Shown one piece after another: positions 1 through 64,000 of a stretch of 64,000 bases of DNA. The stretch spans positions 248,001 to 312,000 of the forward strand of contig JAUPFP010000052.1 of NCBI GenBank assembly GCA_036925085.1. The letters run 5' to 3'. The notes beneath the pieces are model-generated. The model worked only from the letters and a program-made list of their open reading frames with translations. It searched no databases and was not told where the DNA came from. The position numbers and the translations under genes were made by a program. The DNA comes from Brachycybe producta. Taxonomy: Eukaryota; Arthropoda; Diplopoda; Playtdesmida; Andrognathidae. Position 1 is the first letter of the stretch. Every line of letters starts with the position of its first letter.

Positions 1-4724
<4,724 letters not shown>

Positions 4725-4916
4725 GGCATCTGTAGACAGCTTCAGAATTTATTTGTCTCCGCCCTTTTATGAGAGTCAGCAGCCCAAATATCAACCAGTT
4801 AGAAATAAAAAGGGCGGAGCATGTGTGACATCAAACTCAGTAACAAACCAATCAAAAATTGATGACGCTCATGAAAGGGTGGAGCCAAATAAATTCTGAA
4901 GCTGTCTACAGATGCC
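4725..4916. mobile_element. Short TIR element (MITE), GGGCGGAGC family
   Basis: Ends are inverted copies: GGCATCTGTAGACAGCTTCA at the left and its complement TGAAGCTGTCTACAGATGCC at the right. Inside are inverted (A)AGGGCGGAGC / GGCTCCGCCCTTTT boxes and the phrase CAAATATCAACCA, shared with the copy at 32892. It has no coding capacity, so it is read as a non-autonomous DNA element. Confidence 0.8.
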
Positions 4917-5364
4917 TTTCATTGTGCGGGGCTTCACAATAGGAGACATACGAAGTTGTCGAAAATTAAATAATTTAAATAATTTAAAATATGTAAATTA
5001 AAATAACATTAAAATTGAAATAAAATTAATTTGGCGTTTTTTGCGCGAATGCGGCACGCGAACCTAAATAAACGTCCCTCACAATAAAAGCAAAAAAATG
5101 TTGAAGATGTATGGGGCACGAACCACCAATCGCTAAAATCAAAACAAAAACACGTGCTCAATAGAAACGGACCACATCGGCATTTAATTCCCGCAACAGA
5201 CAAAATAACGAGATGATAAACACAATTGCCGGACAGACGGCGCTAACGCACAGGAGAGGGCGGGGCACAATAAATTCTAGTGCTGTACCGTAGCATCCTA
5301 TAGAAACTTCTATCGGAGGCTATTGCCATGGTTAGTAGAAGGAGACTACTAACCATGGCCATAG

Positions 5365-5507
5365 ACAGGCAATTAGAAATCGGGTCATACAGAACTTGGC
5401 TCCGCCCCTTTTTATGACGAACCACACAACAAACGAAGTAGAAGTTGCCGTTCGTCATAAAAAGGGCGGAGCCAACGTCTGTATGTCCCGATTTCTAATT
5501 GCCTGTT
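5365..5507. mobile_element. MITE, GGGCGGAGC family, ACAGGCAATTAGAAA ends
   Basis: Starts ACAGGCAATTAGAAATCGGG and ends with the inverted CCCGATTTCTAATTGCCTGT. Subterminal GGCTCCGCCC and GGGCGGAGCC boxes face each other. Immediately left, 5328-5362 holds a separate short palindrome around CCATGGTTAGTAG/CTACTAACCATGG. Confidence 0.8.
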
Positions 5508-8500
5508 GACCATTAGCCATGGGGATTCCTCTGATATGAGCACACCTTACATATATTCTTGACGTCACAGTTCTTAAGAGTACAGGGAGCGATATACAGT
5601 TATTATTTCACAGCATAATAAACAACTAATGGAAGAGCGCGCTGAGCAGTGACGTCATTGATGCGTTAAAACTTACAACGTTTAAATAAGAAATTTGCGT
5701 CATTGTGATAATTTTACTGAAAAAAATATCATTTTAAACGATTTTGAACTAAACTATACATCATTTCAGATATTCCGTTCATGCTTTATTAAATGTTGTT
5801 TTCAATAAATAAATAAAAAATAAAGGCATCTCTCAGTGAGCGACTAAAGCGCCATTAACAAGGGGAATGACATAGAAGAAAATCGCATACAAGATTCACA
5901 ACAAAGCATATGTGTGAAAAATCATTTTTCTTTTACTTTTGTCCGTGTATTACTGAGCACAAAGAATAGAATTAAATTCTGAATATTCAACAAAACTCGA
6001 ATAAAAAATAAAACGACTGCTAACGGCTTGCCATACTGTACGAGATTCAAACTCTATGTCGTCCCCCTTGGGCCCATAAATTACACTGTGAGCAGGCCAT
6101 GATATGAAACAGTATCGATTAATAAAATTCCTCTCACCGTATACCAGTGAACTTTGACTGTTGACGTCATGTGATAACAATACAAGTAAAATGTGACACA
6201 AAACTGTTTTTTGTTCTTGCATATTTAATGACTTCACACCAGGCCCGGACTGAGCCACAGGTAAGTGGAGCAATTCCCGGTGCGCCCCCTCTCAAAAAAA
6301 ATATAAACGAAAAACACATGGAACGTATGGCCCGCGGGCCCTGCCCTGATTTTACAAGATTCATGAGGAGTTCTCTAAATTTCACTGAATCTGGACCGCA
6401 AGCATATTTCCAGAACCATAGCCTCCTTATATAAGAGGCTATGCCAGAACCCCCCCAATATCTTCGGTGGCCACGTGTTTAAAGTTAGCAGATGCTTAAA
6501 AGTAAGGAGATGCTTAAAGTTAGCAGCTACTTGAAGTTTGTAGCTGTATAAAGTTAGCTACATGTAAAAATAGCTGTGAAAAATTCAACGACGTAACTCA
6601 ATTATACAACCGCTACAATGGCGCTTTTACAAAAGGCTTTACGACTAGTAATTCTTATTCGCGGCGGAATAATGAAAACTTATTTTTATTTACACGTTAT
6701 TAAAATACGAAAACTTTTCAAGCTCAGTCCCTTTTTTCCTATATTAATGGGTCAATAGGTCAAAGTTCACAATGTGCAAACATAATATTTACGTTTTACA
6801 AAATGCAAATAGGTTATTTTTTATTATTTCAGCATTTATACAGAACCAAATCGAAACTATTGCACAAAATCTACAAACTACCACTTTTAAAAAAAACCGT
6901 AGTTACACTTAAGGTTCATTAGGTTCCAATAATAACAACGAGGCCCCCGAGGGCTCCCACAATGCAACGAAACTCTCGTAAAGAGGGTCTCCCTCAAGCT
7001 AACGTGGCCCTCCCCCTTTTTTCCCGCCAAAACGCACATGGTTACAAACAACTTCCGGTTTAGATAAAAGCGGCCCGCAGCTGGGCCAATCCATTCAGAT
7101 ACTGGCCCCTACTAGAGGGGGCAATCGCCCCCCCCCCCGCCCCCAATATGCCTACAGAAGTGATGTTGATATCTTTCAAAATGAACTTGTTATAAAAATA
7201 ATACCGTCTGCTTAAAGTTGGGGCCATTTTCCAAACTGACATAAAAAATGCTTAATTTTGAAATATATCGACTACTCTAGTATTTAAAACACTTTCTAGT
7301 TTCTCTTAAATTTGCTCTTCTGAAAGACAGAAAAATCAAGAGTTAAAATGAGTCCCCCGTTTACACTTTCAAACCGAAAAAAAAAGTTAAGAAATTACAC
7401 CAATAAAAAGAATGATTGCTGGGTCCCTGGCCCCTCCCCTCCCATACCCTTCATGTCCCCAAACCGAACCCTAAATCTGGGCTCTTAAAATGATTCCAAG
7501 GGATAGGCGGGACGTGCAAAAATTTCCAAACCACTTCTTGTATTACTAGTGAACTTCAGGAGCCATTTTTGGCCAAAAGGCCCACCATATGGCCCTTGTC
7601 TCAAGGCCTGAAAGACCCATAATACAACTTGCAAAGCCCTTTTTTTTTCTAAATCTAAGGACCCACAAAATTCATGAGGAATAATACTCAAAATTTAAAC
7701 CCTCGAAGCAAGTGTTTTAACTCTTAAATGATTCTATATATAGAAACCTTGCACAAAGGGTTAAAGTTCAAGTGCCAAGTTCCCTTCTTAAATTTGTGCC
7801 TCGCGATTCGTAAAAACTCAATTCTCCAACCGAGATTAATTTAATCGATTTAACTCTGAAAAAACTCCAATTCATTCGAAGAACCTAATGATCACAGTTA
7901 TGCTTTTTAAAGCACTTTAGCACCAAGGCTAGCGAGGGCACGAGCACGGGAGCAAACCAGAAATGTCGGCACAGTAACCCCGAGTACGATACCGAGGCCA
8001 CCGTGCCGTGAACGGAACTCAAGTAAATTAAAAACAAGAAAAAGGCAAAAAAGAGTAGGAAAAAAAAGGTGGATCCAGACGATGAATTGCAATTCGACAA
8101 CAAACGTCTGTTTCCACCCTTAAAAGGCAGTGACTTTACGAGCGAAAGAATGGAACTTGGCACTCGAAAATCAACTTGAACCCTCGGAACCTTTACGAGA
8201 CTCTTCTCTAGAGTTAACTCCACAGTCCATTCAGTACACACTTCACGGAATGTCCCTTTAGAAAACCTTAAATGACTTTCGACAACGAGGTCGAAAAGAA
8301 ACCGGAACGAAGAAACGACTTCTAGCCTCGAATGCGACTCTCCCACAAGAATTACTTTAAAAAAAATCCCAGATCTCACCATTAACAAACCCGATCAATC
8401 ACAAGTCGGAAAACTCTTTCTAAAGTGGCAAACCGTAGGTTCACGAGAAGAAGATCCTCTCTATCCGGAAAACAAAACAAAAAAACCAAAATAAAGACCT

Positions 8501-9700
8501 GTCTACGAACAGGTTAAAGAAAAATTAAGCTTACGAAAAATTAGTTTTTTTTTTCCAATAAGTTTTAACAACAAAAAAATAAATAACAATGGACAAAATA
8601 ATCTTGAGTAATAATTAAAAAAAAATTGTAGTGGCATCATTAAATAACAAATAAGCCTAAATTCTACTCTTTTTTTTAAATAAAATCTTCGAGTTTTCGA
8701 TAAAAATCGAATTATGAAGTTAGGAGGTCGTGGGCCAAATGACAATTCAAGAGAGAGAGAAAAAACATCTTTGCGTGAAATGCCGAGCCGAACGATGTCG
8801 TTACCGCAAAAAGTACAAAATCCGTACGCGGCGCGCATAGCCAGGTCACATAAGAGGTCAGGTGCTGGCGGCCACCAGGTGGCAACAACTGGAAAACTAT
8901 CATCCGTTAAGTCATTAAGCAACTCAACTCAGTATACACCTGCAAATTAATAACAATTAGCAAATACTAGAAGTGCACTGGCCTTAAATTTACCTTTACT
9001 ACTAATTTTAATTGAAAAATCGCAAGAAAAATCGCATAGACTCCAGCGCGTGCACGTGCCCCGCACACGATGCCATATACACGCACTGTTGAGAGGCTAG
9101 TGGTAACAGCAAGTTGGATTTGTCGCTTTCGTAATAAGAAGGAGGCACTGCTTGGTTTCTGTGCACGTCAGATTGCATTTATACTTGGTTTCATTGCACT
9201 CGAAACGTTCGACTTAGCAAAAAGGTCGAGTTATTCCAGGATACACGAAATCTGTTCCGATCGATGAAAATCGATTCCGAAAACTGAAAAGTATACTATA
9301 ATGTTACGGCCAGGTGAAGACATAATTGCAAGTCAGATTCGATATAAACTGTTTCATTGAATTCAAAATATTAAATTTAGTAAAGTTCGTTCATTCCACG
9401 ATTATACGAAATCACTTCCGGATACACGAAATCTCTTCCGATCGATGAAAAACGATTCCGAAAACAGCAAAGAATACAATAATATTACAGCAAGGTCAAG
9501 ACATAATTTAGATTTCTCAATTAACGGAAATAAAAATTGTTATTGATTTTAAAATTTCGTTTGATTTTCATGTTAAAATAACACGATAACTATTTTTTTG
9601 CTTCGGCAACCATCCTCTTATGTGACCATCAAAGGCTTGACACAAAAAGAACTCTCGAGTCAAATGGACCACCACCTAATAAAAAAAACACTTTACGAAA
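5508..9700. other. Intergenic stretch with decayed repeats
   Basis: No supported gene. About 6238-6345 resembles hAT-type element debris (CCCGGACTGAGCC, CCCGGTGCGCCCCC, GGCCCGCGGGCCCTGCCC). 6470-6570 is a degenerate tandem of GTTAGCAGATGCTTAAA. A poly-C/G-rich patch lies near 7125-7145. 7150-7330 holds worn foldback-family arms. 7740-8400 belongs to the AAGTTCAAGTGCCAAGTT repeat family also found near 49.0-49.5 kb and 58.7-59.6 kb. 8843-8868 and 9598-9625 carry facing copies of GGTCACATAAGAGG and may bound one decayed element. Confidence 0.4.
9225..9515. repeat. Tandem duplication, period about 181 bp
   Basis: The phrase ATACACGAAATCT.TTCCGATCGATGAAAA recurs at 9241 and 9422, followed in both by CGATTCCGAAAAC and by a diverged AATATTACAG/AATGTTACGG segment. 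This gives two copies about 181 bp apart. Confidence 0.65.
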
Positions 9701-11149
9701 AATCAGTACGGATCGAGGACAGAAAATTTAAAAGAAATTTTTGTTTTTTTGACTTTAAAACCGTTTTTAATTAATAAAAAAAATAAAAACCTATGATCGT
9801 CCACAAACAACAACACACCGGGAACATAAAAAGGGAACTTCCGAAGGGGGAGAAGGGGGCCTCGACGGATGGCTACGACCCAACTCTCGAAGCGGGAAGA
9901 GGAGGGAGAGAACTCCAACCAATGACGACCCACTCAAACAACAACAACAACAACAACAAAAATGAAAATTAAGAATATCACAAAGCAACACGATAAAATG
10001 TTGCCAAAATAAAAATAAAAAATAAAACACATTCAAAGCTTTTTTCTTCTTCCTGCGATTCTTCGTCGCTTTCTTTCTCCCAATTTGTCCTGCTCTCGCT
10101 CGCTCTCTCTCTTGAGGAAGACAACGACGAAGAACCGTAGAATAAAGGGGGGGGGGGGGGGAGAGGGAAAGGTGAGAAGAAAATTATGAAAAAAATCTTT
10201 TAGATGTGAGGTTCCGATGATGAGAAAGAAAAGAAAAACAGAAGAAATCCACACGTTGTTGTCGAGGCTTCGCGGCATCGTAAGAGAGACAGACGAGTTG
10301 AACAAAATTGGAAACGCAACTAAGGACCACGAACTCTCGTAAAAAAAAAATGTCTATGGAGAAGGAAGAGGAAAAAACAAAAAATGGTGATCACAAAAAG
10401 AAAAGGTCCTATGAACAGTTAAAATTAAAAAGGCCCATTGTTCTTTTTCCGTTTAACGAAGAGGCTCGAGGAGGAGGAGGAGAAAAAACGTTCCGAAAGA
10501 AAAATATTCACAACAGATTTCCGAGGCACTTGGGCCACATAACGAACAACTTCTTCCCGCAAACATTCAAAAAGAAGGAGAAGGGAAAACAAAGATACGA
10601 AGGAGGTGAAAGGATTTCGAAAATGACACACATACACACACACCGTTCGAAGGAGGAGGCTGCTCTCTCGTGTGGTGGTCACACGAGAGACGATCGGAGA
10701 CGATTGCATTAGATGACCACATCTCTCGTGGCAAAAACCACACGAGCTAAAAGAAGAAAGAAAAAACCCTCCGACCTTTTCCTTTTCGAGAAAGCGAAAG
10801 ACCAAAAAACCCTCTCGACATACAAACACATCCAAAGCATTTCTATTTGTCTTGGATGTCGTTCCCCCTCCGCAGCAACATTTCTATCAGCGAGAAATGC
10901 GGAAGTTTCGTCTGCTTTTTCACCCCTCCCCCCCCATCAAATTTCCAGGTTGCGTCTCGAGACTCAAAAGATGGAAGTTACGAAAGAGGTTTCTCTCTCA
11001 CACAAACCAAGTGTCGATTGAATTTTTGGACTTCCGAGAGAGACTTTACTCTCGAGACTTTTCCCCCCGAAGAGAGAGAGATATAGAAATAAAAAGAGAG
11101 AGAGATAGAAATACGGCGGTCTCGGATCGTGGGCACTAGAGAGAGAGGG
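9700..11149. other. 3' flank of the CUB/LDLa/PMEPA1-type gene, purine- and pyrimidine-rich
   Basis: Probably holds the 3' UTR of the minus-strand gene ending at 11150. GA/CT-rich simple sequence dominates, including a G run near 10147 and GAGAGA runs at 11080-11145. A short hairpin lies at 10663-10690 (CTCTCGTGTGG / CACACGAGAG). Long open frames here are antisense to, or by-products of, low-complexity DNA. I could not fix a polyadenylation site. Confidence 0.4.
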
Positions 11150-11977
11150 TCAGACTCCGGATCCATCTCCTCCTTTATCAACAACAACATCCATTTTATA
11201 AATATTTGAATTGGCAAAAACGTGTTCGCTCTCTTCGACACCACCTACCGAACCTCCTCGATTCGATACTCCTAGTCCGTTCCGAGGATTGCTTTCGTGG
11301 ACACAGTTTGTACAATCAGACGTCGATGACGAAGACGAGGAGGAGGAAGAGGAGAAAGAGGACGAAGAAGAAGAAGAGGAAGTGCTAAACATAGAAGCAG
11401 TCCGACTAACGAGCCGAGCTATCCTCAGATGATGAGAAAGCGGCGTGCTACGTCCACTTAACCCACTAGTCGCCGTCGTTCCGGCCGCAACCGAAACCGC
11501 GTTCCCAGTTCCCAACATCATTCCACCAGAACCCCCACCACCACTACCGACACCGACGACACTCCCGATCGAAGAACCTCGACTGCCGCACCGCGTGACT
11601 AGTGGCGAGGACCCTTCGAGTCCTCGGCTCGTCGTCCTCGGAGACGAGGAAGGAGAGCCGTTGTTCGACTGATGGTGATCGAGAATTCCGACCGATCCGG
11701 CACGATAAGGAGGAGGACTCTCCCCTTCGAATATCGTCCTATTCGGAGGCGGTCGAATACATTCTCGATAAACTTCGTTCTCCTGATCCGCATTGCGGAG
11801 GTGGAGCTGTTGTAAACTGTCGTAAGGATATTCTTCGCCGTCCGGTAAGTGGATCGAAGGCGGAAGATCCAACTCCATGTCCGTGTGTACGGAATGGAGT
11901 CGGATCTGTCGCTCTCTCACCAGCGCCACCTCGTGTGCAAGACGATCTTCAGCGCCGCTCGGCGGAACGTAAAGGAC
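11150..11977 (-). CDS. Cytoplasmic-tail exon (PPNR and PPPY motifs), stop at 11150
   Basis: Starts VLYVPPSGAEDR and holds the family core: DMELDLPPSIHLPDGEE, then RPPPNRTIF and SPPPYRAG. The remaining 180 residues are Ser/Gly-rich and low complexity, with a long poly-Ser stretch, and end at a TGA. The core is the strongest evidence for placing the gene in the PMEPA1/LDLRAD4 family. Confidence 0.93.
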   Translation of the reverse strand, partial: VLYVPPSGAEDRLAHEVALVRERQIRLHSVHTDMELDLPPSIHLPDGEEYPYDSLQQLHLRNADQENEVYRECIRPPPNRTIFEGESPPPYRAGSVGILDHHQSNNGSPSSSPRTTSRGLEGSSPLVTRCGSRGSSIGSVVGVGSGGGGSGGMMLGTGNAVSVAAGTTATSGLSGRSTPLSHHLRIARLVSRTASMFSTSSSSSSSSFSSSSSSSSSSTSDCTNCVHESNPRNGLGVSNRGGSVGGVEESEHVFANSNIYKMDVVVDKGGDGSGV

Positions 11978-14900
11978 CTGAAAAAACATTAAAAACGGAT
12001 CGGAAATTACTTTCTTCTTCTTCTTCTTCTAAGAAAAGGGGGTGGGGAGAGGGTGGTTACCGTTGCAGTTGGATTGTGATTGATGTGGTGATGATGGTGA
12101 TGGTGGTGGTGATGATGATGATGGTGCTGGACACTCGCACTACGATGACCACCGCCACCGCCGCCTCCTCCTCCTCCTGCTCCCGATCCACCGGACCATC
12201 GATCGTTCCACGACCGAGCTCCCATCTTATAGTGACCCACGACGCAAGTGAAAACGCCCACCGTTACGGCTATGGCCAATATCACAATGATTATCTGGAC
12301 ACTGGACACTACGAGACAAATTAGACGAAATATTTTGAAGGATGACGTCATGAAAAAATTTTTTTTTTATAAAACATTTCGATTTTTAATTTCAAAAATT
12401 TCACCTTTTTTCAAACTGTGCTTAAAAAAATAGTTCAATTTGAACGATATATCACCATGAAACCACTACTTTCAGTCTCAATCCTACTCTTCTAGTCTCC
12501 ACTCAATCCTACTCTTTCTAGTCTCCACTCAATCCTACTCTTTCTAGTCTCCACTCAATCCTACTCTTTCTAGTCTCCACTCAATCCTACTCTTTCTAGT
12601 CTCCACTCAATCCTACTCTTTCTAGTCTCCACTCAATCCTACTCTTTCTAGTCTCCACTCAATCCTACTCTTTCTAGTCTCCACTCAATCCTACTCTTTC
12701 TAGTCTCCACTCAATCCTACTCTTTCTAGTCTCCACTCAATCCTACTCTTTCTAGTCTCCACTCAATCCTACTCTTCTAGTCTCCACTCAATCCTACTCT
12801 TCTAGTCTCCACTCAATCCTACTCTTCTAGTCTCCACTCAATCCAACTCTTTCTAGTCTCCACTCAATCCTACTCTTTCTAGTCTCCACTCAATCCTACT
12901 CTTTCTAGTCTCCACTCAATCCTACTCTTCTAGTCTCCACTCAATCCAACTCTTTCTAGTCTCCACTCAATCCTACTCTTTCTAGTCTCCACTCAATCCT
13001 ACTCTTTCTAGTCTCCACTCAATCCTACTCTTTCTAGTCTCCACTCAATCCTACTCTTTCTAGTCTCCACTCAATCCTACTCTTTCTAGTCTCCACTCAA
13101 TCCTACTCTTTCTAGTCTCCACTCAATCCTACTCTTTCTAGTCTCCACTCAATCCTACTCTTCTAGTCTCCACTCAATCCTACTCTTCTAGTCTCCACTC
13201 AATCCTACTCTTCTAGTCTCCACTCAATCCTACTCTTCTAGTCTCCACTCAATCCTACTCTTCTAGTCTCCACTCAATCCTACTCTTCTAGTCTCCACTC
13301 AATCCTACTCTTCTAGTCTCCACTCAATCCTACTCTTCTAGTCTCCACTCAATCCTACTCTTTCTAGTCTCCACTCAATCCTACTCTTTCTAGTCTCCAC
13401 TCAATCCTACTCTTCTAGTCTCCACTCAATCCTACTCTTTCTAGTCTCCACTCAATTTACTCTTCTATTTATTAATAAAAACAATTTCAATTCTTTAGAA
13501 TTGTTTTTTTTTTAAATCAATAATATTTTATTTTTCACTTTAAATCCAAAACAAATTGAATGAAAAATTTAATGTTTATTTAATTTAATTGAATCGTCAA
13601 AATGTTATTAATTGATAATTAATTAATAAAAGTCCAATAGTTGAATATTAATTAATAATAAAACACACTTAAGACGACGGTCCTTTTTCCAAGAAGAAAG
13701 ACAAACCCCCCCCCACTGCAGCGCCACCTATCCCTCAAAACACAAAACTAACCAACACAAACACGCATGCGCATGTAGCATCTGTCAACTAGAGCTTACT
13801 TACCTGATTGCATTGAACTGGACAATTATAGCCTCGAACAAGGGTCATCCACTGAAAAAGCGCATTGTTCTAGTTGTTTTAGAATATAATCTTGGTAATG
13901 TACTTAAGCGAATTGTAGCCTCCAAGCAGGTTCTTCATAAAACGCATTTGTCTCGATATATTACTACTGGTGATCGATTTAAAAACTGTAGCCTCGAACA
14001 AGGTTCTTTGATTTAAAAAAAAAAAACGCATTGTTCTAGTTTTAGAATATAATATTGGTAATGGCCTTACAATACTCTAGCCTCTAAGTAGGTTCTTCAT
14101 AAAACGCATTTTTCTCCATATCTTACTACTGGTACTGTACTTAAGAGACTTCTAGCCTCTAACCAGTGCTTTATTATGAAGGAAGAAGAAGAAAAAAAAT
14201 CCTATTCCATGTTGTTCTCAACAAACAAGACACAGAAATTGATAGAACGAGCGAAAAACAACACACAAAAAAACGCACGCACATTAAGAGAAACAGGACG
14301 AAAAAAGTGACCTTGAAAATGAAGAAAAAAATTACATCCATTAAAAAACACATGTTATTTTCTCTCTCATTCTATCACACAATATGAGTTGCTGTTTTTG
14401 TATCATTTCTATTCTTAGCAACATTTCAACGCAGACTCTGGCCTCTCTCTCTGTCTTTCTGTCTCTCTCTCTCTCTCTGTCTCTCTCACTGTATCTCTCT
14501 TTCACTCTGTCTATCTTTCTCTCTCTATTGCAACACATACAAAACACAGATTAGACAGTCCAGACAGACAGACAGACACTCATCATCGTCATCACTTAAA
14601 ACATAGATTTCTAGTGAAAAATGTGTGTTTTGTGTCTAAATAACTCCACCCCTCTCTCTCTCTCCCTCTCTCGTAATATAAATCCGTATGTGTTTTACTT
14701 AGTTAACACACACATAATAAGAGAATATAATAGACATTATTAATGAGCCTTCCCTATTCATTCATTCAGTCTGTTTGTCAATTTCTAATCTCCTCCCAAC
14801 CTCCTCCTCACTATTTTTATTGCTCACAAAAATCATCGACTCTCAAGTTCCTCATTTTTGAGAGTAAATTTCAAGACAACAAAACCCACAGAAATATTAA

Positions 14901-17900
14901 GAGGGAGAGAGAGAGTATGATTTATTACACAGTTTGTGCCATTCTAGTTTCTAAGAAACTTGCACATTTTTTTAAAGAATTGCTTTAAAAAACGTTCAAA
15001 TTTGGGCCTTTTAATAAAAAAAAAAACTGCTGTAAAAAGTTCATTTTGAACGATATATAATCTTGAAAATGTTTCCACGACATTCGTCTACTATTCTAGT
15101 TTTTAAAGAGGTTACAAATTATTTAAATAGTTGCGCCTTTAACCAAAATGACATTTAAAATAAATTCGTTTTGAATTTGGGTTAAAATAGCAAATAAAAA
15201 GTTCATTTTGAACGATATAATCTTGAAAAATGCTTCCAGGAGATTCGTCTGGGGTATTCTAGTTTTTAATAAACTCTGGAAAAAACCTTTCAAAAATTTT
15301 GTTATAAAAATTTGTGAAATTTCAAAGTTGGCTCTTTCCAAACGATGCAAAAAGTTCATTTTGAACGATAACACGGTCCAGAAAAATATTTCTAGTTTAC
15401 TCGTCTACAATTCTAGTTTCTAAGAAGCTCGTAAATTTCTTTTTCTAAATTTTTTATAAATTTTACTTCAAAACTGCTATATAAAGTTTATTTTAAACGA
15501 TATCGTCATGAAAACACTTCTATGACATTCGTTTACTATTCTAGTTTCTAAGCATCTTTGATTGCATTCATAAAATTGCTTCTAACTCCCCCCCCCCCTC
15601 CCTTTCCATTAAGCTAAAAATATACATCTGGGGATTTTTTTCTTACTTAGAAACCAGACAACGTTTTTTTTAAATAGTGTGACCAGACAACACAAAAATA
15701 GGGAGAAAAAAAATGGTGCGTAATTGGTTATAATAGGGAGGGAGGGAGAGAAGTGTTTTAAAGGGCGTGGGTGTAGAAAAAAAAAAGTCTGAGTGGAAAT
15801 AAGGGGGAGTGGGAAGGGAGGAAGGAAGGGCGGATATAAAAAGGGGGTGGCAGACGTCTGATCCGTGAAGCTCCCACCCTCCCCCTCTGTAATCTCTCCG
15901 CCATTCCACCCTCATCCCTCCCTCCCCCCTTTTGTTTATTCAAATAAACAGACAAAACACACAACAGACAGACACAGACGAGGTCAGTGGGTTAAAAATC
16001 CCTATATCTGCACACACCGGGTCATATTTCTCAACCGCAAAACAACATTAAACAAAAAATGAACGAAAACAGACGTCCATTAGCACATTCTGTTAGTCAT
16101 CGATTTAGTCAGCGGTAAACAACAGCTCATTTATTATCTCTAGACGGAGACATTAAAGGCGGTTTTTTAATTCTCGAACTTTGATTATTTCGTCTAACAG
16201 AAGCAAAATTAAAAGAAAACCTTTGATAGTTTTAGAAACTAGAAGAGTAGCTCAACCTTTTAATATTTGATATCTTTCAAAATAAGCTTTTTATGTCAGT
16301 CTGAAATTGATCCAACATTGACAAGCTGATATTTTTTAATTTTTATCAATAAAAAGTTTATTTTGAAAGATATCAAATATTAAAAGATTGAGCTACTCTT
16401 CTAGTTTCTAAAATACTTTCTAGTTTTCCTTATTTTTTCTCTCCTGAAAGACAGAATAATCAGCTGTTCATAAACCATCTTAATGCCGGCTATGAGCCGC
16501 CATTTTCAGACCGTCGCGAAAATATCGAATCCTATAATAAAAAATATACAGTACTGAAAAAACGGTCAGAAAATGTCCGCCATGCCATCCCTCGTATAGA
16601 TCCAAAACGCGTAAGTCCACTGTGTGACGTCATTTTCATAGTCTATGGAAATGACGTCACACTAACCGAATAACAAAACGTTTCAGACGAAAAGACTTAA
16701 AAACAAATATGGTCACGTGATCGTTTTTCAAGCAAAAAAAAAAAAAAAAATCAACAAAATTTGATCGATTTTTCTTCCTCATGGTTTATTTTTTTATTTA
16801 AAAAAAGTCCTTCCAATTATTTTAGTAAAACAAAAAAACAGGTGAAACCGGAAGTGACCCAGTTTTATCCCGTCTAGTGCATTTCCTGTCAGAAAATATA
16901 TTTATTTACAACAAAAATACATTAAAACGAACGCGAATAATGTGTTTGCATTTTTTTTTAAAAGAAATCTCTGTGAATAAAGACTAAAAAATTTCAACAC
17001 ACCCTCTCTCTATACGTTGAAAATGTTCCCGCTAGAGGGAGTTCAAAGGTTGGCGGCCACCCCTTTAAACAATCCCATCCTTCACGTGAGACATCAAAAA
17101 AAAAACCGAGTCGACTCTCGCGACATGAGCGCCCCCTTTCGTTCCCCTCCCCACCCTCGTTTTTTTTATCTTTCTCTCCATTGAAGGAGTGCCACAACAG
17201 ACACCCGTGTTAGAGATTAGGTTCAAGGCTAAGAAATGAAAAGAAAAAAACACCCTCCCCCACCCCACTATTTTGTTACATAAAAAGAACTCTCTAATGA
17301 GCAGACAGACGACTGTCTGATAGTTTTTTTTCTTCCTTCTCTTTCTCAGGTCTGAATAAAAAACCCCCGCACCTTGTTCTTTTCTAGTCTACAAATAGCA
17401 GACATAAAAAACAGGGAGGAGGAGGAGGCTAAGAGCTTTTTTTTAAATCCATAATATGCAAGACTATATATAAAAAACATTCTTTTATGTTGTTGATATA
17501 AAAAATGGGGGAATCTAGACATTCTGCAAAATTGACTAGTCAATCTGCAGATTCTTTTTTCTGATTTTCATGCAAAATTGACTAGTCAATCTGCAGATTC
17601 TTTTTTCTGATTTTCATGCAAAATTGACTAGTCAATCTGCAGATTCTTTTTTCTGATTTTCATGCAAAATATCAAAAGCAAAATGTTTCTCAATCTGTGG
17701 CCCAAGAGCTGAATTTTAGATCATTTTCTAATCAAAAACACTGGTTAGAGGCTAGAAAATTCTAGTTGACAACTGTTATCAACCAGCCTTTTAATTCTAA
17801 CCAACCCTTTTTAATTAAAAAAGCCTAATTACAGTTCTAATGATAATGAACGACAAATTGGCACTTGGGGGCCACAAATTGAGAAACGTTTTGCTTTTGA

Positions 17901-20900
17901 TATTTGCGTAAAAATCCGAGCCCTAATTTTTACTAAAAACTACAATTATAGCACAAGAATTGGGGCTTTCAACGATTATCTTTCAAAATAAACTTTTTCT
18001 AGAAGAATGATTTGAAATTCAAAGTTTATTAGAAACTAGAATAGTAAAGGAATTTTATAAAAATATCTTTTGAGTTTGAAACTTAAAAGCAGATGATATT
18101 TAGTTTAATATAAAAAAAAGTTCATTTTAAAAGATGACGTCACTCAGTTACCCTTCTAGTTTTTAAAACACCATCTATAGTTCCTCTTCTGAAAGACAGA
18201 AATAAACCAAGAGTTCAGAGAAAGGCGAAATTTAACACATTGAAACCGACCTTAAGACGAAGCTAAACTTAAAAACACCATTCACAGTTGGAAGTTTTTA
18301 AGTTTAGCTTGAGGTAAAGCTAAGCTTAAGCTTTTGAATACTTTGGGGCTTTTTTAGCTAACGACAAACCGTAGTTTAAAGTTTAAGGTCAATTTTCCTA
18401 AGCCATTATATTTTGTAAAATATAAAATCTCATCCCACAATTGTAGTTAAGCCTCTAATCACACTTGCAACTTTTGATGAAACTTTGATGCAATAAAACT
18501 TGCAATGTGACATTGCAACTTTGTTTATAATGTGATTATGACATGGCGACTTGATAAAACTTTCCTTTCAACTAAGTGTGAGCCTCACACTCTCATTGAG
18601 TTGCACGTATTCCACTTCTGAAGAGACTTTTTATGAAACTTCCTTACAAACAACCAATCAGGCTGTAAATGACATCAAAACTTTGAAATGAACTTCCGGT
18701 TTCATGAACTTCCTGTTATAAGCCCCTATCACACCAGCAACTTTTGATGAAACTTTGATGCAATAAAATTTGTTGCAACTTCTTTGTTTAGTGTTGATAT
18801 GAAATGCAACTTTTGATAAAACTTTCTTTTCAACCAAGTCTCATTGAACTGCACATGTTCAACTTCTGAAGAGACTTTTTATGAAACTTTCTGACAAACA
18901 ACCAATCAGGCTGTATGCCAGAAAATGACATCAAAACTTTGAATTTCCGGTTTCACGGACTTCCGGTTTAGTGGACAAACAAAATTAAGTTTTGAAAACT
19001 TGATGTGATTACATAGTTCTAAGTCACATTGCAAGTTGAATTGCATCAATAAGGGATATCACACTATAGCAACTTTTGATGCAATTCAACTTGCAACTTG
19101 CGATGTGACTTACCAACTTAGAACTTTCTAATAAACTTCTATCTAATCACATTTTAACTAAAACATTTTGAAAAGATTTTTTTCAAAAAAAAAAAAAAGA
19201 AAAATCTAATAGAAAAATAACAAAAGTTGTTTTCTTGTTGAAGTGCCAAGAAACTAGAAAGGACATAATTATTATTATTTTTAAAAAAAAAAGACGTGTT
19301 TTCGTTTCTATTTCTGTTGCTATTTCTCCTCCTGAAACGTCTTTTTTTCATTTTTCATTCTTCTTAATTCAGGAAAAGTCAAAGCCAAGGACAAATTTAC
19401 ATTTTATTTTTCATCTCTCTTTCTCTCTCTCATTATATCCCTTAATTTCTCCCTCATTCTCTCTCTCCCTCATTCTCTCTCTCTCTCTCTCTCTCCCTCA
19501 TTCTCTCTCTCTCTCTCTCTCCCTCATGCTCTCTCTCTCTCTCTCCCTCATGCTCTCTCTCTCTCTCTCCCTCATGCTCTCTCTCTCTCTCTCCCTCATG
19601 CTCTCTCTCTCTCTCTCTCCCTCATGCTCTCTCTCTCTCTCCCTCATGCTCTCTCTCTCTCTCTCTCTCCCTCATGCTCTCTCTCTCTCATTATATCCCT
19701 TAATTTCTCTCTTAGTCTTTCACTCATTCACTTACCATTTAACTGAGTGACTTATGATGAAGACGGAGAGAGCGAAACAGCGAAATTGCCTAAATTTCAA
19801 AACTCCGCCCACAAAAAATCATCAATTCTTAAGCCTCGTGTCATGAAAGTTGGCGATAGTTCACTCTCTCACGATAACAACTGTCTATAAATCACAGGTA
19901 GTTAGAAATAGGTGAAAACTTCAGTTGGCTCCACCCTTTTTATGACGACCGGCCACTTCTAATTGGTTGGTTATGTAGTGGCTGACGTCAGATGCTCCGC
20001 CCTTTTCAACGTCGAATCACACAAACAACAAACCAATTAGAAGTTGCCAGTCGTTATAAAAAGGACGGAGCCAACTTCTGTTCGTCCCGATTTCTAAATG
20101 CCTGTATATCGTGAAAACGAGGCTTTTGAAAATTTTCACCGACAGCCAAATAAAAGGTACGGAGTCCTGTTGAGGACATTTTGAAAGTTTTTCTTTTTTT
20201 CTACAATCCGTATTTAAGATACAGATTACAAATCCGTATAATAAATTAATAACGGATTTGTAATCTATATGTTACCGGCAATGTACGAAATGCAGGCATT
20301 GTATACAATGCCTAGGAAATCTATAGAATGCTGTAAATGTCGCGTCACCCTTTTCCTAGACATTCTCTATGCAATGCCAAAACGAAAACCAGCAAAGTAT
20401 GAAATACTTCCGCCAATGACTTTTTTATTATCGCCTAACCATGACTTTCCATACTTTGCCTAAATATTACTTGTCGTTCTATATAATGCCTAGGTATTTT
20501 ATACACAATGCCTATGGAAAGTATTTTTGTATGTTAAAATACCACCGACATTTTATACTTTGCCTAAAAACGTCACGCATTCTGTAGATTTCCTAGGCAT
20601 TATATACAACGCCGGCAACATACATAAGGATTGTAAAAAAAAATGTCCTCAGCAGGGCTCCGTATATGAAATAAAATTAAAAACCTTATTAATTACCAGA
20701 AAAAAAATGAATTTTTACATCAAAAAACCTGGTTAGAGGCTAGTAATCAGATCCTGCAAATAAAAACTAGTATTCTTGCTTCAAATTTGAATACCATTCA
20801 TACCTCGCTATACGGCCGCTCTTTATACACCTTTTTTTAAAGCTATAACGGCCTTTTCTAATTTATTATAACTCAAGTTTCGATTTACGGCCACCAAAAT

Positions 20901-23900
20901 GTCTCGATATACGGCCAATAAAACCCGAAAACTAGGGGCCCCCCCCCACACGATTATGTACATTCAATTTACTATATTGTCTGCTTATGATGAAATATAC
21001 AAATAATTCGTTATACGGCAATTTCGCCTTACAGTCAACTTTAATATATTCGGGCCGTAAAGCGAGGTATTAGTGTAATTGCTCTTCAAAGTAAAGGCCT
21101 GTGGCAGAGGAACTATAACTCAATAAAATAAGAAATAAAATCGAAATCTTTTATAAAAAATATTTTCCACAAGATGGCGCTGCGCACAAGAGACTTAAAC
21201 TGTGTTCATTTCGATTTTTTTTTTTTCAAAATGGAATAAAAACTATTCAATAAAATAGTTTATTTTAAACAATAAAATCTTCAGAGGTTTGTTTTAAAGG
21301 GTGAATTTTTCACAATAATAAATAATATAAAACCAAAAGGAAACAAATGAGACACCGGATGTGCGTCCAAAATAATTTAGGTCAAACAATTCCGGAAGTT
21401 CATTTCTTCGGATTTTTCTTTCTCTTTTTTTGTGTTTCATAAATTTTATGACGAAATTTTTACTAAATTTCTTTTATTGCTGAATTTCAAAGCGTGTTAC
21501 AAACTAGAAACGTAACTGAATCCCACTTCATACTATTTGTCAGGCTGTTATCTTTCAAAATAAACTTTTCTTAGAGCCAAAATTTAAACAGTATTGTCTG
21601 TTTAACATTTGGTAATTTCTAGTTTTTTGTCAACAACCGAAAAATACCTTTAAATGACTGAGCAACCCTTCTAGTTTTTAAAACATTAATTTTGCTCCTG
21701 AAAAACAACAAACTAACCAGAATTCAAAGAGCGGTTTTACGCTTAAAATATTAAGCCTTCTTTTAGATATTAGGATTAGCCTCAAAGAGACCCAGAGCTC
21801 TAGCTTTTATAGCCTCTAACTAGTCTCTCTGGTCGGAAACCAAAGCATTCATTTCGAATTTACACATTTTGAATAATAATAACGCCGACTAGAGAGCCCT
21901 TTTATGGAAATCCATAAAGGGCTCTTAATAACTCCGACCAACAAGCAGCGCCACCTACAACTGATTGGCGCGTGGCCTCGCCGTATGACCTTGAACCCCC
22001 TCTTTCTTGAAAGCCAAACACACACGAAACACGTGGAGTCACTCGTGGTGGAAGAAGAAGAAGACAAAAATAATCAGAAAAAAACCTCCTGAAATTCGAG
22101 GTCATTTAGAGGTCAAGTCTTAAATCCTTGCTGGTTTTTTTTTTCTACGAGGAGATTTTTTCCAGGAAGAGAAGATTCGGAAAATAAAAAAAGACTAGAA
22201 TAAATTATAATTTCTTAAAAGGTGGGCGGAGAGAGAACCACAAAAAACCAACAATAACAAAAAAAAAATAGGTCAAAACTACAAAATATAAACACAAAAT
22301 AACCGTTTTCTCTCTCATTTACGAGGAAAATAACGAAAAATTAATTAATAGATCAAATTGGAAACAAGTGAAAATTAACTGAAAAAAATAAGAGAAAAAT
22401 TAGCTAAATTAACCACAAAGCTACTTAAATTAACAAAAAACATCAGCTAAATTATAATGAAAAAATGACTTAAATTTACCCAAAATATTGAGAAAAAAAT
22501 GAATCATTTTCAAGAAAACCCCAGTTAAATTAATGAAAAAATGAGCTAAATTAATCGGAAAATTGATAAAATATAAAAAATGAGCTAAATTAACAAACAA
22601 AATAATGAAAGCTACTTAAAATTAACGGAAAAATAACAAAATAATAAATGATCTAAATTTACCAAAAAGTATTCAGAAAAAAGAGCTAAATTCACGAAAA
22701 TTCGACTAAATACCAAAAAAAAAAAATTAACTAAATAAATGAAAAATCTGAAAAAAAAGAGCCAAATTAACAAAAAATATCCCCAGAATTAATTAAAAAA
22801 TAAGCCAAACTAACAGAAAAATAACAAATATATGAGTTAAAAATACCAAAATACTAAGAAAAATGAGCTAAATTTACCAAAATATTGAAATAAAATGACC
22901 TAAATAACTGGAAAATCTGATAAAAATATAAAAAAAAATTAGCTAAATTGATGAAAATCAGACAAAATATGGAATTTATATAAAAATTAGCATAAAAAAT
23001 CATAAACTAAAATAAGAGAAAAATTTCCACGTTTTTAAACTCGCAGATACGAAGCTATGACGTCACACCTTCAGAGATCAGTAGTTACCACATGATTGCA
23101 ACCGCTTGATTCATCAGCGAGCATTGGGAGTTTAAAAACGTACTTTGTTTACGGTTTTTGCTTCTTAACTAAAAAAAAGGGGCGTTGCCCTACCAACTCG
23201 TCTTCACACCCACAACCCCCTGCTGCGCATACTTAAAACAATCATCAACCAATCACATCCCTCCATTCTCATTGCCTTTCTCTCTCTCTCTCATTTTTTT
23301 TATTACTCGGCTCTTTTAACAATAACATTAATTTGCATATTCAAATTTACGATATATCGATCAAAAACACGTGACCGATTTACAGCACGCGCTCTCAAAA
23401 ACCCATCATCATCTCGTCGCGTCATTGGCTACTTCTCGTCAGATAAACCACACTTGCACGTGCAAGACAAGACCAAAAAAAAAAACAAAGCAGCCAATGA
23501 TCGATGAGCATTTTTTTTTTAAACAAATAATTTACAACCAATCATAATCTTTTGCTTCATTCCTGCGCATAATTTACTTTATTACGACAGATATTCACAC
23601 AACGATTGGCTGGTTTATTCAGTCGTTTGCACGCGCACATCTGTGGCACTCCTATACTCTCGTGCAAGCACGTGCAAGCAGGACGACGAAATAGCAGCTA
23701 ATTCAGAAATAAAAGAATTTTTTTCTAATGAAAATTCATTACGAACCACCAATGAGACAAATTCACGAGGATTTGTAAATCCCCAGATCCTTATGATGTT
23801 ATTTGCAATAATAATAGAAGAAAATGAAAAATTTCCATTTGAACTTATGATAGTCCTTTAAAAGCATCGTTCACACTTATTCCTCCTCCTCCTCCTCGTC

Positions 23901-26900
23901 TTCGTATTGCAAGCGCGTCACATTAAAAAAAAAGTTGAAAATGCACTATAATAAAGCACACGAAAAACAATCATATTTATGTTTTCAGAAGGGCCAGGGG
24001 GCCCTATGCGCCCCTCTTTTAATACAAACAACGCACAGACACCATAACTGCAGACAAGTCTACGAAGAGCACAACACCAGACGTTATTAAACGAATCATA
24101 AGTGAGATACACCCTGAGATGAAGAAAATAAAAAACGACCAGATTCAATCAAAACTCGCACTCTGAAATTCACTCGGAGTAATCCAATCTCACTCCCTAT
24201 ACACCATCTAACCTAGAAATCCAAATTACTATATTTCTACTCTATACGCTCTGAGCACTCCGAGCCTTAACAGCTTTAGATCTAAAAGATCGCAAACTTC
24301 AAACTCTAACTACGTTCTAGAACGCGGTAAGAGACTTCCAGACGTTTCTAATCGATAATAATCACATCTACACTCTTGTTGAAATCCATTTATATAGCTA
24401 TCTATATATAGTTTTTGCATCGCATTTTTATTTTTGTAAAAAAAAAAGCCTGCATTCATTTTTATTTAATATAAATAAAAATATATTTTGTAATTTTTTT
24501 TAGTATTTATTTTTTTTCGTATAGTTGTTAGCATTTTATTTTTTTGCAATAATCTGATTGGCGAAAGGAGGAGGCGGATTTTCAGGCCTTAATTTAATCA
24601 GTTTTTTTTTTCTGCCTGTCTGTCTCCTTGTTTACTTGTGTGCGTGGCCTACGTTTTTGAATCCAAACAAGTGTCTAGCCAATACGGTGGATGCTTTTTA
24701 TAGATAGGGAAAAGGGGGGGAGGCGAGAGGGGTTTCATTTTCATTATATTTGTCTATTAGTCTAGCCTGGTTTTTATATAATATCAAACATTTTTTAAAA
24801 AAAAAAATTCGTATGTGGTTTTTTTTGTCCACGTGTCGCGTGTCGCTCTTCTTTTTTTTAATATCTTGTCTGATCTGTATAATCAACCAATCATGATTAC
24901 AGAGATGTAGGTAGGCCTATAAGTCGTTGTGACGTCACTGTCGTGTCTTTTGACAAATTAACCACGCCCACTCAAACACATCAGCGTTTTTTTTCGATGA
25001 GGTCATAAGGTCAACGACCAATAAGAGTATAGACACTCGCGCTGCTGCTGCTGTTGATCTCGCCGCGGATGATGACGTCATATCATTGCAGTCGTCACAT
25101 TAGTACCAAATAATAAATCGGGGGGTTTTTTTGATTTGATTTGAAGAATTCCCTAATTTTATTTAAATTTTTCCTCTACATTTTTATTACCAGATATTTT
25201 TATCTGACATCGTTTTTTTTTATTCCGGATTTTACCGGGAAAATTTCTATTTTAATTCGTTTTCAGAAACTAGAAATTGATGATTTTCCTATTAAAAACC
25301 TGTAACATTAGGCTACCCTTCTACTTTCTAAAACACTTGGTAGTTTCTCTCTTGATTTTTTGTTCCTGAAAAACAGAATAATCAAAGAGTTCGAAGAAAT
25401 CGAAAATGTTTTAGAAACTAGAAAGGTAACTTAATCACATTCGTATTTTTTTTTAAAAAAATAAAACTTTTTGGAGCAGTATTAAAAATGACTGAATTTT
25501 AAGATAGAAAAGTGATTCTTTTACTCTTCTAGTTTCTAAAATTTCAATTTCTTTTTAATTTTTTTTTATTATAAAAAGATGATTTTCTTAAAGAGTCTTT
25601 CAGAAAAGCAAAATTAAAAGAAACTAGAAAGTGCTTTAGAAACTAGAATGGTAGCTTAATCATTTAAGGAGGGTATTTTCATAGCTTGATATCTTTCAAA
25701 ATAAGCTTTTTATGAACAATTTACATAACAAGCTTATTTTAAAAGACATCAACATGAAAATCAAGTCTTTAAGTGATTCAGCTACCCTTCTAGTTTTTAA
25801 AACGCATTTAAGTTTCTCATAATTTTTCCACCTGAAAATCAGACTAAATCAAGAACCCCCCCTCTCTCCTCGTTTACACCTTAAATGCCTGCGGTTTTTG
25901 ATGAACAACAGCTGATTTCATTTCATTTTTTGTAATATTTATCATAAATTTTTTAAGTGAAAATTTCGCACATTTAAAATTTGAAGAAAAATATCACCAC
26001 TTACCACAACCAATTTCCATTCCATTTAAAAACAAAACTCAATTATTTTAAATTAAATTATCACAGTTAAACACATTTTGTTTTCTTTGATTTTTATCCA
26101 TTTTTTTTTCTTGATAATATTTAATATCCACCCGCGAAAAACACACAATTTCGCGGCAAAAATAAAAATCCCTATGTGTAAATAAAAAAATCCCCGCGCG
26201 ACGACAACACCGGGTGCGAGCGCGTGCGTTTCCTTATTTTTTTTTCTCTCACCACCAAAGCGAACGAGAGTGAGAAGAGACAAGAGAGCCACACGGGTCT
26301 CGCGCGTTTGAAAAATATGCAATTCCACCAGAGCCTAGATAGAGCTCCTCCTCCTTATTCCCCGTCACGCCGTCGATTTGTCCCTATTAACGAACAACAC
26401 CCGTTGGCAAAGTGCCAACAAAGACTAGACTGATAGACACAAATATGAATGTCTTTCTCTTCATATCCTTCTCTCTCTCTCTCTTTTGCTTATTTGCAGA
26501 CAGTAGACAAACTCCTCCCACTAACCCCCCCTCTCTATCTATCTCGCTCTGTCTGCGTGACGTCATACTAGTGATTAGCGTATGTATTTACAGGGTGATT
26601 GCAAAGCATGATGTCATCTTTATAAATTAATGAGACATTTGATAAACAATTTAATGAATAAAGACAAGCAAAACAATGGTTTTTGATGTTTATGAGTTTA
26701 AAAATTCGTCTTTTGAAATCAAAATAATTATTTAATTAATATTATGAGTATTTTAAATTAAAATTAAAATGCTCATTAATATATAAAATGCTTTATTAAT
26801 ATAATTCGTTAAAATGCTCATATTTCTTAAGATTTTAAAGCATTTTTAAAAGACAAATTTTTTACGGGAAAATTTCTACAAAAAAATGTCAAAATTTGGA

Positions 26901-27580
26901 TTTTGTTTAAATCTAAATTTTATGTTTTTTTTTAAAAAAATTAGTATTAAAATTTCCCATTTTTATTTTTTCATAATTTATCAAAATTATAAAAAAATGT
27001 CGAAATTATTCTCTCTTTAAAAAAATCAAGTATATCATTAATTTAATATGAATTAATTTTTATTAGATTTTTAATATTTAAAGCTAAAAAAATGTATCAA
27101 AATCAAATAATATGCAAATTAAGAAAATTTGTGAATCAAAACCATATTTTTTAATTACCTCTTCTAACTCATCGATGAATCACCAGCTGAATTCACCGAT
27201 AACTTTTAGAGAAACCGTAAAAAAAAAAAGCAAGCATGCATGCATGCAATGCATATATAACCCGATTTTCTCCCCACATATGCAAATGAGGACGATCATG
27301 AGTTTTCTAACAAATAAAAAGGGCGGATGATAAAATGGCTAGACAAGAGGGAGGAGAGGGACCGACAGGGAGATAGGTGGGGTAAGGGACGTTCGACTTA
27401 AGGGGAGGGGAGAGAAATTAAGGGGAAGAAGAGGAGGAGGAGGTCGAGACAAGGAGGATATGAAACGCTTCACACCGAGGCCAAAAATACGTCATTTTTT
27501 GCAGAAATACAATAAGGAAGTTAAAAAAGACAGACAGACATATATATATTTATATATATGTAGAAGGGGGGGGGGGGGGG

Positions 27581-27611
<31 letters not shown>

Positions 27612-30600
27612 AACACGACATAACATAAACAACTAACAGAAATTCCCAGCCCCCCTTTATTTCTGCAATTGACTACTAATACCCCAAGACCCGTCTAGTC
27701 AATAATAGATTCTCATCAACACAAACATACACATTCTTACAGTCAAAAGTGAGAAAATATTTTACTTTGCACAATGACTGAACGTCTGAGGCATTTTGCA
27801 TAATGCCTAAAACAACAGGTCTCTTATTTCTACAATTGAATACTAATTTACATGACTCATCTAGTCAATAATGAATTTTTCATCAAATATCTTACAGCCA
27901 AAGTGAGAAAATTAGTTATTCTGCATAATGACTGACCCGTCTTATTAAATAATTTGCAGAATGTCTAAAAGAACACATTCTAGATAATTCCTTAATAATT
28001 TAATGCATTAGGCATTCTGTACTTTACCTAAACAAACATTCTTTAGATCTCAAAATAGACGGTATAAATCTGCACATTGACTAGTTATTGCATAAAATAA
28101 CATTATCTTCATGAAGCATTCAGTCGTAACGTAAGAGGAACAAGAAAAGTGATCCAATATGGCGTTTTCATACAATGTATTTCAATAATGAATACGCCAT
28201 GTTAGATCACACCACAGTCACCAAAACCTAGCATCAATAATGTTAAAAGTTAAAAACGACATGAGCATTCGTTTCTATAATAACGATTGGAAGCAAGAAG
28301 CAGCGAACTTAGAAACCACAATCGTGAACGATAAAAATGATCCAATATGGTTCCTCCTTGCGAACATTACTACACGACAAACGCCATATTCGATCACCCT
28401 TTCACACGCATCAATAATTAAGTTTAGTGTTAATTATAGCTAAAAGACCATATACAAAACAAAATACAATATCGATTTGAATCACAAAGCGCATTCTTAT
28501 TGAAACCAATGACACAGTGATGATCCATTATGGCGACCTTATTGGATACATTTTAAAAGCGATAAACGCCATATTGGATCACCAAAATAAGCATCAATAA
28601 CATGACAAACTTGTCACTATCAATAATTAACGAGATAAAGATCAATTATAAACTTACCATCCATAGATGAACCTGCGGTTGAATTGGATTCACTTCGTCC
28701 ATTAGCGGACGATGACGAAGCCGGAGGCCAACTGTTAGGACAGTCGTGCTCATCGCTACGATCGGCACAGTTGGAAACACCATCACACACCATAGACCAG
28801 GTGGGTAGACAACTGGCGTCTGCACAGGTGAACTCACAAGCGCCGCCGCTAGAGGCGCCACCATCACCTTGTATCCCTCCTCCTCCTTTATAAAATATAA
28901 AATGTTATAAAATAAATCATTGTTTATTTTGTGTCTGATGAATCAGTGGGTGGATAATGATGATGATGATGTCAAAGCCCCCAACAATTAAGGGGGTGTT
29001 ATGGTTGGTGGCCCCTCCCCCACCCCCTTTCAAACTCTTGTTGATTCAAAAGTAAATAAGTCCCACTTATGCTAATGAAGAGCAGAAATATAATAGACTT
29101 GAAATATTATTATTATGATCATCATTAGCAAGCCTCAAAACAAACACTTTATTTTCTGTCTTTCACAATTTCCCATTCATATATAATATTGTAGCCTCGT
29201 CCACCCCCTCCCCCTATTTCCAGACATATTTGTTTAACTATTAATAATTCTTTGAAGCTTGTTTTTTTTGTGTGTCTGGCATTGATTAAATATTTTTCCG
29301 TCTATAATGTCGCCCAATGCCCTTGAAAAACATTGACATCACTTTTATTATTTTATCAAATAAATTAAATAAATATGAAACAAACAAAACCGATTTTTAT
29401 TTCTCTTTTGACGCAAATTTGCAGACATAAGATTTTTATAACAAAAAATGGAAAACTTCATTAGAAGCGAAGGTGGCGCCCTCCTCAAAACTTATTAAGG
29501 AAACCTAAAATTTTTTTAAAAAAAACTTTGGAATGTGTTTTTAGAAACTAGAAGAGTAAACTCAATCACATGATTATCTTTATTTTAATCTTTTAAAATA
29601 AACTTTTTATGTTAGTTATGACTAAAATGGAAGTTAAACTTCATTAGAATCGAAGGTGGCGCCCTCCTCAAAACTTATTACGGAAACCTAAAATTTTTTT
29701 TAAAAAAACTTTGAATGTGTTTTAGAAACTAGAAGGGTAAACTCAATCACATGATTATTTTTATTTTAATCTTTTAAAATAAACTTTTTATGTTGGTTAT
29801 GACTAAAATGGAAGTTAAACTTCATTAGAAGCGAAGGTGGCGCCCTCCTCAAAACTTATTAAGGAAACCTAAAATTTTTTTTAAAAAAACTTGGAATGTG
29901 TTTTAGAAACTAGAAGGGTAAACTCAATCACATGATTATTTTTATTTTAATCTTTTAAAATAAACTTTTTATGTTGGTTATGACTAAAATGGAAGTTAAA
30001 CTTCATTAGAAGCGAAGGTGGCGCCCTCCTCAAATCTTATTAAGGAAACCTAAATTTTAAAAACTTTGAATATGTTTTTAGAAACTAGAAGGATAAACCC
30101 AAACATGAATATTGTTCACATGAGTATATTTTCATTTTGATCTTTTAAAATAAACTTTTCATGTTAGTTATAACAAAAATGGAAGTTAAACTTTAAAGTA
30201 GTTTTAAAGGCAAGTGGCGCCCTCATTGAACTCCAGTTAATTCTGTCTTGAGAACAGATAAATTATGAGAAATTTGAAAACTGTTTTAAAAACTAGAAGA
30301 ACAGCTCAATCATTAAAAAAGTATTTTTCATGTTAATATATTTTAAAATAAGCTTTTTTTATGTAAAAAGTTTATTTTCACAGATATCTAACCCTTTAAG
30401 TTATTCAGTTACCCTTCTAGTATCTATCACACTTTCAATTTCTACTGAAATAATCAAGAATACGAAAATCACCTGTTCATGAAATATCTTAAGTTTGTTA
30501 AAAAACTAGAATGCGCTAAAGATGATCTTCATTAACAATATCGTCAATAATGAACTTTTTTTTTGTATTGAAGTTTAAAAATATCAATTGTTCATTTTCA

Positions 30601-33600
30601 AATTGATATAAAAAGTTTATTTTAAAAGATATTGTCACAATATTACTTCCGGTACATTCGCTCACTTCTAGTCTCTAACAAAATGAACTTCATCTTAAAT
30701 TAATTCTTCAAAACAAGACAATATAATCATTGGTGCCATATACTTTGCTCTGCAAATGCAACACAGCGCCATCTATTAACCGAAAATTACAGCAACTTTC
30801 TTTAACCTACCCTAAAGGCGCCCCCTTTCGGATTTCGACGTTTTTTTTTTAGTTATTTGAAGGGCAATTTTTTTCAGAACCCGTCGTTTATAATACTTTT
30901 TTTTGGTGGAAAAAAAAAACACGGAAATTGTTAGTTGTTTCTAAAAACAGCTCCAAACTTAAAAGCGTGGGCTCAAAAGTAAACCTCCCTCCCCCTTAAA
31001 CTTCACAAGGGGCGCCACTTATATCATGAGATGGGGGGAGGGCGAGACAACATTAAAAATTTAACAGCTGTCACCCTATACATAACACCATTGTGACCCA
31101 CATAACCTTAACTTTGCTTCAAAAAAACCTTAAAATACCAGGAAATAGCAGCCTCTAAACAACCACCTCCCACATTTTAACCCTCATCCCATAAAGGGAA
31201 ATGAGAGGGAGGGATGAAGGGTGGGTAGAACAAAATACCCCTCAAGGTCATCAGAAATGTCTGCCTCTTCTTTGACAAACAATGTGTTACAGAACATTGA
31301 CGCAAGATGGCGCTTTTCGGATTTATACCCTTCAACCCTCAAAGCAGGTTAAGTTTAAAGTTTCTTTTAAAAACTAGAAGAGTGAAAGAACCATGTAAAT
31401 GTATTTTCATGATGGTATCTTACAAAATATACTTTTTAATGCTGCCAGAAAATGGCCTATTGTATTAATTCCATCCCCATATCAAACCGAGAAGACAACC
31501 ACCAGATGGCGCCGTACACTTTTTGGCACAAAAACCAAATATCATAAACAGCCAAACACGTGCAAAAACCTCATTAACACGTGCAAAAATTAAAAAAAAA
31601 GCTCAAAAACACAACCAAAGAAGTGAAAAACCGGTTTTGGTGCGCCATCTAGTGGCATTTTTTAAACAAAAAAGCTGAAACATTGCATAAAACACAATTT
31701 AATGTACATATTTATAGCATATTTGATCTTGAAAACATTTAAAAAAAAAATGGTCAGAAATAAAATGTTCACCTGTGTTAAGTGTCGTCCTCTGGTGGTG
31801 AAAAGTAAACTCTAGCGAGAATCCACTCTGATGCGCGGGTAACCACTCGAAAGTCAACTTGAGCTCGTGAGTACGAGACCGATAAACTTGCGGCGCACGA
31901 TAATTGTGTCGTAGGTGACATATCTTGCCCATGACCGACTCGCGTCGCTCGCCGGACAAGTTCACCTCGACTATCTCGACTTCTGGAAGGCAGGGGGCGC
32001 CACCGAGACCCTTCGAACGTAATACGACAACGTCGTCTCCATCGGTCGAAAGGAGACCAGCGGAAGAAGACGAGGGCGACGACGGCAAAGGAGTCGTCGA
32101 AATGGGAACAGTGGAAGTGGGGACACTGCTGCTGCTGGTCGTCGCGAAACCGAAAATGTCCGTAAAGTTGAGCAAAATAGAAAAGTCTCTTGGAGCATGG
32201 ATGATGTATTCACAACGTTTCTGTCCCAATCGGTGATAATAGAGCGAAAGAGCTCTAATTTGTCCGGGCGCTTTGTCGAATGTCTGGCTACAAACAGCTA
32301 AAAATTCGCAGAAAATACAAAATAAAACCATTTATTAAAGCGGCCATTTGCAAAATATACAAAAATTCTGGTTATTCTGCATTTCAGAAGCAAGAAATTG
32401 AAATTATTTTAGAAAATAAAAGCTTTCTTGGGCAAATTTAGCTTCTCCCCCAGGTCTTTTATGAGCATTTAAAAACTACGGAGCCCTGCAGAGGCCTTTT
32501 TCTGAATAAAAATTCGGCCATGTTAATTATGCCACGCCCCTTTTAAGAGCATCAGACCAAATATCAACCAATTAGAAATCGCCATTCCTCTATTTTTATG
32601 CCAATAGATGGCGCTGATGCTCATAAAGGGCTTTAAAAGAGCGGGACAAACCAATAGTATGTGCTGGATCCAAATGCCTGTCTAAGAAGCAACATGTGTT
32701 TAAAAGTGCACACTTGCTACAAGAGGGCGCTTGCACTAATTTAATTAGTAGAGTATGTTGTATGCAACATGGCTGAATAAGCGAGAATAAAAAAGAATGT
32801 GAAAAAGTCCTCTGCAGGGCTCCGTACTTTTCGATTTTTTTGGCCGTTTTTAAAAACGCAATTTAAAGCTTTTTTGGGGGGACTTCTGGAACAAACATTT
32901 AAACAAAGGGACACGCAGACGTTTGCTCCGCCCTTTTAAGAGCGTCAGACCAAATATCAACCAATTGGAAATTGAAAAGGGCGTGGCATGTAACGTCAGA
33001 CCACATAACAAACCAATTATAAGCAAACGTCTGCGTGTTCCTGCCTTTAAATGCCTGTCTTCTGGATGTTGTAACCACTGAAGCACTAAATATAGTTTGC
33101 GCCACCTATTGGCCACACTCAACTTTGGCACCAAATTGCTCCCAATTAGGTTGATTTACTTCAGCATATATTTATCTTGAACTCAGTATAGAGAGTGAAT
33201 CATATAAACAGCAAAATAGCGCCCTCTAGTGGCTAACGCAATCATTATCTCAATTCAACCCTTTATTTCTCTATTATATTAATGTCTTTTCCATCTATTC
33301 ACTACCCACAATGCCTATTTCGTCCAATTTGCGGTCGGACGTCAAAATGAAGAAAAAAATATTCTATTCTCGTTTTTAAGGAGACATTTGTGTGTCTGCG
33401 TTGACACACAGCAACAAGTATCGACTCTCAATGATAACAAGAGAGAGAGAGAGAGATATCCCATCATGCAACACCTCCACCCTCACACGCCTCTCTCTCT
33501 CTCTATCAAGTCAGACTAAAAACGCCCGCACTATGAGAGAGAGAGAATGAGAGACAGACAGAGTCTAGACACATGGAATATATATAAATCGATTGGCCCC

Positions 33601-36600
33601 CTTTTTTTCCTACTTTCCATCTATCTCCTCTTCTTTTTCCTGCATTTTCTCTCTCTCTCTTTCTATTTCTGATGTCACTTTTGTCGGGTCTGAAGAGAAA
33701 TGAGAGAACGAATGAAAGATAGTAAAAGACGGCTATTCCAATCAATACTTCTCCTCCCCCTCCTTATATTTTTTCTCCTTCTTACATCTTCATAAACACA
33801 CACATACATACATACATAGAAGATAAGGGCTTAAACGCACACATACGTACATGCAATTACATACATAACATTCTTACGGATACAGATACACACATTTATG
33901 GATACAATAACATTAGTTGGTTACAGATAAGACAAAATCCATCAACTTTATTCAAGAATGCTAAAGTAGATCATTTATTTTGTGCATGTAGCGTTAGATG
34001 GCGCCACTAGCCCACCTACCATATACATGTACAGACTGACTTCCTTTTTTTTGCACGTGGCCAAACTTTGAATTGTGTCATCAATAATTTTACACGTGCT
34101 CTCCCTTCACTTGTATTGTGTTCTGGGTGTAAGTTTGTCCACGTGCTCTGATAATTAATGTTGTTTTGGACGCGCTTTTAGAGGCTAAAAGGGTGCATTC
34201 GATTTCAATCTAATTGGCACCTGTGGAGGTTGCAAGCGCCATCTACCGTGCATTTACACAAGTATTTTTTTTCTATGGAAAGCTCTCTTAATAAAATGTC
34301 ACAAACGATCAAACCAAAGATAAATATACAGAGGTAAGTCGGTAACTCAACTGAAGAGCTCTTCTCATTGGAGCATTACGTGTTATAGCTTGACTGTGGT
34401 CGATAGATGGCGCAAACTGTACTCATTGCTTCAGTTTTACAATACGATTCAATGAACGTACAAAGTAAATGGATGTCATTCTAAAAAGCAAGATGTCTTC
34501 CTTCTAGCTTCAAAAATAAACAAACGGAGTTCAACCTTTTTAAATTTATTTTGATTGTGGCTCTTGTTTAATCCAAGATAGATTTAAAAAGGTTGAACTC
34601 CGTCTGCTTATTTTTGAAGCTAGAAGGAAGACATCTTGCTTTTTAGAATGGCATCCATTAGTTAGAAAAGAAAAGGCCAAAAGTGAATGACGAATCGTCT
34701 GCTTTCTGAAGCTAGAACTTAGAAGGAAGACATCTTGTCAAGGAAGACGACACAGGTGGGTGAATCTCGTACGATATGACAAGCTACAGGTATTTTTCAA
34801 GGGGAACGACATTGAGGGTGAATCTCGTACGCATTATAATCGCATTGTAATTGAAGCTCTTAAGTACAGTTTGCGCCATCTATCGGCCACACTCAGTTTT
34901 GATCCATAGAAAGAGTTCTTAGTTGATTTACCTTTGTATATGTGTGCGTGGAAGACAGGCAATTAGAAAACGGGATAAATAAGAAGTTGGCTCCGCCCTT
35001 TTTATGACGACCGGCAACTTCTAATTTGTTATTTATGTAGTGGCTGACGTCACCATGCTCCGCTCTTTTCAACGTCAAACCACACAACAAACCAATTAGA
35101 AGTTGCCGGTCGTCATAAAAAGGGGCGGAGCCAACTTCTGTTCATCCCGTTTTCTAATTGCTTGTGTGTGTGGAAAGGGAGGCACCATTTTAATTCTTCA
35201 TTCTGTTAGTATTCCATCTCTAATGTAGAGGGCGCTACCAGTGTAGTCAATACCTTGGCCCATTATTATTCTTATTATTATAAAATAACATAATATACCT
35301 GATAATAATGACGTCATCACCTTAATGCTCAACATACACAAACAAGAAAAACCAGAAATTTATATTCGGAGAGAAAGATGGGAAATACAAAAAAATACCC
35401 CCCCCCTAAAAAAATTAGCCCTTTTTTTAACCCCCCCTTTTTATATTTTTTTTTAAAAAAAGGGGCTAAAAAAAATAAAAGAGCCCCCTTTATTTTTTTC
35501 AATATAGTCTGGAATCAGAAAAGGGCAAAAGGAGGGGTAAAAGGGGGGGGGGGCAACCCACACCCCCCTTATGGCGACGTTTTTTTCATATAAAATAAAC
35601 CCCAGACGGTCCACCCCCCCCCCCCCCCCTAAAAAAAGCTGTGATAAGCTAAGCTTTAAGCTAGTTATTTGACAAAAGCCAAAAAAAGCATTTGGCACAA
35701 AAAAAAATCCCAGACAGACAGAGAATAATTTCAACTCTCTTTTACACACGATCGATCTTTCTCTCAATCCAGAGAGAGAGAAAGAGAGATTGATCAACAC
35801 TTGGTGGCTCGCGAGCCACAATAAAGGCCCACATGCGAGCCACAACTCAAAGTAATGGCTCGCGTGCCACTTCAAAGGGTCAATCTCGATAGAGAAACTG
35901 AAAAGACCTAGTTAGAGGCTACTTAAAAACAATTTCAACGTCTGTAAGAAAACTAGAAGAGTAAAGGATTCGCGATTGAAAGTAATTTCGTGATGATATC
36001 TTTCAAAATAAACATTTTATAACAGTTTGAAAATGGCCTACTACGTTTATCATTCTGTTTGGCTCAATCTCTAATCACAGCCAAACTTGTCATATTAATC
36101 GTTTATTTTGAAAGATATGGTTAAAATTCAAAAAAAATTTAAAGTTTCTTAGAAACTAGAAGAAAATAGTAATTTTGTGACGAAATCTTTCAAAATAAAC
36201 GTTTTATGGAAGTTTGACATTGATTTTTTTTGGTCGAAAAGCGAAATATGCCATTAAAAACGTTCATTTTAAACGATATCGCCATAAAATTAGGTGTGCA
36301 CTTGATTTATTTACTCTTCTAGTTTCTAACAAACTTGAAATTCCTTTTTGAAAGTTGCTTTTCAAAAGCTTAAACGATGTCCTTTTAAATCCGGAGCCTC
36401 TTGATAGATCTTCATAGGGGCCCGCGCCCCTAATTGGGTCCAACCAGCCCTGAAATTTAAAAGCCCTTTTTATCCCTCTTTTATGATTTGAATTTTCTAT
36501 GAATTGATATTAAAAAGAATGAATTTTTCTTGGAAAAAATAAAAAAGACGTTAAAAATGAGTCAATTTTCATTTTCATTCCAAGAATGTCTAAGTTAATA

Positions 36601-38009
36601 TTGATATTATAAAGAAGAAGTTGTTTAAGCTCAACTTAAAAAGCGAGACAAAAGCCACTTTGCTTTTTATTATTATCATTATCACCATTATTATCTTTAT
36701 AATAATAATAATACAACAGACAGTCTATGTAAATATACAGGGTGATACCAAAAAAGAAATCCATTATTTGTGACAACTCACAAACGAGGGGGGGGGGGGG
36801 TCATTTACCATTTTCTATACAAAATTAATTAAAAAACTAGAAGAACAAATGTAAATTTCATGAAATTATCTTTTGAAATATTATCATTTTGATGAAAAAT
36901 TATCTATGCAAATTGCCTGAAACGACTCGTCAATGTACACATTTACAACCAATTTAGTGTTTTTTTTTGTGAAAAAAAGTCGACAGTTTGTCACATTGAC
37001 GTGTCAGGCAATGTATAAAATACCTAAAACAAGCCAAGTTAACCAAACAATCTTTTTGTGCATTATCTACATTGACCGTCATTCTGCAAATTGTCTAAAA
37101 CGGCGAATGCGAACATAAACAACCGATTTGATTGGTTGTTTTGCAAAAACATTTAACTTGTCAATCACATTCACGTATCAGGCAATGTATAAAATACCCT
37201 AAAACAAGCCCAGTTAACAAAACAATCTTTTAAGCATTATCTACATTGACCGGCATTCTGCAAATTGTCTAAAACAGTAAATGCGAACATAAACAACCGA
37301 ATTTATAGGTTGTTTTTTTTTTTCAAAAATTTTAACTTTGCATGAAATGCTTTTTTTTTTTGGTTCACCCTGTACATTATTCATTGACTACCATAAAAGA
37401 CGGATCTAACTCGGAGCACTCGGATCAATCTCATAACATAAACACAGATTTTTTTTCTCTCTCTCTTTCACTCATTCTATTTTTTTATTATGTCTGGAAT
37501 AGAAAAAGGGGGCGGAGCTTAAAAATAAGTCTCGAGACGACCTCAAGAGAATGAACGGCGGTCGTCTCGTGGACGGTTGAAGGAGGAGGAGGAGTCGGCG
37601 TCTAAACGCACGAGACGACCACACTGCCGCCAAATCAGAAAAAAAGAGCCTCGCACCCAGGGGCCATTATTATATCTTCTCATATAAGATAGATATACTA
37701 TAATAAAACACTAAGGTCAAAGGTGAATTAAGAGATCAATTATTACGTACCGTTAGCAAAGACGGTATCATATAGAAGTAGGGCTGAAAAATAAACAGAA
37801 AAACAAAAAAGTTATTTAAAAAAAAAACCGGAAGCTGTGGCTAGACTTTTATAAGAAACCGGAAGTTCGTCTGAGAAGAGATTAAAAAAATAGGTACATA
37901 ATAATAATAATAATAAAAAGTCTGCCAAAACCGAAATTACAAAAAAAGGGGGTGGGGGGGAGAGAGGTTAAAGTTGTTACTTACCAACCAAACCGAGGCA
38001 AAAAAGCAT
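11150..38009 (-). CDS. CUB-LDLa type I membrane protein with PMEPA1/LDLRAD4-type Smad- and NEDD4-binding tail
   Basis: Six exons join in frame into 628 residues: 37985-38009, 37751-37783, 31773-32297, 28658-28885, 12061-12308 and 11150-11977. Order: signal peptide (MLFCLGLVALLLYDTVFA), CUB (about 21-194), LDLa (211-243, six Cys, SDE), transmembrane helix (about 274-295), then a cytoplasmic tail with Gly and His runs, LPPSIHLPDGEE, PPNR at 430-433 and PPPY at 441-444. In vertebrates this family (PMEPA1/TMEPAI, LDLRAD4) binds R-Smads through PPNR and NEDD4-type ligases through PPxY, damping TGF-beta signals from endosomes. The first PPxY of vertebrate LDLRAD4 is EEYPY here, so only one PPxY remains. 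The introns around the CUB and LDLa exons are all phase 1, so exon skipping would keep frame. The CUB is unexpected for this family and its inclusion is inferred from strand, phase and splice sites. Upstream ATGs exist (see notes). Confidence 0.85.
12061..12308 (-). CDS. Transmembrane exon with Gly and His runs
   Basis: Encodes SSVQIIIVILAIAVTVGVF followed by TCVVGHYK, which matches the membrane segment and HYK boundary of LDLRAD4/PMEPA1. A run of ten Gly and a run of fourteen His come next. The His run is coded by CAC/CAT repeats that may be length-variable. The preceding intron is over 16 kb and the following one is 83 bp. Confidence 0.9.
12430..13466. repeat. 25/26-bp minisatellite, roughly 38 copies, with foldback-arm left flank
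   Basis: Unit CCTACTCTTTCTAGTCTCCA + CTCAAT (26 bp), with a 25-bp variant lacking one T and a rare CCAACT variant, in blocks. It lies in the 16-kb intron. The left flank (12432-12500) reads TTGAACGATATATCACCATG, then CTCAATCCTACTCTTCTAGT, which is the right arm of the foldback family. The array therefore looks like an expansion of that arm's end. Confidence 0.93.
13813..14165. repeat. Tandem duplication of about 170 bp
   Basis: Phrases TAGCCTCGAACAAGG, CGCATTGTTCTAG, TTTAGAATATAAT.TTGGTAATG and GGTTCTTCATAAAACGCATTT recur in order at about 13813-13985 and 13985-14150. Each unit itself looks like two diverged halves. Confidence 0.65.
14410..14670. repeat. CT-rich simple repeats
   Basis: CTCTCTGT and CAGACAGA tracts at 14440-14580 and a further CTCTCT tract at 14653-14673 lie within the long intron. 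Confidence 0.7.
15020..15560. repeat. Four direct tandem copies of the foldback right arm
   Basis: AAAGTTCATTTTGAACGATA followed about 50 bases later by CTATTCTAGTTTTTAA recurs near 15035, 15195, 15350 and 15485 in the same orientation, at a period of about 150 bp. No left arms separate them, so this is an array of solo arms. Confidence 0.7.
16230..16413. repeat. Full foldback element, 65-bp arms
   Basis: Left arm 16230-16294 and right arm 16349-16413 are complementary at 63 of 65 positions, with a 54-base loop. Outer motif TTTTAGAAACTAGAAGAGTA; inner motif GATATCTTTCAAAATAARCT. This is the cleanest long example of the family in the window. Confidence 0.92.
17524..17661. repeat. 46-bp tandem repeat, three copies
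   Basis: Unit begins TGCAAAATTGACTAGTCAAT and ends TTCTGATTTTCA. Copies start at 17524, 17570 and 17616. The array runs directly into the GGGCTCGGA-family element, sharing the word TTTTCATGCAAAAT, so it may have grown from that element's end. Confidence 0.9.
17655..17927. mobile_element. TIR element, GGGCTCGGA family, left end truncated
   Basis: Carries GTTTCTCAATCTGTGGCCCA at the left and the facing GGCCACAAATTGAGAAAC at the right. Central facing GGTTAGAGGCTAG and TTGACAACTGTTATCAACCA words are present, and the right terminus is AATCCGAGCCCTAA. The matching left terminus is replaced by the 46-bp repeat. No coding capacity. Confidence 0.75.
18450..19150. repeat. Tandemly duplicated, partly palindromic repeat
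   Basis: GCAACTTTTGATGAAACTTTGATGCAATAAA occurs in two forms at about 18468 and 18738. Both are followed by CTTCTGAAGAGACTTTTTATGAAAC and AACCAATCAGGCTGTA. The right part (18990-19130) is an inverted repeat built on TTGCAAGTTGAATTGCATCA. Confidence 0.65.
19410..19735. repeat. CT-rich minisatellite
   Basis: CTCTCTCTCTCCCTCATG units of varying length repeat many times, flanked on both sides by CATTATATCCCTTAATTTCT. The long open frame here is a by-product of the repeat. Confidence 0.85.
19894..20105. mobile_element. MITE, GGGCGGAGC family
   Basis: Left end ACAGGTAGTTAGAAATAGG, right end CCGATTTCTAAATGCCTGT, with facing GGCTCCACCC and GGACGGAGCC boxes. It is closest to the copy at 34955-35165, sharing TGACGACCGGC and GTAGTGGCTGACGTCA. 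Confidence 0.8.
20158..20672. mobile_element. TIR element, TACGGAGCCCTGC family
   Basis: Left TACGGAGTCCTGTTGAGGAC and right GTCCTCAGCAGGGCTCCGTA are inverted copies about 515 bp apart. Internal inverted words include TAGGAAATCTA.AGAATG. A shorter pair with the same ends lies at 32477-32826. Confidence 0.75.
20797..21072. mobile_element. Pogo/Tigger-like MITE
   Basis: Left TACCTCGCTATACGGCC and right GGGCCGTAAAGCGAGGTA are inverted ends flanked by TA. The CTCGCTATA-type terminus is typical of pogo/Tigger-class Tc1/mariner elements. About 275 bp, non-coding. Confidence 0.7.
21500..21700. repeat. Foldback-family element, diverged
   Basis: Left CAAACTAGAAACGTAACTGAATC and GTTATCTTTCAAAATAAACT; right TGACTGAGCAACCCTTCTAG. 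The right inner arm is worn away. Confidence 0.6.
22300..22990. repeat. A-rich degenerate repeat
   Basis: Short words AAAAATGAGCTAAATTAAC and ACCAAAATATT recur irregularly for about 700 bp with no coding frame. Confidence 0.65.
23000..25260. other. Intron stretch without recognised genes
   Basis: Part of the 16-kb intron. Holds scattered CACGTG boxes (23369, 23458, 24831), a CT run at 23278 and T-rich tracts. A CAG/CTG-like GCTGCTGCTGCTG tract is near 25040. No splice-flanked coding segment could be supported. Confidence 0.4.
25270..25805. repeat. Cluster of foldback-family arms and one full hairpin
   Basis: Arms occur near 25310 and 25420-25540. A complete hairpin spans 25634-25803: TTTAGAAACTAGAATGGTAG and GATATCTTTCAAAATAAGCT face AGCTTATTTTAAAAGACATC and GCTACCCTTCTAGTTTTTAA. 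Confidence 0.8.
26180..26420. other. CpG-rich island-like patch in the long intron
   Basis: Richer in CpG than its surroundings (CCCGCGCGACGACAACACC, CGAGCGCGTGCGTTTCC). It could be an internal promoter or enhancer of the receptor gene; no coding start is visible. Inference only. Confidence 0.3.
27540..27610. repeat. Simple repeats (TA, G and GA tracts)
   Basis: TATATA at 27540-27560, a G run near 27568-27582 and a GA tract to 27606. Confidence 0.85.
27650..27990. repeat. Tandem duplication of about 170 bp
   Basis: TTTCTGCAATTGACTACTAAT at 27660 and TTTCTACAATTGAATACTAAT at 27827 are each followed by TCTAGTCAATAAT, CTTACAG.CA and AAGTGAGAAAAT.. and CATAATG/ACAATGACTGA. The copies are diverged. 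Confidence 0.6.
28145..28582. repeat. Three tandem inverted repeats (TGATCCAATATGGCG)
   Basis: TGATCCAATATGG at about 28151, TGATCCAATATGG at 28338 and TGATCCATTATGGCG at 28520 each face an ACGCCAT.TT.GATCAC partner about 50 bases on. This gives a tandem of palindromes with a period of about 185 bp. It ends about 75 bp from the LDLa exon, inside the intron downstream of that exon. Confidence 0.75.
28658..28885 (-). CDS. LDLa-domain exon
   Basis: Encodes CEFTCADASCLPTWSMVCDG and then CADRSDEHDC, a complete LDL-receptor class A module with the six cysteines and acidic calcium ligands. A Ser/Asn-rich stalk follows. The exon starts and ends in phase 1, and its donor is GTAAGT. Confidence 0.9.
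29451..30190. repeat. 181-bp tandem repeat, four copies, each with a foldback arm
   Basis: Units begin near 29459, 29641, 29822 and 30003 with TCATTAGAAGCGAAGGTGGC, then GCCCTCCTCAAAACTTATTA. Each contains TTTTAGAAACTAGAAGGGTA and TCTTTTAAAATAAACTTTTTATG. Copies are nearly identical, so the amplification is recent. It sits in the 2.9-kb gap between the CUB and LDLa exons. Confidence 0.92.
30272..30440. repeat. Full foldback element
   Basis: Left TTTTAAAAACTAGAAGAACAGC with TTTTAAAATAAGCTTTTTT faces AAAAGTTTATTTTCACAGAT and CAGTTACCCTTCTAGTATCT. Confidence 0.7.
31300..31660. promoter_or_regulatory. CTCF-like motif group 1
   Basis: GCAAGATGGCGCTT (about 31302), ACCAGATGGCGCCG (31501) and TGCGCCATCTAGTGGCA (31641-31657, the reverse of TGCCACTAGATGGCGCA) match the known CTCF core CCASYAGRKGGCRS. 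Part of a wider cluster; binding is not shown. Confidence 0.45.
31773..32297 (-). CDS. CUB-domain exon
   Basis: One 525-base phase 1-1 exon encodes a whole CUB module: VCSQTF, then KRCEYIIHAPRDFSILLNFT, a second Cys pair (APCLPEVEIVEV and GKICHL), ending LEFTFHHQ. A Ser/Thr/Pro-rich insert of about 35 residues splits the domain after DIFGF. The acceptor gives G+CT = Ala after the signal peptide, and the ACACAG|GTGAAC donor joins to the LDLa exon in frame. It could be an optional cassette. Confidence 0.8.
32477..32826. mobile_element. TIR element, TACGGAGCCCTGC family, with nested MITE-like sequence
   Basis: Left TACGGAGCCCTGCAGAGGCC faces GTCCTCTGCAGGGCTCCGTA. Inside, 32530-32685 has CCACGCCCCTTTTAAGAGC and CAAATATCAACCAATTAGAAA, a diverged GGGCGGAGC-family copy, suggesting nesting. 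A CTCF-like CCAATAGATGGCGCTG lies at 32601. Confidence 0.65.
32892..33057. mobile_element. MITE, GGGCGGAGC family
   Basis: GACACGCAGACGTTTGCTCC at the left faces GCAAACGTCTGCGTGTTCC at the right. Internal CAAATATCAACCAATTGGAA is shared with the copies at 4725 and 32530. Outer ends are CATTTAAA and TTTAAATGCCTGT. Confidence 0.75.
33090..34250. promoter_or_regulatory. CTCF-like motif group 2
   Basis: TGCGCCACCTATTGGCCA (33098), AGCGCCCTCTAGTGGCT (33218-33234, a perfect reverse match to CCACTAGAGGGCGC), TTAGATGGCGCCACTAG (33993) and AAGCGCCATCTACC (about 34234). They are spread over an intron region otherwise holding CT and GA simple repeats (33430-33700). Confidence 0.45.
34471..34662. repeat. 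Unrelated foldback with arms of about 75 bp
   Basis: ATTCTAAAAAGCAAGATGTC, then TTCCTTCTAGCTTCAAAAATA and AAACGGAGTTCAACCTTTTT, are matched in reverse by the segment 34585-34658. The outer word GAAGCTAGAAGGAAGACATC differs from the common foldback family. A partial arm recurs at 34708-34738. Confidence 0.85.
34955..35165. mobile_element. MITE, GGGCGGAGC family
   Basis: ACAGGCAATTAGAAAACGGG and CCCGTTTTCTAATTGCTTGT form the ends. GTTGGCTCCGCCC faces GGGGCGGAGCCAAC, and CGACCGGCAACTTCTAAT faces ATTAGAAGTTGCCGGTCG. This is the best-preserved copy, about 211 bp. CTCF-like words flank it at 34401, 34872 and 35225. Confidence 0.85.
35380..35640. repeat. C/G homopolymer-rich simple sequence
   Basis: Alternating C, T, A and G runs including G tracts at 35541-35552 and a C tract at 35612-35628. 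The open frames here are artefacts of these runs. Confidence 0.7.
35940..36335. repeat. Foldback-family arms, one full hairpin
   Basis: Left arm at 35950-36012. A hairpin at 36149-36330 has TTAGAAACTAGAAGAAAATA and ATCTTTCAAAATAAACGTTT facing AACGTTCATTTTAAACGATA and TTTACTCTTCTAGTTTCTAA. A lone left arm follows at 36832-36895. Confidence 0.75.
36900..37330. repeat. Tandem duplication of about 195 bp
   Basis: CAGGCAATGTATAAAATACC at about 37006 and 37178 is followed in each by AAAACAAGCC.AGTTAAC, ACAATCTTTT, GCATTATCTACATTGACCG and CATTCTGCAAATTGTCTAAA. Confidence 0.75.
37985..38009 (-). CDS. First coding exon of the CUB-LDLa gene (signal peptide start)
   Basis: ATG at 38009 opens MLFCLGLV and the exon ends in phase 1 at a GTAAGT donor. 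Together with the 33-base exon 37751-37783 (ALLLYDTVFAN) it makes a standard hydrophobic signal peptide. An out-of-frame upstream ATG at 38097 opens a frame that overlaps this start and stops in the next exon, so it could act as an upstream ORF if transcribed. Confidence 0.75.
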
Positions 38010-39214
38010 GTCTGGCAAAACCACGACTTCCTCTAGATACTAGGGATAACGTTGAGATCCCCAAAAAGACCGCAGCAAACTCATAAAAGCGCTTCATTAG
38101 TAGAAAAAGACGGAAGAAAATAGAGATAGAAACAACTTCAGACATCAACCAGCCTCCATCTTGACAGAAAGAGACGAATAAAAAAAAATATTGAGGCTAG
38201 ACAACAGTACATAGAGGCTAACAGCCTTGTCTTCTTTGTGGCCGCCGCCACCGTCAAAATTGCGCCGTAGACGATGCGCAGAAGTTCAAAATTAGCCTCG
38301 ACCGTAAGGGTACGTTATTAAAAATCAATCTGCGCCCTCTAGGTGTAGACACTATATCGAGGCGGCTTCCTAGAGGAGAACGTAGAGAGGCTAACAATAT
38401 TTCCTATAGACGCCGCTGTCTAGGATTTAAATCAAAATATGCATACTTTCAAATGGGCTATTAACAGACGTAACCAAAATCAATAGAAACATAAATTAAT
38501 CGCTAATATCGGCGGCTATCAACCAGATTTTAGCGACGAAATAGCGGCTAAACTTTTAAATTTCAAACTAACCGGCGCCAGAAATAAACCAAATTTTGGC
38601 GACTAATAAGCCGCTAATTGAAATTTACTAGCACATTCTCTTATTCAGTGTGACGTCATGTCCATAGATTTTCTTATGAAGGTGACGTCACACTGCAGTA
38701 CAAATCGATGAATAATGAACTGGGCAGTTAAAAATTAAGCAAAAATTCTGATTATTCAGAATTTCAATGCAAAATGAAAAGAAACTTGAATGAGTTTTTA
38801 GAAACTAGAAGAGTAGCTCAATCACTTAAAAGATATTTTTTTTCAAAACAACCTTTTTTTATGTCAATTTGAAAGTGAACCAACTTTAAGCAGACGATAT
38901 TTTTTAATTTTTCTTATTAAAAGGTTTATTTTGAAAGATATCAACATGAAAATACTATTAAGTGACTGGGCTGCCATTCTAGTCTCTTAAAAATGAAACT
39001 ACTAACTAGACATTCCCACCATTCATCGATTTTTCCACGCAACACCAATGAAAGAAATCGACGAGTAATGGAATTTGCAGTAAATTCGACTTAGTACACC
39101 TGCAATCAGCTCGAGAGCCACGTCGCTGCACCAATCCTCTTTATTTCCACCCGATTCAAATTAAAACTCGAGAATTCTCCTTTTTTATTAAACCACATTT
39201 GAAACAATAATAAT
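38010..39214. other. Spacer between the CUB-LDLa gene and the neurl2-like gene
   Basis: The first 150 bases are the likely 5' UTR and promoter side of the CUB-LDLa gene. CTGCGCCCTCTAGGTG at 38330 is a CTCF-like site. A full foldback element lies at 38795-38992 (TTTTAGAAACTAGAAGAGTA facing ATTCTAGTCTCTTAAAA). No gene is seen. Confidence 0.5.
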
Positions 39215-40164
39215 TTACAATGACTGATACATCAAATATTCTTTCAATTTACGAGGAAGCGGCAAAGACGAAACTGCCGTCTTAGCGATGTGTTGCAGAA
39301 TGGCATCACGACACGCACTCTGCAAAGTTGCAACTGAAACGAGACAATAAAACATCGATTAAATGCTATAAAGACAAACCGCTATGACGACAGTCAATAC
39401 AAACCCTCGTTACCTCCGTACAGCTGTACGATGTGGACTTGTTTTGTCGTCCCGTAGACATCGACGACAGCATACAAGGGTCCATTCTGATACGGAATCC
39501 CGGTTGCACATGGCCCCTGGTCGTCACCGTTGATAATAAAATGCATTTCGGCAACATCGCCCTTTGTTATATACATTACACCGATCCGACTACCGACATC
39601 GGTAGGAAGAATACCGACCCTAGACGACATCCCGTTGTAATCTTCGTTCTGGAGCGCAGACGTAGACGACGAAGGGGAAATACCCGACGGCACCTGATCG
39701 TCCTCGTCTTCGTATCCAACCGGATTCTGAAACCTAGAAACTGATTTCAGTACACTACGATGTACGACACCGCGACTCGTAACGATCTGCTTTCCGTTTC
39801 CTAAAACGGAAGGTTGCGAAGAACCTGGATCGATGATAACCTCGTACATGTAATCATAAACGTTGTTGTGTGACTTCGTGACGGCAAAAATCCAAGAATG
39901 TCCCATATTCGCCAGGTCGGGTAGAGCGTACTGCGGGAGGCTAAATCGCGACGAAGGATCCAGTTGAGTCAATCCTAGCCTCATATGGCCGCTCCAGCCT
40001 CTTTCGTTCTTCTCGATCTCGAGCAAGAATATCTCGCCAGGAAGCAACGGCTTCTCGCTGAACGTGATCGCATGTGCAAAGCTTGCCTTGCGGAATGCGA
40101 CCGTGTTATCGTCGCACAAAATTATGTTCTTGCCATAGTACGGATGGAAACGAGTGGGAGGCAT
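39215..40164 (-). CDS. neurl2: NEURL2-like protein: NHR (Neuralized) domain plus SOCS box
   Basis: Two exons, 39414-40164 and 39215-39333, joined in phase 1 (CGGAG|GTAACG and TTTCAG|TTGC), give 289 residues; vertebrate NEURL2 has about 285. The NHR domain starts at once ([63 protein letters not shown]) and continues to [12 protein letters not shown] and LYAVVDVYG. It is interrupted by an acidic Ser-rich insert ([11 protein letters not shown]). The C-terminal SOCS box reads [14 protein letters not shown] and then [13 protein letters not shown]. The family acts as substrate receptor of Elongin-B/C Cullin ubiquitin ligases; NEURL2 (Ozz) does so in vertebrate muscle. The start at MPPTRFH is chosen because it gives the family length. 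AATAAA on the minus strand lies at 39184-39189, just past the stop. Confidence 0.93.
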
Positions 40165-42067
40165 GAGGACCCACTTTTCCTCCCTCTCGAAAACCAGTGA
40201 AATTGTCGGAGAAAACTCGGTAAACCAGAAAAACGGGGAAAATGTCAAAAAATTGGATTTTTGAATCCTCTCGAATCGATTAGATGTTAATCTGGCGTCT
40301 TAAACCATGTTTCTTTGCTGGAAAACTAATAAAATAGAAAGAAATTAAACTTAATTCAATATTACGGCAGGACCAATAGAGGGCGCTGTTTAGTAGCAAT
40401 GCAAACGTGGCAGTTTACAGTCACTTAAAACAAATACATGAGCATAAAATACGTTAATTTCATGTCTAGAATTACGTTTCTATGTTTGAATCATATGAAA
40501 ATGCAAAGTTAACAACGTTAAGCCGCTTTAAAATCAATGACACGATATGACCGCTAGGGAACGCTGTTGGTAGTAGAGCAGACGTGGCTTTCTCCATAGA
40601 AGCTCATTTAACTAACCTTGATTGAAACCTACGTAAAACCACGTTTGCCTTACTTCTAAGTAAAAATCGATAGAAACGAATGAAAAACGTAAAATACTCG
40701 CAAAACGACCTAGAAAACTACAACAATGTTTATAACAACATTTTTACTACAAATATACAGTCACCTGTTGAATATTCCCATGTTATTAAGCCTAAAAACG
40801 TACGAAAGACGAGAATAAACGGCAACAACAATTAAAATATCTTGAGATTTATTGTGTTGCCACTAGATGGCACTACAGCCACAGTTTCGTCTCTTCTAGT
40901 GTCTTCTATTTGTGTAATATGGTGACATTCATTGACTTTTGCGTCGCCATTTTGGTTCTCCTATAATAAGGCTAATTTCGAATTTATAATAACAATTAAA
41001 TCATTTTTAATTAATATAAGTTCATTTTAAAGTCACCTGTTAGATATTATTATGTTGTTAAATAAGAAAAAACGACGTCATAAACGATTAAAAAATTAAA
41101 CAACCCGATTTAAAATTTATTTTATCGTCACTAGATGTCAGCACAACCTCCACTAATGCTTCAAATGTGATTACAGTGCAGGTACGCTGACACCCTATAA
41201 CACGTTGTCCACCATCTTGGTTCTTGTAAACGATGAATTCCGTTATTTTTTTATGGGGAAATTGCGTTCAATAACTTCAATTTTAATATTATTCGATTTT
41301 ATAAAAATAAAAACTTCTAAATTAAAATAAATAATTTCATTATTCACAACAATGAAGTTTGGCTAAAATAATAAAATAACGTCAATATTTAAATGTTTTT
41401 TCCCTTTAATGTTAAAAGTTTAATATACTTAACTTTTAAAATATTACTGTTTTAATATTATATTATGCTAATTATAAATATCTTTCAATCTTTAAACATT
41501 TATAAATCAATATAAATAAAATTTGTGATGAAATTTAAACAAAAAAGATCAATACATTGTATAGAATTTTGAAGTTTGATTTAAAACCAAAATGGCGTCC
41601 GTTTTTTAACATTTACATAACTGAGGGAAAAATAGAAATTTTCTTAAATATTTGAACATTTTTAAGTTTTTTTAAAACTCAATTAAGTTAAAATAAAAAT
41701 ACTGAAACTGTTCACAATTATAAAAATTTGAAGAAAAGAAAAAAAACATGAATAAAAGAAAAGAAAAACCAAAACAAAATGGCGTTTGTTTTTAAACGTT
41801 AGTGCGAATAAGATGCAAATATTTAAAATATAAGCGATATTAAGTAAGATTATTGTTATTTTGCGTCATCTCAATGCAGTTAGTATTTTCCACCATTTAA
41901 TTAGAACCTAGAAATATATTTATATATTTTTAATTGGCTCAAGTTTTTTCCATAATTTACTTGCCAACTTCAAAATTAGTTTCCTTGTGACATATATGAC
42001 GTCACATATATTACCGAGCGCGTCACAATATCCGGAACGATCGAGGCCTCTGCACGTGGATAACGAG
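40165..42067. promoter_or_regulatory. 5' flank of neurl2-like gene with CTCF-like sites
   Basis: CCAATAGAGGGCGCTG at 40373, GCCACTAGATGGCACT at 40859 and a weaker GTCACTAGATGTCAGC at 41127 continue the motif cluster. The rest is AT-rich with no supported exon; AAATGGCG words occur at 41591 and 41778. Confidence 0.4.
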
Positions 42068-42370
42068 TAGGGCTCGGACTTTTATGTAAAATCAAGCAAA
42101 TGTTTCTCAATCTGTGGCCCAAGTGTCAATTGTGAAGTAAACATCATTCATCAGTGTCATCACCATTAGAGCAATTGCAATTATGCATTTTCTAATCAAG
42201 GTTGGTTAGAGGCTAGATGTCTGGTTACTATTAGTTGTCAACTAGATATCTAGCCTCTAACCAGTGTTTTGGTTGATCTAAATTAGATTGATTGTTACTT
42301 CATAATTGGCACTTTGGCCACAGATTGAGAAATATTGGCATAAGATATTGCATAAAAGTCCGAGCCCTAG
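42068..42370. mobile_element. TIR element, GGGCTCGGA family
   Basis: Ends TAGGGCTCGGACTTTTATG and AAAAGTCCGAGCCCTAG are inverted. Subterminal TTTCTCAATCTGTGGCC faces GGCCACAGATTGAGAAA. Central GGTTAGAGGCTAG faces CTAGCCTCTAACCAG. About 303 bp, non-coding. Confidence 0.88.
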
Positions 42371-42559
42371 TTATGAGACACTGTGTACAATACTTAATGT
42401 CCATTCTGACCCAGTAAATAAAATGATTCAACTGAAAGAATGAAAAGAAAAAAGTGAAATAATAATTAAATGGAAAGTAATTAAATGGTTGCAAAACATT
42501 AAAGACAATTAATATTGTCAGATTATTAATTGTCTTTAATGTTTTGCATAAAAGCTTTG

Positions 42560-42567
42560 TATAAAAG
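42560..42567 (+). promoter_or_regulatory. TATA box of the plus-strand small peptide gene
   Basis: TATAAAAG lies 115 bases before the ATG at 42675. It is absent from the second copy of the duplicated block. Confidence 0.55.
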
Positions 42568-42674
42568 TGAAATCAACTGAAATACAATCTTCACATAATT
42601 TTATTTTATGAGAAGTTTCAGTTTCTGCTGAGCTGTTTCTTGTTACTAATTATTATTATAGTTCAAAATCAACA

Positions 42675-45375
42675 ATGAAATCTGTAAGTTTAGTGATTGG
42701 TTCTCATTAATTTTCAATTTTATGCACTTGCACCTTTGAGAAGAAAAAAAAAACACTTTACACCCTCTTTAAGAAAACAGAAATTGAAAAGTTTACTAGA
42801 AACTAGAATAGTAAACGAATCAGAGAAAACATTTTTTTTTCATGGTGATATCTTTCAAAATAAACTTTTTTTTATCAAAGTTTGAAAAAGTCGCATCGAA
42901 ATGAAAATTCGTTCTTTTTCTCTCAAACTTTTTATATAAAGTTTAATTTGAAAAATACAATCATAAAAATATTTGTTTTATTTGAATCATTTAGTTTTCT
43001 AGTTTTTAATAAACTTTTTAAAATAAATTAAAAAGTTTATTAGAAACTAGAAAATTAAACATGAAATATGATAAGGAAAAAAGCCTTAATTATCAAATCT
43101 CAAAACTAATTTCTCAAATATTCAAACATTTGCAAAAAACTAGAATAATAGGAGAACCTTTTAAGAAATATCTTCATGTTTAAAATCTTTTCATGCATAT
43201 GTTTAACTAGAAAATGTTAGCCTCTAACCAGTCTTCTTTATTGAACAAAAATAATTGTGGTTTATAAAAGCCATTATTATTAGTTAACAAAAAAATATGC
43301 ATTTTTACAATTAATAAAAGCTGTTTAGAGGCTAGAATTTTCTCAAAGGAAGCCATCACTTAACACAAAGTTCTCCTTGATTTTTAGCCTCTAACCAGTC
43401 TTTTTTGATTGCAAATAATAATAAGTATGGATTTTCTAGTCTTTATTAATTAAGAATTTATGACAATTATATCAAATTGCATAAAAATACTTTAAAAAAC
43501 ACTTTTTTCAGCTTTTAATTTGCATAAATTTCGTTAAGCCTGATTAATGAGGCCTCTCAACGAGACTAATCCTGAAAAAAAGAGCTACAAAAATATTCAT
43601 TTTGTAATATTAAAAATTTAAAACAAAAAAAATGTGGACGACACACTTCCGCATAGAAAATTATTTGTCCCTGAAATAAATAATTAACAATACTTAGGCC
43701 TTGATTCCATTGGGGCGACAATTTCAACTGTTGAAAAATAACAGTGTTTCCTATGGAGAAGTGAGTTAATGCACATTTCTATTAGTTGGCTAATATGACG
43801 TCACCAATAGGAGAAAAGTCATTCAATAGAAAGCCCTCAATTCCCCCCCCCCCCCAAAAAAAAGTACAAATATTCGCCCCAAAAAAAGTTGAAATTGATT
43901 CAACTTTTGTTGAAACCTTCTTTTTGGTGAATATTTTTGCTTTTTTGCATTTTTTGAGTCGCCATCTTTCTTTTCGTTTCGTTGTTGGTGAGTGTTTTTT
44001 CAATGATTTTTCTTCAATTTCTCATCATTCCAGTTAAATTAATGTATTTTAATTAGTTGTATGATATATTTAACTATAGATTTACAGAAAAAATAACGCC
44101 GTTTCGATGTAAATATTGATAAGAAACGGCAATTTATGTTTTACTTAAAGTGGTAGAGCGAATGTGGTTTTCTCACCTCAATTGGCCTAACATAATGAGC
44201 ATCCGATAATAGTAACTAGGCGGGAACCACGTTTGTTCTGTTATTAGTCGCCATATCGAATTTCTTTTCTCCTACTAATAGAAATGCATTAACACACTTT
44301 CTCCATAGGAAAAAAAACTTATTTTTCAACAGTTGAAATTTTCAACAAGTTACAAATTGTCGCCACAGTGGAAACAAGGCCTTAATGTCCATTGTAACCC
44401 AGTAAATGAAATGATTTTCAACTTTCTGAAAGAATGAAAAAATAAACTGAAATAATAATTAAATGAAAATTAATTAAATTTTATGAGAAGTTTCAGTTTC
44501 TGCTGTTTATTGTTATTAATTATTATTATAGTTCAAAATCAACAATGAAATCTTTAAGTTTAGTGATTGGTTCTCATCAATTTTCAATTTTCTGCACCTT
44601 GCACCTTTGAGAAGAAGAAAAAAAACACTTGACAACCTTTAAGAAAACAGAAATTGAAAAGTTTACTAGAAACTAGAATAGTAAACGAATCAGAGAAAAC
44701 ATTTATTTTTTCATGGTGAAATATTTCAAAATAAACTTTTTATCAAAGTTTGAAAAAGTCGCATCGAAATGAAAATTCGTTCTTTTTCTCTCAAACTTTT
44801 TATAAAAAGTTTAATTTGAAAAATACAATCATAAAAATATTTCTTTTATTTGAATCATTTAGTTTTCTAGTTTTTAATAAACTTTTAAAATAAATTAAAA
44901 AGTTTATTAGAAACTAGAAAATTAAACAAAAAAAGCCTTAATTTTCAAATCTCAAAACTAATTTCTCAAATATTCAAACATTTGCTAAAAACTAGAATAA
45001 TAGGAGAACAATCTTTTTAAATTAAGTTTTAAATTAATGTTTAAAAGAAGAACGTAAACTTTGAAATTTTTTTCAAACTCAGTAGCAAAACGCTTATTTT
45101 GCACTTTTTAGAAAACTATCCTACTATTCTAGTTTTTAAATTGATAAAAAAAATTAAATCTTAAACAATTTTACTTTTACTTTTCTCAGATGAGAATCAC
45201 CAGTTTCGTACTTGTGTTGGCCCTTTTGATGACGTCAGTGGTGGTCCAAAGCCAAATAATGAACACAAGTGAGGCCACAAGTGAGGCCACAAGTGAGCCC
45301 ACTTCTGAGGCCACCACAATGGAAGATATGAACTCCACTGCAACGGTCACCTCGTCATCTACTCCATCCGAATGA
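42675..45375 (+). CDS. Small secreted Ser/Thr-rich peptide, nine-base first coding exon
   Basis: Proposed exons 42675-42683 (ATGAAATCT, MKS, then GTAAGT donor) and 45190-45375 (acceptor TTTTCTCAG), phase 0, giving 64 residues. After MKS comes MRITSFVLVLALLMTSVVVQ, a clear signal peptide, then a mature chain of SEAT/SEPT repeats rich in Ser, Thr and Glu with no Cys. It could be a small mucin-like secreted peptide; no family is recognised. AATAAA follows at 45555-45560. The join is inferred by analogy with the minus-strand gene at 47535-48562, which has the same ATGAAA-first exon and phase. If exon one is not used, translation could begin at the ATG at 45190, since the acceptor abuts it. The duplicate first exon at 44545-44553 has a mutated donor (TTAAGT). 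Confidence 0.65.
43697..44381. mobile_element. 685-bp TIR element with TTA target duplication (PIF/Harbinger-like)
   Basis: Ends GGCCTTGATTCCATTGGGGC and its diverged complement CCACAGTGGAAACAAGGCC. Subterminal TTTCAACTGTTGAAAAATA faces TATTTTTCAACAGTTGAAA. TTA flanks both sides (43694-43696, 44382-44384), and the duplicated block at 42385-42400 shows the matching empty site with a single TTA. There is no transposase frame, so it is non-autonomous. Confidence 0.85.
44545..44553 (+). pseudogene. Duplicate first exon with lost splice donor
   Basis: ATGAAATCT with the same 5' context as 42675-42683 (GTTCAAAATCAACA before it) but followed by TTAAGT in place of GTAAGT. The TATA-bearing piece found upstream of the first copy is missing. 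It reads as a dead copy lying inside the working gene's intron. Confidence 0.65.
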
Positions 45376-45592
45376 CCACTCGGACATTCGTCACCATTTG
45401 GTCCTCCAACATTTAAAAGAAGAAAAGAAAAATCATTTTAAAATTTAAAAAAAATGTTAGAAATTAAAACAATTCCCGAAAAAAAAATGTTGATCTCTTA
45501 ATTAAAAGGATTTAATTAAAAACAAATTGTTCATTTTATGTAAAAATCAAATGAAATAAATAAAATCCATAAATCAATTGTGTTTTGTGAAT

Positions 45593-45851
45593 TATTTGCA
45601 TAATTTAGAACTTGAACTCTCAAGCAAACGTTTCTCAACCTGTGGCCCAAGTGGCCAATTATGATATAACAATCTCATTTAAATCAACTAACAGTTGGTT
45701 AGAGGTTAGAACTTTAGGTGGCAACTGATATTAGCCTCTAACCAGCCATTTTTTTTTTAGAAAAAGCATCATTGCAAGTTGCTCGAATGATCGCAATTGA
45801 GTCACGAATTGAGAAACATGTGCTTGATATTGCATAAGAGTCCGTGCCCTA
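45593..45851. mobile_element. TIR element, GGGCTCGGA family, decayed left end
   Basis: CGTTTCTCAACCTGTGGCCCA at the left, GTTGGTTAGAGGTTAGAAC in the centre facing TTAGCCTCTAACCAGCC, and GAGTCCGTGCCCTAA at the right end. It lies just 3' of the small peptide exon. Confidence 0.75.
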
Positions 45852-46004
45852 ATAATAATAATAAATGTTTTAAAATTCTTGCTTTGAGGGTATAAGTTGA
45901 AGTTGAAGTGCTAACTGTCTTTTTTTTTTCAATTTGAGCTATAGTTCAAAAGCTAAAAAGCTAAAAAAGCCTCATTTAGAATTTAAAACAGAACAACTTT
46001 TAAT

Positions 46005-46326
46005 TAGAGCTCGGATTTTTATGCAAAAATATCAAAAAGCAAATGTTTCTCAATCTGTGGCCCAAGTGCCAATTTAAAGTAACAATCATCATTAGAGCAA
46101 CTGCAATTATGCTTTTTTTTAAGAAATCAAAACGGCTGGTTAGAGGCTACATGTCTTGGTTACTATCAGTTGTAAACTAGTTTTCTAGCCTCTAAACAGT
46201 GTTTTTGATTTGAAAAAAATCATAATTGTTTGTTGATCTTAATGTGGGATTGTTACTTCACAATTTGCTTTTGGGCCACAGATTGAGAAACAGTTGCTTG
46301 ATAAGTGCATAAAAATCCGAGCCCTC
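46005..46326. mobile_element. TIR element, GGGCTCGGA family
   Basis: TAGAGCTCGGATTTTTATGC at the left and AAAATCCGAGCCCT at the right, with TTTCTCAATCTGTGGCCCAA facing GGGCCACAGATTGAGAAA and central GGTTAGAGGCTA facing TAGCCTCTAAACAG. Confidence 0.85.
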
Positions 46327-46450
46327 ATAATAAACAATACTAAAAAAAATGCATTTTATGCAAGTAAATATTAATTAAATAATTATTAATTAAAATATTT
46401 TACAAATAGATGATTTTGTAACTGGTTATTCTAAAATTTCAGAAAACTGA

Positions 46451-46653
46451 AAGTGTTTTTAAAAAACTAGAACGGTAAAAGAAACACCTAATAGTATTTT
46501 AATAATTGTTGATTATCTTTCAAAATAAACCTTTTATGAACAAACAATTAAAAAAACATTCTTTCAAACTTACGTATAAAACGTTTATTTTAAACGATAT
46601 CAACATGAAAATATCCATAAGTAAAATAAGCTGCCCCTTCTAGTTTCTAAAAA
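46451..46653. repeat. Full foldback element
   Basis: AAAAAACTAGAACGGTAAAA and GATTATCTTTCAAAATAAAC face ACGTTTATTTTAAACGATAT and GCCCCTTCTAGTTTCTAAAA. Confidence 0.8.
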
Positions 46654-47534
46654 TTGTTGCTCAAACACAAAAAAACATTTATTTATAGAAATTATTTTAA
46701 AAACCAATTAATTAGTATAATCCTAATAAATTAATAATTATATTTATAATTGAACACAATTATATTTTATATTTTTCAAACAAAAAAAGCTAATGTTAAC
46801 TAGAAAACGCTAGCCTCTAACCAGTCTTCTTTATCGAACAAAAAATAATTATGGTTTATAAAAGCCATTATTATTAGTTAGCAAAAACAAAATATACATT
46901 TTTACAATAAAATAAAAGCTGTTTAGAGGCTAGAATTTTTTCTCAAAAGAAGCCATCGCTTAACCCAAAGTTCACCTTGAGTTTAGCCTCTAACCAGTCT
47001 TTTTTTATTGAAAATAATAATAATAATGGTTGTTCTAGTTTTTAAAATAAATAAAAATTAATGACAATTATCAAACTGCATAAAAATGCTTCAAAATACA
47101 CTTTTTTGATCTTTTAATTAGCATAAATTTAATTAAGCCTGATTAATGAGGCCTCGCAACGAAACTAACCCTGAAAAAAAAAGACCTACAAAAATATTCA
47201 TTTTGTAATATTAAAAATTTAAAAGAAAAAAAAATGTGGACGACACACATCCGCATAGATAATTATTTGTCCCTGAAATAAGTAATTAACAAGAACTAAT
47301 TAAACTAATTAAAAAAAGTTTGACACTTTGTGGTAACAAATGCCAAAATAATAAGTGAAAAACACATTCTGAAGCTAAATCACTTTATTGTTTTCCATAT
47401 ATTATTCCATTATATTTTTAATTAATAAGTTGAAGGACGAAAAAGGGGAAGGACTTTCTAGTATTTTAAAACTACTTAACCTATATATAGTAAATTATTG
47501 GAAGTGCATCCTCTTTTAATGGAGGTGGGCCTCA

Positions 47535-48562
47535 TTAAGGTTCTCGGAGTTGTCCGGACAGCTTCGGTGCCATCGGTGGTGCTGACGTGGTCGTCGTGTC
47601 CATTCCTTCGTTCGAACCCGATCCCGATCCCGTCGATTCATCCGAACTCATCATTGTTGTCCCTTTGTCATCCATACCCATGCCCATACCTGAAATTTTC
47701 ATGGAATTTTACAAACAAATTAAAGTTTTCGACAAAAAAAGCTAAAAATTACTATTCTAGTTTATAATAAACTTTGAATTATTTCCACATTTTAAATTTA
47801 AAAAAAAAGCTTAATAAAATGTATTTAATTAAGATAATTAAAAACCCATTTTGCAACTGTGGTTATTCTAAATTTTAGAAGATCAACACTAAGGAGAAAT
47901 TGAAATTGTGTTAGAAACTAGAAGGGTTGCTCAAATTAAGCATATTTTCATATAATTTCAATATAAACTTTTCATAGGCAAAACAAACTATGTTAAACTG
48001 TGTTAAGTCACAGTTTTTTAAAATCTTATGAATCAGCTTGTCAGTGCTAAACAGTGTTAAGTCCATAGTTTTACACACTGGCAACTAGATGGTGGTATAC
48101 AATGTTAAGTCCTATTCTCCTTCAATGAAAAGGAAACAACTTTCAAATGACTGTTCCCCTGTAAAATTTAGGCTTTAAGGTGACTTAACACAGTTTACCT
48201 CTGAGGGAACTGAATTGGAATATTTTCAAACTGAAATAAAAAGCTTATTTTGAAAGAATTAAGTGATTCAGCTGCTCTTCTAGTTTCTAAAGCACTTTGT
48301 AGGCCTAAGTTTCTCTTCGTTTTGCACTTGAAAGACAGAAAATAACCAGAGTTACGAGAGGCTAAAATTTTCAATTTGAAACCACCTTTAATTAGTTATA
48401 GTTAATAATTAAAAATAGTTAATTACCACCATGAACGGTGTTTTCATGCGAAACGAGCAACAAAACGACGACCAACACAAAAACGGACAACTGAAAAACA
48501 AAAAAAAATTAATTAAAATCTTAACTTAATTCCATAATAAGAAATAAACTGACTGTTTTCAT
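47535..48562 (-). CDS. Small secreted Met/Ser/Thr-rich peptide, nine-base first coding exon
   Basis: Exons 48554-48562 (ATGAAAACA then GTCAGT), 48427-48490 and 47535-47689 join in frame to 75 residues. MKTLSVFVLVVVLLLVS is a signal peptide. The mature chain starts HENTVHGGMGMGMDDKG and continues Ser/Gly/Thr-rich without cysteine to PKLSGQLREP. No family is recognised. A minus-strand TATAAAAAG lies at 48686-48694, about 125 bases before the ATG, and AATAAA at 47384-47389, about 146 bases after the stop. Gene shape, leader type and the tiny first exon match the plus-strand peptide gene at 42675-45375, so the two are probably paralogues pointing at each other. Confidence 0.75.
47908..48298. repeat. 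Foldback-family arms flanking 250 bp of other sequence
   Basis: Left GTTAGAAACTAGAAGGGTTG at 47908 and right AGCTTATTTTGAAAGAATTA with GCTGCTCTTCTAGTTTCTAA ending at 48290. The middle, about 47980-48215, repeats ACTGTGTTAAGTC words. It lies in an intron of the small peptide gene. Confidence 0.65.
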
Positions 48563-48685
48563 TTTTTTTTTGTAAAAATTAACTATTTCACTTTTAAAGA
48601 ACAAAATTCTAGAAGACTAGAAATACAAAAAAATCGAGGATCAAAGTGGTGAATTTTCGAATAAACTTCTCGAATCGAAACCCCG

Positions 48686-48694
48686 CTTTTTATA
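48686..48694 (-). promoter_or_regulatory. TATA box of the minus-strand small peptide gene
   Basis: TATAAAAAG on the minus strand with CCCCG just downstream. Spacing to the ATG at 48562 resembles that of the plus-strand partner. Confidence 0.5.
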
Positions 48695-48929
48695 GACGAA
48701 GATTTTTGTCTTTTAAAACAAAAAGAAAATAAAGTTGTCCAATCGGAAAAATCCAAATCGAAATTTCCAATTTGCAATTTCCAATTGTATTGAAATTTCT
48801 ATAGAAAACAAAAGAAAAATACGAAATTAATAAAATATTATATTTTTCGATCTCCAACCGTTGGCCCTTTTCGACACACGTAACCCTCTTTAATCATTAC
48901 AACTTTTGCGTCACCAAAATTTCACGAGA

Positions 48930-49560
48930 AAACATGTCACTTGAACTTCCACTTGAACCAGAGTTCAAGTGAAGTTCAAGTGTCAAGTGTCCAACTTGAA
49001 TTTGGACCTTAGCACTTCAAACTTGAAACCACTGAACAGTAATTCCAACACACAGTTGAACTTGAACTTGGAATTTTTGTATTTTGGAACCCTGCTCAGA
49101 GAGGATTCAAGGTAAAAGTTCTAAGGTCAAGTGTCATTCTTGAATTTCAGGCTTAATGGCACTTTCCACTTATAATATAATAGCTCGTACAGGAGTCCAA
49201 CATTGAAAAACATCCTGTTTTATTGCATACACTCAATCAAACATAAGGGTTTTTCTATGGAAAGAACCCTGCTTAGAGGGTTCAAGTGCCAAGTTTCCTT
49301 CTTGTACAAGCTGATTCAAAAGTCCTAACACATATTTGTTAAAACAAAGTGACCATTTTTCCTATGAATAGAATAATAATATTTTGAAGCAATTTTGGTA
49401 AAACTTTGAGAAGTGAACTCTTTTCAACTTGAATTCTCTAAACAAGAGTTCAAGAGAAATCTCAAGTGCCAAGTTAAATTTCTTAAATCTGAGTCACCAG
49501 AATTTAACTAAAAAAATAAGTGATTCTTAAGTAAGAAATTATTTATTGATGTTCTAAGTT
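48930..49560. repeat. AAGTTCAAGTGCCAAGTT repeat family
   Basis: Words such as GTTCAAGTGCCAAGTTTCCTT, GGAACCCTGCTCAGAG and AACTTGAACTTGGAATTTTT recur on both strands. The same family appears at 7740-8400, 58680-59110 and 59500-59580. No coding frame is supported. A TTTC run is at 49826-49850. Confidence 0.55.
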
Positions 49561-49982
49561 ATTTTCCTCGGCCCAGTGACCAGATAAAGTGGAGAACCGT
49601 TCCAACTTTTCAATGTGTTCTCTCTAATTGCAAGAAATTAAAAATGACATCATCAGTCAGTCAGTTAATTTGTCTCTTATTTTGTCTTTTTTATTATTTA
49701 AACTTTTCTAATAATAAATAATAATAAATAAAATTATTGCATTTTCCCAAAAATAAATTAACTTCTGAAGAAATTCTTTTCTGATTTTCCGAGAGAAAGA
49801 AGAACATTCGCCGTTTACATCACTCTTTCTTTCTTTCTTTCTTTCTTTCTCTCGAAACAATTTATTATTAATTATTAATATTACGTAAGCATAAAAAAGA
49901 AACAGATCCTCGGCTGCAAATATACAAATAAGAATATTTCATAAAAAGGCCCTAACAACAACAACCATTAAAAAAAAGGCCC

Positions 49983-51864
49983 TCAGTGACAGGCGCACGA
50001 GGCGGCCACCATGTCATCGTACTGTTTTAGAATCACGTTCTCGTTTCCGTCGAAATAGAGGAGACTTATCGAGAAAAGTTTGTTCGGAACACAGCACGGC
50101 ACCTCGACGTCCGTCTGCAGTTGAAGCTCGTGCACGATACTCTGGACCGTGGCATGGTTCGTAGGCATCAGGTTCTGACCCAGAGGAAACGAACACTTTC
50201 CTAAGCAATGATAAGCATTGTAACCCTTAGGAAAAATGATCCATCCGGACCAACCGATCTTCTCGAAGTCGACGGCAAGTTCGTGACGTTGGCATTCGTC
50301 GGATCGGCCGCCGACGGATTCCGGTGAAGCCGGAGTTCCATCCTCGTCCAAAAGAGCCGAAGAGGATGTGGCCGAAGACCGACGGTTGCGAACGTAAGAG
50401 GCTCGGGTCGCATTCAGTGGCGAAGAATCCTCCTCGTTCCAGTAATCCTCGTCCGAGTCCGGACCCGAATGACTCCATTCGGCAAGTTCGTCTTTTGTTC
50501 AATGAAAATGAAACTTATTTAATTCTAGTTTTTAAGTGCAAAAGCCCTAAAAACTTTGGGTTATTTTCTGTATTTCCGGAACAAAATTAAGAAAAATTGA
50601 AAGTGTATTAGAAACTAGAAGGGTACCGGTCAGCTACCCTTCAAGTTTCTAACACACTTTCAATTTTTCTTTTTTGAAAAAAGCTGTAATGAATTTCAAT
50701 ATTGTGGGCGTTTTCATCACCTGGCGATGGGAAGTTTGGTGCGTGACGCGGTCTTCCGTCGTCCGTGAAGAGAACCAGAATCGGTTGTTTGCTCGCATGA
50801 TGTCGCCTCTTAGCGATTCGTACGAGACTGGCCGTATCTTCGACCGAATCGCCACCGATCGAACGAAGCGTAACCAACAACCCTGTTCGATACGAAACGT
50901 ATTTTAAACAAAATCTCATTTTACGATCTTTTTATTTCCGTATTTATACCGTGGTTGGAAGAGTGGTTTCGTAGCCAGTCGATGGCCGCCGTCTTCACGT
51001 GAAACACTTCCCAGCCGATGGAATACGAACTGACACGACGAGCGTCAAGAAGCCGGTTGCCTTCCTCTTCGTTCGATAGTTTCTCGTCCATCACCTGGTA
51101 AATTCTCATCTAAAACAATCAAAGACGAGGGTTTCGAACAAACGTCCGTCAGTGGAGCCACAGAAAATCCGTCGTGGCCATGACAACCACCAAGTAATCT
51201 CGATGGCCACCTAAGAAGCTCGGTGGACACCAAGAGACTTCGGTGGCCGCTAGGAGACCTTGGTGGTTACCGCAGCCACTTCAGTAATCTTAACTCTAAG
51301 TAAGCCTCTCACTTCATAAAGATGAGATTTAACATCCTCCGAATCGTCATCGTTACGAAAACCGATCGGATGCGGTTTCAGTTTCATCTTATAGATATGA
51401 AATTCTGCCTGTAACACTTGTTCAACCGGATCCACTCCGCTTAAATTGAAAGCAAAATGCATCTTGTGGCTCACATCTAACGAAAACAACCAAACCTCAA
51501 ATAAGAATCGACACTTGAACTTTTCCAAATTTTCTTTTCTAGTCGAAGTGGTTCTACCTTTGTCGGGAAAAGATCGAATCACGTTGGCACCGTAAGGATT
51601 GTGAGTGACCGTTATTCCTGAACTGTCGGCGATCGAATTGTACAAGTCCAGCATATACTGAGGTGGAAAAAGGTGTCGATAACGATGACTCGGAGGACTG
51701 ATTCCGAACACTTGAAGTAATTTTCCCAACGCTTTGTCTTTGATGTCTTGCAAGGTGGACACGGGTAAGGATGGCGTCGGAGGAAGTGTGTGGCTGGAAA
51801 TGACCACCAAAAACCAAAATAAACACAAAAATATTGTCAAAACGGAATTATTCCGAAGTGCCAT
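49983..51864 (-). CDS. admp: BMP/TGF-beta family ligand, ADMP type
   Basis: Five exons (51558-51864, 51313-51476, 50950-51109, 50721-50882, 49983-50491) give 433 residues with consistent GT-AG phases. Signal peptide MALRNNSVLTIFLCLFWFLV. The propeptide shows SPPSHRYRHLFPPQYMLDLY, AEFHIYKMKL, RLLDARRV, WEVFHVKTAAIDWL and ILVLFTDD. A furin site RNRR lies at 299-302. The mature domain has all seven cysteines (331-432), with VDFEKIGWSGWIIFPKGYNAY, PTNHATVQSIV, CCVP and NVILKQYDDMVAASCACH. The KGYNAYHC, FPLGQ and KQYDDMVA.SC.CH pattern is why ADMP is preferred over BMP3 or BMP2/4; ADMP is a dorsal/organiser-expressed BMP-like signal in chordates. The CxC is CAC where most BMPs have CGC. A minus-strand AATAAA lies at 49861-49866. 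Confidence 0.9.
50589..50671. repeat. Compact foldback in the last admp intron
   Basis: Arms 50589-50625 and 50635-50671 pair at 35 of 37 positions around a 9-base loop. They carry the family's outer sequence (TTAGAAACTAGAAGGGTA) but lack the inner ATCTTTCAAAATAAAC part. The hairpin fills much of a 229-bp intron. Confidence 0.92.
51160..51275. repeat. GGTGGCCAC-type degenerate minisatellite in admp intron
   Basis: TCGATGGCCACC, TCGGTGGACACC, TCGGTGGCCGCTAGGAGACC and TTGGTGGTTACC follow at intervals of about 22-26 bases. It lies between the second and third coding exons. Confidence 0.55.
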
Positions 51865-51957
51865 CGTGTCACTTCTGAGAAAAAAAAAAAAAATCTCGAA
51901 ACACACCCCGAAAGAACACGGATCGATTACGAAAACACACGACAAAACCTAAAAATC

Positions 51958-51967
51958 TATATTTATA
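51958..51967 (-). promoter_or_regulatory. TATA box of the admp-like gene
   Basis: TATAAATATA on the minus strand, 94 bases upstream of the ATG at 51864. No intron is needed between it and the start codon. Confidence 0.6.
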
Positions 51968-54900
51968 GAAAAAAAAAATTGAATTATCGATCGACAAAAT
52001 AAAAATTACTCTCGAGCTCGAGTGTGTGTGTGTATTTTTCACGAAGAGACAATTTCCGAACTTCCACTTGCATTCAGCTTTCGAACTAATTCCTTCGTAG
52101 ATGTGGGCTCTCGATTTATAAAGTTGTCTTCTTCGTAATCGTTCCGAGTTCGGTGTTTTTCGTCCAATGGCAATGCGTCTCTAGTTTAAAAACCCGTCTT
52201 TTTTCTTTCGTCAAAAAGGGCCCTCGAAAGAAGTGACGGAAACGCCCACCTCGTTCAAAAGACTGGCGCCCAGAAGATCCATCCAAAAAATCTATATGGT
52301 CACTCGGTAACACATAAATAAAAAAAGACAAAATATGTGATCGTAGTTTAGTGCAAATTCTTCGCAAATAAAAAAAGATTTCTCGTGAGAATGAATAAAT
52401 AGTTTATGTGTTAAAATGTTGTTGCCAACAAAAAAAAAACCAAACACAATTTTTAGATTTTTGAAGGAAAAAAAAAAATGGGTAAAAATGAGCGTTGGTT
52501 GGACACATTCCTTCGAAGGCAACCAACAAGTTCACACTTTAAGTGAAAATGTAATAAATTGTCATGTGATAAATGGACCACCCGAAACAAGTCACAGGGT
52601 TTTCATTTTTTCTTTCAAAATTCATCATCACAACGAGATATTTAGGAAAAACCACCATTTTCATTTTGAAATAAAGACAAATTTCACATTCATTCATTCA
52701 AAACTGATTCCAGTTCTTCGAGAAGTGACTTCGTAGAAGTCATTTCTTAGTTGGAAAACATTCTAGAAAATAACTAAAATGTAAAAACGTTGGTTTACAA
52801 ACTAGAAGAGCAATTGAATTTGTTAATGAAAATATCTTACAACTCGTAGAAAAAAAGTGGTCAAAAATCCCATTTTTTCGCAACACCTAAAAAAAAGTTT
52901 ATTTTGCAAGATATTAACCATTCCAATTTTGAGCAAAATTCATTTACTATTCTAGTTTATAATAAAACTTTGAATTATTTTTTTCAAACTAATAAAATCA
53001 ATTTTTTTGTCAGTTGAAAAATAGCCAACTTCAAAGTTCCTTTTCAAAATAAACGTTTTATAAGAAAAATCTTCAAATTCAATTGGCAAAACCGTCCACA
53101 AAAAAAAAAGTTTATTTTAAAATATATTTTCAATGAAATCACTTAATCTACTATTCTAGTTTTTAATTCTAATTTAAATATGTTTCAAAAGTAGTTGAAA
53201 TAAGTGAATCTTCGTGTTAAAACACGACTTAAATGTCAGCAAATTAAGTGCAGAAAAAAAAGCCAACATTTTAAAATGACATAAAGAATTTTGAGAAAAA
53301 GAGAATTTATCTTCCAATTAAATTTTCCATTTTTAGTTTCAAAATTCCTTTTCTGTTAAATTTTAAACTTTTTTCTTTTAAGTGAATATTAAAGTTGAAA
53401 AAAATTGTTATTTTTTTGACAAAATTTTAAACTATTTCTCGTGTTTATCAACAAATGTCAACAAGAAACGCCAAGAATTCTTTAATCTTTAAATAAACTT
53501 GTTGAAAATAAAACTTGCTTAAAATAAGTAAAAAAAAAGTGGGAACAAAAATTACATTTCGTTAATCATTTCAAAATTTATTTCTAATTTTCTAACCTCA
53601 AACATTTAAAATAGTAAAATTTAAGATTGTTCAAAATTTAAATTAACCTTTTTTTTTTAAAAAATAAACTTTGGAATTTTTAACAAAAGAAATATTTAAA
53701 GTCTGTTAGAAACTAGATTAATAATCTTAATATCTTTCAAAATAAACTTTTAATTGGCAGATAAAATTCATAATATGAAAAATTTTAAAACAAGAACACA
53801 ATGAAATAGAACTAGTGGCTATCCTACTTTTTTAAATGCAACATTAAGTAGAGATTGAAGGTGCTTTCAAAACTAGAAGACCAAATAATTTTCAGCATTT
53901 TCATCTTTCAAAATTAACGTTTTTTATAACAATATCAAATTCTCCATTTTCGTTTTTTCATTTCAAGTTGGGACCAAAAATCGAAATAACATAAAATTTG
54001 TCAATTTCCAAAGTCACCTGAACAGGAAATTGAAAAGCGTTAAAAACTAGAAACCCTTAAAAGTGATTGAGCAAAAACCCTTCTAGTTTTAAAAATAAAC
54101 TTTCTTTCTTGGAGAAGAAATTGAAAGACATTAAAAAAAAACTAGAAGGGGCAGCTCAAACAATTAAAAGTGTATTTTAATCTTAATAAATCTTTCAAAA
54201 TAAAACATAAGAAGAACTTGAAAGTATTTTTTCAATGTTGGGTTATTTTTCAACTTTAAAAAATATGAACATGAAAATATTCTCAAATGATTCAGTTACT
54301 CTTCCAGTTTCTAAAACACTTTTAATTTCTTCTATAAAGCTTTTTCCTTATCTTTCAAAATAAACTTTTTCTGAAGAACCACCCTTTTATGGGTTTTAAT
54401 TCTAACTTGTTAATGAAAAACTACGATAAAAAGTTAATTTTGAAAGATATCAATATAAAAATTGACTTAAATCATTCAATTACTCTTCTAGTTTCTAAAA
54501 CACTTGTCAATTTCTTTTTAAAGTTCATTTCTAAATATAAAATAACCAATTTTCTAGTAACATTTTTTACTTCTGGAGAAAAGTAAGGCTCACGAGAGAG
54601 ACGCAAAGACATTCGGAAGAAAAAATATATAATAAATTAGGGTTTGGATTTTCATGCAAAATATTAAGCAAAGTGTTTCTCAATCTGTGGCCCAAGAGCC
54701 AACCGTGAAGTAACAATCGCACGTTTAGAGACCAACCAACAATTATGATTCTTTTCAAAAAATCACTGGTTAAAGGCTAGAACTTTCTAGTCGACAACTG
54801 ATATTAACCAGACATCTAGCCTCTAACTAACCTTGATTAGAAAAAAAAGCATAATTGCAGTTGTTCTAGTGATGATGATTACTTGATTACTTGACAATTG

Positions 54901-55211
54901 GCACTTGGCGGGCCACAGATTGAGAAACAGTTTGCTTTGATTTTGCATTAAAATCCGAACCCTAATAATAAAAAATATAATATATTTAGTTGCTGTTTTA
55001 CTAAATTCAATGGTCCTTTTTTAAATCAATATTTATTTAAAATAATTCTGATTAAGAAACAAAAACTCTTATTCTTTAAATAAAATATTTTCTCAAACTT
55101 TTATCCCAAAAAAAAACCGAACAAAAAATCAGCTCTGGAACGCATTCTATTAAAAAAAATGGGTCCTTTTTCTCTTCATTGGGCCTGAAATCCCCGTGTT
55201 AGGTGAAGGGC
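51968..55211. other. Spacer between pinhead and admp
   Basis: Holds the admp upstream region (GT run near 52022; GC-richer 52080-52260), then AT-rich DNA with foldback-family pieces: a full hairpin at 52793-52970 and arms near 53150, 53700-53760, 53870 and 54050-54510. Facing arms at 54353-54500 carry ATCTTTCAAAATAAAC and TACTCTTCTAGTTTCTAA. TTTATT at 55032-55037 may be the pinhead polyadenylation signal. No other gene is seen. Confidence 0.55.
54638..54965. mobile_element. TIR element, GGGCTCGGA family
   Basis: TAGGGTTTGGATTTTCATGC at the left and AAAATCCGAACCCTA at the right. TTTCTCAATCTGTGGCCCAA faces GGGCCACAGATTGAGAAAC, and central GGTTAAAGGCTAGAA faces CTAGCCTCTAACTAACC. It lies 250 bp from the pinhead stop. 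Confidence 0.85.
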
Positions 55212-58200
55212 CTACTTGCAACCACATTCCGTCACGGACAAAACGGTTTTAAGAGTTCCGTCGCGTTTCGTGAAGACGTGAGTGTCGAAAGAGGTTGGGA
55301 CACATTCCGAGTTCCGCTTCCTCAGAGACATCAGACATTTCGACGAATCTTTCGAATCCCTATTTTCAACAAGAAAGAAAAAAAAACATCAAAATCTGTT
55401 TGAATCAAATCTAGTTTTCGAAATAAATAACAACGACATTCTCAAAGTTCATTTTTGGAAAGAGAAACCCGGATATGTTTTTCAATTCTGTTTTGTGTTT
55501 GATTCTTAACCTCGATTAACCTTCGTCGAATGGGTCAACCAACATGAATTATTAAATTAATTTGCATCATCTTTTTGTTCGATGTTCTGTGTTTGTTTGT
55601 TTTTTGTTGGTGTTTATTTGTCGGAAGAGTAGGAGGAGGACGACGACGAGAAAAGAGGCCACCGGTAGGGCCACGACTTCATTTTGTCGCCACATCAGTT
55701 TGTAAATGGTCACCGTGCATGGCACCGTCGTGTTTCGTAATGGTGGTCACTGTGGCGCCAGAATGTTTGGTTAATGGCCACTGTGGTACAACTCTTTGTT
55801 TCGTACTGAGCACCAACGGCCACTTCGTAACGGCCACCAATGGCAACTTCGTAGTGGTCACCACGGCGCCAAACCGCCACCAACCACCAAAAAAAACCCT
55901 TTTGCAACACCCATTCCGAGCATCTCTCTCTCTCTCTCTGAAAACCGAACATGGGAGCTTTTTCTTTCTCGTACTTTGTTGGCGCCAATACCAAACTCCG
56001 GTATTCAATCAAAAGTGACGAAAACCCCCGTGTTTCTAAAAAGAAACGTGATTTCTTTGTAGAATGAGAATTTGGCGCCACAACCAACTCTCCTTAAACT
56101 CCACCTTCACCTTAAACACAAACGCAAAAAACTTGATCATCATTTTTACAAAAAAAAAAACATTCCAAAAAAAAAGCTTTACGAAATGTTAAACATTCTT
56201 CGTAAATGTTTTCTTCATCTTCTTTGGTAGATATTTCATTTTTGACCATTTTTGGTGGGTTAAACCCAATGAGGTCGTTCTTATTTCTGTTCAAACAATA
56301 TTTCTTAAGTTACGAAAGAGAGAAAAGAAAATTTGTAAAAATGTTAAATGTTCAAAAATGTCAAAATCCAATCTGAAAATAAACTCAACTTTTTGTTTCT
56401 GAAAATTAAAAATGAATTCTTTTCTCACCATAAAACACAATGAAAAGATTTGTCTACGTCATCACAGTGTCCAACGCACTGACCAACGTCCACTTCCTAA
56501 ATTAAGAAAAAAAAATCATTTCAGAAATTAAATTGGGGTTTTTAATGTGGAAACGCGCCTTTCCACTTCAAACTTGTGTTTTAGAAACTAGAAGGGTAGC
56601 TCAATCACTTTTAAAAAAATAATTTCCAAAAATAAGCTTTTTTTATGTCAAAAGTTTCAAATTGACTGAAATTTAAGCAACTGATTTTTAAAATTTTTAT
56701 TAATAAATTAGTATTAACCAGTTTTCTAGTTTTTAACACACTTTCAATGTCTTCCAAAATCACCTACCTGTTCACATAACAACTTAAGGTAAAATTCGGA
56801 TATTTTTCAAAATAAACTTTTTAAACAAGTTATTTTGAAACATCATCTTCATCATTAATCACACAGAAGCCAATTTTTAAAAAGAAACACCCTAAGTTTG
56901 TTAGAAACTAGAAAAGCAAATGAATTTCAAAAGGTTGAAAGAAGTTAATTTCTGTTTTCACTTTAAGTTGGTCGTTTTTATATGATAATATTTGTTCAAA
57001 AAACTAGAATAGTTAAATAAATGGTGCAAACTTCGAGTTTATCCCTAACTGCTATCAATGATTATATATCTTTCAAAATAAACGTTTTGTTGTGTTTCTT
57101 TCAAGATTAATTTGATTAAAATTAAAATTAAATTAAATTAAAATTCAAATAAATGAAAAAGTTTTTTTAAAAAACTGGAATAGTAACTGAATGAAATAAA
57201 ATAATTTCATGACTACATTTTTCATAATAAACTTTTACAACCGTTTTCTTAGATTTTTTGTGCAATTTAGTTTTTTTTTTCTAGTTTGTAAGAAAAATTA
57301 AAATTTTCTTCTTGAAATTGAACCGAAAAAAAATAGTTATGTCCAATTTAAATTTGTTATTCTAGTTTATAACAAAAATTAAAATTGTCTTCATGAAATT
57401 GAAGCCATTTAAATAATTTTCTTTGTTTAATTTAAATTTGTTTTCTAGTTTCTAAGAAAAAATTAAAATTTTCTTTATGAAATTAAATCCCCAAAAAAAT
57501 TATTTACGTCCAATTTAAATTTGTTATTCTAGTTACTAACAAACATTTCAATTTACTTCTTTGTAGGAATGTTGGAATTTTTGGAAATTCCAAAAAAAAA
57601 AAGCTGTTCTTCAAATTCTTCTTTGAAAAAAACATCTCCGAAAAATGTTGTCAAAACAAAAATTCAGTTGCGGAAGTTTTCCGAAAAATGAACAAAACCA
57701 AAATCTAAAAATCCCCCCCCCCCCCCAACAATGAACATAATTTATAATGTGGACTGTCAGCACTCTTGAGAGACAAACTCTCAGAGAGTACTTTATCATA
57801 GAACTTCATAAGTCTCCGTTAAGAAACTTGTTGAAATAACATGACCTGACCCCCTTTTTTCTTGTTGTTGTTGTCTTTCTTAACTAGAAATATATACTAG
57901 AAAGACCAAAAAAGCGACTTCGAGTGACCTTTCAAGTGACCCCTCAAGGCCGGTTTCATATTTGCACGTCCTTCTTAAATATTCTTCAGGAGAAAAAAAA
58001 AAGAAGTGAACTTCAAAACGGAACAAAACAATATCTTCATTAAAAACAATTCTGATTTATGTTTTGACAATTGAACGAAAAAAATGACTAAAATTTGAAA
58101 CAAAATTCTTCCTAAAAGTGAAAGCCTGTGGCAGAGAGGCAAGTGTCCCAATCGCAAGCATGTGTGTTTGAAATGCATTGTCGAAACCAGAAAGATATAA

Positions 58201-61200
58201 CATTTGCAATGTCTTCTTCTGGTGCAGCTGAATGTCATTGTCATAAAAAAAAATCAGTAATACGAATCGGTTCGTGTGAATTCGCCTCAATCAGAGGCCA
58301 GATGGCCAAAGGGGTCGCTTGAGCAAATGCCAGAAGGGCCGGTTGTTCTGTTTTCAAAAAAAATATTGCCAATCTAGACTAAAATCGCAGGGCCAAATTG
58401 TTTTCCCAGCACGCCTCTGACCTCAATACCCAAATTGTAATTACGGCCTCCGACACACAGCTGACTTGATCGGTTCGTTTATTACAAGATCCCCTTCTTC
58501 TAGAAGTCGTTGGCTAAACCTTAACATTTGCATTGCCTTTAAAAATAAACTGTTCAATATAATTATGTCGCTTCAAAGACAGGTTTATTCCTAAAAATCA
58601 GTTACAAGAGTCGACACTTGCGAGTGGAATGGACCCTAAGACCCTAATGTATGTCGAAACATGACTGGACTCCTTCCCGTAGCATGCATCCTCACTCTAC
58701 AACTCGAAACCTCCAAGCTGAGATTCCAACTTAGAAAAACCCCTTTTCAACGCTTATTCTACGAAACGGTGGTTTTTTTCTTTCTTCTTTCTTATGCCCT
58801 GCTTCTGCTCTCGAAATGTTCGAGTTGAAGTTTTACTTTTTTTAATTTGGCAATTAACACTTGAACCCTCTGAGAGCAAGGTTCCAACATTCCTCTTCAA
58901 AGTCTATTCAATGAAACAACTGCTTTTTTCTTCATCGGAAACTTTGATCGAGATGTTTCAATGAGAAACTTGAAATTTCTAATGAAATTTTCAAGTAAAA
59001 GTTGAACTTGGACTTGAAAAGTTGAACTTGGACTCGAAAAGTTGAACTTACCAAAGTGCCGAGTTTTCTTTCTTAAATTTGGACCCCTTAAAACTCGAAC
59101 TTCCCCTTGAACTTCCCCTTCAAGCTATTCTGTTCTCTTTTACGAAACTGTAAAAACTAGTTACCTTAATGTTTTCTCGAGTTGAATTGAGAGCGTCATT
59201 CCAAACGAAATCGATGAAAACCTGACGATACCGAGCTCGATAACAGTTTCCACGACACGAACATTCCTCGATGACATTCACGCAAGAAGAACCTTTGAAT
59301 CAAAAATAGCAAATTCCAGTCTTGTAAAGAAAACGGCTACCGCTCGTTACCATTCGGACCGTCCACAGATATCGTTTTGTTTCGGACCGCCTTACAAGAA
59401 ACACCTGAAACAAATCACTTTCAATTAATTTAACCGTCTTTATTATTTGCAAAAAAAACAATAATTAAAGCCGAAATTCGAGAAAATGGAAAAATGGCAC
59501 TTGAATGAACCCTGTTTTCAAGAGGCGAAGTTCAAGTTCAAGTGCCAACTTTCCTTTTCTTTGAATTTCGGTCTTAAGTTTTTTTTTTAGAATCAAGACT
59601 AGAAGAGTTGATCAAAATCGATTGGTTGAATTTTTACAACGATATCTTTCAAAATAAACTTTATTTATCTAATCATCATCATTTCCTGTACCTTATTCCG
59701 CAAGCAGCAGGGTCGCGGCCTTGCCGGTTCTAACTCTCCACTCGTTCCGATTTTGCACCAAGCCCCCAGTGGCCCCACATGCCACCATATCCCGTTTTAC
59801 TACCACGTCCCAGGTTTGCTTGGGTCTTCCTCTACCCCGTTTTATTCCCAGGTCTAAGTTCATTGCTTCCCTCAGCAGAGATAATTTCAGTTTAGTATTT
59901 TCGAGAAATTATCTTAAAACATGAGATAAATAAAGTTTATTTTGAAAGATATCATATTCATTATGAAAATACTTCTAGTTTCTAACACACTTTTAATTAC
60001 TTTTTAGAATATAATCTTTTTTAAAAATACAGCATTTAGAGGAGGCTTTTCTAGTTTCTAATTTATCATCAAAGTTTTCCTTTCAAGTTGATAAGAAACT
60101 TCGAAAAGAATATAATTATTCAGAATATAGTTTTGTGAAAATTCCTTTTTTTACGAAGTTGCCACAATTACAAGAAACCGAACAAAAATCACCAACGAAA
60201 AGTTCACACAATCGCGGAACAACCCTTAAAAAAGTGCCGTCAAATGCAACCTTCCAAACCCCACTCGAGGTTACACTTTTATTACGACATTCTCTTTCTC
60301 TAAAAAGAGAGACAACGCCTCTCGATTATGTTCAAAGTTAACCCTCTTCGGTCACTTTGATGGCTATTTCGGTCGCAATTTACGACGAGAAGAACCACAC
60401 TTTTAAAACATTTCAAAAGAAAAACAAATTCTCTCGAAACGCAAAAAAACAAAGCAGAACAAGACATAAAAGCGTGCGCGTTCGTACCGTGTCCGCAAGG
60501 ACCTCGACAGTGTCCGACATCAACTCGTCTCTCGTATGGAGTCTCGGGAAAGAGAACGACGATCCGAGACAATCGGCTGCAACTCGTAGGTCTCTCGACG
60601 CATTCGCAGTCTTCGATCACGTCCACGTCCGTGACACCGTCGAGCAAATAGAACTGTTCCGATCGTAAAGATTTCGGTTCGCAGACACTTCGAACCGAAC
60701 ACGATTCCTGTTTTTTAAAAAAAAATAGTTTCAATGAAGCGACAGTTTCCGAGCAACTGATTGCCCGAGAGGGTTTTAAAGCAACCTGACGGTGGTGGTG
60801 CAGTCCTCGAGATCCGATAGATCCTCTTCTGACGTTGCCGCAAATATTTTTGCAAAGTCCGATGTCCACGTAATGAGGATTACCGGTTACGTCTAACGAA
60901 ACGAAAAATACGACAACTTCTCTCGTGAAAAATATTCAAGACATTTAAAATGGGTTCTCGATGATTTTTTAAGTGTTTTACAAATCGTTCAAATTCAACT
61001 TCCAATAAAAAAAATTCTATGTTTGTTTATTAACTAGAAGAGTAAATGAATTTCTTAAAAATACTTTTAAGAAATTCATTTACTCTTCTAGTTAATAAAC
61101 AGTTTTAAATACTTAAAGAATTATATCTTTCAAAATAAACTTTTTAACGCAGTTTGAAAGAATTTCTTTTTGCAAAACTGCAAAAAAAAAAAGTTTATTT

Positions 61201-62044
61201 TGAAATGAATTCATTTATCTTTCAAAATAAACTATTGAGAAATTACATGTAATCTTAAGAGAATAAAATGTTTATTTCTGACAATGCTACTTTTGGACTA
61301 AATGGTCCCTCTGCCATAGGTCCTTTAAGCTGCTTGCAGAGTAAATTATTCAAATTAAAAATATTTAATTCGACGACAACGATATCTTAGAAAATAAACT
61401 ATGCCCTGTAGAAAAATTTCATATCTTCATAAAATGGTATCTTTCAAAATAAACTATTTGTAATCAAACTACGAAAATAAACTTAAAAAGTATGCATTTG
61501 AAAATTAATCCTTAATTTTATGATATCTTTCAAAATAAAAAAAACTTTTCAAAGTGCTCATAAAAAGTTTATTTTGAAAGATATTCCCCGCATAAAAAAT
61601 ACTTTTTTTTAGCATAAATGAGCTACTTTTCTAGTTTTTAACCAAATCTCTTAATGATTTCGTTGAGGACAGCTCAATCTAAATAAAAACCACTTGCCAA
61701 AACCAACGTCCAGCAATTTCCTCTGTCTGATACAACATTTGTTACTAGAAATTTCCAAATCTTGAAAAATGAACATTTCTTCATCTTTCTCGAAATCCTT
61801 CGAATCCAATTGTTCATCCGAATCCGATAACTTATTACGAATTCCGTCAGAAGAACTCCTTTCAGCCAAACTTCCAAAATCATTCAACGAAAAACCTTTT
61901 TGATAAAAAAAAAGAAAAATCAAACAAAAAAAAATATTAAGTCAAATTTTCATCAAATTTAACTAAAAAAAATTCACCTTTCGAAGTTTGAAAACCAAAA
62001 AACAAATTTAAGAAAATTATAAACGATTTTAAAAACATTGTCAT
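55212..62044 (-). CDS. pnhd: Pinhead-like secreted cysteine-rich protein with three repeats
   Basis: Eight exons, 61978-62044, 61704-61895, 60786-60892, 60488-60707, 59351-59404, 59165-59292, 56429-56496 and 55212-55359, join in frame to 327 residues. Signal peptide MTMFLKSFIIFLNLFFGFQ, an acidic linker (SDSDEQLDSKDFEKDEE), then NKCCIRQRKLLDV. Three related units follow, each opening VD(I/V)G.C...C and closing with a C.C pair: VDIGLCKNIC to VIEDCEC, VDVGHCRGPC to VIEECSC, and VDVGQCVGHC to SVTECGCK at the stop. Pinhead is a secreted modulator of BMP/ADMP and axis signalling in chordates. The second exon's donor (GTTG|GTTTTG) is the weakest splice call. The gene lies 3.3 kb upstream of admp on the same strand, as expected for this conserved pair. 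Confidence 0.88.
55640..55890. repeat. GGTCACCNTGGC-type degenerate minisatellite in the last pinhead intron
   Basis: GGTCACCGTGCATGGCACC, GGTGGTCACTGTGGCGCC, TAATGGCCACTGTGG, AACGGCCACTTCGTAACGGCC and GTGGTCACCACGGCGCC follow in irregular tandem. The open frames over this stretch are by-products. It resembles the repeats at 51160 and 62490. Confidence 0.5.
56497..59164. other. Large pinhead intron (exon 6 to exon 7)
   Basis: Foldback-family arms occur at 56575-56750 and 56800-57080. The segment 57270-57560 repeats TTGTTATTCTAGTTTNTAA with AAATTAAAATTTTCTT three or four times, an array of solo arm ends. C runs lie at 57713. 58680-59110 is the AAGTTGAACTTGGACTT repeat family. No exon is seen. 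Confidence 0.5.
59583..59990. repeat. Foldback element with a LINE fragment in its loop
   Basis: GATATCTTTCAAAATAAACT at 59641 faces AAGTTTATTTTGAAAGATAT at 59933, with outer arms GACTAGAAGAGTTGATC and ACTTCTAGTTTCTAAC. The 265 bases between them hold the retrotransposon fragment at 59691-59880. Confidence 0.75.
59691..59880 (-). pseudogene. Non-LTR retrotransposon reverse-transcriptase C-terminal fragment
   Basis: The minus strand reads an open frame of about 60 codons to a stop, including KRGRGRPKQTWDVVVKRDM and NEWR near the end. This RGRP..TW..VVK.DM and WR pattern is the usual C-terminal tail of LINE-type polyproteins. It is 5'-truncated as LINE copies often are. Confidence 0.7.
61024..61101. 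repeat. Compact perfect foldback in a pinhead intron
   Basis: Arms 61024-61060 and 61065-61101 are perfectly complementary over 37 bp with a four-base loop ATAC. They carry TAACTAGAAGAGTAAATGAA of the family's outer arm. The stem length is like that of a microRNA precursor. Confidence 0.95.
61110..61640. repeat. Foldback-family arm cluster in the same pinhead intron
   Basis: ATATCTTTCAAAATAAACTT at 61122, ATCTTTCAAAATAAACTATT at 61210 and 61438, ATATCTTTCAAAATAAAAAA at 61522, and the reversed AAAAAGTTTATTTTGAAAGA at 61563, then CTACTTTTCTAGTTTTTAAC at 61621. Confidence 0.75.
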
Positions 62045-62171
62045 TTTTTTAGAAGAAAAATAACGATCTTCCGGCGGACAATAGTTAGTTAAAAGTGACT
62101 GTCACGAAAAACACCCCGAGACTCTCGAGCAAGACAACCAAAACTCTCGAATTGAATGAATGACAACTAGG

Positions 62172-62187
62172 ATTTATAAACCATTGG
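62172..62187 (-). promoter_or_regulatory. TATA and CCAAT boxes of the pinhead-like gene
   Basis: On the minus strand ACCAATGG is followed directly by TTTATAAATCC, with the TATA about 130 bases upstream of the ATG at 62044. Confidence 0.6.
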
Positions 62188-62489
62188 TTAATTAACCAAT
62201 TTTTTTTTGGTTTGAAGATTGCCCTGAAGTCAAACAAAAATGATGAATTCATTCTTTAATATATTCGGAAAACGTTCCTGTTTTTTATTGTCGGCCACCA
62301 AAAAGACCACAAATTACATGATCCATCCGTCCGGATGATCGAGAGGAACTTTTCGAATGAAAAAATAATCAACGCCCACCATTTCCATCTGACTTGAAAA
62401 TTTCTTGACCAACTGGCTATTTATTTCATGGAGAGACTTCCGGAGTTTATGAAACAGCTAACTTGAGAGCCGCACGAAAGTAACTCTTG

Positions 62490-62620
62490 GACCTCGGTGA
62501 CCCACCAACAAGAGGCCACTTAGGGCACCATGGTGACCCACCTATAAGAGGCCACCTAGGGCACCTTGGTGACCCACCAACAAGAGGCCACTTAGGGCAC
62601 CTTAGTGTGGCCACTCTATT
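62490..62620. repeat. 36-bp tandem repeat upstream of pinhead
   Basis: Unit GGTGACCCACCAACAAGAGG + CCACTTAGGGCACCTT, copies starting at 62496, 62532 and 62568 plus a partial fourth. It lies about 320-450 bp upstream of the pinhead TATA box. Confidence 0.85.
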
Positions 62621-62751
62621 ATTTTACATAAAGTGTCAAAATTTATTATAAACTAGAATAGTAGGTATATTTTCTAGAAGTGTTTATTGCATAATTCAGG
62701 TCGTGGTTATTTTCTGCAGTTTCAGAAAAGGAACAACAAACAGAAATTTTG

Positions 62752-63610
62752 AAAGTGTTTTAGAAACTAGAATGGTAGCTGAATATCACTTCACATGTTG
62801 ACATCTTTTAAAATAAACTTTTTAAAAAAAAAAAAAAAAACTAAATATCTATTTAAAGTTAGGTCACTTTTCAAAACACTGAAACAAAAAGTTTATTTTA
62901 AAAAATGTCAACGATGCAAAATCTCCTGAAGTGATTGAGCTGATAACCCTTCTAGTTTCTAAAACACTTTCAGGTTTCTCGTAAGATGTTTTATGAACAG
63001 GTGAAAAATTAATCAAAACAGCAAAATTAATTAAAAAAAATTGTTTTAGAAACTAGAAGAGTTTCTCAATCACTTGAGGAAATTTTCATGTTGTTATCTT
63101 TCAAAATAAACTTTTTAAGTCAGTTTAAAAAGAACCTAACTTTAAGCAGATGGCATTTTTATGAATTCTTGTTTATAAAAAGTTTATTTTGAAAGATATA
63201 AACATTAAAATCTCCATTAAGTGATTGAGCTGCTAACCTTCTAGTTTCTAAAACACTTTGTTTCCCTTCATTTTGTTCCTTAAAAACGGAATAAAAAAGT
63301 TTATTTTAAAACATATTTTCGCATGAATCATATAATCAAATTCATCTACTATTCTAGTTTTTAAACTTTTATTCCTTTTAATAAAGTTGACCAATTTAAC
63401 CTTGTTATAAATGTATTTCTTTTTATTAAACTTAGTTTTTTTTTAGAAACTAGAAAGGTAAATATAATTTTTAATAATTCTATTACCTTGAAAAATAAAT
63501 AAATTGTATCTCAACCTGTCACAAAAAGTTTATTTTAAAAGATATCATCATGAAATTACTTTTTAAATTTTAGTACATTCACTTACTATTCTAGTTTTTA
63601 AGCAAACTTT
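62752..63610. repeat. Three consecutive full foldback elements
   Basis: Hairpins at 62756-62970, 63043-63256 and 63437-63605. Each opens TTTAGAAACTAGAA(G/T/A)GGTA-like and closes TTCTAGTTT(C/T)TAA, with inner ATCTTTCAAAATAAACTTTT and AAAAGTTTATTTT partners. The second is near consensus, with GATGGCATTTTTATGAATTC in its loop. Confidence 0.88.
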
Positions 63611-64000
63611 TGAACTCTGTCCCGAAGTTATTTCTAAATAATAATTCTTAGCACAAAAAAAAAAAATTTCCTAATGAGAATTTTTCGGAAATCTTCAGCT
63701 TTAAAATGACTCCATTTTCGGCCACTTTTTCTCAGGAAACACAATTAAAATGCTGAGTTGAATAATTTTTATTTTAAAAAATAAGACGTTTAACCGAGTT
63801 TGTTAAGTGAAATTAGTGAAAAATTCCATCTTAGTTTAAAAAACTCCCACACTTAAATGGGAACCAAACACAAGAAAAATCATTTCCTCGCATTGATTTC
63901 GAGCCAATAAAACTTAAATTTCTAGAAAAAGGTTGACATTTTTCATCAATTTCCTCCAATTGAATTTCAAATAAATATTTCTTCTTCTTCAAATAAATAA
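63611..64000. other. AT-rich right end
   Basis: No gene, motif cluster or repeat could be supported in the last 390 bases. Confidence 0.4.

Follow-up and report, generated by a model that had tools for sequence, protein, structure and literature searches.

The window analyzed here, a stretch of 64,000 nucleotides (bases 248,001–312,000 of contig C52 in a host genome of 295 Mb and 442 contigs), contains at 16230 a hairpin with 65-nt arms that are 97% complementary, and related arms recur along the window. What kind of repeat is this, what moved it, and do its hairpins serve the host? The gene set of the window is that of an animal, with Pfam matches to TGF-beta, Neuralized, CUB, PDZ, and LDL-receptor domains; ARAGORN found no tRNA genes in it, and it had no Rfam match at gathering scores. 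The best explanation, to which we assign a probability of about 0.7, is a very abundant, ∼365-bp non-autonomous fold-back DNA transposon (MITE) family that inserts at TTAA, its mover most likely being a Kolobok-type transposase supplied from elsewhere.

Abundance and Distribution

The preliminary description had reported a two-part arm repeated dozens of times in the window, and motif counts bear this out: at ≤3 mismatches the outer motif (22 bp) has 31 matches, against none in 100 shuffles, and the inner motif (20 bp) has 45, where 0.09 were expected and the shuffle maximum was 1. A profile search at E 1e-5 gave 48 matches in the window, covering 8,072 bp or 12.6% of its length. All ten hairpins named earlier fall within these matches, each covering at least part of both arms, and the other reported forms are present as well: tandem arms at 29 and 15 kb (Table 1), compact hairpins (50589–50671 and 61024–61101), and single arms.

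The consensus and host-genome search proposed with the earlier claim showed the family to be very abundant. With ≤1 mismatch, the inner 20-mer occurs at 9,643 + 9,442 = 19,085 sites in the whole host genome, compared with 0 + 1 for its reversed control. A 194-bp query around the 16230 hairpin yielded 2,352 first-look candidates in the genome, the best 40 of which were scored; other genome places matched at 75–81% identity (best row each). Thirteen 10-kb pieces chosen blind to the motifs (L009, L014–L025) held 44 matches over 9,461 bp (7.3%), and four of the 13 had no family match at all. Rough scaling from this small and uneven sample suggests near 100,000 fragments genome-wide; if that extrapolation is true, one MITE group makes up several per cent of an animal genome. 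Copies do lie in putative introns and in spacers, as had been stated, and they are spread unevenly over the host genome. Nine coding stretches of the window were marked visually on the basis of open frames and Pfam matches, and all 48 profile matches lie outside them; one stretch (50641–50931) had been cut to 50700–50931 at a putative splice site before overlaps were counted.

Extent and Ends of the Element

Extended alignments of arms and flanks revealed a palindromic element of ∼365 bp, whose true ends lie 70–77 bp outside the previously reported arms, at TTAA followed by GGTGGTTTTAAAG and TTAA followed by GATGGTTTATGAACAG. Outward similarity of the arms stops at TTAA plus GGTGGTTTTAAAGTG (arm A) or TTAA plus GATGGTTTATGAACAGCTG (arm B), and no conserved sequence was seen beyond the TTAA in the aligned arm flanks. 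Each arm consists of three parts: its end reads GGTGGTTTTAAAG or GATGGTTTATGAACAG, its outer module TTTTAGAAACTAGAAG, and its inner module GATATCTTTCAAAATAAACTTTTTAT. Not counting the two TTAA, the profile consensus is 359 positions long; its seed left out six of the 18 full elements that loose matching had found. In the whole copy at 16 kb the left end reads AGGCGGTTT and the right end, on the other strand, GATGGTTTATGAACAGCTG.

Exact TTAA occurs at 14 of 41 A ends and 16 of 28 B ends (local ends), against a background of 0.012 per position. Within ≤2 bp the counts rise to 21/41 and 17/28, compared with 6/41 and 3/28 in an equally long control span 20 bp further out. The genome was also searched with 75 nt of the arm-B end, typed from the consensus (best 40 of 1,276 candidates scored; top identity 97%), and 35 of the 41 matches listed start at the first T of TTAA. 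Many ends lack TTAA, partly because copies have decayed or fuzzy matching has misplaced their ends. The most common starts are GG at one kind of end and GA at the other.

Short, non-coding, and present in high copy number with inverted-repeat ends, the family has the properties of a MITE, and the TTAA is probably its target-site duplication. One genome search with the joined flanks of a copy in locus L041 returned only their own two halves in place of an empty site, and among the matches listed, local BLAST of joined flanks gave noise or tandem family copies. Drosophila Foldback elements similarly have long fold-back inverted repeats and internal tandem repeats.

Features of the family in the window are collected in Table 1. 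The two copies at 42 and 44 kb lie in a duplication, ∼92% identical between 42700–43100 and 44570–44952, which spans the family copy and its flanks. A putative 229-bp intron of the BMP-like gene (50492–50720, splice sites set by eye) consists largely of a compact family copy.

Table 1. Family copies, arms, and arm arrays in the window (window coordinates; model positions refer to the profile consensus).
Position	Strand	Feature	Evidence
12406–12499	+	Weak match, 26.7 bits; outer module runs into the 26-bp minisatellite at 12477–13464	Profile match
14985–15581	−	Four single arms, all in one orientation	
16153–16483	+	Whole element on which this report centers, TTAA at both ends (16153–16156, 16480–16483)	Letters, end match, profile
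16230–16294	+	Inner part of left arm of the 16-kb copy: outer and inner modules	Motif matches
16349–16413	−	Inner part of right arm of the 16-kb copy	Hairpin complementarity
25570–25856	−	Two-armed copy, model 31–352 of 359	Profile match
29453–30193	+	Tandem array, period 181 bp, 4.0 copies, one arm each (matches 29519–30170)	
30198–30484	+	Two-armed copy, model 2–355; TTAA at 30193 and at the end, 30492	Profile match
36123–36369	+	Two-armed copy	Profile match
38743–38990	+	Two-armed copy	Profile match
42775–43017	−	Two-armed copy within duplicated stretch	Profile match
44647–44887	+	Two-armed copy within other half of duplicated stretch	Profile match
46399–46652	−	Two-armed copy	Profile match
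50527–50673	+	Compact copy (two matches) in putative intron of BMP-like gene	
52791–52979	+	Weak copy, 38.6 bits, model 81–300	Profile match
62715–62986	−	Two-armed copy	Profile match
63020–63287	+	Two-armed copy	Profile match
63441–63621	−	Weak copy, 58.6 bits, clusters with subfamily 2	Profile match, clustering

Decay of the Hairpins

Intronic copies had been put forward as a source of long double-stranded RNA. Before any such role is proposed, it can be tested cheaply by asking whether arms are more alike within copies than between them. The comparison covered 97 of 107 two-armed copies, the other 10 having given no usable arm pair (two loci, L003 and L004, overlap on the genome, so that one copy is doubly counted among the 107). 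Mean left–right identity was 0.847 within copies and 0.837 between copies (10,334 pairs; one-sided rank test, p = 0.076), and a copy's own partner arm was its best match in 4 of 97 cases. The arms thus decay nearly independently. The longest perfect stem had a median of 13 bp in both 103 real and 595 mispaired arm pairs. Stems of ≥20 bp were found in 18 of the 103 real pairs vs. 13% of the mispaired, and stems of ≥30 bp in 3 of 103 vs. 0.5%; this excess of long stems is slight at most and is the pattern that a few young copies would give. Homogenization of arms inside copies was also considered, and nothing past the slight excess in identity and stem length spoke for it.

That the host keeps the hairpins since intronic double-stranded RNA serves editing, Dicer, or splicing control is therefore highly improbable. 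The 16-kb copy has a long predicted stem (−125.9 kcal/mol, z −15.6), some copies do sit within putative introns, and the few 30-bp stems exceed expectation; yet arms are barely more alike within copies than between them, the median stem is the same in real and mispaired arms, and copies are found outside recognizable genes too. The 16-kb copy, with an arm identity of 95.5%, ranks among the best and does not typify the family. A strong predicted hairpin in a putative intron can accordingly be a plain product of decay.

Module Conservation and Subfamilies

Conservation along the element was measured on 91 matches above 30 bits from the window and loci L014–L028. Consensus A and T are kept in 85–86% of cells, G in 68%, C in 64%, and CpG in 52%. 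Against the expectation from base composition, the outer module is better kept by +0.091 in the left arm and +0.086 in the right and the inner module by +0.061 and +0.053, whereas the stretches between the modules fall below it (−0.053 left, −0.058 right), as does the center (−0.092). Residuals of the 108 paired columns correlate at 0.72 between the arms. The two ends disagree, with −0.026 at end A (186 cells) and +0.088 at end B (317 cells), values that few copies underlie. The inner AT-rich core had been described as kept as well as the ends; with base composition corrected, the inner block is indeed preserved almost as well as the outer one, but the inner motif belongs to the inner part of each arm and is not a central core. 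The stretch at consensus positions 34–55 has a residual of +0.033. In the arm it reads TTATTCTGTCTTTCAG followed by G, which resembles a 3′ splice acceptor.

Pairwise distances among the 107 copies have a standard deviation of 0.061, about twice the 0.03 of column shuffles, and therefore subfamilies exist. The earlier view of one family holds in that this is a dispersed, very abundant fold-back family, but it is not uniform. Subfamily 2 accounts for 12 of the 107 spanning copies, among them four from one stretch of locus L011, two from L013, and one weak copy in the window. Compared with the main group, its consensus is changed in 11 of 94 columns of the modules, 26 of 59 between-module columns, and 15 of 36 center columns. 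Its module changes (outer 3/21 and 3/18, inner 1/27 and 4/28) lie mostly in the right arm, which holds seven of the 11, so that the modules are not untouched. Its end, TTAA followed by GGTGGCTTTATAG, has two differences from arm A over the first 13 bp. When a typed 68-nt version of this end was searched against the genome (best 40 of 2,549 candidates scored; identity up to 98%), 37 of the 40 matches listed started at the first T of TTAA. Locally, exact TTAA was present in 5 of 6 matches to this end with ≤2 errors and in 7 of 28 when all loose matches were counted.

Because the outer motif served to find the first seeds, the module excess may be overestimated. It is nevertheless unlikely that conservation reflects merely the ascertainment of copies together with slower decay of A/T-rich sequence, with no constraint on source copies. 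The choice of seeds and the better retention of A and T than of C, G, and CpG would favor such an account, but the excess survives correction for base and CpG content, is symmetric across the arms, and is matched by a second subfamily that diverges far more in its spacers than in its modules. Constraint on source copies accounts better for the well-kept inner block. In our reading the family is a modular and long-lived MITE group, and its modules are putative transposition sites; as such they offer a concrete guess at the place where the transposase binds. More speculatively, the end and the two inner modules may be the lasting unit of selection in a modular MITE super-family, in which spacers and center are exchanged between lineages and the three parts jointly dock the transposase, as a three-site platform preserved through many generations of source copies. 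We hold this wider proposal only tentatively.

The Probable Mover and Known TTAA Elements

Kolobok elements are characterized by a TTAA duplication and by 5′-RR and YY-3′ ends (PMC9587614, PMC6004289, as far as the available parts of these papers describe them). The family has such purine-purine starts, GG and GA, and typed ends carrying them match the genome at up to 97–98%. Together, TTAA and purine-purine ends fit Kolobok and not piggyBac.

The host genome has 53 matches to PF20700, and 13 of these lie in uninterrupted open frames of 686–1,530 aa. One locus (L053, 2625–5333) carries an unbroken 903-residue frame in which a PF20700 transposase is followed by a YqaJ nuclease, the domain order given for KolobokE in the available text of PMC9587614. 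PF20700 is Mutator-like in Pfam and here probably represents a Kolobok transposase. The KolobokE and KolobokP elements of that source share the Kolobok signature with our family but are autonomous and longer, and KolobokP has long terminal direct repeats.

A search for family ends flanking PF20700 genes covered L053 and one other gene out of the 53 matches. It gave no copy with family ends around a transposase gene: neither the 7.5 kb of L053 nor the 1.4 kb on each side of the second gene (L054, L055) holds a convincing relative, the best E values being 0.19 and 1.5. With neither a transposase gene between the MITE ends nor an empty site found, the Kolobok assignment is likely and not proven.

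We picture the life of the family as follows. Non-autonomous copies would insert at TTAA, duplicating it as their target site, moved by a Kolobok-type transposase encoded elsewhere, for which, or for a helper, the outer and inner modules are candidate binding sites. The modules would be kept since only copies bearing them could turn into new source copies. Later, arms or modules of single copies would amplify in tandem to give arrays and minisatellites.

A derivation from piggyBac, with a piggyBac transposase as the mover, is improbable. It would account equally for the TTAA at the ends, and the coral (Acropora) CMITEs, ascribed to piggyBac, share with our family the TTAA target, a conserved internal region, and tandem arrays (PMC2872659, in its available part). 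However, according to the same text piggyBac ends carry CC[C/T]T, and the sequence next to TTAA is here GGTGG or GATGG. As described there, CMITEs are also ∼100 bp long with piggyBac-type ends, a conserved 75-bp interior, and variable TIRs, whereas the present family is ∼365 bp long, has similar ends (two differences between subfamilies over the first 13 bp), and combines two kept modules with variable spacers.

Parallels are also seen in the Kolobok-type T2-MITE and Xmix elements of Xenopus, for which the accessible part of PMC6004289 likewise reports a TTAA target, purine-purine ends, high copy number, long life, and tandem amplification of an internal part. Those elements belong to another host and end in AGGRR, a motif that the GGTGG and GATGG ends here lack, and the same part of the paper makes no mention of two modules. 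No description of the present family was found among the papers listed by literature searches aimed at Kolobok elements.

THAP proteins were considered as a partner and set aside: the host genome has at least 106 THAP matches (150 of 160 candidates scored), and in the four loci read none had family ends around its THAP gene. Two of these loci, L049 and L050, are P-element-like. L049 carries a transposase piece with THAP and P-element HTH domains at 1690–3144 (−), and L050 one with TNP-like RNase H and GTP-binding domains at 2803–4234. Near-full family copies lie inside L049 and L052, by chance as we take it.

Probable Tandem Offshoots and Other Repeats

The family seems to give rise to tandem arrays and minisatellites, and tandem amplification from a MITE is known for Xmix/Xstir (PMC6004289, available part). 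A minisatellite of 26-bp units (38.6 copies, 12477–13464) starts inside a weak copy's outer module, and its last unit continues into the following stretch and the inner module in the correct order. Scored on its own, the unit matches the consensus weakly, with 310 of 3,000 shuffles equaling the single unit and 47 of 3,000 the doubled one. It is this order of parts, because the unit score alone is weak, on which we base the claim that the minisatellite seems to have arisen from the outer module.

Repeats of other kinds are present as well. Another hairpin family, with arms like CAAATGTTTCTCAATCTGTGGCCC, occurs in the window at 17667–17905, 42096–42339, and 46037–46299. Two long hairpins, at 34468–34659 (86-nt arms, 94% complementary) and 34955–35165 (87-nt arms, 79%), were not tied to the family. 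Suggesting an arthropod host, arrays of TTAGG, the telomere repeat of arthropods, lie near the start of contig C1 (G000), from position 5001.
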